A stretch of 41,806 nucleotides of DNA from Syntrophaceae bacterium (lineage in GTDB: Bacteria; Desulfobacterota; Syntrophia; Syntrophales; Smithellaceae). This document shows, in pieces, positions 1-41,806 of the stretch; the first letter of the stretch is position 1, and each line of letters begins with the position of its first letter. The notes under the pieces are model-generated. The model was not told the DNA's origin and made no database searches. It was given only the letters and a program-made list of their open reading frames with translations. Both the position numbers and the translations under genes were made by a program. The stretch is from positions 1 through 41,806 of the forward strand of contig PLMQ01000061.1 of NCBI GenBank assembly GCA_003142535.1. The letters are read 5' to 3'.

Positions 1-464
1 ACAGCATCAAGGTTTTCTATACCCATAACAACCTCGACGGTTAAACTGGTTATCAGTGAACGAGTCGCTATTTTGTAACCGGCATCAATCACCGGATCAA
101 AATACATTTCTACCGGCTTATCTCCCTCATCAAAACCTTTAGGAATCGTAATAATTGCATGCGCTTTGCCATCAGCAAAAATCTGATCATCGGCCATGCC
201 ACGTGGCCGATCAATATGTGAAATCAGTTTGTTGGACTTTATCTTTTTCTCAAGCAGGTTTGCTTTGGGAGAGTTGCTTTCGTTTTCAACAACCAGTTGA
301 ATTTTCCGTCCGGTCAATTTGTCTGCCCAGACGCCTTCCATTGCCAATGACAGAAACAAAATCAGTGCCACCGGCATAAGGAAAAGAAGCAGGATCGTCT
401 GCTTGTCGCGAAGCAGGATCAGCATTTCTTTTTTGATCAATTCTTTTAGTTGTCTCAAAATCAT
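1..464 (-). CDS. ABC-2 type transporter permease, N-terminal part (cut by window edge)
   Basis: About 154 codons are present and the reading frame stays open to base 1. The start ATG (complement of 462-464) gives a protein beginning MILRQLKELIKKEMLILLRD. This is the usual cytoplasmic lead-in of ABC-2 permeases, followed by one membrane helix (LLLFLMPVALILFLSLAM). A long extracytoplasmic stretch with a VVENESNSPKAN-type segment follows, as in the YhhJ/NatB-like permeases with a large periplasmic loop. It lies downstream of the ABC ATPase on the same strand, separated by repeat A1, so the two probably form one export system. The substrate is unknown; the preceding BtrH-like cassettes suggest a product of that locus. 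The missing C-terminus should carry the remaining helices. Confidence 0.8.
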   Translation of the reverse strand, partial: MILRQLKELIKKEMLILLRDKQTILLLFLMPVALILFLSLAMEGVWADKLTGRKIQLVVENESNSPKANLLEKKIKSNKLISHIDRPRGMADDQIFADGKAHAIITIPKGFDEGDKPVEMYFDPVIDAGYKIATRSLITSLTVEVVMGIENLDA

Positions 465-507
465 TTTAAGATCACCCAATACAAAATATTTTTTACCCTT
501 GACCATT

Positions 508-648
508 ATAATCACAAAAACGAATTATTCAAAGCAGAACGCGACGGCAAGGAGGAGGCGACGAGGCGTATTATATATATACATACGTTAAGGATGCCGA
601 CGAGGCAGCCAACAAAGTTATGCGCAGAATAATCCGCTTTTGTCTTAT
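508..648. repeat. Dispersed repeat family A, copy A1
   Basis: The 141-bp element is bounded by imperfect terminal inverted repeats (508-530 and 627-648; the shared pattern is ATAA, ACAAAA, CG, ATTATTC). The core contains the family signature GGCAAGGAGGAGG near 545 and AGCCAACAAAGTTA near 607-620. It sits between the ABC ATPase and the permease. Its right inverted repeat contains the stop codon of the ATPase (645-647). Other copies are A2 to A5. Confidence 0.75.
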
Positions 649-1364
649 TCATCGCGCAACCCTCTTCCTGTCTTTTCCAGAAAAAATTTTTCCAGATCAT
701 CAATTTCGTTCATATTGCCGTTAAATATAGCCGCGCCTTTATCCACTAGTGTAACTATACTGCACAAACGCTGGGCTTCATCCATAATATGTGTACAAAG
801 AAGGATGGTCATACCTTCAGCATTAAGCTTTGCTAATGTTTCATAAATATGATGACGGCTTTGGGGGTCAACTCCAACCGTGGGTTCATCCAAAAGAAGA
901 AGCTTTGGTGAATGCAAGAGTGCCACCGCCAGATTCAAACGCCTTTGCATCCCGCCCGAATACGTATTCACCTGCTTTAGCGCATGAGATGAAAGTCCCG
1001 TTTCTTCCAGAACCTTCTCTGAGCGATCCTTTAGCTCACTATCCGGCAAGCCGGCCATTGCGCCGAAGAATCTCAAATTTTCCATTGCCGTCAGGGTTGT
1101 ATATAAGGATATTGGTTGAGGGGCATAACCGATCGACCTGAGAGTGTTTTGATCCGGCATTTTGTCGCCGTAGATGAATACTTCACCCGAATATCCCCTC
1201 AACTCGCCGGTGATAATCCGCATCAAAGTGGTCTTGCCCGCGCCATTTGGTCCCAGAAGTGCGTGCATGCTGCCGACAGCTACGCTCAGAGAAAAATTTT
1301 GCAGAGCGCACACTGATGCCCCATCATAGCAAAATATAATCGAGGAAATTTCCAGAGCCTTCAT
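645..1364 (-). CDS. ABC transporter ATP-binding protein
   Basis: The 239-residue protein has the full set of ABC ATPase motifs. These are a Walker A GPNGAGKTT near residue 38, the Q-loop region (GYAPQPISLY), the signature YSGGMQRR, Walker B LLLLDEPTVGVD and a switch histidine (CTHIMDE). It would power the ABC-2 permease encoded just downstream (464 to 1). Its start overlaps the stop of the preceding BtrH-like gene by 4 bp (ATGA), which implies translational coupling to the BtrH-like cassette. Domain length is normal for the CcmA/NatA-type drug or lipid exporters. The substrate cannot be read from the sequence. Confidence 0.93.
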   Translation of the reverse strand: MKALEISSIIFCYDGASVCALQNFSLSVAVGSMHALLGPNGAGKTTLMRIITGELRGYSGEVFIYGDKMPDQNTLRSIGYAPQPISLYTTLTAMENLRFFGAMAGLPDSELKDRSEKVLEETGLSSHALKQVNTYSGGMQRRLNLAVALLHSPKLLLLDEPTVGVDPQSRHHIYETLAKLNAEGMTILLCTHIMDEAQRLCSIVTLVDKGAAIFNGNMNEIDDLEKFFLEKTGRGLRDE

Positions 1365-2395
1365 GCTTTCAGTTTTCTGACAACTTTCTGCAAATTTTTG
1401 AAAAATGCTTCTTCGCGATCAGCACATTTAAAAATCAAGCCACCCGCCTTGGCAAAGGTTTCTTCCTCTTTGCCTCTTTGCTTGATAATACGCGCGGCAA
1501 CCACGGAAAACTCACGCCAGGTATCACCGATAGCAGTCATATCACGCGATAACTGAGCCAAGTCTTCAGAGCCGAAAAGCTCAGCTGCTTCCTGCATAAA
1601 AACGGCATACATGTAACGAAATCCGGCACCCCCAGTGCCTGTCTCTTCCACCCAACGGACTGTACCGGCAAGATGACGACAGGCTTCTTGAAAACCAAGT
1701 TTGTCCGGACTTTTGATGACTTTTTTGGCCAGAAACCGCATACCGCGGACACCAAAAATCGGCAGAGGAATTCTGAGCATCAAGTTGCAGGAATCCTTCA
1801 TTCCCTTGATACACGCTCCGCGCAGATCAGGATGGGGATTAACTGATTTGGTATAATACATATACCCGCGGGGGTTCAAAGGACCAGGTACAAAACGTGC
1901 CCGTTCCAATCCATCCGCCAGGCAATCTACCAGATATCCAATTGTCGGGTCACTGATGCGAAAACCATTTTCAATCTCACGAATAACAATGATGTTGTGT
2001 CCGCTAAAATTATGGCGGTGACGTTCGGACATATAGGGAAGCCAGTAAAGATTAGTGGCCAGACCAACAATCTGCCCGGTTTTAAGCACCTGCCTTAGTT
2101 CATCCATGCCTTTTTGGGGATCGCGATAAGTCTTGATCACAAAATCTCCGCCTAGCCTTTTGGCCGCCTTGCGAAAGACCGACCCGGGTTTAGCCCGAAA
2201 AGCACTGATCGGTAAATGTGAAAGTTTCATAAACGGCAGATAACCAAAAAAAATACCGCTGCTGATGCCGAAAATCATCGGCTCGGAAATATCCACGCCC
2301 TGATAGCGAAATAGGGCGGATGTGACACCTGTCTCACAATGCGCGGCTTGATGATGAACGAATGGTTTACCATTGGCTGCGAGTTCTGTAGTCAT
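1361..2395 (-). CDS. BtrH-like (BtrH_N / DUF4872) putative acyltransferase, paralogue 1
   Basis: The 344-residue soluble protein has the BtrH N-terminal pattern: HCETGVTSALF with Cys20, ISEPMIFGISSGIFFGYLP, a GHN motif with His133 and SDP with Asp149. Together these look like a papain/C39-type Cys-His-Asp triad. In butirosin biosynthesis BtrH moves an acyl side chain from the carrier protein BtrI to the aminoglycoside, so an ACP-dependent acyl transfer role is plausible here but not proven. The C-terminal half is the alpha-helical DUF4872-like part, with GTGGAGFRYMYAVFMQEAAELF and AIGDTWREFSV. It is the last of three tandem paralogues and overlaps the ABC ATPase start by 4 bp. The gene for its HTH-like partner ends 25 bp upstream. 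Confidence 0.8.
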   Translation of the reverse strand: MTTELAANGKPFVHHQAAHCETGVTSALFRYQGVDISEPMIFGISSGIFFGYLPFMKLSHLPISAFRAKPGSVFRKAAKRLGGDFVIKTYRDPQKGMDELRQVLKTGQIVGLATNLYWLPYMSERHRHNFSGHNIIVIREIENGFRISDPTIGYLVDCLADGLERARFVPGPLNPRGYMYYTKSVNPHPDLRGACIKGMKDSCNLMLRIPLPIFGVRGMRFLAKKVIKSPDKLGFQEACRHLAGTVRWVEETGTGGAGFRYMYAVFMQEAAELFGSEDLAQLSRDMTAIGDTWREFSVVAARIIKQRGKEEETFAKAGGLIFKCADREEAFFKNLQKVVRKLKA

Positions 2396-2420
2396 GAAAT
2401 AATAGCATCCTTCCTTAATC

Positions 2421-2804
2421 TTAGATATTCGGCACGGTTTTTAATTCTTCCAGTGTGACCCTTAGGGCATTTGTGTAACGATTTAAAACAGATGGTTTAA
2501 GTTTGGCAAATATCTCAGGGCGAAAATGTCTCTTGACCCGAAATACCGCTATGCCCGCTGCCTTAGCCAGCATCCCCGATGTCAGCTGCCGCATTTCCAT
2601 ATAATAATAGATCGGGCTTTTCTGACCGGCAAGCACTGCTTTTCTGATTTCCTCGAGATTGGCGCGATTACCTGAAATAATCAGGGCACAAGATACTTTT
2701 TCCGCCCAGGGAGCGTCTGTCTCAAGGACATATTGCCCGTTATCGTCGTGCTTGTAATACGCTTTCGGCAACCCATCATTAAAAATTTCATCTTCTAATT
2801 CCAT
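2421..2804 (-). CDS. Small HTH-like protein paired with BtrH-like paralogue 1
   Basis: The protein has 127 residues. The N-terminal part is a short segment that recurs in its paralogues (YKHDDNGQYVLETDAPW). The second half resembles a Cro/XRE-type helix-turn-helix: SPIYYYMEMRQLTSGMLAKA, then AGIAVFRVKRHFRPEIFAKL and VLNRYTNALRVTLEEL. Two relatives lie upstream at 4005 and 5687. Each sits directly before a BtrH-like gene, so it may regulate the cassette or act as a partner protein. The start is supported by a GGGA run about 7 bp upstream. Function is inferred from fold resemblance only. It is the most divergent of the three at its N-terminus. Confidence 0.7.
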   Translation of the reverse strand: MELEDEIFNDGLPKAYYKHDDNGQYVLETDAPWAEKVSCALIISGNRANLEEIRKAVLAGQKSPIYYYMEMRQLTSGMLAKAAGIAVFRVKRHFRPEIFAKLKPSVLNRYTNALRVTLEELKTVPNI

Positions 2805-2851
2805 GGCCAGTTCCCTTTGATTATGTTGATGTTTTTACTTTTCTTATCTTA

Positions 2852-2857
2852 ATTTTA
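2852..2857 (-). promoter_or_regulatory. Conserved TAAAAT box, cassette 1
   Basis: A TAAAAT box on the minus strand lies 48 bp from the start codon at 2804 and is followed by an A/T-rich AAGAA stretch. Boxes with the same sequence occur at 4469-4474 and 6138-6143, at nearly the same distance from the paralogous starts. A convincing -35 is not visible, so the promoter assignment rests on conservation of sequence and spacing. Confidence 0.4.
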
Positions 2858-2957
2858 TCAAAACACAAAGTTATTTTTCACCAAACAAGAAACCTGTTCA
2901 CTTTATTGTTTTCAATAAGAAACAGACAAAAACTTATAGAGAAGATACAAAGCGTGT

Positions 2958-3995
2958 TTATGCCTTGAGTTTCCGTACCACATTATTCAGATCTTTAAAA
3001 AGCTGCTCCTCCCGTCCCGCGCAGATCATCATTAATCCGCCCGCCTTGGCAAAGGTCTCTTCGGCCTGGCCTTTCTGTTTGATGATGCGCGCGGAGACCA
3101 CCGCAAATTCACGCCAGATATCGCCGATGGCAGTCATTTCATTGGATAATCCGTTTAGTTCGGAGGACTCGAATAATTCGGAAGCTTCCTGTAGAAATGC
3201 TGCGAACATATAGCGGAACCCCGCGCCGCCTGTGCCCATTTCTTCCTGGAAACGCACGACATGAGCCAGTTGCCGGCAGGCTTCGACATTGCCCAGTTTA
3301 TCCGGCCATTTTATTATTTTTTTGGCTAGATAACGAATGCCCTTTACGCCGAAGAGCGGTATGGGAATTTTGAGCATCTGCTTGCAGGAATCCAGCATAC
3401 CAGTGATGCAGGCCTTCCTCATATCAGGATTGGGATTGACGGATAAAGGGTAGTACATCAAACCGCGCGCTTCCATCGGTCCGCGCGCGAAACGCGCCCT
3501 TTCCATATCGTGAGTTGAACAATCTAACGTGTATTCACGTAAAGCCGGGTCGCTCACCCGGAAACCATTTTCAGTTTCATACAAAACGATAAGGTTGTGG
3601 CCGTTAAAATTAAAGCGATAGCGTCTGGGAAAATAGGAAAGCCAGTAGACGTTGGTTGTTACCGCGACGATTTGTCCGGTCCGAATGACACGGCGCAGTT
3701 CATCCATGCCTTTTTGCGGATTGCGAAAATGTTTTCTGACAACCTTTGCACCCAGCCTTTTGGCTGCCTTCTTGAAAACCAGTCCCGGCAGAGATCTGAA
3801 AGTGCTAATTGGCAGTCCGGCCCATTTGACAAACGGCAGATGCCCGAAAAAAATACCACTGCCAATGCCGAAAATCATCGGTTCGGAAATATCAAAACCC
3901 TTATCGCAAAACAGAGCGGATGTAACTCCAGTTTCACAATGCGCGGAAGTACGATGAATATAAGTTCTACCATTGGCTAAAATTTCTGTCGACAT
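2958..3995 (-). CDS. BtrH-like (BtrH_N / DUF4872) putative acyltransferase, paralogue 2
   Basis: The 345-residue middle copy of the tandem triplet has the same architecture as the other two. Cys20 lies in HCETGVTSALF, His133 in NGHNLIVL and Asp149 in VSDP, and the family glycine-rich block IFGIGSGIFFGHLPF is present. The C-terminal helical region keeps GTGGAGFRYMFAAFLQEASELF and AIGDIWREFAVVSARIIKQ. All proposed catalytic positions are retained, so there is no sign of decay. Its HTH-like partner ends only 9 bp upstream. The three copies differ throughout their length, which argues for old duplications with divergence, perhaps in acyl or acceptor specificity. Confidence 0.8.
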   Translation of the reverse strand: MSTEILANGRTYIHRTSAHCETGVTSALFCDKGFDISEPMIFGIGSGIFFGHLPFVKWAGLPISTFRSLPGLVFKKAAKRLGAKVVRKHFRNPQKGMDELRRVIRTGQIVAVTTNVYWLSYFPRRYRFNFNGHNLIVLYETENGFRVSDPALREYTLDCSTHDMERARFARGPMEARGLMYYPLSVNPNPDMRKACITGMLDSCKQMLKIPIPLFGVKGIRYLAKKIIKWPDKLGNVEACRQLAHVVRFQEEMGTGGAGFRYMFAAFLQEASELFESSELNGLSNEMTAIGDIWREFAVVSARIIKQKGQAEETFAKAGGLMMICAGREEQLFKDLNNVVRKLKA

Positions 3996-4004
3996 GAATA
4001 ATGA

Positions 4005-4421
4005 TTACCTTTCTTGTGAATTATGAGGCACGGTTTTCAATTCTTCCTTTGTGATCTCGAGGGCTTTCGCGTAACTGTCCAGAACAGACTCTTTAAGCTT
4101 CGCAAATATTTCTGGCCGCAAATGCCTCTTGACCCGGAAGGTAGCAATGCCCGCTGTTTTTCCCAGAAATTTCGGTATCATCTGCCGCAGTTCCATATAA
4201 TAAGCAAGCGGACTTTTTTTACCTTCGAGCACCGCCTTTCTGGTTTCTTCCACTTTGGCTTTATATTCATTGAAAGCCAGCCTGTTTGTCAGTTCATCTA
4301 CATCCCAGCCCTTGCTGGGCACCATGACATATTTCCCCTGATCATCGAGGGCGTAATTTCCTTTTTTTATGCCTTCAGAATAATCGGGTACGTCATCCTG
4401 CGGTACTTCGTTTACTTTCAT
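4005..4421 (-). CDS. Small HTH-like protein paired with BtrH-like paralogue 2
   Basis: The 138-residue paralogue of the proteins at 2421 and 5687 starts MKVNEVPQDD, nearly the same as the third copy. A YALDDQGKYVMVPSKGW segment follows, then a charged helix (KVEETRKAVLEGKKSPLAYY). The HTH-like half is AGIATFRVKRHLRPEIFAKL followed by YAKALEITKEEL. An AGGAG ribosome-binding site sits 6 bp before the ATG at 4421. The downstream BtrH-like gene starts 9 bp after the stop, so the two are almost certainly cotranscribed. DNA binding is inferred from the HTH-like pattern. No target is evident apart from the conserved box upstream of each cassette. Confidence 0.7.
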   Translation of the reverse strand: MKVNEVPQDDVPDYSEGIKKGNYALDDQGKYVMVPSKGWDVDELTNRLAFNEYKAKVEETRKAVLEGKKSPLAYYMELRQMIPKFLGKTAGIATFRVKRHLRPEIFAKLKESVLDSYAKALEITKEELKTVPHNSQER

Positions 4422-4468
4422 AGCCGACTCCTGCTGATCATGTTGATAATTTTGTTTTTCTTATAATA

Positions 4469-4474
4469 ATTTTA
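4469..4474 (-). promoter_or_regulatory. Conserved TAAAAT box, cassette 2
   Basis: A TAAAAT box on the minus strand lies 48 bp from the start at 4421. The surrounding sequence (an ACTTTGCGT-like run before it and AAGAAA after it) resembles the region upstream of the start at 2804. Confidence 0.4.
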
Positions 4475-4544
4475 GCAAGACGCAAAGTGATTTTTTGTAA
4501 AGCAGTATCATGGCAGAATGTAATCGAGGAAATATGAAGCGCGT

Positions 4545-5579
4545 TCATACCTTGAGCTTCCTAACGACTTCATTGAGTTTTCTAAAGAGAGCTTCTTCGC
4601 GGGCGGCGCATTCCATTAAAATGTCATAGACCTTATCAAAAGTATCTTCGGTCTTGCCGCGCTGTTTGATGATGCGCGCTGAAACAACGGCAAATTCCCG
4701 CCAAATATCGCCGATTGCCGTCATTTCCTGCGATAATTGTTTTAGTTCATCCGATTGAAATAGTTCACCTGCTTCCTGCAGAAACGCCGCGTACATGAAA
4801 CGGAATCCGGCGCCGCCTGTCCCAATTTCTTCCTGCATACGAACAATATTGCCCAAATGCCGGCAGGCTTCATGAAAGCCCAGTTTCTGCGGGCTATTTT
4901 TTATTCTCTTCGCCAGAAAGCGGATACCGCGTACGCCAAAGATTGGTATGTGTGTGCGCAGCATCATATTGCAGGTATCTTTCATACCTTTGATGCAGGC
5001 TTTTTTAATATCGGGATTTTGGGGAACAAATGATGGGTAATACATAAGGCCATGCGGCTCCAGGGGGCCATGGGAAAAACGCGCCCGTTCCAGATCTTCC
5101 GCCAGGCAATCCACCGGATGCTCCAGCACCGGATCGCTGACGCGAAAGCCACCTTCGATTTCCCTGAGCGCAATTAAATTATGGCCGTTGAATTGAAAAC
5201 GGAAGCGATTGGGGAAATAGGAAAGCCAATAAATATTTGTTGTTAATCCTACAATTTGCCCTTGTTTGAGTAACTGGCGTAATTCAGCCATGCCTTTTTG
5301 CGGATTGCGGAAACGCTTGGTGACAAATTTCACTCCCAGACGTTTCCCTGCTTTCCTAAAGACGGCGCCGGGTTGGGAACGAAATGTTGTTATCGGTAGC
5401 CCGACCATTTTGACAAAAAATAAATGTCCGAAAAATATGCCGCTGCCGATGCCAAAGACAAGCGCTTCGCTGATATCAAGCCCCTGATCGCGGAAAAGTG
5501 CGGACGTAACGCCGCTCTCACAATGGGCAGAATGATTATGGACAAACGGTTTCCCGCTGGCTGTTATTTCTATGTTCAC
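4545..5579 (-). CDS. BtrH-like (BtrH_N / DUF4872) putative acyltransferase, paralogue 3
   Basis: The 344-residue first copy of the triplet carries Cys20 in HCESGVTSALF, a GHN motif (FNGHNLIALRE), VSDP, and the IFFGHLFF block that follows the glycine-rich turn. It ends in the same basic VVRKLKV tail that all three share in similar form. Unlike the other pairs, its HTH-like partner ends 107 bp upstream, because a family B hairpin element (5601-5676) lies in the gap. That element could uncouple expression of the two genes. No strong ribosome-binding site sits next to the ATG; the nearest candidate is an AAAGGT about 18 bp upstream. Confidence 0.8.
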   Translation of the reverse strand: MNIEITASGKPFVHNHSAHCESGVTSALFRDQGLDISEALVFGIGSGIFFGHLFFVKMVGLPITTFRSQPGAVFRKAGKRLGVKFVTKRFRNPQKGMAELRQLLKQGQIVGLTTNIYWLSYFPNRFRFQFNGHNLIALREIEGGFRVSDPVLEHPVDCLAEDLERARFSHGPLEPHGLMYYPSFVPQNPDIKKACIKGMKDTCNMMLRTHIPIFGVRGIRFLAKRIKNSPQKLGFHEACRHLGNIVRMQEEIGTGGAGFRFMYAAFLQEAGELFQSDELKQLSQEMTAIGDIWREFAVVSARIIKQRGKTEDTFDKVYDILMECAAREEALFRKLNEVVRKLKV

Positions 5580-5600
5580 TATATATTTATTACCTTTCTA

Positions 5601-5676
5601 ATGAGACCCAAGTTTCAGAAACAAAGTGCGCTGAAACTTGCTGGTCGAATTATCCCACTAGCGAAGCTAAGTGGGG
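5601..5676 (-). repeat. Family B hairpin repeat, copy B1
   Basis: A perfect 10-bp stem, CAAGTTTCAG (5609-5618) with CTGAAACTTG (5631-5640), is followed by a second hairpin, CCCACT/AGTGGG (5654-5675). Between them lies a diverged form of the family linker TTCAACTTACC. It lies between an HTH-like gene and the BtrH-like paralogue 3, oriented with its GAAACTTGG end toward the start codon. Copies B3 and B4 are placed the same way. Confidence 0.65.
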
Positions 5677-5686
5677 CTTAATTATA

Positions 5687-6091
5687 CTATTTTTCCGGTA
5701 CGCTTTTTAATTCATCAAAAGTCAGCTTAAGCGCATACGCGTAGCGCTCTAAAATGGAAGATTTAAGATTACTAAATACATCCGGCCGAAAATGCCGGCG
5801 GACACGAATACTCAGTATGCCGACTGTTTTGGCCAGAATCTCCGGGGTCATTTGCCGTCGTTCCATATGATAAACCAGCGGACTTTTTAATCCCTTTAAA
5901 ACTTCCTGCCTGGTTTTTTCCAGATTAGTTGCAAGTTCGGCAACGGCCAGACCATTGACGACATCTTCGGCGCTCCAGCCGCAGCTGGGAACGATTACGT
6001 ATTTTCCCTGATCATCCAACGCATAGCAGGCGCGTCTGGCACCTTCATAAAAAGTTATGTCCTGCGGAACTTCATTAACTTTCATTCTCAA
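5687..6091 (-). CDS. Small HTH-like protein paired with BtrH-like paralogue 3
   Basis: The 134-residue protein begins MRMKVNEVPQD. Its GGGGAG ribosome-binding site is 7 bp from the ATG at 6091 and 13 bp from the second ATG at 6085, so 6091 is preferred. It carries the family YALDDQGKYVIVPSCGWS block, a linking helix and the HTH-like part VGILSIRVRRHFRPDVFSNL followed by YAYALKLTFDELKSVP. It is the first gene of the three-cassette array. The stretch 6092-6215 separates it from the acyltransferase that ends the PKS operon, so the array may have its own transcript. Confidence 0.7.
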   Translation of the reverse strand: MRMKVNEVPQDITFYEGARRACYALDDQGKYVIVPSCGWSAEDVVNGLAVAELATNLEKTRQEVLKGLKSPLVYHMERRQMTPEILAKTVGILSIRVRRHFRPDVFSNLKSSILERYAYALKLTFDELKSVPEK

Positions 6092-6137
6092 GCTCCCCTT
6101 GCCTCAAATTAACAAAAATCAGAAGCTTCTTACACTA

Positions 6138-6143
6138 ATTTTA
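6138..6143 (-). promoter_or_regulatory. Conserved TAAAAT box, cassette 3
   Basis: A TAAAAT box on the minus strand lies 47 bp from the start at 6091, matching the other two cassettes. It is the furthest upstream box of the array and therefore the best candidate for the main promoter of the whole BtrH/ABC operon. Confidence 0.4.
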
Positions 6144-6215
6144 TAAAGCAGCAAAGCATAAATTTCTCGTAATTATTAAGGCTGTAAAACTGAAAAAATG
6201 TGAGATTAGAAACAA

Positions 6216-7109
6216 TCAGGGGCTACCACCATCATCAATCTTTTTTCCTAAGAACGGCTCAAAGTGATACCACTCAAAAGGATGCTCCCGGGCAACCTGC
6301 TCCAGCGTACTTGCATAGGCTTGAGCGGATTCCAGAACAGCCCTGGTTCTATCCGCTCTGGTTGCCGCCTTGACTTCTCGTCCGGGGGAAATTTTAATAT
6401 GATATTTTCTGGGGGCGGTCTGAAAAACAAAGAAAGTGAAAAGAGGCGCGCCGGACATTAATGCAAAAAGATGTGGAATATCCGGCAGCTGCACTTTATG
6501 ACCAAGAAAATTGACCGTCACCGAGCGCTGATTACCCCATAGACGATCACCGGTCAAAGATACAAGTCCTCCCTGCCGCAGAAAATTGATCCCTTCCAGA
6601 AGGGCAAAGGGTGAACTTTCATCCTCCGTTGTTGTAACTATTTTTACACCGTTTTTGGCCAGCGTTTCTTTCTGCAAGCGTTCAATCTGCTCTTTATGTT
6701 TCTCGCCCAGATAAAGCATGATAGGCATGCCCCGGCTGTTCAGCTTTTGCGCCGCAAACTCCCAGTTACCGATATGGGACATGACGATTATTGCCCCTGT
6801 CTTTTTTCCCGCCGCTTCATCCAGATACTCCCATCCTTCTTTAGTGAAATCTACGGCATTGCCTTCCTGCATAAGAAAGCGGTCCAAAAAGACATCCGTG
6901 AAATTGTGATACTGCCGCCAAACGCAAAGTAAATGATAAAATAATCCCCGCCGCTGGAAAAGGGCTTTGTAAAACTTCCGGCTGCTGGCTACACGCTGCG
7001 GGAAAAAAAGAAAATAACCGGTGGCAATGAACCAGGAAAATATGCGAAAAACCCAAAGCCCAATGTGATCGGATAAATAGATCGCCAATTTATATGACTG
7101 TTTTTTCAT
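6216..7109 (-). CDS. LpxL/HtrB-type lipid A acyltransferase-like protein
   Basis: The 297-residue protein from ATG 7109 has one N-terminal hydrophobic segment (IFSWFIATGYFLFF). The catalytic HX4E motif is HIGNWE, with His112 and Glu117, and later blocks are typical of the family (SLTGDRLWGNQRSVTVNFLG; PLFTFFVF). Members use acyl-ACP to acylate a lipid at the inner membrane. In aryl polyene clusters a homologue is thought to help attach the polyene to its lipid anchor. An in-frame ATG at 7169 would overlap the upstream gene by 53 bp. The ATG at 7109, 8 bp after that gene's stop codon, is preferred and gives normal family length. It is the last gene of the first biosynthetic operon. Confidence 0.85.
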   Translation of the reverse strand: MKKQSYKLAIYLSDHIGLWVFRIFSWFIATGYFLFFPQRVASSRKFYKALFQRRGLFYHLLCVWRQYHNFTDVFLDRFLMQEGNAVDFTKEGWEYLDEAAGKKTGAIIVMSHIGNWEFAAQKLNSRGMPIMLYLGEKHKEQIERLQKETLAKNGVKIVTTTEDESSPFALLEGINFLRQGGLVSLTGDRLWGNQRSVTVNFLGHKVQLPDIPHLFALMSGAPLFTFFVFQTAPRKYHIKISPGREVKAATRADRTRAVLESAQAYASTLEQVAREHPFEWYHFEPFLGKKIDDGGSP

Positions 7110-7116
7110 AAATAAC

Positions 7117-10100
7117 TTATCTTTTTCCGATGAACCATTTTTCTTCAACTTCAGCTTCTGCAGACGCATGTATGTTTACCGCGAAACCGACTGCTATCAT
7201 AAAAGTGGCAATTTCTTTTTCACGACGGAAGCGTTGTGGCATCTTAGTCATCTTTAAACGAGTCGCTTCTATCCAGCGTTTCCAGGGAATTTTTCTCTCA
7301 GTGGGAACTGTCGCCCGGATAATCAATGTCCCGCCTATGGAAAGTTTCTGATATATCCGCTGCAAGATAAGTTGCAATTCTTCATCGTTAATCAGATGCA
7401 GCATATCGAGCATCATTACGGTATCAACTTCACCTTCCACCACCGGTAAATCCGGCGCCCGCCCCACTTCGATGTGACCTCGGCTGCTAATGACGTGCGA
7501 AGCAATTAAGACACGTACTTCGTCCGGCTCCAATCCATATACTTTAGCGTCGGGATAGATTTCCAAAAGCCAGGTAGCAGGAATCCCATAGCCGCAACCA
7601 ATATCGATAATCCGGCGGGGATTTTGTACATAAAGATCAAGTTCTTTAAACATAGGATCCATCATTATTTTAAAACGGGCAAATAGTCGCGGATGCGCTT
7701 CCAGATGACGGTAGCGCAACAAGGTGCGGCGTAAATGTTCTTTCGACCCAATCACCATCGGGCCGGAAGGAAATGTAAAGGGTGCATATATTTTTTTGAG
7801 CAGTGTCGGCAGAATCAAATAAGCTCCGATAATGGAATAGCCGATGCCCAGCAAAGATGTAAGTCCGATGCTGCGCAAAAGATTATGCTTGGCAATGGCC
7901 AGCACGCCAAACCCGATGAGTGTGGTAAATGCCGCTAAAAACATGGCCAGTTTGATAATATCCATCGCCGGATGTTTTTCATCGCGGTAACGCTGGTAAA
8001 AGCAGGCATAATAAATAGAGTAATTGATTCCCATGCCCATGATGATAATCCAAAGCATGATACCGGGTATATCCAATGGATGGCCGATGATTTTCAGAGT
8101 TCCCAATGTGGATATCAACGCAAAAGTAATGGGAGCAATAACGGCCAGCGATAAGAGCCAGTCGAGATAAAAAACAAAGATGATAACTGTTGTTCCAATA
8201 GCCGTGATCAAAGCAATTTGCACAAAAATATTCTGGAGAAAATCTCCCAGTCTTTTATTAAACAGGCCGACATCAAATATTTTTGCCAGCCCCTGTGGAC
8301 TCAGACGGGAAACAAAATCCTCGGCATTATAATTCTTGCCGGTCGCCAGCAGGGTCAATTGCGTGTATCCGGTTGCATCTTTAGCAATTCCCATAAATTC
8401 AAAATATTTTTCCGGGATCACTCCCTGCTGCGGATTTTTATTATTGATCATTTTCCAGAATGGGGCAAAGGCGGATGGCGCGAAGCCGTTTGTTCTCGCT
8501 GCGGCATCCATATCATTTCTGAGCTTCGCCAGACGTTGCTTATTCCAGAAACTCTGCCAGGCCGCCAGATTTTTTTGACCTGTTTCACGCGAAGGAAACA
8601 GCACGGTCGGCAGAAAGGCCGACGCTAGTTTTTCCTTTTGCACATCATCTGTCAAGAGCGGCAGTAATTGATCATTCTTTTGTTGCAGTTGCGTAATGCT
8701 TGGCGCCTGCAGAAAAATATAGCACTTGCCGGAAAAATTGCCCCAGGTTTCCTGCAATTTCTTTTCGGCACCAATTGTCTCTTGGCTCATCGAATTCATC
8801 GAATTGATGTTGGCATCAAATTGAGGATAAGCAAAAAACAGCATCACCACCCCGAACAATGTGGCGACGATCAGCTTCCATTTAGCGGGAGCGGCAACTT
8901 TTTTAATGACGTTGAGAAGAACAGGATTGCTCTGACGGGCTGCCGGCGGCATCGCCGGAAAAATTTTGGGAAAAATAAAAAGGACGAAAAGAAGTGCAAA
9001 ACCGACTCCCAGTGCCGAGAATACGCCGATTTCGGCCAGAATTTTAAAATCACTGATTAGCAGCAGCAGAAAAGAACCCACGGTAGTAAGCACTGCCAAC
9101 AGTTCGGCTAACCGTACCTCTCGCGCAACTTTCTTGCCATATGTCTCTTTGTTCTGATCCAGAAACAGCAGATAGGTAATCCCCAGATCAACAGTGAAAC
9201 CCATTATCGCACCACCGAAACCAATGGCCAGCATAGACATGGATTTAAAGAAAAAAGAGCAAACAAATAAAGCGGCAATCGAACCAACCATTGATGGCAA
9301 TAATGCCAAAAGGCCGATTAGCGGCCGGGGGAAAGCAAACAGAAGTAAAAGGGCAATTCCCAATGTGGTTAAAATAAGAGCGATGCGCGTATCTCGTTTG
9401 GCCGTCGTCTCATTATCGAGCGCGGCACGATACGCTCCCACAGGGCTTAATATATATTTTTGGCCACTTGCCGCTGGATCGGACTGCAAACTTTTCTCGA
9501 TATCTTTGATCAGGGTGGTAATTTTAGCGGCTGTTGCCGTATCCGTTCCTGAGCCGGCAATCTTCGCAATAATCAGTGCGTGTTTCCCGTCCTCCGAAAT
9601 CAACTGGCCTTGATAAAACTGAGCCTTGCCGGCCGGCATTAAGGCTGATAATTGTCGCAGGACTATACCGGAAAGACCCAAGGGATCTTTGGTAATCATT
9701 TCACTGCGGCCGATTCCCTCCAGTTGTTCCAGGCTCTGCTGATTCTGCATAAAAGCTTCATTTATCCGGTCGGTCTCCAGAAGGGGCTTGATTTCTTTTT
9801 CCAGTTTTTCAGCGCTGAAAAGAAGGGGCAGGTTGTCGGTTACATGCGCCAATAATTGCGGAAAATATTTAGCCTCATCATTTATTCCCACTTTGGCAAA
9901 AAGGCCGCTTTTCATGAGCTTTTCACTGATTAAAGAAGCCGTCGTGACCAACTTATCTTTATCCGGCGAATCCTGGCTTACATCAATAAAAATTCTATCC
10001 TGAATGGGCAAGAGTTTAATGATCCGGCGGGCATCGGATAACACCGGATCGCCTTTAGGCATTGACTCCAGAATATCGGTTTCAATTTTTAAATGATTTG

Positions 10101-10182
10101 ATTCCCAGACGAATAAAATTGCCACGATAAAAGCAACTATAGCGATTATTGACCATTTTATTTGATATTTGCGTAATGACAT
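7117..10182 (-). CDS. MMPL/RND-type exporter fused to a SAM-dependent methyltransferase
   Basis: The 1021-residue protein has two parts. The first ~800 residues form an MMPL-type transporter: a first helix at residues 10-27, a large periplasmic domain, a helix bundle near 265-410, a second periplasmic domain and a second bundle near 650-800. The last ~165 residues form a class I methyltransferase with motif I IIDIGCGYGIP starting near residue 858, an acidic ELEP-like loop (YGLEPDE) and VDTVMMLDMLHLI. Aryl polyene clusters typically contain an MMPL protein and a methyltransferase, and here they are one polypeptide. Transport of the lipid-linked product and O-methylation of the aryl head is the likely joint role. 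The downstream acyltransferase starts 8 bp after the stop. Confidence 0.9.
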   Translation of the reverse strand: MSLRKYQIKWSIIAIVAFIVAILFVWESNHLKIETDILESMPKGDPVLSDARRIIKLLPIQDRIFIDVSQDSPDKDKLVTTASLISEKLMKSGLFAKVGINDEAKYFPQLLAHVTDNLPLLFSAEKLEKEIKPLLETDRINEAFMQNQQSLEQLEGIGRSEMITKDPLGLSGIVLRQLSALMPAGKAQFYQGQLISEDGKHALIIAKIAGSGTDTATAAKITTLIKDIEKSLQSDPAASGQKYILSPVGAYRAALDNETTAKRDTRIALILTTLGIALLLLFAFPRPLIGLLALLPSMVGSIAALFVCSFFFKSMSMLAIGFGGAIMGFTVDLGITYLLFLDQNKETYGKKVAREVRLAELLAVLTTVGSFLLLLISDFKILAEIGVFSALGVGFALLFVLFIFPKIFPAMPPAARQSNPVLLNVIKKVAAPAKWKLIVATLFGVVMLFFAYPQFDANINSMNSMSQETIGAEKKLQETWGNFSGKCYIFLQAPSITQLQQKNDQLLPLLTDDVQKEKLASAFLPTVLFPSRETGQKNLAAWQSFWNKQRLAKLRNDMDAAARTNGFAPSAFAPFWKMINNKNPQQGVIPEKYFEFMGIAKDATGYTQLTLLATGKNYNAEDFVSRLSPQGLAKIFDVGLFNKRLGDFLQNIFVQIALITAIGTTVIIFVFYLDWLLSLAVIAPITFALISTLGTLKIIGHPLDIPGIMLWIIIMGMGINYSIYYACFYQRYRDEKHPAMDIIKLAMFLAAFTTLIGFGVLAIAKHNLLRSIGLTSLLGIGYSIIGAYLILPTLLKKIYAPFTFPSGPMVIGSKEHLRRTLLRYRHLEAHPRLFARFKIMMDPMFKELDLYVQNPRRIIDIGCGYGIPATWLLEIYPDAKVYGLEPDEVRVLIASHVISSRGHIEVGRAPDLPVVEGEVDTVMMLDMLHLINDEELQLILQRIYQKLSIGGTLIIRATVPTERKIPWKRWIEATRLKMTKMPQRFRREKEIATFMIAVGFAVNIHASAEAEVEEKWFIGKR

Positions 10183-10320
10183 TCAAACCACGAATTTATT
10201 GCAGTTTTTTCCCATGGGGGATTGCTCTCCTAAACCACATTTCCCCACTGGAGGCAAGCCAAAAGAGATTAATGCCAGAATAGGCCGCAGGCCGGAATAT
10301 TTTTTCTCCGCTACACCAAT

Positions 10321-11046
10321 TCACGAATTAAGGCAACGAAAAATTCTGGTAAAAATCAGGCGGGTAAAGGTTGCGGAGTTGCGCAGAAAATCAACAAAGG
10401 GGCGGAAATGGGAAATTCTTGCTCCGGCCGGATTATAATTAACGCGCACCGGAGCTTCAATTACAGAAATCCCTTTTCGCTTTGCCTGTACTAATATTTC
10501 CACTTCAAACTGAAAACGCCTTGCTCTGGTCGGTAGTTCAATTGCTTCCGGTAACGGATAAATGCGCATACCACTTTGGGAATCGGAAAGTATTGGCCCG
10601 CCGGAGAGCCAAACCCAGAAGTTGGAAAACTTCCGGCCAAAGCGGCTAGTCCAGGGCACATGCTTACCAGTCATGCCCTCCCGCGCGCCCACCACTATTG
10701 GGCGCATGCCTTCCGGGATGGCGTCAATCATTTTCAGCGCATCTTCCGCATAGTGCTGGCCATCAGCATCTATAGTGATAGCCTGGTCGGCCACAGAGGC
10801 GGCGGCAATGAAGCCGGTCAGCATTGCTGCGCCTTTACCCATATTGTCTTTATGACGAATAACAGTAATCCCCGGAATATCTTTAATCTGATTATAGGTA
10901 GAATCAGTTGATCCGTCATCAACAACAATCACCGGAAAATTAAGCGCCCGTGCCTGTTGAATAACCTGCACGACCGACCCTTCGTGATTGTAAACGGGAA
11001 TGACAAATGCAAAACGCCCTTTGTTATGAGTGTCCACTATGACCAT
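10321..11046 (-). CDS. Family 2 glycosyltransferase
   Basis: The 241-residue GT-A fold enzyme has the nucleotide-sugar region VVDDGSTDST, the DXD motif in TIDADGQH, and SDSQSGMRIYP and FEVEILVQAKRKG blocks typical of dolichyl-phosphate-mannose-synthase-like GT2 proteins. No C-terminal membrane pair is present. It could glycosylate the pigment or its lipid anchor; GT2/acyltransferase proteins are common in aryl polyene loci. The longest frame starts at 11154 but would overlap the upstream gene by 95 bp and add residues unlike the family. The ATG at 11046, just after the upstream stop at 11060, places the first beta-strand (FAFVIPVYN) at the normal distance from the N-terminus. No good ribosome-binding site is visible. 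Confidence 0.85.
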   Translation of the reverse strand: MVIVDTHNKGRFAFVIPVYNHEGSVVQVIQQARALNFPVIVVDDGSTDSTYNQIKDIPGITVIRHKDNMGKGAAMLTGFIAAASVADQAITIDADGQHYAEDALKMIDAIPEGMRPIVVGAREGMTGKHVPWTSRFGRKFSNFWVWLSGGPILSDSQSGMRIYPLPEAIELPTRARRFQFEVEILVQAKRKGISVIEAPVRVNYNPAGARISHFRPFVDFLRNSATFTRLIFTRIFRCLNS

Positions 11047-11059
11047 ACAAGTATAATTA

Positions 11060-12775
11060 TTATATTCGTAAAGCCGCCTCCGGCAGGAAAGCCAGTGCCC
11101 ATGTACCCGGCCCATAGTGCGCGCCAGACGTGAGCGAAAGCGGTTGTAATACAATTTCCGCCTGCGGGTAGAGCTCCTCGATCATCTTTTTTGCTGTACT
11201 TTCCACCCAGGCAAAGTTATCCGAATACTCCAGCATAATGAAAGCGCTGGAATCTTTTTTCAGAGAAGCGGCTAATTTCTCCATAGCCATTTTTACCTGT
11301 TCATCTGTATTGCGCACCACACCGACTTTCTTTGCCCCCTCCGGTTGCGGTGATATAACCGGCTTCATTTTCAGCATATCTCCGAAAAAGGCGCTTGTCT
11401 TGGATAGCCGCCCACCCGCAGCCACATACTCCAGCTTGTCTAAAAACACATACTCCTCGCAATTAGCTACAGCCTTTTGTGCAAAAGAAATTGTTTTTTC
11501 TACATCACCTGTTTCGGCCAGATGACAGACAGTAGCCAGAACCATTGTCCCCAACCTTCCCGACGCCGCACCGGAATCAACAACTATAAGCCTGTCTTGC
11601 GGATCGTGCTTCTCTTTCCATTCCATAGCAACCTGATAATTGCCTGTATAGACGGACCCGACGCATAAATACAAAACCTTGGCAAACCGGTCCATAACGC
11701 TTTCATAAAACTGATGCCTTTCAAAAACAGAAGCCTGTGATGTGGATACTTTTACCCCCTGTCTCATAGAGCGGTAAAGCTCCTGCGGATGGAGGTGTGT
11801 TTCCGGCACACACTTTTCACCCAGGGTGATATAACTATTCAGAAGGGTTATACTGTATTTTTTTGCATCATCGCGGGTAACGGAACCGGCTGCGTCAGTC
11901 ATGACATGCAATTTATGTGGCGACTTGATGCTCATAAATTCTTTCATCTGTTCTTGCAGATTATCATCTTCCCAGTTCAGCATACTGCCCAGACTGGAAA
12001 TATCCGATTTTACCTTTTCTCTGTCCGCCGTATGCAGATGAATTTTATAAAGATCACCGTCAGGAATAATCACGACACTTTCCTGGGTCTGTGTAATTCT
12101 GGCCAATTCATCCCGGGAAAGGTTCTGCGCTTTCAGAACAAAGTCAACACAGTAACCGTTTTCCGCATCTTCCTGAAACGAAGAAGATATCTGTAAACGA
12201 TTTTTAAATACTTCTGTTACCGGACGGTATGTTTCGCCGATTCCCGCCAAGGCATGGAAAAATCCTTCGAAGAAAATATACATGCCCAGAGCACCGGAAT
12301 CCACTACACCGGCCTTTTTTAGCTTGGGCAGCAATTCGCCGGTTTCCCAAACTGCCGCCTCTAAACGGCCGATAATGGATTGAACTTCTTCTTTATCCGG
12401 TATCACGCAGCCTTGTGGAATTGCTTCGGCTAGAGCATCGAATAAGGTGAGCATTGTTCCCGGACGCGGATCGCCAACCGCTCTCCAGGCGCGATCCCGC
12501 CCTTCCTGCGCGCCACGGTACAAATCGGCAAGATAGAATGCCGAGAAAAATTGCGAGGCAATATTGCCGGAATTACCGCGTGCCGATAAAAGAAGCTGCT
12601 GAATGATTTTTCCCTTTTTCTGACCGGACGCTCTTAACGGGGAAAGACTGATCGAAAGATTGCGACCGGTATCACCGTCGGCAATCGGAAAAATATTGAT
12701 GGCATCCAGCAGATCCGCCCACGCAGAAACTCTTTCCACCCCGGTGATAAATGATTTGTGCAATTTTTCATCCAT
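11060..12775 (-). CDS. Fused DhaL (FakA-like) and DegV (FakB-like) protein, putative acyl kinase
   Basis: The 571-residue protein has an N-terminal DhaL/FakA-like domain with the metal/ATP motif DGDTG (residues 33-37), ARGNSGNI and the AGVVDSGALGMYIFFEGF block. A middle linker domain follows (about 195-275). From about 280 it is a DegV/FakB fatty-acid-binding domain with VMTDAAGSVT, STSQAS, VDSGAASGRLG and LEYVAAGGRLSK. In the bacterial fatty acid kinase, FakB presents the fatty acid and FakA phosphorylates its carboxylate. Here both halves are one chain within a polyene operon. It may make an acyl or aryl phosphate, or scavenge released chains. Its start overlaps the thioesterase stop by 8 bp, which indicates tight coupling. 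Confidence 0.85.
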   Translation of the reverse strand: MDEKLHKSFITGVERVSAWADLLDAINIFPIADGDTGRNLSISLSPLRASGQKKGKIIQQLLLSARGNSGNIASQFFSAFYLADLYRGAQEGRDRAWRAVGDPRPGTMLTLFDALAEAIPQGCVIPDKEEVQSIIGRLEAAVWETGELLPKLKKAGVVDSGALGMYIFFEGFFHALAGIGETYRPVTEVFKNRLQISSSFQEDAENGYCVDFVLKAQNLSRDELARITQTQESVVIIPDGDLYKIHLHTADREKVKSDISSLGSMLNWEDDNLQEQMKEFMSIKSPHKLHVMTDAAGSVTRDDAKKYSITLLNSYITLGEKCVPETHLHPQELYRSMRQGVKVSTSQASVFERHQFYESVMDRFAKVLYLCVGSVYTGNYQVAMEWKEKHDPQDRLIVVDSGAASGRLGTMVLATVCHLAETGDVEKTISFAQKAVANCEEYVFLDKLEYVAAGGRLSKTSAFFGDMLKMKPVISPQPEGAKKVGVVRNTDEQVKMAMEKLAASLKKDSSAFIMLEYSDNFAWVESTAKKMIEELYPQAEIVLQPLSLTSGAHYGPGTWALAFLPEAALRI

Positions 12776-13190
12776 TGGAAAAACCTAACGCCTGACGAAT
12801 TTCATCGGGAATACTGAATATTGTTTCCATTTCCGGAGCCTGCACTGTCACTTGCTCGGTGCGTCCGCGCGCACAGACTTTGCCATCCGTCGCCATCCTG
12901 ATTTCAAAATCAACGACAAGTTTCACGCGGGCATCCACAAGTATGGCCTTGATAATAATTTCATCGCGATGGCGCAGAGGATAGATATGTTTGGTTGAAG
13001 TCCGAATTATTGGAAATAACAACTTATGACGTTCGTAATAGGAATAAAGATCAACGCCGTAATGTTCTAATAGCGCCGCGCGGGCAATTTCAAAATAGTT
13101 AAGATAGTTGCCGTGCCAGACTATCTGCATGGGATCCAGATCAAAAAAAGGCACGGAATATTTCACTTCAAAGCTTTTTTTTGTGTTCAT
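12768..13190 (-). CDS. 4HBT-family acyl-CoA/ACP thioesterase
   Basis: The 140-residue hotdog protein has the YbgC/4-hydroxybenzoyl-CoA thioesterase signature: PFFDLDPMQIVWHGNYLNYF, with the catalytic-position Asp in DLDPM, and ARAALLEHYG. Family members hydrolyse acyl or aryl thioesters. Thioesterases of this kind occur in aryl polyene clusters, where they may release or edit chains. It overlaps the downstream fatty-acid-kinase-like gene by 8 bp, so release of an acid followed by phosphorylation is an attractive but untested pairing. A palindromic repeat (13210-13338) separates it from the ammonia-lyase gene upstream. Confidence 0.88.
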   Translation of the reverse strand: MNTKKSFEVKYSVPFFDLDPMQIVWHGNYLNYFEIARAALLEHYGVDLYSYYERHKLLFPIIRTSTKHIYPLRHRDEIIIKAILVDARVKLVVDFEIRMATDGKVCARGRTEQVTVQAPEMETIFSIPDEIRQALGFSNG

Positions 13191-13209
13191 TATTGATTAA
13201 CTCCAAATC

Positions 13210-13338
13210 GACCTCGTAAAGGGCCGCAATAAGCTTGCCCCGTACTTGACACGGGGAAAGGCTGCAGCGCATCCGGCATTCGCCGGATTTACTTCGCATA
13301 TGCATGCCCGGCGCATGCCGGGGACTTTTTACAAGGTC
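13210..13338. repeat. Compound palindromic repeat (family C)
   Basis: The outer inverted repeat GACCTCGTAAA (13210-13220) pairs with TTTACAAGGTC (13328-13338) at 10 of 11 positions. It encloses three hairpins: CCCCGT/ACGGGG (13238-13256), ATCCGGC/GCCGGAT (13271-13288) and CCCGGC/GCCGGG (13307-13322). It fills the gap between the ammonia-lyase stop and the thioesterase start within the operon. In RNA it would be highly structured and could attenuate or process the transcript. Confidence 0.7.
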
Positions 13339-13339
13339 G

Positions 13340-14890
13340 TCATTTGATCCTGAAAAAGTCCGAGTATCTGATCGCTGTACACATTTTTTCAATATCCTTA
13401 TCCAGCGGCCTGTCTTCCAGTACCTCGGGGCTTACGAATCTTATGTGCTCCTGAGTTTTGGCCAACAGCGGCCTCACCCCTATGTTATCCCTGATATCAC
13501 AAGCCTGTGCCGCCGCCAGAAGATGAATAGATAAAACACGTTCCGTTAGAGTACATATTCTTTCCGCATCGCGGGCCGCAATTGTTCCCATGCTGACCTT
13601 GTCCTGATTATGGGATTCCGTAGAACGCGAAAACGACGCTGCGGGCATTGTTCCTTTTAAAGCTTCCGCAGTCAGTGCCGATGAAGAAATGGACATGGCC
13701 TTGAAGCCATGATGCAATCCCGTTTCCCTGCCTGTTGCTCTCACTAAATCGCCCGGCAATCCTCTGTTCAAATTTGGGTCAACCAACAGCATGGTCTGAC
13801 GGTCGCACATATCGGCAACCGAGGCCAATGCCGCCTTCAGTCCGTCCATAGCAAAAGCGATATGCCCTCCGTAAAAATTTCCGCCCATCAGCACCGTGCC
13901 GGAGGCGGGATCAAAAATTGGATTATCATTGGAACTGTTGGCTTCCAGCTCTACCCATTTTTCTATCCAGGCCAGGCTGTCGTATAAAACGCCCAACACC
14001 TGTGGCGCACAACGTAAAGAGTAAGGATCCTGAAGCGTCTCGAGAGCATCGTCTTCCAGCTTCTTTACCGAGACCTTGGCCTGCAAAAGACGGGCAATCT
14101 GAGCGGCAACAAATACCTGTCCGGGAAACGGTTTGGCTTTCGAAAGTACCGGATGGTAATGATGGGCATTTCCTTTTAACGCATGTACGGAAAGCGCCGT
14201 GGCATAAATCGCGGCAGTTAGAATTCGCCTTGCTCTATCGATGGTGATCGCTGCTATTCCGGTCATTGTCGTCGTGCCGTTAACCATCGAAAGCGGTTCT
14301 TTCGGCAGATATTTGTGCGGCTTTAGTCCGGTCATTTTCATGGCCCGGGCTGTCGACATTCTTTGATCTTTATAAAAAACTTCCCGGTCTCCGGCGAGAC
14401 ACGCACCGATATAAGACATCGGCGTCAAATCGCCGGACGCGCCGACCGATCCTTCACACGGAACAACCGGCGTTATACCATAATTAAGAAAGTTTGCCAT
14501 TTGCTGCAACAGAGCAATAGAAACGCCGGAATAGCCTCTGGCCAGGCAAATTATGCGGCAGAGCATCGCCGCACGGGTTTCTTCGATCCCGATCGGTTCA
14601 CCCGTCCCGCAGCCGTGAAAGCGGAAAATATTATCGCCGTTTTTTAAAGCATCCGCCATCGACATGCGCCTGCCGCAAGATTTACCGTATCCGGTTGTAA
14701 CACCATAGACGGGAATTCCTTTGCGCATTGACTCCATCAGTATGTGCTGTGTCCGCTCCATTCTTTTAACAAAATTTTTGTTTTTGCTTATTTCGACAAT
14801 AACCCCGTCCCGCGCCACGGCAACAACATCATTGACACTGACATTTCCGCCATCAATAAGCACAACAGGGCTTTTACTTATTTTCTTCAT
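13340..14890 (-). CDS. Aromatic amino acid ammonia-lyase (HAL/TAL/PAL family)
   Basis: The 516-residue enzyme carries the self-forming MIO cofactor triad Ala151-Ser152-Gly153 in GSVGASGDLTPMS and the catalytic Tyr62 in YGVTTGYGK. Conserved SSNDNP and NQDKVSMGT blocks are present. Length is normal for bacterial HAL/TAL. It removes ammonia from His, Tyr or Phe. In this context it most likely makes 4-coumarate or cinnamate as the aromatic starter. The substrate-selectivity pair, by alignment to the His89-Leu90 position of bacterial TAL, is Phe91-His92. This is neither the standard TAL, PAL nor HAL pair, so the substrate cannot be assigned by eye. It lies 32 bp after the radical SAM gene. Confidence 0.9.
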   Translation of the reverse strand: MKKISKSPVVLIDGGNVSVNDVVAVARDGVIVEISKNKNFVKRMERTQHILMESMRKGIPVYGVTTGYGKSCGRRMSMADALKNGDNIFRFHGCGTGEPIGIEETRAAMLCRIICLARGYSGVSIALLQQMANFLNYGITPVVPCEGSVGASGDLTPMSYIGACLAGDREVFYKDQRMSTARAMKMTGLKPHKYLPKEPLSMVNGTTTMTGIAAITIDRARRILTAAIYATALSVHALKGNAHHYHPVLSKAKPFPGQVFVAAQIARLLQAKVSVKKLEDDALETLQDPYSLRCAPQVLGVLYDSLAWIEKWVELEANSSNDNPIFDPASGTVLMGGNFYGGHIAFAMDGLKAALASVADMCDRQTMLLVDPNLNRGLPGDLVRATGRETGLHHGFKAMSISSSALTAEALKGTMPAASFSRSTESHNQDKVSMGTIAARDAERICTLTERVLSIHLLAAAQACDIRDNIGVRPLLAKTQEHIRFVSPEVLEDRPLDKDIEKMCTAIRYSDFFRIK

Positions 14891-14922
14891 TCTTAAAACC
14901 GCTCCTTTCGCTTTAGACGAAC

Positions 14923-16152
14923 TTACTCGCGTACGCGAGCTTTATAGGTGTTATCCTCTTTTTCTTTTTCCACAACTTTTTTCAGAAGCTTGAACATCTT
15001 ATAATTCTGCGGCTCATCGCGATAGAAAGTCTCCCAGGCATAATAATAAAGCTCCTGCAATTTTTCCGGTGTCAGCAACTTGGGTTGGAAAACAACTTTG
15101 CCGCTGGTGTAATTGTTCCAGTCATAGGTAAATATTCTTTTTTCTTTCTGGAAATCGTCAAAAGTCCGCGTGTGCGGGAACGGAGTAAGCACCGTAAATT
15201 CCGCCATATCGAGATCCACTTCCAGGAGAAAATCAACCAGCTTTTTGATGTAATCTTCCGTGTGATAATCGAGTCCCAACAAAATGCTGCCTTCCACGGC
15301 AATGCCATAATCATGGTATCTTTTAATGCGGTCGCGGATGAAATCGGATGAATCAAAGATTGCCTGATACACAAACCAGGCTCCGGCCTGCGCGGCGAGG
15401 TCTAACACCTGATCATCGTTTTCGATGGGATGACAGCACCATTTCTTTTTCAGCGGTATCATTTCTTTAAACAAACCGATTTCCCATTCTTTATCCTGCG
15501 CCAGGGAATTATCAACGATGAAAAGTCTGTTATTATCAATGCTGGCCATTTCCTCAATTACTTTATCAAACGGGCGGGGACGGAATTGGCGGCCACCTAA
15601 GAAATTAACGCAACACGGATAGCAATTAAAACGACAACCGCGGGAAGCATGTATCAGATCCACCATCTGTACGCCGCGGTAGTTATACAAGTCTCTATTT
15701 AAAATGCTGCGCCTCGCCGTGCCCACCGATTCAATCGGCGGAAAATTCTGATAATAGTCATACACTTTTTGCAATTTACCGTTTTTAAAATCGGCAAACA
15801 CCTGCTCCATGCGGCCTTCCGCTTCCCCGATAAAGACGACATCGGCATGCAGTTGCGTCTCTTCCGCATGCAGCATGGTGGCAATTCCGCCAAAAATTAC
15901 TTTGATGCCCAATTGCCTGTAGGCATCGGCAATTTCCCAACCGCGTTTAATCTGCGAAGTCAACATCGCGGAGATACCGACAAAATCTGCATCTTTTTCG
16001 ATGTTCAAAGATTCGGCATTTTCATCAATAAATTCGACCTGCACATCTGACGGTATTGTCGCAGCAAAAACAACCGGCCCATGCGGCGGTAACAGAAACC
16101 GCGTTTGTTGATCGAGTTTTTCCCATTTCGGATATATCAGTTTAAATTTCAT
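14923..16152 (-). CDS. B12-binding-type radical SAM protein
   Basis: The 409-residue protein has an N-terminal Rossmann-like region resembling cobalamin-binding domains (VGISAMLTSQI; VIFGGIATMLHAEE), followed by the radical SAM CX3CX2C motif at Cys173, Cys177 and Cys180 (GCRFNCYPC). The usual DxHxxG cobalamin lower-ligand motif is not visible, so any B12 would be held differently, or is absent. Later blocks (FIVDNSLAQD, LLGLDYHTEDY, LTPFPHTRTF) fit the B12-radical SAM superfamily. Many relatives methylate unreactive carbons or rearrange hydrocarbon skeletons. In this operon it could tailor the aryl or polyene part. It is 32 bp upstream of the ammonia-lyase and 19 bp downstream of the acyl-CoA dehydrogenase. 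Confidence 0.82.
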   Translation of the reverse strand: MKFKLIYPKWEKLDQQTRFLLPPHGPVVFAATIPSDVQVEFIDENAESLNIEKDADFVGISAMLTSQIKRGWEIADAYRQLGIKVIFGGIATMLHAEETQLHADVVFIGEAEGRMEQVFADFKNGKLQKVYDYYQNFPPIESVGTARRSILNRDLYNYRGVQMVDLIHASRGCRFNCYPCCVNFLGGRQFRPRPFDKVIEEMASIDNNRLFIVDNSLAQDKEWEIGLFKEMIPLKKKWCCHPIENDDQVLDLAAQAGAWFVYQAIFDSSDFIRDRIKRYHDYGIAVEGSILLGLDYHTEDYIKKLVDFLLEVDLDMAEFTVLTPFPHTRTFDDFQKEKRIFTYDWNNYTSGKVVFQPKLLTPEKLQELYYYAWETFYRDEPQNYKMFKLLKKVVEKEKEDNTYKARVRE

Positions 16153-16171
16153 ACTACCTCTTCCTTATAAA

Positions 16172-17314
16172 TTACATTGAAATGGCTTTGGAAATAATCT
16201 GTTTCATAATTTCGTTAGTACCGGCCAAAATACGCGTAATGCGTATATCGCGCCAGGCACGGGCAATCGGATATTCTTCACAGTAACCATAACCTCCGAA
16301 GAGCTGTAAGCAGCGATCGGCAACACGCCCGGCCATTTCGGTAACCCAGAACTTCGCCATGGAAACATCAATGACAATGTTATTTTTCTCCCAGTGATCG
16401 ACGATCAGCTTATCGACAAATGTGCGACCGATTTTAACTTCCGCGGCCATCTCGGCCAGGGTAAATTGAGTGTTCTGGAATCTCGTCAGCGGTTTGCCGA
16501 ATACTTCGCGCTGCTTACAGTATTTGATCGTTTCCGCCAGCATAAATTCCGCCGCTGATATGGCGCCAATCGCGCAGATCAGGCGCTCCTGTTGCAAATT
16601 CTTCATTAATTTTTTAAACCCCGTCCCCTTTTCGCCCAGGCGGTTTTCTTTGGGAATGTGGCAATCATGAAAAAACAGCTCCGCCGTATCCTGGCTGCGC
16701 CAGCCGATCTTTTTCAGCTTTTTGCCCTTTTCAAAACCCGGCGTCCCGACTTCCACTAAAAACAAATCCACAGCAGCATGGGAATCTTCCACCTGCGGAT
16801 CTTTGGCGGCAACTATCACCAGATCACAATTAATGCCGTTGCTGATAAAGGTCTTCTGCCCGTTGAGGATAAATGAATCTTTCTCTTCGCGCGCCGTCGT
16901 TTTAATTCCGGCGACATCGCTGCCTGCTGCCGGTTCCGTCATGGCAATTGCGGTAAGCATATCTCCGGCAATACACATAGGCAGGTATTTTTTCTTTTGT
17001 TCTTCGCTGGCAAACGCAAGAATATAGGGAACAACTACATCGCTGTGCAGGCGCGCCGAAAGGCCGTAAAAGTTAGCTTTGGCCATTTCCTCGACCAGGA
17101 TTGCCGAATACAGAAAATCGGCTCCCAGCCCTCCGTATTGCGCCGGTACGGCCGTACATAAAAATCCGTTCTCGCCCAGTTTCTTCCATGCCCAGCGGGG
17201 GACAATACCTTCTTCTTCCCAATCATCAATGTGGGGAATAATTTCTTTTTCCAGAAATTTCCGGAACGTATCCCGAAAAATTCGATGTTCTTCCTGATAA
17301 GGTATTATTTCCAT
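16172..17314 (-). CDS. Acyl-CoA dehydrogenase, LCAD-like
   Basis: The 380-residue FAD enzyme has MTEPAAGSDVAGIKT, SNGINCDLVIV, LFGGYGYCEEYPIARAWRD and the C-terminal AGTNEIMKQI. In most family members the base is the Glu of a YEGT motif, but here that position reads LAGT. Long-chain and isovaleryl types use a Glu earlier in the protein, and the matching QQERL Glu near residue 245 is present. Activity is therefore probably intact. It would introduce a double bond next to a thioester, for instance turning an arylpropionyl or saturated acyl chain into its enoyl form. It is followed by the radical SAM gene and preceded by an AMP ligase that could supply the CoA ester. Confidence 0.9.
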   Translation of the reverse strand: MEIIPYQEEHRIFRDTFRKFLEKEIIPHIDDWEEEGIVPRWAWKKLGENGFLCTAVPAQYGGLGADFLYSAILVEEMAKANFYGLSARLHSDVVVPYILAFASEEQKKKYLPMCIAGDMLTAIAMTEPAAGSDVAGIKTTAREEKDSFILNGQKTFISNGINCDLVIVAAKDPQVEDSHAAVDLFLVEVGTPGFEKGKKLKKIGWRSQDTAELFFHDCHIPKENRLGEKGTGFKKLMKNLQQERLICAIGAISAAEFMLAETIKYCKQREVFGKPLTRFQNTQFTLAEMAAEVKIGRTFVDKLIVDHWEKNNIVIDVSMAKFWVTEMAGRVADRCLQLFGGYGYCEEYPIARAWRDIRITRILAGTNEIMKQIISKAISM

Positions 17315-17353
17315 ATCAATCCTACTGAAACAAATTCATTGCAAACTAATTAT

Positions 17354-18874
17354 TTATTTTTCTTCCAGACGATTTTTTAAAACTCTCTTTAAAACCTTTC
17401 CGGACTGATTGCGAGGAAATTCTTCCACAAATATTATCTTTTTCGGAATCTTATAATTGGCGATTTTACCCTGCAGTGCCGCCAGCATTTCATTTTCTGT
17501 AATCTTGGCGTCCTTCTGCAACAGCACATAAGCGGCAACAACTTCGCCGCGCTTAGCGTCCGGCATGCCGACAGCGGCGGCTTCTTTCACCTGCGGCAGG
17601 GACTGAATTGCTCTTTCCACTTCCACGGGATAAATATTTTCACCGGAGGATATGATCATTTCCACTTTTCTGCCCACAATATAAACAAAGCCGTCTTCAT
17701 CGCGCTTCCCCATATCACCGGTGTGAAACCAACCGCCCTTCATGGCGGCATCAGTTGCCGCTTCTTTGCGCCAGTAACCCTGAAAGACGTTGGGCCCTTT
17801 GACGATAATTTCTCCCGGCTGATTGGGCGGAAGATCATTCCCTTTTTCATCAACAATGCGCAGAGTTATATGGAACACTTCTTTACCCACGGAACCGGCC
17901 TTCAGAATTGAATCATCCAGATCAAGTGAAGTCAACCTGCCCGTTTCCGTCAAAGCATAGCCCTGTACAAATCCGACGCCTTTTTCTTCCTGATATTTCT
18001 TGATCACCGGCAGCGGAATGGGCGCACCGCCGGAAATGAAAAAATGAACGTGCGACAGATCTGCGCCTTTCCATTCTTCCACATCCGTCATGAGCTGGAA
18101 CATCACCGGAACGGCAAACATATAATTGATTTTTTCCTTGCAGATAATGTTGAGCACTTCAGCAGCGTTGTAAAAGCTGCTGAGCACTATGCTGCCGCCT
18201 GCATAAATAATGGGCGTAACAGAAGCTGCGAGCGCTCCGATATGAAAGAGCGGCGCAACAACCAGCGATTTATAGGAGCGGTCCACTCCGTAACCCAGCA
18301 GAGAATGAATGGCACCGAATAAAATATTCTGGTGCGTTAATATAGCTCCTTTGGGATCGCCAGTGGTACCTGACGTATACATGATAAACAGCGGGTCTTT
18401 TATATCCACTTCATTGATAATCGGCGGCTCCTCTATGGACTGCTGCCGGACATAATCGGAAAATACCGTATCGCGCAGCACTGCATCTGCGCCGTGACGG
18501 AAATATTTTTTCACTTTAACCGCCGCTTTGAGCTGGCTGACTTTATCGTCAAATTCCGCTGAATAAATTAAAATGTCCGGTGCGGAATCTTTAAGAATGT
18601 AAGTAAGCTCCGGCACAGCCAACCGGAAATTGAGGGGGACCATGATTGCACCTGTTTTGGCACAGGCAAAAAATATTTCCAGAAACTCGCTGCAATTGGA
18701 CATCAGCATGGCCACGCGGTCACCATTTTGTACACCCGCATTGATGAGCGCGTTAGCGGTCTGATTCACATGCTCATTGAATTGCCGGTTGTTATAGGCA
18801 TTATCTTTATCCGTCAAAAACGGCTTTTCCGGTTGGATTATCGCCCGTTTGCTGATCCATTCACCAATGTTCAA
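17354..18874 (-). CDS. Acyl/aryl-CoA ligase (AMP-forming)
   Basis: The 506-residue ANL-superfamily enzyme has the P-loop YTSGTTGDPKGA, GYALTETG, the hinge/adenylate block TGDMGKRDEDGFVYIVGR, and the C-terminal catalytic lysine in NQSGKVLK. It resembles long-chain and 4-coumarate CoA ligases. It probably activates the acid made by the ammonia-lyase (or a fatty acid) with ATP to a CoA ester for the acyl-CoA dehydrogenase next to it. It starts 21 bp after the chain-length-factor-like gene. A second, different AMP ligase lies at 36959, so the pathway holds two activating enzymes. Confidence 0.9.
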   Translation of the reverse strand: MNIGEWISKRAIIQPEKPFLTDKDNAYNNRQFNEHVNQTANALINAGVQNGDRVAMLMSNCSEFLEIFFACAKTGAIMVPLNFRLAVPELTYILKDSAPDILIYSAEFDDKVSQLKAAVKVKKYFRHGADAVLRDTVFSDYVRQQSIEEPPIINEVDIKDPLFIMYTSGTTGDPKGAILTHQNILFGAIHSLLGYGVDRSYKSLVVAPLFHIGALAASVTPIIYAGGSIVLSSFYNAAEVLNIICKEKINYMFAVPVMFQLMTDVEEWKGADLSHVHFFISGGAPIPLPVIKKYQEEKGVGFVQGYALTETGRLTSLDLDDSILKAGSVGKEVFHITLRIVDEKGNDLPPNQPGEIIVKGPNVFQGYWRKEAATDAAMKGGWFHTGDMGKRDEDGFVYIVGRKVEMIISSGENIYPVEVERAIQSLPQVKEAAAVGMPDAKRGEVVAAYVLLQKDAKITENEMLAALQGKIANYKIPKKIIFVEEFPRNQSGKVLKRVLKNRLEEK

Positions 18875-18895
18875 TTTTTTTCCTCCCTGCTCCGA

Positions 18896-20137
18896 TTACT
18901 TCGCAAAAACAAGATACGCATACGTGCCGCCAAAGGAAATACCGGCAAGCACGGCTTTATCTATCTTTATATCTTTTTTCTTTCCCATAACAAACGGCAA
19001 CGGCAAAAGCGGCCGGGAAAGCCCGACCACCGGAGGCAACGCTCCTTTTTCTACGGATAAAGCCAGAGCGCAGGCCCTTATTCCACCGCCAGAGAAGCTT
19101 TCTCCTATAGCACCTTTTAGCGAAGTAATAAAAGGCTTCGCTTTATTATCGGCAAAAAATTTCGCATAAGCTTCGGCTTCTATTTTATCGAGTGTTCCGC
19201 CACCGTTAGCGGCGGCAGAAATGGCCTGAACATCCTGCGGAGCGATTCCGGCATTAACCAGAGCACGCTTCAGCGTCATCTTTACACCTGACGGATCAAC
19301 AGGCCAACCGGTCGGCGTCGTGGGCGATGAACCCTGACCAAAACCGGCAATTTCACAATACGGCTTACGCCCCCTTGCTTCAGCTGATTCGAGGCTTTCG
19401 ATACAAATGATTCCACAACCTTCCCCGGCTACAGCTCCATTACGTTCTTCATCAAACGGCCGGCACGCTTCCTTCTTCCCATCCAGAGGAGAAAGGGCGT
19501 AAAACCGGGTCATTGATTCATAATAAAATTTTGATAAAATGTCCACACCACCGGTCAGCATAATATCGGCGGCGCCCCGGCGTATTTCTGAAACCGCATA
19601 AGCTATGGCCGTTTCCGCGGAAGCGGCAAAATGGGTAACGGTAGTGTTGACACCGCGAAAACCAAGTTCAATCGAAGTATGCCCCGCCGGCGCATTCAGT
19701 ACTGTGTTGGGCACCAGAATCGGGTTGACAAAAGCGGGGCCTTCTTTGATCAGTGTTTCGGTAAACTGGACGGTTACATCAGTAGCGCCGAAAGAAGTCC
19801 CTAAAAGGATACCGATGCGGTCGCGATTGTCCGAATCAATCTTAATGCCCGCATCTTCCAGCGCCAGACGCGCACTCGCGGCAGCCATCAGTGAAATTCT
19901 GTCCATGCGCCGGATATTTTTCACGGAAATAAAATCGCGCGGCTGAAAATTCGTTACTTCCGCTCCCAGATGCGACCCGAAGCCGGATGTATCAAATGAT
20001 TTGATGTCGGCAATTGCACAGTCTCCGGCGAAAAGCTGCCATCCGAATTCTTCCTTGCCGATACCGAGCGGCGTTACCATGCCGATACCAGTAATAACTA
20101 TGCGTTTGGCGCTTTGTGGTTGTTCTTTTCTATCCAT
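18896..20137 (-). CDS. Chain-length-factor-like ketosynthase lacking the catalytic residues
   Basis: From ATG 20137 (AAAGGGG ribosome-binding site 8 bp upstream) the protein has 413 residues and the thiolase fold of FabF. The nucleophile cysteine is replaced by Phe170 (VTHFAASAET). The first catalytic histidine motif NAHGT is replaced by AAANGGGT, and the second histidine region reads KGAIGESFSGGG with Glu where GH is expected. It is therefore a chain-length factor rather than an active enzyme. It overlaps the active KS gene by 8 bp, as expected for an obligate KS-CLF heterodimer (compare ApeO-ApeC of aryl polyene synthesis). A longer in-frame start at 20233 would add residues with no family match. 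Confidence 0.88.
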   Translation of the reverse strand: MDRKEQPQSAKRIVITGIGMVTPLGIGKEEFGWQLFAGDCAIADIKSFDTSGFGSHLGAEVTNFQPRDFISVKNIRRMDRISLMAAASARLALEDAGIKIDSDNRDRIGILLGTSFGATDVTVQFTETLIKEGPAFVNPILVPNTVLNAPAGHTSIELGFRGVNTTVTHFAASAETAIAYAVSEIRRGAADIMLTGGVDILSKFYYESMTRFYALSPLDGKKEACRPFDEERNGAVAGEGCGIICIESLESAEARGRKPYCEIAGFGQGSSPTTPTGWPVDPSGVKMTLKRALVNAGIAPQDVQAISAAANGGGTLDKIEAEAYAKFFADNKAKPFITSLKGAIGESFSGGGIRACALALSVEKGALPPVVGLSRPLLPLPFVMGKKKDIKIDKAVLAGISFGGTYAYLVFAK

Positions 20138-21380
20138 TACCAGCGCCCCTTTCATCATACTTGCCGAATATAACCGTCGTATTGTTGCCCCCGAAGGCAA
20201 AGGAATTGGAGAGCACGATGCGCAAATCAGCAAGTCTCGTCCCTCCGGTCACATAGTCCAGATCGCATTCGGGATCGGAATGGCGGTAATTAATTGTCGG
20301 CGGGATGAAACCATGTTTCAGCGCCAGCGTGGAAACAATACCTTCCAGAGCTCCGGCAGCCCCCAGTGTATGAGCCGTCATGGATTTGGTGGAACTCACC
20401 GGCAGACTATAAGCGCGTTTACCGAATACCTCTTTGATTGCTCTGGTTTCCGTAACATCGTTGACCGGAGTTGCCGTGCCGTGGGCATTGATATAATCAA
20501 TATCTTCAATGGAAAGCCCGCTATCTTGAAGCGCCGCCCGCATGGAGCGAACGGCACCGGAAGCTTTCTCGTCCGGGGCAGTCATGTGAAAGGAATCACA
20601 GGTGACACCATAGCCCAGGACTTCTCCATAAATTTTAGCGCCTCTATTTAGCGCCGTCTCCAGTGGTTCCAGAACCATGATAGCTGCGGCCTCGCCCAAG
20701 GACAATCCCGCGCGTTCTTTATCAAAAGGATGGCAAATATCAGGATCAAGCGCCTTCAGGGCATTAAATGCGGCATAAGTAATCCGGCACATGGGTTCCA
20801 CGCCACCGGCAAGCATTATCGCCGCCTGGCCGTTGAGAAGCAAATCCCGCGCGTAGCCGATGGCTGTGGCTCCGGCGGAGCAGGCCGTCATAAATGTGGC
20901 TTTGGGCCCCAGAAGGCCAAGATTAGAAGCAATCCTATCGGCAGACGACGCGCAATAGACAGAAGCCAATTTGGAAAAATGGTGATTCCTGCCTTCTTTC
21001 TTTAATAATTCGCCATAAAAGCGTTCGGCTTCCATAAGTCCACCAGAACCGCCGCCGATAACAACACCCATTTCTTCCGGCAGGAAATCAGGTAAAGGAT
21101 AAAGCCCCGCATCCATCAAGGCTTCAAGTGTGGCGGCAAAGGAGAGCTGATCGGCCCGGGACATTCTTTTAATGGAAAAATCCCGTGGAATATAGTCACG
21201 TGCTGCAAAATTCCTGATCTGACCGCCGTTGCGGCAGCGAAACCCCTCCGTATCAAAGAGATCCAGCTCTCCGATACCGCAGACCCCCTCGCGCAAGGCG
21301 CGCGCAAAATCAGGAACATTATTGGCAATGGCGTTAAGTGTTCCTAACCCGGTGATTACTATACGTTTATTATTATACAT
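20130..21380 (-). CDS. Beta-ketoacyl synthase (active KS of the KS-CLF pair)
   Basis: The 416-residue FabF-like condensing enzyme has an intact triad: Cys167 in MTACSAGAT, His in INAHGTATPVND and His in KSMTAHTLGAAG. It would condense malonyl-ACP with the aryl or enoyl starter to extend the polyene. It is the first gene of the long minus operon and overlaps the CLF-like gene by 8 bp. Relative to E. coli FabF the N-terminus is normal (KRIVITGLGTLNA), which supports the ATG at 21380. Upstream is a 677-bp gene-free interval with a candidate promoter and two repeat elements. Confidence 0.92.
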   Translation of the reverse strand: MYNNKRIVITGLGTLNAIANNVPDFARALREGVCGIGELDLFDTEGFRCRNGGQIRNFAARDYIPRDFSIKRMSRADQLSFAATLEALMDAGLYPLPDFLPEEMGVVIGGGSGGLMEAERFYGELLKKEGRNHHFSKLASVYCASSADRIASNLGLLGPKATFMTACSAGATAIGYARDLLLNGQAAIMLAGGVEPMCRITYAAFNALKALDPDICHPFDKERAGLSLGEAAAIMVLEPLETALNRGAKIYGEVLGYGVTCDSFHMTAPDEKASGAVRSMRAALQDSGLSIEDIDYINAHGTATPVNDVTETRAIKEVFGKRAYSLPVSSTKSMTAHTLGAAGALEGIVSTLALKHGFIPPTINYRHSDPECDLDYVTGGTRLADLRIVLSNSFAFGGNNTTVIFGKYDERGAGNG

Positions 21381-21428
21381 GATCTATTTTAATACCGCGT
21401 CCGTTTGCTGCTAATTTTTTGTGGCTGA

Positions 21429-21457
21429 AACTTAATTGGATAGGGGAAAAAAGTCAA
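21429..21457 (-). promoter_or_regulatory. Candidate promoter of the KS-CLF operon
   Basis: On the minus strand TTGACT (21452-21457) and TAAGTT (21429-21434) are separated by 17 bp and lie about 50-75 bp upstream of the KS start at 21380. The -35 is good and the -10 is weak. A very similar arrangement precedes the second operon (36782-36810). Confidence 0.45.
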
Positions 21458-21573
21458 ATAAATATTACTATTAGAATGCTTTTGATCAACCATCAAGTCT
21501 GCTGCTGCGCCGCCTATATAAACCTTTCCGCGGCGGCAGATCAGGCATTGTCCCGGCATAATCAAGATGATTT

Positions 21574-21826
21574 ATACCATTTCTAAATCAAAGATGATAT
21601 CGAGGCGGCAGTGAAACTCGAATTTCAGGAACATAGTGAACAACCTAAAGGTCACAAGCTGGAATTCATTAGTTGAACTGTCCCGCATAAGCGGCGGCAA
21701 GGAGGAGGTGACGAAGCGTATAACCTAAAGGTCACGCGTTGTACATACGCTGAGGAAGCCAACGACCCCTGCATGCGCGGGGCAGACACTGCTAACAAAG
21801 ATAGCGCTTTGATTTAGAATTGGTAT
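21574..21826. repeat. Dispersed repeat family A, copy A2, interrupted by a family B element
   Basis: Terminal inverted repeats 21574-21593 and 21807-21826 match at 19 of 20 positions (ATACC, TAAATCAAAG). The core signature GGCAAGGAGGAGG begins at 21697. A family B unit (21611-21690) splits the element, and GCGGCA occurs on both sides (21605-21610 and 21694-21699). The central ~22-bp module (AACCTAAAGGTCAC) is inverted compared with copies A3 and A4. Confidence 0.8.
21611..21690 (-). repeat. Family B repeat, copy B2, nested in A2
   Basis: It reads GTGAAACTCGAATTTCAG at its left end and AGTTGAACTGTCCCGC at its right end, the reverse complement of the layout of B3 and B4. It includes an AACCTAAAGGTCAC module also found in family A. 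The flanking GCGGCA duplication suggests that it arrived by insertion. Confidence 0.6.
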
Positions 21827-21969
21827 TACATTATTTTCTTCTATTCTGCAGTCAATATTATTTTTCCATTGTATCCAACCATAAAAAGCTTTAGAATGCT
21901 TTTCTGGAGGATCGATCACGGGTATGACTCCCAAAGCAAGCTTTGGAAACTTTATCGCAGCAAGCTGCG

Positions 21970-22052
21970 GGGTATTTATTATACCCTCCGCTGCGCGGGA
22001 TTGTTCAACTTACCAATTCCTTAGTGCTGCGCATACAGAATTGGAGTTTCAC
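21970..22052 (+). repeat. Family B hairpin repeat, copy B3, ending at the Fe-S gene's ribosome-binding site
   Basis: The hairpin GGGTAT/ATACCC (21970-21986) is followed by the family linker TTCAACTTACC and the stem CCAATTC (22013-22019) with GAATTGG (22038-22044). Two more hairpins precede it: CCAAAGC/GCTTTGG (21931-21946) and CGCAGC/GCTGCG (21956-21969). The only ribosome-binding-site candidate for the gene at 22058, TTGGAG, lies partly inside the last stem. Confidence 0.7.
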
Positions 22053-22057
22053 AATAA

Positions 22058-22825
22058 ATGAAAGAAAAAATTCGTGAATATGCAATGACTCTGGGAGCCG
22101 ATGTTGTCGGTTTTGCCGCCGCTGCCGATTATTCTTCGAAGAAAGCTCCGGATTTAAAGAAAATTTTGCCTACAGTACAATCACTCATTGTTCTGGGTTA
22201 CCGCGAACTTGATGGGTCACTGGAAAGCCCCAACTTACGCACGGGCATGACCGCCCGCCTCGGCGTAATGGACCTGATCAAAAAGAACAACTACCTTTTA
22301 GCCCGCTTTATTGAAGATAATTTTCACGCCAAGACGGCGCCGGTAGCTCCTTCTTATCCGCTGGATATGGCACCTCCTGTTTTCGGCCTTACCGGTGATG
22401 TGTCGCTGCGACACGCGGCTGTTGCCGCGGGACTGGGCGTTTTCGGGCGACACAACTTAGTCATTAATCCTAAATACGGTACCCGCATTGTTTTTTCCGC
22501 CTTTCTGACTGAACTGCCCCTTAAGTCCGATCAGCCTATTATGGAAGAATTATGTGATAATTGTAACTTGTGCGTGGAGAGCTGCCCGGCAAAAGCCCTG
22601 GCGGAAGAAGGCAAGACCGATGCCATGAAATGTTTAAGGGTTTCCCAGCCCAACGGTATAGGCGGAGCAATGAGTTTTCTGAACAAGTTTATTAGCGCTT
22701 CTGAAGAGGATAAGAAGAAACTGCTGTTTGATCCGAAATTCTTCAGTTTGTACCAGGCAATGTTCATGGGATTCGAATACCATTGTTTCCGCTGTATGAC
22801 CGTCTGCCCCGTAGGCCGGACATAG
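22058..22825 (+). CDS. QueG-like 4Fe-4S double-cluster protein
   Basis: The 255-residue cytoplasmic protein has an N-terminal part similar to epoxyqueuosine reductase and reductive-dehalogenase-like Fe-S proteins (LIVLGYRELDG; HAAVAAGLGVFGRHNLVINPKYGTR). A ferredoxin-like double cluster follows: CDNCNLCVESCP, then an isolated upstream Cys (MKCL) and CFRCMTVCP at the very C-terminus. It is shorter than true QueG and lacks the C-terminal HEAT-like repeats, so queuosine synthesis is not claimed. An electron-transfer or corrinoid-linked redox role is possible. Translation may be affected by the hairpin element that covers its ribosome-binding site. A frameshifted duplicate of its last ~50 codons lies at 24041-24198. 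Confidence 0.8.
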   Translation: MKEKIREYAMTLGADVVGFAAAADYSSKKAPDLKKILPTVQSLIVLGYRELDGSLESPNLRTGMTARLGVMDLIKKNNYLLARFIEDNFHAKTAPVAPSYPLDMAPPVFGLTGDVSLRHAAVAAGLGVFGRHNLVINPKYGTRIVFSAFLTELPLKSDQPIMEELCDNCNLCVESCPAKALAEEGKTDAMKCLRVSQPNGIGGAMSFLNKFISASEEDKKKLLFDPKFFSLYQAMFMGFEYHCFRCMTVCPVGRT

Positions 22826-23247
22826 ACCAAAACAAAAAGTGATCAACAGCTTCGGGCTGACACATTTGTTACACCTACGTGTCCGTATATGCTACTCGAA
22901 AAATAAATTGAAGATTATCATTTGAAGTTGTGTATTTTTGTTGAGGTTGACGATTTGTGGATAACAAGAAGTATGATTTACAGTCCATCTTTACATCTGT
23001 TGTCAAAATAACTTCGTCCTCGTACAGTTAAACGCGTTTGTTGATTGCAGGAGAAAAGGTCAAAGCAGTTATGACCCGTCTCGTCTGGTCTCTCGAATTA
23101 CCGTTTCTTCCGTGAAAAAAGAGACGAATTTGTCTTGCAACTGCTTGATGAAACGATTACAAGAACAGATATTCCGCACTGCGATTAGACTCTTTGTCTT
23201 AGGACAAAGATTAATTTTTAAATTTAACGAGAAAAGAAAGGATTTTT
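22826..23247. other. 422-bp gene-free stretch with duplicated tail, promoter-like site and inverted repeats
   Basis: No protein-coding frame is convincing here. The first ~50 bp (to 22878) are part of the duplication repeated at 24199-24246. TTGACG (22947-22952) and TATGAT (22972-22977) on the plus strand are 19 bp apart and form a possible, slightly wide promoter for the FKBP gene. Nested inverted repeats AAGCAGTT/AACTGCTT (23063-23070, 23139-23146) and GTCTCT/AGAGAC (23088-23093, 23120-23125) could fold the leader RNA. Confidence 0.35.
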
Positions 23248-23970
23248 ATGCGTAAATTGATGATTATCGTTTTTGTTGCTCTTCTGGCCATACCGGCCTG
23301 TTCTCTGTCACCAAAAACAGAAGACCAGAAAGCCTTCTATGCGTTAGGCGTTCATCTCAACAAACAACTATCGGTTTTCGACCTGTCTCCCGAAGAGTTG
23401 AAATATGTTCAGCAGGGTATGTCCGACGCGGCCGCTGGCAAGAAGTTGGAGGCAGAGCCGGAAGCCAACATGCAGAAACTCGGCCAGCTGGCTCAGGCCC
23501 GCATGGTTAAAACCACTGAGAAACAAAAAGCGCTCGCCAAGTCGTTTTTAGAAAAAGCCGCTTCCGAAAAAGGCGCGCAAAAAACAGCTTCCGGCATGAT
23601 CTATCAAGAAATTAAGGCGGGCACGGGCGCTCAGCCTAAAGCCTCGGACATCGTCAAAGTTCACTACACCGGCACTTTAATTGACGGTAAGGAATTTGAC
23701 AGCTCCATCAAGCGCGGCCAGCCCGCGGAATTTCCATTGGGTCAGGTTATTCCCTGCTGGACAGAAGGTGTCGGCATGATGAAGGTGGGCGGCAAAGCCA
23801 AGCTGGTTTGTCCTTCGGATATTGCCTACGGCGACAAAGGACATCCGCCTATCATTCCCGGCGGCGCGACGCTAATCTTTGAAGTGGAGTTGCTGGATGT
23901 AAAAGCTCCTTCCGCCACAGCTCCCGCTCCCAAGAGGCCTGCGGCGCCCAAGGCCGGTTCAAAAAAATAG
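23248..23970 (+). CDS. FKBP-type peptidyl-prolyl isomerase lipoprotein
   Basis: The 240-residue protein starts with a lipoprotein signal peptide (MRKLMIIVFVALLAIPAC, lipobox Cys at 18). A Mip/FkpA-like dimerisation helix region follows (YALGVHLNKQL; ELKYVQQGMSDAAAGK; AKSFLEKAASEKGAQKT). The C-terminal FKBP domain runs from about 115 to 220, with VHYTGTLIDGKEFDSS, FPLGQVIPCWTEGV and FEVELLDV. The tail is Ala/Pro/Lys rich. It should help proline isomerisation and folding of envelope proteins from a membrane anchor. AAAGGA lies 6 bp before the ATG. It is monocistronic, followed by a strong hairpin at 24004-24034. Confidence 0.93.
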   Translation: MRKLMIIVFVALLAIPACSLSPKTEDQKAFYALGVHLNKQLSVFDLSPEELKYVQQGMSDAAAGKKLEAEPEANMQKLGQLAQARMVKTTEKQKALAKSFLEKAASEKGAQKTASGMIYQEIKAGTGAQPKASDIVKVHYTGTLIDGKEFDSSIKRGQPAEFPLGQVIPCWTEGVGMMKVGGKAKLVCPSDIAYGDKGHPPIIPGGATLIFEVELLDVKAPSATAPAPKRPAAPKAGSKK

Positions 23971-24003
23971 TTTAAAGTCAGTATTTTTTTATGTCACATG
24001 ACT

Positions 24004-24034
24004 AGAGGAGGCGGGTTTTAAGCCAGCCTCCTCT
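24004..24034 (+). terminator. Hairpin after the FKBP gene
   Basis: AGAGGAGGC (24004-24012) pairs perfectly with GCCTCCTCT (24026-24034) across a 13-nt loop, 34 bp past the stop codon. It is GC-rich and stable but has no T-tract behind it. It is either a weak terminator or a 3' end stabiliser. Confidence 0.45.
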
Positions 24035-24040
24035 GTCATT

Positions 24041-24198
24041 GCAATGAGTTTTATGAACAAGTTTATTGATGCTGACGCGGAGGATAAAAAAAGATGCTGT
24101 TTGATCCCAAGTTTTTCAGTTTGTATCAGGCAATGTTTGTGGGGTTCGAATATCATTGTTTTCGCTGCATGACCGTCTGCCCCGCCGGCCGGACATAG
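24041..24198 (+). pseudogene. Truncated, frameshifted copy of the QueG-like gene's 3' end
   Basis: The sequence from GCAATGAGTTTT (24041) to the stop TAG (24196-24198) closely matches 22668 to 22825. It encodes the SFLNKFI-like segment and the CFRCMTVCP cluster motif. The run GAGGATAAAAAAAG has lost one base relative to the parent (GAGGATAAGAAGAAA), which breaks the frame. No start region or first Fe-S cluster is present. Similarity continues past the stop to about 24246, as at 22878. The FKBP gene is thus flanked by two direct repeats of about 205-211 bp. Confidence 0.85.
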
Positions 24199-24547
24199 GA
24201 CAAAAAATGATCGACCACTTCGGGCGGACGCATTTGTTACACCTACAACTAAACAACTTTGAGCATACCAAAATATTGACGATTATTTATTGTAATCGTG
24301 ATTTTCAACTGGTGTTACAGTATGGTAGCTTTCAAGTGGTATTCGTGACGTGATCTAAGAAAAATCTATTTTCAGGAGAAAGCGCGTTTTGCAGTTGATG
24401 CATTTGGATAGCAGATTTCTTCCAGTAATGTGTATGAGTTTATACCAATAGGGAATGTCGACGATTATCATGACCTGATGCAAAAGGGTATGATATGAAA
24501 TCAAAGAATAGTTGATTCCCACTCGGTCAAGAACAAAATGTTCCTGA
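24199..24547. other. Gene-free stretch with possible decayed coding remnant
   Basis: After the end of the duplicated tail (24246) no intact gene is seen. A plus-strand frame at about 24373-24501 reads as plausible protein (NVYEFIPIGNVDDYHDLMQK) but contains an in-frame TAG and has no start signal. It may be a remnant of a lost gene; I do not recognise the family. Confidence 0.25.
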
Positions 24548-24862
24548 CTATGACCTTATCATGGTCAATAACATCTTGAATTGCTGGATGCCTTTCAAGG
24601 CATGTGGCTTGTTGGCGGGCATCACTATGATCTCGCCCTGTTTCAAATGAAAGGGTTTACCTGAAACTATAATTTCCGCTTCGCCATCGAGAACCTGAAC
24701 CAATGCATCAAAAGGAGCCGTGTGCTCGCTTAGGCTCTGCCCCTGGTCAAATGAAAACAAAGTCACCGTCCCTGTTTTCTTGTCGATGATGGTTTTGCTG
24801 ACAACAGCATCCTTTTGATAGCCCACCATATCAGCCAAAGAATTTTTCAGGATGTCTTTCAT
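24548..24862 (-). CDS. Cupin-domain protein
   Basis: The 104-residue single-domain cupin has motif 1 QSLSEHTAPFDALVQVLDGEAEI, with one clear His and an otherwise reduced metal set. Motif 2 is LKQGEIIVMPANKPHAL, with the conserved His near residue 88. An AAAGGAG ribosome-binding site lies 7 bp before the ATG. Small cupins of this type are common in anaerobes beside redox or stress genes, and the ligand and reaction are not deducible. It lies downstream of the PAS protein on the same strand, 52 bp away, so the two may be cotranscribed. Confidence 0.85.
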   Translation of the reverse strand: MKDILKNSLADMVGYQKDAVVSKTIIDKKTGTVTLFSFDQGQSLSEHTAPFDALVQVLDGEAEIIVSGKPFHLKQGEIIVMPANKPHALKGIQQFKMLLTMIRS

Positions 24863-24914
24863 TTAAGGTCTCCTTTAAGGATTGGACACTGGGTTAAGTC
24901 GCTTCTCGCCAGGG

Positions 24915-25310
24915 TTATTTGGCACTAGTCTTTGTCTCGAGCTGTTCGCGGGCAATTGCAACCGCACCTAGAGTACCTCGTTCGGGGTCATTGACTACGG
25001 CAAAACTCATTTCGACATACAGCATCTTGCCCGACTGATGAAGTGCTTTTGTCAAAATAGGACGACCCGCATGTTTCGTCCTGCCATTTTCCATCGCCAT
25101 CCGGTAGCCGGCCCAATGCGGCTCCCGCAGGCGTTCGGGAATTATAATATCGAGACTCTGACCGAGCACTTGCTCGGCTGTGAACCCAAACATGCGCTCC
25201 GCCGCGGCATTCCAAAGCTGAATACACCCCTCGCGGTCGGCGTAGATAATGGTATCGGCGCTTTGCTCTAGAATGGCCGCACAGAGCGGTGCTGGCAGAT
25301 CATGAGCCAT
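24915..25310 (-). CDS. Stand-alone PAS-domain protein
   Basis: The 131-residue protein is nearly all PAS: AILEQSADTIIYADREGCIQLWN, AERMFGFTAEQVLGQSLDIIIPERLREPHW and a PAC-like end (VEMSFAVVNDPERGTLGAVAIARE). No kinase, cyclase, HTH or membrane segment is attached. Similar free PAS proteins are thought to sense small molecules or redox state and to signal by protein contact. It precedes the cupin gene on the same strand. Its closest look-alikes, as I recall, are proteobacterial, so it could have been acquired horizontally; this is an impression and not a search result. Confidence 0.87.
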   Translation of the reverse strand: MAHDLPAPLCAAILEQSADTIIYADREGCIQLWNAAAERMFGFTAEQVLGQSLDIIIPERLREPHWAGYRMAMENGRTKHAGRPILTKALHQSGKMLYVEMSFAVVNDPERGTLGAVAIAREQLETKTSAK

Positions 25311-25424
25311 GGCGGTTTCCTTATGCTTGTTTTACCGTGGTGCGATAGTGCAATCCAAACTTCGTTTACGCACCCATAAAATCTCAACGTCCCTTCAGAC
25401 ACTCCTACTTTTTTAACAAAAGAA

Positions 25425-25454
25425 ATAGGTTACTCCTAAACAAGAGTAACCTAT
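25425..25454 (-). terminator. Rho-independent terminator after the universal stress gene
   Basis: The perfect 11-bp inverted repeat ATAGGTTACTC (25425-25435) / GAGTAACCTAT (25444-25454) has an 8-nt loop. On the minus strand it is followed by a T-rich run (TTCTTTTGTT). It sits 116 bp beyond the stop of the minus-strand gene at 25570. Confidence 0.7.
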
Positions 25455-25569
25455 CCTAAGTAATTCAATAGGAAAGAAAGCCATTTATAATATCTACAAA
25501 GATCCTATTTTTTCACCATCAGAGAAACAGTCATTTTTTCAGTCAACTATCCGCTGAAAAATGTTAGTC

Positions 25570-26022
25570 TCATTTTCTGATTAGTAATACAGGGCATTTA
25601 GCGTTTCTCATTACTTTTTCCACGACCCCGCCAAGAAGATTTTTCAGAATTCCAGTCTTCCCGTGAGAGGCAATGACTATCAAATCGATTTTCTTATCTT
25701 CCTGCTCTCTGATAATCTCTTCATAGGGGATACCTCTTATGGCATCGTAAATAATCTCTATACTGGTATTATCATTGGTTATCTTTTTTACTTCCTGTTG
25801 TAATTTGTCCGTCGCACTTTTTATGCTGTCTTTAAGTACTTTCTGCACAATTGATTCATCAAGGCAATAATCTACGGCGCATTGATGAAAGCCGTCATCA
25901 ATTACATGTAACAGATAAATTTTGGATTTGTTTTGTTTGGCAATATCGATCGCCTGCTTCAAAGCGTTATCTGCAAAAACTGAAAAGTCCGTCGGTACTA
26001 ATATTTTTTTAGGTGCAAACAT
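25570..26022 (-). CDS. Universal stress protein (UspA family)
   Basis: The 150-residue protein has an N-terminal KKILVPTDFSVFADNALKQA and the C-terminal ATP-binding-type pattern ASHGKTGILKNLLGGVVEKV, ending in NAKCPVLLIRK. In nucleotide-binding members the second half of the motif reads G(S/T); here it is GG, so binding may be altered. Usp proteins help cells survive starvation, oxidative or energy stress. AAGGAG precedes the ATG closely. It is a single-gene unit ending at the terminator at 25425-25454, with a 310-bp upstream gap holding a 16-bp palindrome. Confidence 0.92.
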   Translation of the reverse strand: MFAPKKILVPTDFSVFADNALKQAIDIAKQNKSKIYLLHVIDDGFHQCAVDYCLDESIVQKVLKDSIKSATDKLQQEVKKITNDNTSIEIIYDAIRGIPYEEIIREQEDKKIDLIVIASHGKTGILKNLLGGVVEKVMRNAKCPVLLIRK

Positions 26023-26332
26023 AATGTTCTCCTTATCTTTATTTGATCATATAATGTATTTTAGTTTCTCCAAAGTCAAGACAAAATGAGGTGAAAGGAA
26101 TTTAAAAATATTATGAAAAACGTGAAGCAACTTAACAATTAAGCATATCGATAATATGGGTATGTTTTACACGGAATCGACATAAATTTAGAAAAATAAT
26201 CTTATTTGAAAACTGATTACAATTGGTATTCAATAAATTAATCCAATGAGCAAATGTGCACATTTGTATTTGAAGTCTTGGATGCCGACGAAAATGTGAT
26301 TCTAACTCTTACAGGAAGCAGTCATTAAGACA
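26023..26332. other. 310-bp A/T-rich gap with a perfect 16-bp palindrome
   Basis: No coding frame is supported. At 26251-26266 the sequence CAAATGTG is followed directly by its reverse complement CACATTTG. This is the size and symmetry of an operator for a dimeric regulator. It lies 229 bp upstream of the universal stress gene start and 67 bp downstream of the TVP38 gene's end. Confidence 0.35.
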
Positions 26333-27010
26333 TTATTTTATTTGTTTTTTTGTCATTGCCAGCAATTTGTGACGATAAATGTAAACTAATAAATAAAAGA
26401 CAGCTACAAGTCCCAAGATTATGAGAAGAACGGCAATTCTCATAGCTCTGAAACTATCTCCACTTACGGAAAGCAAAATAGTGCCAAATAAGCGACCAAA
26501 AGTCGAGATACCAATAAATATCCAGATATTCATCTTGCTTAAACCTATTATGTAACAAAACGCAGCTTTGGGGAATCCGGGAATCAGAAAAAGAATAAAG
26601 GAAACTAAAGGACCACGAGCTTCCATGAAGTGATCGTACTTTTCCATAAGTTCTGATTTTACCATCTTTCTTACAAGCGGTAATCCAAATGTCCTAGAAA
26701 GAAGAAAGGCTAACCAGGAACCAATACTGAGACCAATTGTGGAATAAATTGTTCCTACTACGGGACCATAAAGATAGCCGCCGGCAAAAACGGAAATTTC
26801 GGCGGGGATTAATCCCGCTATCAACACCTGGAAGATCTGAATAACGATGAAAACAATATCATCGTATGGATGAAAAGATTCAATGAAGGCGATTAGTTTT
26901 TGATTATAATATGCAAAATAAGCATAATAATGATAACTAAAAAATAGTTTAATGCCGATGATTAAAAGCAAAGCCAGAACAGAAATCTTGATGATAAGGC
27001 GTTTATTCAA
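26333..27010 (-). CDS. TVP38/TMEM64 (DedA-like, VTT-domain) membrane protein
   Basis: The 225-residue integral membrane protein has an N-terminal helix at about residues 8-24 and several further helices. The hallmark VTT block includes ISVFAGGYLYGPVVGTIYSTIG and the re-entrant-like PGFPKAAFCYIIGLSKM, with the family Arg in FGRLFGTILLS. Relatives act in lipid scrambling or transport of undecaprenyl phosphate and other lipids, so a membrane-homeostasis role is likely. The start is fixed by a TGA directly before the ATG. The nearest good ribosome-binding site, AGGAGG, is about 24 bp upstream, which is unusually far. Confidence 0.88.
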   Translation of the reverse strand: MNKRLIIKISVLALLLIIGIKLFFSYHYYAYFAYYNQKLIAFIESFHPYDDIVFIVIQIFQVLIAGLIPAEISVFAGGYLYGPVVGTIYSTIGLSIGSWLAFLLSRTFGLPLVRKMVKSELMEKYDHFMEARGPLVSFILFLIPGFPKAAFCYIIGLSKMNIWIFIGISTFGRLFGTILLSVSGDSFRAMRIAVLLIILGLVAVFYLLVYIYRHKLLAMTKKQIK

Positions 27011-27185
27011 AGGTTTGTCCGTATCTTTTACCTCCTAATTTTTTATCTTAATATATTGCTTACAGGTTTCAGTCAATAAGGATTACTAATTGAAATAGAG
27101 CATAAAATTAAATTTTGAAAAACAAGCATTTCAGGAAGATATTTGCATGTCAATAGCTTTTCTCAATTTTGTGTTCTATCCTTGC

Positions 27186-27743
27186 CTACTTCATATTGAG
27201 CTTCTTTCTGAACATTTCAACAAAGGGACCATCCTCGCGCCAGGCGCGACATGTATTAACAAGAAATTGAAACATCATCTTTGCCTGGTGAGAATCGATA
27301 CCTATTGGTTTCTGTGATTGGTGTGTTGCATACCCCTGGATGATGGCCGGGGCCATTGCCTGAAGGAGCTCTACCAGGTGAGTGCAACCCTTATTACCGC
27401 CGGCCATTTTTTTAACTTTTGACATAAAACCTTTAGTAATGGTCAAGCCCTTAATGGGAGCAAGGCAGTCAATAGTTTCCCGACACACTTCGCGAGGAAC
27501 AGCTATCAGATTAACATCAACATCTTCAATCAAAAGGTTAGAACAATTAACCAGCAATCGTATGACCATGTGATGAAAGACGCCCTTCGGAAAAGTTTCA
27601 CCGGTTGCGGCATGAGATTCCTGGAAACGATCATCTTTAAGGAAGCCTTCGACAATTATTCTTTGTCCGTCATAATCATATGTCGTTACTTCTATATTTC
27701 GTGTATGTAACTTTTTCCCTTTTGATTTCCAGATGGATTGCAT
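27186..27743 (-). CDS. DUF2889 family protein
   Basis: The 185-residue protein has the DUF2889 pattern: an N-terminal beta segment (HTRNIEVTTYDYDGQRIIVEGFLKDDR), HHMVIRLLVNCSNLLIEDVDV, the central CLAPIKGLTITKGFMSKV and the conserved GCTHLVELLQAMAPAIIQG. The family is widespread in Desulfobacterota and Betaproteobacteria and has no proven function; the Cys/His cluster GCTH might bind a metal. No signal peptide is visible. It stands alone between the TVP38 gene and the small HU-like gene, all on the minus strand, with GGAG 12 bp before the ATG. Confidence 0.85.
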   Translation of the reverse strand: MQSIWKSKGKKLHTRNIEVTTYDYDGQRIIVEGFLKDDRFQESHAATGETFPKGVFHHMVIRLLVNCSNLLIEDVDVNLIAVPREVCRETIDCLAPIKGLTITKGFMSKVKKMAGGNKGCTHLVELLQAMAPAIIQGYATHQSQKPIGIDSHQAKMMFQFLVNTCRAWREDGPFVEMFRKKLNMK

Positions 27744-27843
27744 TTTATTTTGATTCTCCTAAAAATATTTTTTGAGAAATTATATCATCTCATAATTTAT
27801 ACGAATAGAAATAACTTGCCATAGATTTTATCAGGCGTAGAGG

Positions 27844-28005
27844 CTATTCCGAAGACACCATACTAGTTAATTTGTCAATATCAACACCTACGTTCTTAAG
27901 TTCATTTGTAAAACCTTTAAAAATTAGATTAACTATCTCCGTCGCTTTTTTTCCCGTCAGATTTTTCTTTTCGGCAAGTGCTGTAATCACGTCAATCTTA
28001 TTCAT
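27844..28005 (-). CDS. Very short HU-like protein (N-terminal helices only)
   Basis: From ATG 28005, which has an AAGAGG ribosome-binding site 8 bp upstream, the product has 53 residues. MNKIDVITALAEKKNLTGKK and the following ATEIVNLIFKGFTNELK match the dimerisation helices of HU/IHF proteins. The beta-arm with the G-FGTF and RxGRNPxTG motifs is entirely missing, and the chain ends TSMVSSE. No continuation is found in the other frames downstream. It may be a degraded hupB-type gene or a genuine mini-protein that could dimerise with HU. A longer frame starting at 28104 adds an unsupported N-terminus. Confidence 0.55.
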   Translation of the reverse strand: MNKIDVITALAEKKNLTGKKATEIVNLIFKGFTNELKNVGVDIDKLTSMVSSE

Positions 28006-28080
28006 ATGATTAACCTCTTCTTTCTCAGTATAGCTGGCATAGTTATATATAAAATAATATAGAGGCAAACAATTTATCAC

Positions 28081-28213
28081 GAAAGGAGGGGGCTCCACAG
28101 GCATATTACTAACGCGTGACCTTCAGGTTATACGTTGAGGAAGCCGACGACCCAGACATTCGCTGGGCAGGCTCCGCCAACAAAGTTAGCCAAAGAAAGC
28201 GGAATGGTATGAG
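28081..28213. repeat. Dispersed repeat family A, copy A3 (left end lost)
   Basis: The core GAAAGGAGGGGGCTCC, the GTGACCTTCAGGTT module and GCCAACAAAGTTAGCC are present. The right terminal repeat GAAAGCGGAATGGTATGAG lies at 28195-28213. No matching left terminal repeat is seen. A small hairpin CCCAG/CTGGG interrupts the core near 28150-28167, at the same place as a similar insert in A2. It occupies the divergent intergenic region before the hydrolase gene. Confidence 0.7.
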
Positions 28214-28322
28214 ACAAGTACGCAAGAACCGGTTAACCTTCTTTCTTTATTTCCCTTGACATTCTAATCCAATTTCATCAATTATTCTTATAACGACAAT
28301 TTAATATGGGAGGTTTCTTCAT

Positions 28323-29315
28323 ATGCCATATATGATTTATAAGAGACACAGTGTGTATTATGAAATTAATGGCAAAAAGGATCAGCCTCTAATAATTTTT
28401 ATCAACGGATTAACCCAGAACACAGCCCTCTGGGGTGTCCAGACTGAACAACTAAATGAGCTGGGATATCAGACTCTTACGTTTGATCTTCTGGGACAGG
28501 GCAAATCTTTCAAACCAATCTTAAGCATCAATTTCGATGAGAATGTTGACGTGTTGCATCAGCTCATTAACGAAGTCGGGGCGAAAAAAGCATATATCGC
28601 CGGCATTTCTTTTGGCGGCGTTACGGCCATGCAGTTTGCTTTGCGCTTTCCTCAGCAGTGCAAAGGGCTGATTATAATGAGTGCTTTCTCCGAGATGGAT
28701 AACCGTCTTAAAATGCTGGGTTTTAATTTATATCAGGGGTTAACTCTGGTCGGCCTGAACATGTTACTGGATCTTCTATTGCCGATTAATCTCAGCTCAC
28801 AATACTTAAAGGAGAACGAACAGCGATTAAAATCATTGCGCAAGCTTTCTTTAGCGAAGAACGATTTATATGCCGTGCAAAACCTCATGGAATCTATCAA
28901 CACCTTCGAAGGATTCACGGGTGAATTAAAAAAAGTCAAAACGCCCACACTTATTTTGAACGGCGAGTTTGACTACCTGACTCCGCGCTGGTGCCATGAA
29001 CTGATGCGCCAGAATATAAAGAATTCGCGGCTGGTTATTATTCAACATGCCTTTCATGCTTTCACCATCGAATTTCCGATGATTACTAACAGATTATTTG
29101 ATTACTTCGTCCGGAAAGTCGAAAATAATACCTGGAAGGGAGATCAGACTGTCTGGGTAGCTACCGACAATCCGAAATCAAAAGAAGTTCTTTATCCGTA
29201 CCACGGAGATCACATGAGGGCCATTTGTATTGCCCCGCTCAAAGAAAAGGATACCGAGAAGCCCGCCAGAAGACCTGGAGTAAAGAAAACAAAGAAGGCG
29301 GCAAAAACCGGCTGA
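28323..29315 (+). CDS. Alpha/beta hydrolase with lysine-rich tail
   Basis: The 330-residue alpha/beta-hydrolase has an oxyanion-hole region IIFINGLTQN, the nucleophile elbow GISFGG (Ser96), the acid in LNGEFDYLTP and the His in QHAFHAF. Residues past about 280 form an unrelated tail ending in a Lys/Ala-rich segment (PARRPGVKKTKKAAKTG). Such tails are found on PHA-granule and DNA-binding proteins, but its role here is unknown. The fold fits lipases, esterases and thioesterases, and the substrate is not clear. GGGAGG lies 9 bp before the ATG. The next gene starts 128 bp downstream after repeat B4 and also begins with a Lys-rich segment. Confidence 0.88.
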   Translation: MPYMIYKRHSVYYEINGKKDQPLIIFINGLTQNTALWGVQTEQLNELGYQTLTFDLLGQGKSFKPILSINFDENVDVLHQLINEVGAKKAYIAGISFGGVTAMQFALRFPQQCKGLIIMSAFSEMDNRLKMLGFNLYQGLTLVGLNMLLDLLLPINLSSQYLKENEQRLKSLRKLSLAKNDLYAVQNLMESINTFEGFTGELKKVKTPTLILNGEFDYLTPRWCHELMRQNIKNSRLVIIQHAFHAFTIEFPMITNRLFDYFVRKVENNTWKGDQTVWVATDNPKSKEVLYPYHGDHMRAICIAPLKEKDTEKPARRPGVKKTKKAAKTG

Positions 29316-29338
29316 ATATTTTAATTGGGCAGTTCCAC

Positions 29339-29418
29339 GGGTATGCTACCCTCCGCTTACGCGGGATAGTTCAACTTACCAATTTCAATGCACTACGTTT
29401 TTGAAATTGGAGTTTCAC
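29339..29418 (+). repeat. Family B hairpin repeat, copy B4
   Basis: GGGTA/TACCC (29339-29351) and CCGC/GCGG (29353-29364) are followed by the linker TTCAACTTACC. The stem CCAATTTCA (29379-29387) pairs with TGAAATTGG (29402-29410), and AGTTTCAC closes the unit. It stands 26 bp upstream of the start codon at 29444, in the same orientation as B3. Confidence 0.7.
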
Positions 29419-29443
29419 TAATAAAAGATAAGGGGAAAATCTT

Positions 29444-30133
29444 ATGAAGGGTGATAAAAAAACGGCGAAAAAAACCAGCCATGCCAGCATAAGCTTGACT
29501 TATGAAGAAAAGATGCGCGAACTGGTTGAAGTTCAGGAAAAGACAACAAACTATTTAAAACAGCACGGATTGGGAGAAATAGAGCAGACAAAAATTACTC
29601 TGTTTTTACAAAGCACAAAATTAGCCAATTCTTTGATTATTCCCAAAATCGAGTTCCAGAGTATTGACTGGCATTCTTATAAATTTTTCAATCAACAGAT
29701 GTATAAAAATATGCAATCATCATATCTGCTGGCGAAAGCCACCAAATGGACTAATGATTACATGGTTTATGCCCGATATGGCCGGATCGGGGTATCTTTT
29801 TGGGATCAGGCCGATATCTGGAGATATATCGAATCTAATTTTACGAGTGATGAAAACGGAGTCCGGCTGTATGAATTTCTCGCTTTCAGCCATGCTTTAT
29901 TATCCGAAATCAGGATAACCCCCATTGTTGTTGATTTGCCGTTAGATAACTATATCGGCCTATTGTATGAAATAGAAGAAGACAATGGCCGGCAGATTCA
30001 GTTGCAGGTACGCTTGCTCAAAGATATGGATGTGCCTCTATCGCTGGATGAAAAGGAAGACATCAGCCTCGCCGAACGTATCAAGGTGGGTGAAGTCTAT
30101 AAACGCTTTCTTGATTTTTTGTGTGAGGGATAA
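29444..30133 (+). CDS. Conserved-looking protein of unknown function
   Basis: The 229-residue soluble protein begins with a basic stretch (MKGDKKTAKKTSHASIS), then an amphipathic helix (YEEKMRELVEVQEKTTNYLK). A mixed alpha/beta body follows, with SYLLAKATKWTNDYMVYARYGRIG and FWDQADIWRYIES. The C-terminus is acidic (LDEKEDISLAERIKVGEVYKR). No signal peptide, membrane helix or catalytic motif stands out and I do not recognise the family. AAGGGG before the ATG supports translation. It is probably in one unit with the alpha/beta hydrolase. The similar Lys-rich ends of the two proteins may mean that they bind the same surface. Confidence 0.75.
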   Translation: MKGDKKTAKKTSHASISLTYEEKMRELVEVQEKTTNYLKQHGLGEIEQTKITLFLQSTKLANSLIIPKIEFQSIDWHSYKFFNQQMYKNMQSSYLLAKATKWTNDYMVYARYGRIGVSFWDQADIWRYIESNFTSDENGVRLYEFLAFSHALLSEIRITPIVVDLPLDNYIGLLYEIEEDNGRQIQLQVRLLKDMDVPLSLDEKEDISLAERIKVGEVYKRFLDFLCEG

Positions 30134-30192
30134 AAAAACGCCCGAATGACTCCAAAGAGAATTACCGCACGGACTCTGAAAATATGTATTTC

Positions 30193-30981
30193 TCAGGTTT
30201 CGTTTTCGTCCGCGGCAATTCGCGCTTCATAGAGCCTGCGCGTTTCATCAGCAACAGCGGAAATGGAAAAATTATTGCCTTTATAGTCCGGTTCCAGAAA
30301 GCTTATTAATTCCACCTGAATTTTAATAAAATCACGGGCATTGAACAGAAATAAACCGGGCCGGAAAAGTTTATTTGTATTCTTAATGTAAATAAGCTTC
30401 AGCGGGGCATTGCAGTAGCGGGCGATACTGAACACGCCTTTATTAAAAGGCGCCAGCTTTCCATCACGGCTTCTGGTGCCTTCAGGAAACACAAACAGGT
30501 TACCGCCCGCCGCCAGATGTTCTTTAATGCTTTCCAGATTATTAATCATGGCCGGTCCCATCATTTCACTGGGCGCGGAAGGAACATAACCCGAATTTCT
30601 CAAGAACCAGCCAAAAATGGGAACCTGAAAAAATGTGTTTTTGACTATTGTCCTCTGCCGCTGAAAAATGGAAATAAGCAAAATAGGGTCGAGATAGGAA
30701 ATGTGATTGCAGACCACGACGGATGAATGAATTTCCCTCACCTCTTTTTGAATTGCAAATTTTGTGCGGGGGATCAACAATCGCGTCCAGGCGAAAAATA
30801 TTTTCAAATGAACATGATTTAAATTTTGCAAGGCACCGGCGCGATTTTCGGAAAAAATGTAAGCCGGAATATAAAATAGTAATAATAAAAAAAGATAGCC
30901 GAAAAGGAAATAACCCCACAGAAGAATTGTAATAAAAAAATCAATTGCGAGCCAAAAGCATCTGCTAAAGAACATTTTCAT
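30193..30981 (-). CDS. PlsC-type 1-acylglycerol-phosphate acyltransferase-like protein
   Basis: The 262-residue protein has one or two N-terminal membrane helices (residues about 12-42). The catalytic HX4D motif is NHISYLD, with His93 and Asp98, and the substrate motif is FPEGTRSRDGKLAPFNKG. Members transfer acyl groups from acyl-ACP or CoA to a lysolipid. As the last gene of the second biosynthetic operon it may put the polyene onto a lipid or supply the anchor lipid. It starts one base after the ketosynthase stop. Together with the LpxL-type enzyme at 6216 the pathway has two unrelated acyltransferases. Confidence 0.9.
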   Translation of the reverse strand: MKMFFSRCFWLAIDFFITILLWGYFLFGYLFLLLLFYIPAYIFSENRAGALQNLNHVHLKIFFAWTRLLIPRTKFAIQKEVREIHSSVVVCNHISYLDPILLISIFQRQRTIVKNTFFQVPIFGWFLRNSGYVPSAPSEMMGPAMINNLESIKEHLAAGGNLFVFPEGTRSRDGKLAPFNKGVFSIARYCNAPLKLIYIKNTNKLFRPGLFLFNARDFIKIQVELISFLEPDYKGNNFSISAVADETRRLYEARIAADENET

Positions 30982-30982
30982 C

Positions 30983-32230
30983 TCATGATATTTTTCTTAG
31001 AAGTAAGATGGTATTCACGCCGCCAAAAGCAAAATTTTGAACAGCTATCGTTTTCACCGGCTGCTGTATTATCTTTTGCACATGTTTGATCATTGCACAG
31101 CGCTCATCAACTTCTTCCAGATTCAATGTCGGCGCGATGAATCCTTCCTGCATCATATAGAGAGAAAGAATAGTTTCAATACTGCCGCAGGCGGCCATAG
31201 TATGCCCCATATAGCCTTTTAAGCCGACCACATAAGGATTATTGCCAAAAACATTGGCTATCGCCTGTGCTTCGATAATATCGCCCATCTTGGTGGCGGT
31301 GGCATGAGCGCTGATCAGGTCAACATCTTCCGGATTAATCTTCGCGTTTTCCAGGCCGAGTTTGAGAGTATTGGTTATGCCCTGGAGATTCGGCAAAATC
31401 AAATCGCCGCCGTTATTGTTGCAGGCAAATCCGATAACCTCGGCAATGATATTGGCGCCGCGTTTTTTGGCAAATTCATATTCCTCCAGCATTACCGCTC
31501 CGCCGCCTTCAGCCACAACCAGCCCGTCGCGTAACTTATCAAACGGACGCGGAGTCCTGTGCGGCTCATCGTTAAACGCCGTGGAACACGCCAGCAAATT
31601 ATCAAAGACGGCAACTGTAATTGTATCATATTCGTCGGCGCCGCCGCAGAGCATGGCTTCCTGCATACCGAACTTTACCGATTCGTAACCATAGCCAATG
31701 GACTGGCTGCTGGTTGTGCAGGCCGTACCGGAAGAAATAACGCGGCCGGTAATGCCGAACATTTTGGTGATATTGACGGCGGTTGTGTGGACCATTGATT
31801 TCAGATAATCAACGGCACCGATTGTTTTATAAGCTTTATCATCTTTATCGGCTAAGGCACCGAAAAAAGTGCGGTAGATATCCCGCTGGGTGAGAGGGCT
31901 GCCGTGAATGGAACCAAAAGCAACCCCCAGTTTCCCGGATGTAATAAAATCCTGCGGCAACCCCGATTGTTCCAATACTTCCTTAGCTACCTGACAGGCA
32001 TAATAGGCGCAGGGCGCCATTGTCTTGCGGAATTGCCGCTTAAAATCATAATCGATTGGATAGTCAACGGTGCCGTATACTTTGGAATGGATGAAGCGGC
32101 TGAGCAGTTCATCTTCCTTCAGCGGCTTTACTCCGGAAATTCCTTTGAGCAGGCTTTCTAAAATCCTGTCACGTCCATGCCCGATCGGCGTTATCGCCGA
32201 ACAGGCCGTAATCACTACTCTGCGTTCCAT
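30983..32230 (-). CDS. Beta-ketoacyl synthase, second active KS
   Basis: The 415-residue FabF-like enzyme has Cys171 (SSGTACTTSSQS), His in ISAHATATKMGD (HATAT in place of the common HGTGT) and His in KGYMGHTMAACGS. All three catalytic residues are retained, so it is an active condensing enzyme. It could be the initiating KS that accepts the aromatic starter (the role given to ApeR-like KS proteins in aryl polyene systems), with the KS-CLF pair elongating. It is encoded directly after the ACP (3-bp gap) and before the PlsC-type acyltransferase. Confidence 0.92.
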   Translation of the reverse strand: MERRVVITACSAITPIGHGRDRILESLLKGISGVKPLKEDELLSRFIHSKVYGTVDYPIDYDFKRQFRKTMAPCAYYACQVAKEVLEQSGLPQDFITSGKLGVAFGSIHGSPLTQRDIYRTFFGALADKDDKAYKTIGAVDYLKSMVHTTAVNITKMFGITGRVISSGTACTTSSQSIGYGYESVKFGMQEAMLCGGADEYDTITVAVFDNLLACSTAFNDEPHRTPRPFDKLRDGLVVAEGGGAVMLEEYEFAKKRGANIIAEVIGFACNNNGGDLILPNLQGITNTLKLGLENAKINPEDVDLISAHATATKMGDIIEAQAIANVFGNNPYVVGLKGYMGHTMAACGSIETILSLYMMQEGFIAPTLNLEEVDERCAMIKHVQKIIQQPVKTIAVQNFAFGGVNTILLLRKIS

Positions 32231-32233
32231 AAG

Positions 32234-32506
32234 TTATTTTTTCCCGGCTGCGGCCGCTCTCGCCTGCGCAATTCTTTCGATGTAATCACAAATTTGATTG
32301 ATTGTGCGGATATCCATCGCCTGCTTTTTTTCTTCCTGCGTAAGATCAAAACCTAATAATTTTTCTATTCCCAGTAAAAGTTCGATAGCATCAATACTAT
32401 CAAATCCATATGCTTCTCTTAAATTATCATCCATACCGGGATTTTCAACTTCAAACTCCCGCCGGAAAATGCTTAATATTTCCCCTTCAATTTCTTGACG
32501 TGTCAT
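32234..32506 (-). CDS. Acyl carrier protein
   Basis: The 90-residue ACP has the phosphopantetheine serine in YGFDSIDAIELLLGIE near residue 34. Helix II continues into FGFDLTQEE-like sequence and the protein ends with an Ala-rich basic tail (RIAQARAAAAGKK). It would carry the growing aryl-polyene chain for the KS, KR and DH encoded around it. It is the only ACP visible in the window. The adjacent KS gene follows after 3 bp, which points to a dedicated pair. Confidence 0.93.
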   Translation of the reverse strand: MTRQEIEGEILSIFRREFEVENPGMDDNLREAYGFDSIDAIELLLGIEKLLGFDLTQEEKKQAMDIRTINQICDYIERIAQARAAAAGKK

Positions 32507-32637
32507 TATCTTGATTCAATCCTTAAAGATTTTTATTTGAGACTTTTTAGCAGATATTTACTCATTTTTCTATAACTAAACAAAAAATAGCATAAATAAC
32601 TCAATGCGTCCAGTCCGGCTACAAAAGAGAGACTGGA

Positions 32638-34113
32638 TCACGTTGCTTTTTTCAACTCTTGAGCCAATCGTTCCGCACCGACAATTTGCCTTGCTGCGTT
32701 AAAAGACCCCAAAATAGTGCCCAATACCCCTGGCGACAAGGCATTTTGCCCCGCGAGGCAAAGCCCGGATAAAGGAATATTATTTAAGGAAGCAATTTTC
32801 AGCAATTGGCCTGCTGAACGCAGCACACCATAACAGGAACCTTCCGGACAATTTACGTAATCCCGCAGCGTCAGCGGCGTAAAAACATCCACAATACGTG
32901 CGTTTTTCAGACCGCCGAAAACACCTCCCGCTTTTTTCAACAATGCATTGGCTATAGCCATCTTTTTATTTTCATATTCTTGGCCGCGCTTCCCGGTTTT
33001 GGTCAATTCCCATTGACTCCATTCACTATATAATGATTTGGTAATTATTGACAATAAATTGGCACCATTTACGTTTCCCCGGCGCACCTGGTAAAATATT
33101 CCTTCTGTTATAAAACCATTTTCATCAGTATGCAGCCGATAGATATTATGGGTCAACTCCTGATGAGCAAGAGCATCAACGCTGATTTGGACAACGATAA
33201 CACCGTCTGTCTCCGTTAAGTTCAATATACGTTCCCGAAAAGAACTGCGTAGCGATTGAGGCTCCAACAATGCCAGTAAGGCTTTCGGATGGATCGTCGC
33301 CACAACTGCATCAGCAGACAAATCTGCCCCTGATTCCAGCCTCACGCCTATTACTTTCTTTTCTTTCAGCAATATTTTATCGGCGCCGTTATTTAAAATG
33401 AGCTTCCCGCCCAAATTTTTAAACCGCCCGGCAAATACTTCCGCCATTTTGCTGCCGTTTTCTTTTAAGCGCCAACAGGAAAATAAATAACCGGCCAGAA
33501 TCATATTATGAAAAATTACCGGGCACTCCGTCATTGGTACACCGATAAGTTGGGAAGGCATGGCTAACACATCTTGCAGCCCTATCGAGGCATTAAGCTT
33601 TTGTAAGTACTCACCCATCGGATTAAAATATTCGATACTCTGAAAAGGATCTGCCTGATTAAGCAAAAATGACGTCTCTTGCATGCGTCCGGATATTTCT
33701 CGCAGGTCTTTCATTATTACATCGATTGCCGCTGCATCCTGAGGGAACATGCTTCTTAAATTATTCTCATACGCATCAATGCTGACCGGAAAATCAAATG
33801 TAAATTTATCAAAAATATAACGGTCTATTACGCCATCCTGCCCCATGCGCTCGAAAAGGTCGGCAACGCCGATGCCCAGAAAACGGAACATTTTGCCCAG
33901 TGGTTCATCTTCGCCCAATGCCCCTACGTAGTGCACACCCACGGGGCACTCGATCCCGGAGCGCCTGTAAGAACGCATCAATCCGCCGGGTACGGGATTT
34001 TTCTCCACGATCGTAACGTTGAATTGCAGGAGCGACAAGATAATACCGGCGCTAAGTCCACCAACACCCGATCCGATAATTACAATATTTTTACCTTCCA
34101 CCGGATTTTTCAT
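32638..34113 (-). CDS. CrtI-like FAD-dependent oxidoreductase
   Basis: The 491-residue protein has an N-terminal dinucleotide fold, IVIIGSGVGGLSAGIILSL, followed by VEKNPVPGGLMRSYRRSG. The C-terminal flavin block is LSGLCLAGQNALSPGVLGTILG. It resembles the phytoene desaturase/carotenoid isomerase/retinol saturase group. No carotenoid genes are near. Within this operon it may oxidise, reduce or isomerise the conjugated polyene, or be a desaturase for its tail. Its start overlaps the stop of the lipoprotein gene by 4 bp. A 131-bp gap separates it from the ACP. Confidence 0.87.
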   Translation of the reverse strand: MKNPVEGKNIVIIGSGVGGLSAGIILSLLQFNVTIVEKNPVPGGLMRSYRRSGIECPVGVHYVGALGEDEPLGKMFRFLGIGVADLFERMGQDGVIDRYIFDKFTFDFPVSIDAYENNLRSMFPQDAAAIDVIMKDLREISGRMQETSFLLNQADPFQSIEYFNPMGEYLQKLNASIGLQDVLAMPSQLIGVPMTECPVIFHNMILAGYLFSCWRLKENGSKMAEVFAGRFKNLGGKLILNNGADKILLKEKKVIGVRLESGADLSADAVVATIHPKALLALLEPQSLRSSFRERILNLTETDGVIVVQISVDALAHQELTHNIYRLHTDENGFITEGIFYQVRRGNVNGANLLSIITKSLYSEWSQWELTKTGKRGQEYENKKMAIANALLKKAGGVFGGLKNARIVDVFTPLTLRDYVNCPEGSCYGVLRSAGQLLKIASLNNIPLSGLCLAGQNALSPGVLGTILGSFNAARQIVGAERLAQELKKAT

Positions 34114-34796
34114 TCTTCATCGCCTTTGGCTTTTTCCGTTTTCAATTCACCTTCCAGCGGCTCGGCTTCTATGAGTGTCATAAGAAGTGAATAGTCGAAT
34201 AGTTCTTTCGCCTGCAGTTCAATGTTCTGGTAGGGGTTTTCCGCCGTCCTGTTCAGTTTAATCTGGCGCTTTAAATTACCATAGGACGAATATTTCTTGA
34301 TTTCGATTCCTTCCGGCTGCCGTTCGGCGACATCAATCCATTCGCCGTTTTCTTCCTGATAGCGGCAGACACGGGCTCCGTCAGCAAGAATTCCTCTGGC
34401 CTTAATTTTCCCCTCCGGAGCAAAAAAGATCAGTTTGATATCGTTAATCATATTTTGTGCAAAATCATTGGAATCAAAAGGAGGCAACGCTCTTTTTACT
34501 TTTAATACGGCCTGGGCATCAGCTTCAAAAAGAACCATGCCTTCTGCCGTCATAATGGCGCAGGAAACAAAACGGGTGGCAGGATCGGCCACTGTAATAC
34601 CGATTATCGCGCCCGCAGTATCACCGGCCATACGTGTTTCAATTCCATGAACCAGCCGGTATGGTTCCTTGAGAAAAGGAGAGGGGCAGGTCAAAGATTT
34701 CTGCGCAGCCTGCGGCAAGGCAGAATTGATTGCCGGTAATGTCCGGCAGGATACAAATAATAAAGCTGATAAAATCAGCAGCGCTATACGCTTCAT
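34110..34796 (-). CDS. DUF3261-like outer-membrane lipoprotein of the polyene operon
   Basis: The 228-residue protein has a lipoprotein signal (MKRIALLILSALLFVSC, Cys17). The body is beta-rich, with IIGITVADPATRFVSCAIMTAEG, VLFEADAQAVLKVKRALPPF and IEIKKYSSYGNLKRQIKL. This resembles the DUF3261 lipoproteins that accompany LolA-like proteins in aryl polyene clusters and may act like LolB as the receiving partner. It overlaps both neighbours by 4 bp (LolA-like upstream, FAD enzyme downstream), so its expression is tightly coupled to theirs. Family assignment is by pattern and position. Confidence 0.75.
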   Translation of the reverse strand: MKRIALLILSALLFVSCRTLPAINSALPQAAQKSLTCPSPFLKEPYRLVHGIETRMAGDTAGAIIGITVADPATRFVSCAIMTAEGMVLFEADAQAVLKVKRALPPFDSNDFAQNMINDIKLIFFAPEGKIKARGILADGARVCRYQEENGEWIDVAERQPEGIEIKKYSSYGNLKRQIKLNRTAENPYQNIELQAKELFDYSLLMTLIEAEPLEGELKTEKAKGDEE

Positions 34797-35410
34797 TCGA
34801 TATCCTGAAATACAGTTTCATTGATAGTTTTATTGATCTCTACATCGCGAAAATCAATTATGGTTGCGGCATTTTCACTTTCGATAATTTTTACAGATTT
34901 AACAGCCATTGACTTTTTGACAACGGAGATTTCAATTTTTTGAATCATCCCCGCCATATCCTTACCCACCGGAATAAGAGTAATTTCTGTGATTGTCCCC
35001 TCTTTTATTGACGCCTTAAATGAGGGATTCTGATCAAACTTGCCGCTCATCCAGTTGACAACTTCGCTCAGCACAATACGCATGGCCTGCACTCCCCCCG
35101 ATTTGTCCTCCACCATTTTACCACCGGACATAATAAAACGTTTGGTCTCGCCCTTATAGGAGATGACTATACTTTTCAAGGGTTTTATATATTCCCACCG
35201 GAAAGAGTCAGGCGCGGAATAATAAAAACGGCCTTCCGAGACAAGCGGCCTGGATAAAATTTTCATCTGTTTTTTTTGCGTAAAACGGGACTGCACTGTT
35301 TTTATATTAGCAGCATCTTTGCGCATCTGTTCAAAATTATCAGCGTTTGCTCCACTAGGCAGCAAACAAAATAAAAGTAGTATCAAAAAAATTGAGAATT
35401 TTTTTTTCAT
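34793..35410 (-). CDS. LolA-like periplasmic lipoprotein carrier
   Basis: The 205-residue protein has a cleavable signal peptide (FLILLLFCLLPSGANAD). The LolA fold signs are IKTVQSRFTQKKQMKILSR, GRFYYSAPDSFRWEYIKP and LSEVVNWMSGKFDQN. Canonical LolA shuttles lipoproteins across the periplasm. Cluster-specific copies in aryl polyene loci are believed to ferry the lipid-linked pigment between membranes. It overlaps the downstream lipoprotein gene by 4 bp, forming a carrier-receiver pair. Repeat A4 lies between it and the ketoreductase gene. Confidence 0.88.
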   Translation of the reverse strand: MKKKFSIFLILLLFCLLPSGANADNFEQMRKDAANIKTVQSRFTQKKQMKILSRPLVSEGRFYYSAPDSFRWEYIKPLKSIVISYKGETKRFIMSGGKMVEDKSGGVQAMRIVLSEVVNWMSGKFDQNPSFKASIKEGTITEITLIPVGKDMAGMIQKIEISVVKKSMAVKSVKIIESENAATIIDFRDVEINKTINETVFQDIE

Positions 35411-35433
35411 TCCACACCTTTTTTAAAGTCACG

Positions 35434-35580
35434 CTCATACCACTTCGCTTTCAAAGGATAACGAGGCGGCAAGGAGGAGGCTCCGCAGGCGTATTACTAA
35501 CCTGTGACCTTCAGGTTATACGTTGAGGAAGCCGACGACGCAGCCAACAAAGTTAGCCACAGAAAGCGACGTGGTATCAG
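35434..35580. repeat. Dispersed repeat family A, copy A4
   Basis: The 147-bp element has terminal repeats 35434-35452 and 35562-35580 (17 of 19 positions; ATACCAC, TCGCTTTC). The core is the cleanest in the window: GGCGGCAAGGAGGAGGCTCC, GTGACCTTCAGGTTATACG and GCCAACAAAGTTAGCC. It lies inside the second operon between the ketoreductase and LolA-like genes. Its right terminal repeat contains the ketoreductase stop codon (35577-35579). Confidence 0.8.
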
Positions 35581-36305
35581 CACATCCCACCGTTAATTCC
35601 AATAGTCTGTCCCGTAATATAAGAAGCATCATCCGAGCACAAAAAGCGGATGACACGGGCGACTTCTTCCGGACGACCTGCGCGCGCCATCGGAATTACT
35701 TTCTTGATTTCGGCAATTGGAGCATTTTTAATCATGTCCGTTTCAATTAGACCCGGAGCTACAATATTTACCCTGATGCCGAAACGCGCCACTTCCGTGG
35801 AGAGCGAACGTGAAGCCCCGATCAAACCCGCTTTGGCCGCCGAATAATTTGTCTGCCCGCGGTTGGGCATTATTCCCGCCACCGAGGAGACCGAAACGAT
35901 GGAACCGCTTCTTGCCCTGATCATTTCCTTTAAAATGGGCTTGGTCATATTATAGAAACCTTTTAGTGTTGTGTCGATTACGCTTTGCCATTCGTCTTCG
36001 CCCATCATCATGAAAAGACCATCGGCTGTTATTCCGGCGTTATTAACCAGCACGTTTATGCTGCCGTTGCGTTCCACGATCGAACTGATATTTTCCGAGG
36101 TTTGTGCAGAATCGGCTACATCGAACTTAACAGTTTCTCCGGCTCCGCCTGCCTCCTGAACCAATTTTAATGTTTCCGCAGCCGCTTCGGCATTACCCTT
36201 ATAATTTATCACTACAAAATACCCTGCTTTTGCCATTTCCACTGCCGTTGCCCGGCCGATACCACGGCTGGCGCCGGTAATCAATGCAACTTTTTTCTTA
36301 TCCAT
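35577..36305 (-). CDS. 3-oxoacyl-ACP reductase (FabG-like, SDR family)
   Basis: The 242-residue short-chain dehydrogenase has the NADPH motif TGASRGIG, NNAG (residues 88-91), Ser140/141, and the YSAAK motif with Tyr154 and Lys158. It reduces the 3-keto group after each condensation; in this operon it is the KR of the polyene cycle. The chain ends GGMC, and its stop codon is provided by the terminal repeat of element A4. It starts 22 bp after the dehydratase stop. Confidence 0.93.
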   Translation of the reverse strand: MDKKKVALITGASRGIGRATAVEMAKAGYFVVINYKGNAEAAAETLKLVQEAGGAGETVKFDVADSAQTSENISSIVERNGSINVLVNNAGITADGLFMMMGEDEWQSVIDTTLKGFYNMTKPILKEMIRARSGSIVSVSSVAGIMPNRGQTNYSAAKAGLIGASRSLSTEVARFGIRVNIVAPGLIETDMIKNAPIAEIKKVIPMARAGRPEEVARVIRFLCSDDASYITGQTIGINGGMC

Positions 36306-36327
36306 TTATAATCAATCTCCTCAAATA

Positions 36328-36756
36328 TTAATCATCATCATTATTCATCCGTAAAGCCTGAAGAACCATCGTTGCCACGACTTTCTCTCCTGATTTCACA
36401 ATTCCTTCTATTACACCATAATTATCAAAGGAGTACATGTTTTTGACGCTGATAACCAATCGGGTATCAACGGGAATTCTGGCCACGTTAAATTCGGCAT
36501 TCTTAATCCCGACCAGCCAACCTTTTGTACCTGTTTTCCCCTCACGTTTTCTTTTATGCCCTTCAACAAGCGCCGCTGTCTGGGCTACCGTTTCCACTAA
36601 TATCAGTGGATTAATTTCCCTGCCGTCACAAAGGGGCCAGTCAGCTTTTACAGTAGCCGCAGTAACACCTTTCTCATCCTCAATTTCCAGCACTTCACTG
36701 ATCAGTCTGATGGGATCTCGATGCGGAATATAGCTTTCGATATCAATATTTAACAT
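36328..36756 (-). CDS. Hotdog-fold 3-hydroxyacyl-ACP dehydratase (ApeP-like)
   Basis: The 142-residue hotdog protein has YIPHRDPIRLISEVLE, with His12 in the PHRDP motif, and the central-helix block NPLILVETVAQTAALVEG. This arrangement fits the dehydratases of aryl polyene clusters better than FabZ, which has an HFPxxP motif. It would remove water to leave a trans double bond without enoyl reduction, as polyene formation requires. It is the first gene of the second operon, with a promoter-like TTGACT-N17-TTAGTT about 25-55 bp upstream. A second dehydratase, usual in these systems, is not seen. Confidence 0.85.
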   Translation of the reverse strand: MLNIDIESYIPHRDPIRLISEVLEIEDEKGVTAATVKADWPLCDGREINPLILVETVAQTAALVEGHKRKREGKTGTKGWLVGIKNAEFNVARIPVDTRLVISVKNMYSFDNYGVIEGIVKSGEKVVATMVLQALRMNNDDD

Positions 36757-36781
36757 AGGCGTATTAATTTTCCTTGAGGTA

Positions 36782-36810
36782 AACTAATGAAAAAACTACA
36801 CAGAAGTCAA
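36782..36810 (-). promoter_or_regulatory. Candidate promoter of the dehydratase-to-PlsC operon
   Basis: On the minus strand TTGACT (36805-36810) and TTAGTT (36782-36787) have a 17-bp spacer, 26-54 bp upstream of the start at 36756. The boxes closely resemble those before the KS-CLF operon (TTGACT, 17 bp, TAAGTT). Confidence 0.45.
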
Positions 36811-36896
36811 CTAAAATTGTTCTTACATGATTAGATCTCCTTTTCCAACAGTAAATTTTTAGGGCAAATAGCAAATTATTAATAATAAATGGCTCG

Positions 36897-36925
36897 TTGA
36901 TTTTTTTTTTATTTTTCGATAAGAA
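36897..36925 (+). promoter_or_regulatory. Candidate promoter of the divergent AMP ligase gene
   Basis: TTGATT (36897-36902) and TAAGAA (36920-36925) are 17 bp apart within a very A/T-rich tract, 34 bp before the start codon at 36959. The -10 shares the TAAG start of the KS operon's box. Confidence 0.4.
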
Positions 36926-36958
36926 ACAAAGAAATCATTAAATTAAAATTGGCAGACT

Positions 36959-38335
36959 ATGGAAGAATTACAAAAAGACATCTTTAATAACTTATACAAA
37001 AAAATCCTGGCTCCTTCGAAAACTCTTTGCCAGAAGGATTTTACCTCTTATGGTTATAGCTACGGCGAAGTCTTTGAACTGGCCGCAGGCTTAAAGAAAA
37101 CCCTGGCGCGGCGCGGCAGTGAGAAAACACTGTGCCTTTGTACTGAGAATAAAGCAGTTATTGCCGCCTGTGTTTTGGCATCGCTGACCGGAGCCTGTCA
37201 GTTGATTCTACCATATTCCTTTTCCGCTCATGCGCTCCTGGAAATGTATGAAGCCGTAGGTTTTAATGCAGCTATTGCCGATCATCCCGAAGAAATGCCA
37301 TCTGGTGTGGAAATAATCACTCCTCTTCCTGCGGCCATAGAAAATATCAATCCCGAACTGATCCGCAATGCGGACGAGCCATTTTTACGTCTTTTCACCG
37401 GTGGTTCAACGGGCAAACCAAAAGTCTGGTCTAAATCTCCCCGTAATTTATTTTCCGAAGCTTTTTATTTGAAAGAAAAATTCACCCTGTCGGATAAAGA
37501 CCTTTTTGTGGCCACCGTTCCGCCTTACCATATTTACGGGTTGCTTTTCTCTGTTCTGGTTCCCTTTGTCGCTCATGCACGGGTACTGCCGGATGTTTAC
37601 ACCTTCCCCCAGGAAATCATTTCCACTACCAACAAAAACAAAGCCTCTGTAATGGTCAGTGTGCCCATTCATTACCGTGCCATGAAAGTTGATAATTTGT
37701 CCGCTCCTTCGCTCAAAGTCGCTTTTTCTTCTTCGGGCGTGCTGGATCGTTCCGATGGTTTGCATTTCCATAAAAAAACCGGGCTGGGCATTACCGAAAT
37801 CTACGGTTCGACAGAAACAGGTGGCATTGCTTCGCGTTGTATCAGCGAACATACCGAAAGCTGGAAGGCATTCAATATTGTATCCTGGAAGCTGATTGGC
37901 GAAAGGTTGTCCATCAAATCCGATTTTGCATCGCCGGAAATGAAACGCGATACCGATGGCTTCTGCCTGACTGGCGATGAAGCCCGTGAAGAAAAAGATA
38001 ATCGCTTTGTTCTTCTGGGGAGAGCTGACGGCATTGTCAAGGTTGCCGGAAAAAGAGTTGACCTTCTGGATGTGCAAAATAAAATTAAAACGCTGCCTAC
38101 AGTCCGCAACGCCATTGTTGTGGCGCTCCCCGCAGAAAAGGGACGGGAAAGCGTTATCGCGGCAGTTGTTGCGTGCGATCTTACCGAAACACATTTAAGA
38201 AAACTTTTAATGGATATGCTGGAACCTTACGCTATCCCCCGCCGTGTCAAAATAGTTTCTTCCATTACCACCACAGCCACCGGCAAAATTGACCGCCGCC
38301 GAATCGAAAATATTTTACTCGCCGACAAAAAATAA
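36959..38335 (+). CDS. Aryl polyene-type acyl/aryl AMP ligase
   Basis: The 458-residue ANL enzyme is shorter than typical CoA ligases. It has the P-loop LFTGGSTGKPKVWSKS, VPPYHIYGLLFSVLVPF, IYGSTETGG, LLGRADGIVKVAGKRVDL and a C-terminal catalytic Lys in TTATGKIDRR. This compact form matches the ligases of aryl polyene clusters, which load the aromatic starter acid onto the ACP. It is transcribed divergently from the dehydratase operon across a 202-bp shared region. A terminator follows at 38364-38401, so it is a single-gene unit. Confidence 0.88.
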   Translation: MEELQKDIFNNLYKKILAPSKTLCQKDFTSYGYSYGEVFELAAGLKKTLARRGSEKTLCLCTENKAVIAACVLASLTGACQLILPYSFSAHALLEMYEAVGFNAAIADHPEEMPSGVEIITPLPAAIENINPELIRNADEPFLRLFTGGSTGKPKVWSKSPRNLFSEAFYLKEKFTLSDKDLFVATVPPYHIYGLLFSVLVPFVAHARVLPDVYTFPQEIISTTNKNKASVMVSVPIHYRAMKVDNLSAPSLKVAFSSSGVLDRSDGLHFHKKTGLGITEIYGSTETGGIASRCISEHTESWKAFNIVSWKLIGERLSIKSDFASPEMKRDTDGFCLTGDEAREEKDNRFVLLGRADGIVKVAGKRVDLLDVQNKIKTLPTVRNAIVVALPAEKGRESVIAAVVACDLTETHLRKLLMDMLEPYAIPRRVKIVSSITTTATGKIDRRRIENILLADKK

Positions 38336-38363
38336 GTCCCATCCTGTGTAAGCGTAATTCTCT

Positions 38364-38401
38364 TAGATATATAGCTTCCTGAAAGCAGCATATCTATTTT
38401 T
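38364..38401 (+). terminator. Rho-independent terminator after the AMP ligase
   Basis: The outer stem TAGATAT (38364-38370) / ATATCTA (38390-38396) has an inner GCTT/AAGC pairing and is followed by a run of five T. It begins 29 bp after the stop at 38335. Confidence 0.6.
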
Positions 38402-38458
38402 GCCTATTCATCCAACATTTCAATTGGTTGTCATTAAAAACTACACCGTCTTTTCCGA

Positions 38459-38487
38459 TTGACTTTTCATTATCATTTTTTTATATT
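38459..38487 (+). promoter_or_regulatory. Candidate sigma70 promoter before ppnP
   Basis: TTGACT (38459-38464), a 17-bp spacer and TATATT (38482-38487) form the best sigma70-like match seen in the window. It lies about 130 bp before the ATG of the frameshifted ppnP gene, on the same strand. Confidence 0.5.
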
Positions 38488-38615
38488 ACTTCTACGAAGG
38501 CAATTAAGGGGGCCCAATAGAAATCAATCCTGACAGAAGAGAGTTGAAAATACTTCCTTTTATCTGATAGATTTTGCAGCTATAATTGTGATTACGGAGG
38601 GCTTTGGGCTTTGAA

Positions 38616-38952
38616 ATGTCTGAGTTCATAGGGAGTAACTGTTGTAAAAAAGGCCAATGTATTTTTTAATGGCGGGGTCACCAGCAGGACCATACTATTT
38701 GAGGACGGCACAAAGAAGACGCTGGGAATTATGCAACCGGGCGAATACGAATTCAATGTCGGTGCAGCAGAGATCATGGAGATCCTTGCCGGCGAGCTCG
38801 ATGTGCAGTTGCCGGGCGACAGCGGGTGGAAGCCGGTAAAGGGCGGAGAGTCGTTCAATGTACCGGCGAATTCGCCTTTCAGGATGCAGGTAAAGACATT
38901 GTCGGACTATTGCTGCTCATTAGCAAAACAGGAATACCTGCCATTCCGTTAA
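38616..38952 (+). pseudogene. ppnP: Pyrimidine/purine nucleoside phosphorylase, frameshifted near the N-terminus
   Basis: The PpnP (DUF1255) cupin-like fold is clear from [56 protein letters not shown] and DYCCSLA. The expected start MSEF is encoded at 38616, but that frame stops after 17 codons. The body ([12 protein letters not shown] onward) is in the next frame, from 38632. One extra base in ATAGGGA (38628-38634) explains the break. Either the gene is inactive, or this is a sequencing or assembly error. A start at the internal ATG 38731 would lose the first beta-strands. PpnP splits nucleosides with phosphate. The spermidine-synthase-like gene follows 26 bp downstream. Confidence 0.8.
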
Positions 38953-38978
38953 TGGCTTCATCAGGAGGCGTATAACAC

Positions 38979-40529
38979 ATGAACATAATCGGCGCATATA
39001 TAATCACCTTCATAGCCAGTTTCTGCATTCTGGTAATAGAGATTGTAGCAGGTCGCATACTGGCGCCTTATGTAGGGGTCTCGCTCTATACATGGACCAG
39101 TATTATCGGTGTAGTGCTGGCCGGTATCAGCATAGGCGCCTATCTTGGCGGGTGGCTGGCCGACAGGTTCCCCACTCCCTCGACGCTGGCCTGGTTGCTT
39201 ATCATATCAGGCATAGCCGTACTCATCATCTCTCCAATCACTAATCTGGTAGCAGGGCATCAATTCCCTACAACTCTCATGCTGAGAATACTGATAGTTA
39301 CCATGATCACCTTTTTCATCCCCAGTTGCATACTGGGCATGATCTCTCCCGTGGTGGTAAAGCTTGCGGTGAAGAACATGGAAAAGATGGGGCATGCAGT
39401 CGGCAAGATATACGCGATCTCAACCCTCGGCTCTATCTTGGGCACCTTTGCAACCGGGTTTTTTCTCATATCATGGCTGGGCACCCGCCAGATTATACTG
39501 CTCACCGGATGTGTCATGATACTGACCGGCCTAATTTTAGGCACAATGTTGAAGATGAGGAAAACGGCTGTCGGTGTAGCCGCTGTCGCACTGCTGGCTG
39601 CGACTCTCAGCTATGGTACGGCGTTTAAGCCGCAGTTGGACGATAATGTGTTTTATTACACCGAGAGTGATTATTACACTATCCAGGTGGCCAAGGTCTA
39701 TTCCGGGGATGAAGTGACGGTGTTAAACGCGCTGGTGCTGGACAATCTTACACACTCCTATGTTCAGCCCGAAGACTCTTATAAGATAGAGTACCTGTAT
39801 GAACGCATATATGGAGATGTTCTGAAGTGGAAAAACCGCAAGAATTCTTATTTCAAGACATTGTCTATCGGCGGCGGAGGCTATACTTTCCCTAGATATA
39901 TGGATACTTATTATCCGAATTCGGATAATCTTGTTGTAGAGATAGACCCCGTAGTTACAAGGACGGCCTTTGAACAGATGGGAGTATCCGGCGACACCAG
40001 GATAAAAACCATTAACCAGGACGGCCGCTGGTTTGTGATGAACTGCGGGGAAAAGTTCGATGTGGTCTTTATCGACGCATATAACGATCTGTCTATCCCG
40101 TATCACCTGACCACAAAGGAGTTCGCGCAGCAGATCAAGAATATAATGAACCCGGGCGGTATAGTCCTGACCAATATTATCGACAACTTCCAGCAGGGCT
40201 CGTTTCTTCCATCCTATATGCGCACCCTCAGGTCGGTGTTCGGTGAAAAGAATGTGCATCTCATCTCAATAAGCCCCGATTTCCAGAATACGGGCATCAG
40301 TACCTTTATTGTCATGACAGGGAATGGCGACATCAATATAAAATCGTTTTCGGCTTTTCTTAAAAAAAGATTAGAGGGCGAGGCCTCATCAGAGATAGTA
40401 CCGGAGGCGCTGGTGAATGATTATATAAAGCGTAACCATTCTGTGCTGCTTACGGATGATTACGCGCCGATAGACAATCTGATAGCGCCGGTGTTCGAGG
40501 ACAGATTCGGGTACAAGAGGGAATCATAA
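38979..40529 (+). CDS. Membrane-anchored spermidine-synthase-like (SpeE-type) protein
   Basis: The 516-residue protein has an N-terminal membrane half of about seven helices (residues 5-215) resembling the fused MFS/PABS proteins. A spermidine-synthase-type Rossmann domain follows from about 225, with LSIGGGGYTFPRYM (SAM/dcSAM loop), VVEIDPVVTRTAFEQM, and DVVFIDAYNDLSIPYHLTTKEF. Soluble SpeE transfers aminopropyl groups to putrescine. The function of the membrane-fused group is mostly untested. Codon choice (many ATA, AGG and AGA) differs from the genes left of 38.4 kb. It is 26 bp downstream of ppnP and is followed at once by repeat A5. Confidence 0.88.
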   Translation: MNIIGAYIITFIASFCILVIEIVAGRILAPYVGVSLYTWTSIIGVVLAGISIGAYLGGWLADRFPTPSTLAWLLIISGIAVLIISPITNLVAGHQFPTTLMLRILIVTMITFFIPSCILGMISPVVVKLAVKNMEKMGHAVGKIYAISTLGSILGTFATGFFLISWLGTRQIILLTGCVMILTGLILGTMLKMRKTAVGVAAVALLAATLSYGTAFKPQLDDNVFYYTESDYYTIQVAKVYSGDEVTVLNALVLDNLTHSYVQPEDSYKIEYLYERIYGDVLKWKNRKNSYFKTLSIGGGGYTFPRYMDTYYPNSDNLVVEIDPVVTRTAFEQMGVSGDTRIKTINQDGRWFVMNCGEKFDVVFIDAYNDLSIPYHLTTKEFAQQIKNIMNPGGIVLTNIIDNFQQGSFLPSYMRTLRSVFGEKNVHLISISPDFQNTGISTFIVMTGNGDINIKSFSAFLKKRLEGEASSEIVPEALVNDYIKRNHSVLLTDDYAPIDNLIAPVFEDRFGYKRES

Positions 40530-40533
40530 AGTA

Positions 40534-40611
40534 ATACCGTTTCTAAATCAAAGATGATATTGAGCCGACAACGACGCCAACAAAAATAGCGCTTTGATTT
40601 AAAATTGGTAT
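40534..40611. repeat. Dispersed repeat family A, copy A5 (short form)
   Basis: The 78-bp element has terminal repeats 40534-40553 and 40592-40611 (ATACC, TAAATCAAAG; 17 of 20 positions). The core is reduced to GCCGAC and GCCAACAAAAATAGCGC. It starts 4 bp after the stop of the gene ending at 40529. Confidence 0.75.
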
Positions 40612-41042
40612 AGGCGGGTATAGCCTGGGGCATCCGTCTCTTGCGCGTGCCTTTTCATGGGCGACTCTATGCTTCTCATAATTATTCATAATTTTTTTAT
40701 TGCGCATTCATAAATATCTGCTATTGTATGTTCATGGCGTTCGGATAATTGAGATTAATACCGCGACCAGGGCGAGTAATGATAGGGGTTATTTACCGCC
40801 GATATAAGGAACTCTTTGAACTGAATTATTGGAATTATTGAGAAAGCGTATTTTATAATACCTTAACTTTTTAAGGCACAACAATAAGGCAAATATATCC
40901 GATTCCCGGACCATTGGGGTGGAAAAAGGCTGTGAGAAAATGATTTCAAGGCAGATGCTAACAAACAGGAAAGGAGGCAACACTTTTTTTGCTTCCCATA
41001 CTGAATTTTCTTTAGCATAAAAAATAAACAAGGAGGTACTTT
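40612..41042. other. 431-bp gene-free stretch before the His/Trp-rich protein
   Basis: No supported coding frame was found on either strand. TTGGAA (40829-40834) and TATAAT (40854-40859) with a 19-bp spacer form a possible promoter for the gene at 41043. A small CCTTAA/TTAAGG inverted repeat follows at 40861-40876. Confidence 0.3.
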
Positions 41043-41806
41043 ATGTTGCGACGCAGTATAGTCATATTAAGTCTTTTTCTTTTAATAATCGCACTTAGCA
41101 CGCCTGTTGTCGTTAGGGCAATGGGCGCACCAGCGCCGCCTGTGGCAGCAGTAGAGGTAAGTGCACAGGAGCCGGTTGTTGTGCAGGAGGAGGTTGTTGT
41201 TCAGGAGCCGCCTCCGGAGGAATATATTCCTGAAGGCGATCAGACCCCCCCGCCGGCGCTAACAATCCAGAGCCCCGACCTTGTTGTCGTTCCAAGCGGC
41301 GATGAGCAGGTCTATATGGTGCCGAATATGGTCGGCGTCTATTTTTATGGCGGACATTGGTACAGACATCACCACGGTGTATGGTTCACGGCAGGATCAT
41401 ATAATGAGCCATGGGTCTTTGTGGAGCCGCCTTCAATTCCTTCGTTCGTAGTCGGTATTTCACCCGCTTATGCCTTTTATCTGCCGAGAGATTATCACAG
41501 GATACATTACGGCGACTTTCATTCACACTGGCGCACCTGGGACCACGAAAGGCATTGGCACAATGAACGCTGGTTCCAGCATGAGAGACGACCTGAAATA
41601 AGACAAGCTCACGAACGGCAGGCGCATGCACGGATAGAGAAAGATCGCCATCAGAGGCAGGAAAGGATTAAGGCTGATCCGGTAGGATACAAGAAGCGCC
41701 TTGCTGATCCTGCAAAGTATAACAGGCCTATACATTCTGACAAGCTCGGGCACATTGACAAGATAGGCAGAACCGGAACTACGGGCAAGATCGACAAAAC
41801 CGGCCG
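41043..41806 (+). CDS. Exported His/Trp/Tyr-rich protein, incomplete at window end
   Basis: A strong AGGAGGT site 5 bp before the ATG opens a frame that runs off the window after about 254 codons. It starts with a Sec signal peptide (MLRRSIVILSLFLLIIALS, cleavage probably after VRA). A Pro/Val/Glu-rich spacer follows (QEPVVVQEEVVVQEPPPEE), then a compact domain YMVPNMVGVYFYGGHWYRHH with GVWFTAGSYNEPW. After this comes a segment packed with His and Trp (HYGDFHSHWRTWDHERHWHN) and a charged repetitive tail with Gly-Lys-Ile-Asp repeats. Related exported proteins with YWY/GGxWY motifs are common in environmental bacteria with no proven role. Metal or pilus binding is only a guess. Confidence 0.78.
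   Translation, partial: MLRRSIVILSLFLLIIALSTPVVVRAMGAPAPPVAAVEVSAQEPVVVQEEVVVQEPPPEEYIPEGDQTPPPALTIQSPDLVVVPSGDEQVYMVPNMVGVYFYGGHWYRHHHGVWFTAGSYNEPWVFVEPPSIPSFVVGISPAYAFYLPRDYHRIHYGDFHSHWRTWDHERHWHNERWFQHERRPEIRQAHERQAHARIEKDRHQRQERIKADPVGYKKRLADPAKYNRPIHSDKLGHIDKIGRTGTTGKIDKTG

Follow-up and report, generated by a model that had tools for sequence, protein, structure and literature searches.

A tandem array of three darG-darH cassettes, candidates for carrier-protein-dependent acyl transfer, in a Smithellaceae genome

The window analyzed here comprises positions 1–41,806 of contig PLMQ01000061.1 (designated C24) of a Syntrophaceae bacterium (Smithellaceae; assembly GCA_003142535.1). As shown in Table 1, it contains three darG/darH gene pairs arranged head to tail on the minus strand and followed by an ABC transporter ATPase gene. 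The earlier note, made from the sequence alone, had described three pairs of HTH-like and BtrH-like genes ahead of an ABC gene, and this arrangement was confirmed. As judged from the sequence, its "ABC exporter" label is also right, since an ABC-2 permease comes next after the ATPase. The permease gene is split between the window and contig C54 of the same genome, where residues 148–373 continue (C54:1-678). On C54 the transporter is followed by genes for an ACP-like protein, a ketosynthase (Pfam) and a ketosynthase-like protein. Joined by the split permease, the two contigs give the order darG-darH-ABC ATPase-permease-ACP-KS. The operon encodes an ACP-like protein and ketosynthases of its own, which supports the carrier-protein-dependent acyl transfer proposed in the earlier note.

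Table 1. Features of the darG-darH array and its surroundings in the window.
Feature	Position	Strand	Evidence
ABC-2 permease, N-terminal part, truncated where contig C24 begins	6..464	-	78% identity to L012 permease residues 1-153
ABC transporter ATPase, 4-base overlap with darH3	645..1364	-	PF00005 E 1.4e-31
darH3, DarH class gamma, 344 aa	1361..2395	-	NF053550 368.4 bits; 14-row clade, SH-aLRT 99, DarH tree
darG3, DarG class gamma, 127 aa	2421..2804	-	NF053536 93.5 bits; 14-row clade, SH-aLRT 99, DarG tree
Promoter-like element 5' of darG3	2838..2877	-	weight-matrix score 38.9; 2 mismatches
Putative laterally spread gamma stretch (darG3 and most of darH3)	1560..2820	-	DNA identity to L022
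darH2, DarH class beta, 345 aa	2958..3995	-	NF053550 391.7 bits; 12-row clade, SH-aLRT 100, DarH tree
darG2, DarG class beta, 138 aa	4005..4421	-	NF053536 135.6 bits; 12-row clade, SH-aLRT 97, DarG tree
Promoter-like element 5' of darG2	4455..4494	-	weight-matrix score 47.7; 1 mismatch
Putative laterally spread beta cassette (element, darG2 and darH2)	2958..4496	-	DNA identity and synonymous differences
darH1, DarH class alpha, 344 aa, Cys20/His133/Asp149	4545..5579	-	NF053550 423.4 bits
darG1, DarG class alpha, 134 aa with the listed TTG start	5687..6091	-	NF053536 136.1 bits; outside the beta and gamma clades, DarG tree
Promoter-like element 5' of darG1	6124..6163	-	weight-matrix score 34.3; 1 mismatch to the genome-wide pattern
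LpxL-like acyltransferase gene, 5' of the array	6216..7169	-	PF03279 E 5.3e-18
Aryl-polyene-type genes, co-directional	7117..21380	-	MMPL-methyltransferase, GT2, DAK2-DegV, thioesterase, ammonia-lyase, B12-radical SAM, acyl-CoA dehydrogenase, CoA ligase, two ketosynthases

The neighboring genes recur in other genomes: proteins of the same similarity cluster as the ABC ATPase occur in 77 of the 80 loci, and an LpxL-like gene lies just 5' of 34 of the 38 Smithellaceae arrays. The ammonia-lyase of the upstream region (13340-14890) scored 305.1 bits with the FlxA model, below its cut-off of 700. Other ammonia-lyase models gave it higher scores, which likewise stayed under their respective cut-offs.

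All three larger products exceeded the curated equivalog cut-off (300 bits) of NCBIfam model NF053550 (DarH), and each matched the domains BtrH_N (E 2.4e-39 to 1.9e-37) and DUF4872 (E 3.2e-54 to 1e-46). The small proteins all exceeded the subfamily cut-off (70 bits) of NF053536 (DarG_fam) and all missed the equivalog cut-off (170 bits) of the flexirubin DarG model NF053545 (118.0, 122.3 and 85.5 bits). The pairs are therefore the DarG and DarH known from pigment clusters of the dialkylresorcinol type. Within the window, mutual identity is 65–67% among the DarH copies and 46–55% among the DarG copies. A DarG partner was present for each of the 97 DarH copies found in 79 loci plus the window (the darG of L035 being a fragment at a contig edge), so that the pairing is far beyond chance. 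The residues Cys20, His133 and Asp149, which the earlier note had seen in paralogs 1 and 2, with the same motifs kept in the third, are present in all three window copies and invariant in these 97 copies, and the residues adjacent to them are identical throughout as well.

A search of solved structures with one DarH sequence gave no match, and the DarH profile produced only borderline ones (AziU3/Azi29, E 0.19). For DarH the fold search settled the matter. The AlphaFold2 model of the darH1 product (mean pLDDT 90.6) matched AziU3 (8gs1; Z 25.0), CtaG (Z 24.8) and CcbD (Z 21.0) over its full length, despite only 11–14% sequence identity. The peptidases PeiR (Z 12.1), ComA (11.5) and PCAT1 (11.3) were also retrieved, mostly with the N-terminal half. 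This likeness and the ABC transporter that comes after the array would suit peptidases of a peptide-export system, but such a function is highly improbable: the match to AziU3, CtaG and CcbD covers the whole chain, including the helical C-terminal domain, the proteins belong to the NF053550 acyltransferase family, and ACP-like and KS genes are present in the operon. DarH is a candidate carrier-protein-dependent acyltransferase. The modeled fold and the invariant residues fit the predicted acyl transfer from a carrier protein, as suggested in the earlier note.

For DarG2, residues ~63–133 of the AlphaFold2 model (mean pLDDT 83) match Cro/Xre-type HTH domains (best Z 8.7 over 64 residues), which bears out the earlier "HTH-like" label. 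Foldseek analysis of the same model gave E-values no better than 0.01, and the DarG profile retrieved one unrelated chain from the solved structures (E 0.46). Each cassette carries one promoter-like element, and these three sites are the best matches in the whole genome. An off-spacing control (12 N in place of the 11 N of the pattern) missed the three cassette sites; matches with 3 mismatches numbered two (control, one). The weight matrix detected the element 5' of 43 of the 55 Smithellaceae darG copies, in all classes. Every one of the 37 sites in loci L012–L048 lies 5' of a darG, and the remaining 1.06 Mb of the scan contained no site. Together with the Cro/Xre-like fold, this distribution makes it possible, if doubtful, that DarG is a DNA-binding autoregulator acting via the conserved element and not a DarH subunit. 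However, the element has the look of a -35/-10 promoter, with no obvious dyad on visual inspection, some enzymes (HEPD and HppE, for example) also contain comparable HTH folds, and the DarG-DarH pairing holds in L049–L090, where the element was not found. Furthermore, DarG follows DarH class for class, which a protein partner would explain equally well.

On the basis of sequence comparison, the window copies represent old classes (alpha, beta and gamma) common to Smithellaceae. The membership of beta is identical in the DarG and DarH trees, and the same is true of gamma. Synonymous differences between the DarH classes of the window amount to 0.71–0.74 per site, and dN/dS values of 0.06–0.25 (12 within-class pairs) indicate purifying selection on DarH. 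Recent tandem duplication was rejected, since the window DarH proteins are 85, 91 and 90% identical to copies from other genomes and only 65–67% identical to their neighbors. An assembly artefact is unlikely, because the same alpha-beta-gamma order is found in an independent genome (L033/G051) and the genome that contains the window has an estimated completeness of 100% and contamination of 2.1%.

The beta and gamma cassettes appear to have spread laterally between genera, since they are far more alike between genera than the flanking genes, with similarity stepping up near the cassette edges. DNA identity to L014 is mostly 0.88–0.96 in the beta cassette, compared with 0.70–0.78 in darH1, and synonymous differences are 0.26 in the cassette and 0.67–0.77 in alpha and the flanking genes. 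In the gamma stretch, identity to L022 is 0.87–0.94 (0.59–0.74 in the ABC gene); this match begins at position 2820, and the gamma copy of L022 has no element. Judging from these boundaries, beta moved with its upstream element and gamma at least from darG on. Synonymous divergence was lower for beta than for alpha in 10/10 genome pairs and for gamma than for alpha in 14/15, and lower than that of the upstream acyltransferase gene in 19/19 (beta), 23/24 (gamma) and 16/24 (alpha) pairs, which share genomes (12 loci). The pair L033/L044 runs opposite (alpha 0.22, gamma 0.58), an exception that gamma replacement would explain. As to GC3, its standard deviation supports lateral spread weakly for beta (0.03, compared with 0.04–0.06 for the flanking genes at those loci) and more strongly for gamma (0.03 and 0.05–0.08, respectively).

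The classes also differ in their distribution. Thirty-three of the 38 Smithellaceae arrays are complete, and they include 17 with alpha only, three with beta only and one with two gamma copies only. The order alpha-beta-gamma is kept in all 12 mixed complete arrays, and the three classes occur together in only two of the 51 family genomes. A relative of DarB (here a match at E 1e-60 or better; of the 34 genomes so identified only two reach the curated cut-off of 550 bits, and 2/14 control genomes match as well) was detected in 19/30 alpha genomes and in 0/10 beta/gamma-only genomes, eight of the latter being non-independent cases from one genus and several being incomplete (79–100%). Within Smithellaceae, alpha is present in each of the 19 genomes that have a DarB relative. 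Among 155 genomes, DarH is present in 31 of the 34 with DarB. DarB was undetected in 11/30 alpha genomes and in 37/68 DarH genomes of the order, and therefore its product cannot be the sole acceptor; the beta/gamma-only genomes without DarB suggest another one.

The genome of the window encodes a DarB relative on a different contig (C34:32941-34077), unlinked to the array and scoring 455.9 bits, under the curated cut-off of 550; no match to darA was found anywhere in this genome. In Desulfobacterota, a B12-radical-SAM gene often occupies the darA slot next to darB. The literature matches listed (title and start of abstract, with subscription journals mostly outside the scope) contained no description of this pairing, whose radical-SAM member may be an oxygen-independent substitute for DarA.

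The earlier note had proposed that the three copies decorate different acceptors. That all three classes are needed together for this, each with its own acceptor in a single pathway, could be argued from the constant order of mixed arrays and from the link of alpha, but not of beta or gamma, to DarB. The rarity of the trio and the frequency of complete arrays that have just one or two of the classes already make such an obligatory set improbable. The other part of the proposal stands as plausible: distinct classes that differ in their DarB link may well use different substrates. Alternatively, all three might perform the same reaction on the same substrates, with recombination adding and removing copies, whether for dosage or through drift, and without specialization. 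Any class can stand alone, the triad and its surroundings do not vary, and in the 97 copies no more than 13 DarH positions distinguish the classes without overlap, all of which would agree with such uniformity. We nevertheless regard it as rather unlikely given the age of the classes, the purifying selection on them and the restriction of DarB to alpha genomes. In addition, 5 of the 13 class-specific positions fall within residues 104–129 (a stretch chosen after the list had been seen), just before the catalytic His, which is where the accessible part of a report on CcbD places acceptor binding (PMC12945683).

We consider it probable that the locus is an acyl-transfer operon of the dar type (dialkylresorcinol/flexirubin-like) whose customary single cassette has given way to an array of exchangeable cassettes. 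In this operon, Cys20 of each DarH would receive the acyl group, that of an aryl-polyene acid or some other polyketide acid, from a carrier protein; His133 and Asp149 would complete the putative triad, and DarH would then pass the group to the hydroxyl of a small molecule. DarG would be the constant small partner of DarH, and the ABC-2 transporter would move the product on, presumably by export. In genomes with DarB, alpha would serve that enzyme's product, a resorcinol or cyclohexanedione lipid, and beta and gamma, as old relatives spread between genera, probably take a different donor or acceptor. An anaerobic life style of the bacterium is suggested by the names of its relatives. More speculatively, Smithellaceae might vary a membrane pigment or lipid by trading cassettes of DarG, DarH and element: alpha would load polyene acids onto the DarB ring product and the laterally acquired beta and gamma other acyl groups or acceptors, so that strains differ in product from one backbone, with DarA replaced by the oxygen-independent B12-radical-SAM enzyme, so that dialkylresorcinols, or a variant of them, would be made anaerobically.

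For the esterification of aryl polyenes with resorcinols, the ligase-like FlxW has been suggested, according to the accessible part of PMC3992019. DarH is another candidate, and the array offers three natural variants, with and without DarB, so that donor and acceptor specificity are directly testable. The array also suggests that biosynthetic specificity genes travel in cassette form from one genus to another among anaerobes that are mostly uncultured.

DarH shares the Pfam domain BtrH_N with BtrH of butirosin biosynthesis. BtrH transfers an acyl group from a carrier protein and forms an amide on an aminoglycoside; we know of no tandem array of its gene. Both CtaG (C11, PDB titles) and CcbD (C19) have an N-terminal catalytic Cys, as does DarH, and in CtaG, for which the PDB holds the variants C11A, H128A and D144N, the His and Asp are likewise 16 residues apart. 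As far as the accessible parts of the reports tell, the role proposed for CtaG in closthioamide assembly is hydroxybenzoate transfer from a carrier protein (PMC6772006), and CcbD performs Cys-His-Glu ping-pong transfer from a carrier protein, forming an amide with a sugar amine (PMC12945683). The celluxanthenes, aryl polyenes of an anaerobe, were rejected as a parallel: they belong to a different system, in which, according to the accessible text, they are made by an iterative type I PKS (PMC12144888).

The order darG-darH-ABC-permease-ACP-KS-KS is found in Chitinophaga (L049), but there a single cassette is present in 26/26 loci and darA directly precedes darB. The earlier note knew of no described system with this layout; NCBIfam, however, names both proteins, and the dar cluster of Azoarcus sp. 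BH72 brings these kinds of gene together, with a BtrH-like darE, a small conserved darD and genes for an ABC ATPase, permease, ACP and ketosynthase, in the accessible part of its description (PMC3949708). According to the same text, darG and darH of Azoarcus encode prevent-host-death and PilT-domain proteins, not the NCBIfam DarG and DarH, and its cluster includes darA, darB and one BtrH-like gene, in contrast to the three cassettes of the window. A tandem darG/darH array was absent from the literature matches listed (titles and opening lines of abstracts, mostly outside subscription journals). An arrangement in which one DarG-DarH pair accompanies ABC, ACP and ketosynthase genes is already published, as far as that part of PMC3949708 goes, and the tandem array of cassettes is the new part.

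As the earlier note had claimed, the window contains three pairs of an HTH-like and a BtrH-like protein followed by an ABC ATPase; this arrangement was confirmed at the sequence level, in alternating order on the minus strand. The window spans bases 1–41,806 of contig C24, which is 89,246 bases long and belongs to a 2.93 Mb genome in 70 contigs. All three long proteins (DarH; 65–67% pairwise identity) match BtrH_N and DUF4872 (Pfam) as well as the NCBIfam DarH acyltransferase (423, 392 and 368 bits; cut-off 300), and have Cys20, His133 and Asp149 in common. The small proteins (DarG; 46–55% pairwise identity) match no Pfam family above its cut-off. They were assigned to the NCBIfam DarG family (136, 136 and 94 bits; cut-off 70), and none of the three reached the 170-bit cut-off of flexirubin DarG. 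A Cro/Xre-type helix-turn-helix was recognized in the C-terminal half of one DarG model (best Z of 8.7 over 64 residues, a modest value).

The AlphaFold2 model of DarH (59 sequences; mean pLDDT 90.6, pTM 0.90) was matched over its full length (Foldseek, VIA-align) by AziU3 (8gs1; Z 25.0), CtaG (Z 24.8) and CcbD (Z 21.0). Matches to peptidases mostly covered the N-terminal half of DarH (PeiR, Z 12.1; ComA, 11.5; PCAT1, 11.3). CcbD is reported to be a ping-pong enzyme with a Cys-His-Glu triad, which takes a carrier-bound acyl group onto its own cysteine and passes it on (PMC12945683). Hydroxybenzoate transfer from a carrier protein to a different chain has been proposed for CtaG (PMC6772006). 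PDB titles name variants C11A, H128A and D144N of CtaG and C19S of CcbD, and the His-Asp spacing of CtaG (16 residues) is the same as in DarH. In a scan of GTDB genomes, 311 relatives were confirmed; in the best 80 of these (79 loci) plus the window, the three residues are invariant (97/97 copies). Together with these residues, the modelled fold argues strongly for a predicted acyl-transfer mechanism of DarH.

Each of the 97 copies has a DarG partner (one a contig-edge fragment). No DarG match was found in the fetched stretch around six distant BtrH-like proteins of the order (L120, L125, L135, L163, L164 and L165), which score far under the DarH cut-off. Smithella, Smithellaceae, Syntrophaceae and Deltaproteobacteria are among the names of the nearest DarH relatives; "Smithellaceae" is used here for loci L012–L048 plus family f1 of the genome search. 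Among the best 79 loci and the window, two or three cassettes are present in 14 (the window and 13 of L012–L048), and a single cassette in each of the 42 loci L049–L090. Trees of 63 pairs resolved a beta clade (12 rows; SH-aLRT 100 for DarH, 97 for DarG) and a gamma clade (14 rows; 99 for both), with identical rows in the two trees. Both clades recur in a second DarH tree that includes the family genomes (14 beta and 15 gamma rows). All other Smithellaceae copies are labeled alpha, a name for which the trees do not imply a single clade. The complete arrays (both flanking genes on the contig; 33 of 38 Smithellaceae arrays) comprise alpha (17), alpha-beta (3), alpha-gamma (3), alpha-beta-gamma (2), alpha-gamma-gamma (1), beta (3), beta-gamma (3) and gamma-gamma (1). 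The order alpha, beta, gamma is kept in all 12 mixed complete arrays.

Synonymous differences per site were compared across genes in the same genome pairs which, drawn from 12 loci, are non-independent: they are lower in beta than in alpha in 10/10 pairs, lower in gamma than in alpha in 14/15, and lower than in the upstream acyltransferase gene in 19/19 (beta), 23/24 (gamma) and 16/24 (alpha). Between the window and L014 the values are 0.67 for alpha, 0.26 for beta, 0.77 for the acyltransferase, 0.71 for MMPL and 0.76 for the ATPase. The exceptional pair, L033/L044 (alpha 0.22, gamma 0.58), looks like a gamma replacement. Compared with L014, DNA identity climbs near base 4500, at the element preceding darG2, from about 0.7 to 0.9, and drops near 2960, at the end of darH2. 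In gamma, the match to L022, whose copy lacks the element, begins at 2820, close to the darG3 start, and identity drops near 1560, within darH3. The GC3 spread (sd) is 0.03 in beta and gamma, compared to 0.04–0.06 (beta) and 0.05–0.08 (gamma) in same-locus flanks, which makes GC3 weak support for exchange in beta. dN/dS is 0.06–0.25 in twelve within-class DarH pairs, and 0.40–0.50 in two gamma DarG pairs, resting on few synonymous changes. At the permease start, identity to L014 is 90%, versus 68% for the array alignment including the adjacent ATPase gene; therefore, recombination may extend past the cassettes.

Before 43 of the 55 Smithellaceae darG copies lies a CTTTG(C)-16-TATAAG element in A/T-rich surroundings; its TTAGTATAA core, and not the CTTTG part, served to locate sites. 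Among the 12 copies without it, L034 and L035_1 have no upstream sequence, L022_2 and L038_2 begin where the preceding darH ends, and in L030 the element is placed further upstream. Scanning 1.70 Mb of loci with a weight matrix trained on such sites gave 37 sites above threshold, all in L012–L048 (634 kb) and all before darG: 35 by the scan rule, and two (L030 9226 and L046 9523) that the rule missed because of ORF-start calls. No site above threshold occurred in L049–L090, the darB loci L166–L190 or two own-genome stretches. In a whole-genome pattern search the three cassettes ranked highest, with 1, 1 and 2 mismatches; another five sites had 3 mismatches, and the reversed-pattern control gave seven in total. 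Possible readings of the element are a dedicated promoter and an operator bound by DarG.

The genome encodes one strong DarB relative (contig C34; 455.9 bits, under the 550 cut-off). Among 155 genomes of the order, DarH was detected in 68 (E 1e-10 or better; 64 above cut-off), a DarB relative in 34 (E 1e-60 or better, a limit also reached by 2/14 control genomes; 2 above cut-off), and both in 31. Within the family (51 genomes), DarB is present in 19/30 alpha genomes (absent from 11) versus 0/10 beta/gamma-only genomes (Fisher p 0.0005; 8/10 from one genus), and in 0/11 genomes without any cassette class. The DarB-negative genomes include the beta-gamma genome G034 (about 10 contigs, 98% completeness). 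From this distribution, DarB appears dispensable for beta and gamma.

A B12-binding radical-SAM gene lies directly upstream of 35 of the 69 DarB genes in the collected loci, and darA of 31 (26 of them in Chitinophaga). Of the other three, two border a contig end and one lacks both neighbours; none (0/69) has both. The 34 DarB genomes of the order contain a strong DarA match (5) or the radical-SAM gene (28), never together; G004, with darB at a contig edge, has neither. DarB is absent from G059 (radical-SAM gene at a contig edge) and G074 (weak DarA match, 53 bits). Adjacency of the radical-SAM gene and darB is widely retained, and the DarB tree places the darA/radical-SAM difference at a single switch, so these cases are non-independent. 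DarA is named an aromatase in PMC3949708. The simplest reading is that the radical-SAM gene is a possible anaerobic, oxygen-independent replacement of this aromatase; a role in ring methylation instead is possible.

Features of the window and of related loci
Feature	Sequence	Position (strand)	Remarks
ABC-2 permease start, compared with L014	window	1-452
ABC ATPase	window	645-1364 (-)
darG3/darH3 (gamma)	window	2421-2804/1361-2395 (-)	127/344 residues
darG2/darH2 (beta)	window	4005-4421/2958-3995 (-)	138/345 residues
darG1/darH1 (alpha)	window	5687-6091/4545-5579 (-)	134/344 residues
MMPL/RND-type transporter fused to C-terminal methyltransferase	window	7117-10182	1021 residues; cluster members in 26 Smithellaceae loci
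DAK2-DegV fusion (fatty acid kinase FakA-like + FakB-like)	window	11060-12775	within aryl-polyene-type operon; similarity cluster of 18 loci, 17/18 Smithellaceae
Second polyketide/fatty-acid-type gene set	window	30193-36756	acyltransferase, ketosynthase, CrtD-like oxidoreductase, LolA-like protein, short-chain reductase
MFS-like membrane part fused to spermidine-synthase domain	window	38979-40529
Radical-SAM gene before darB	L007 (own genome, contig C34)	12938-15435	same in 34 other loci
Extra, strongly diverged DarG-DarH pair, own branch	L118	9537-11010	one of two genomes (G052, G069) with such a pair
Extra, strongly diverged DarG-DarH pair, own branch	L130	3234-4719	one of two genomes (G052, G069) with such a pair

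Aryl-polyene-type genes lie upstream of the array and are co-directional with it (ammonia-lyase, CoA ligase, two ketosynthases, MMPL-methyltransferase, LpxL-like acyltransferase, GT2, thioesterase). The ammonia-lyase misses the FlxA cut-off (305 vs 700 bits), and the product is therefore not called flexirubin. Contig C24 breaks within the ABC-2 permease gene, the other part of which forms the start of contig C54 (3,391 bases). Next on C54 come genes for an ACP-like protein, a ketosynthase (Pfam) and a shorter ketosynthase-like protein. The ACP-slot gene of L012 has a PP-binding match barely above cut-off (22.8 vs 20.8 bits).

The earlier note regarded this layout as undescribed, but the published dar cluster of Azoarcus BH72 (PMC3949708) has a comparable grouping, with ABC genes, ACP and ketosynthase beside one BtrH-like and one small conserved gene. 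Given this grouping, the ACP-like protein and ketosynthase encoded on C54 and the NCBIfam names, the layout is that of a dar operon extended by additional cassettes. The operon is thus of a known kind, but the literature searched on darG/darH and aryl-polyene/dialkylresorcinol clusters yielded no description of this form, with exchangeable, class-structured acyltransferase cassettes.
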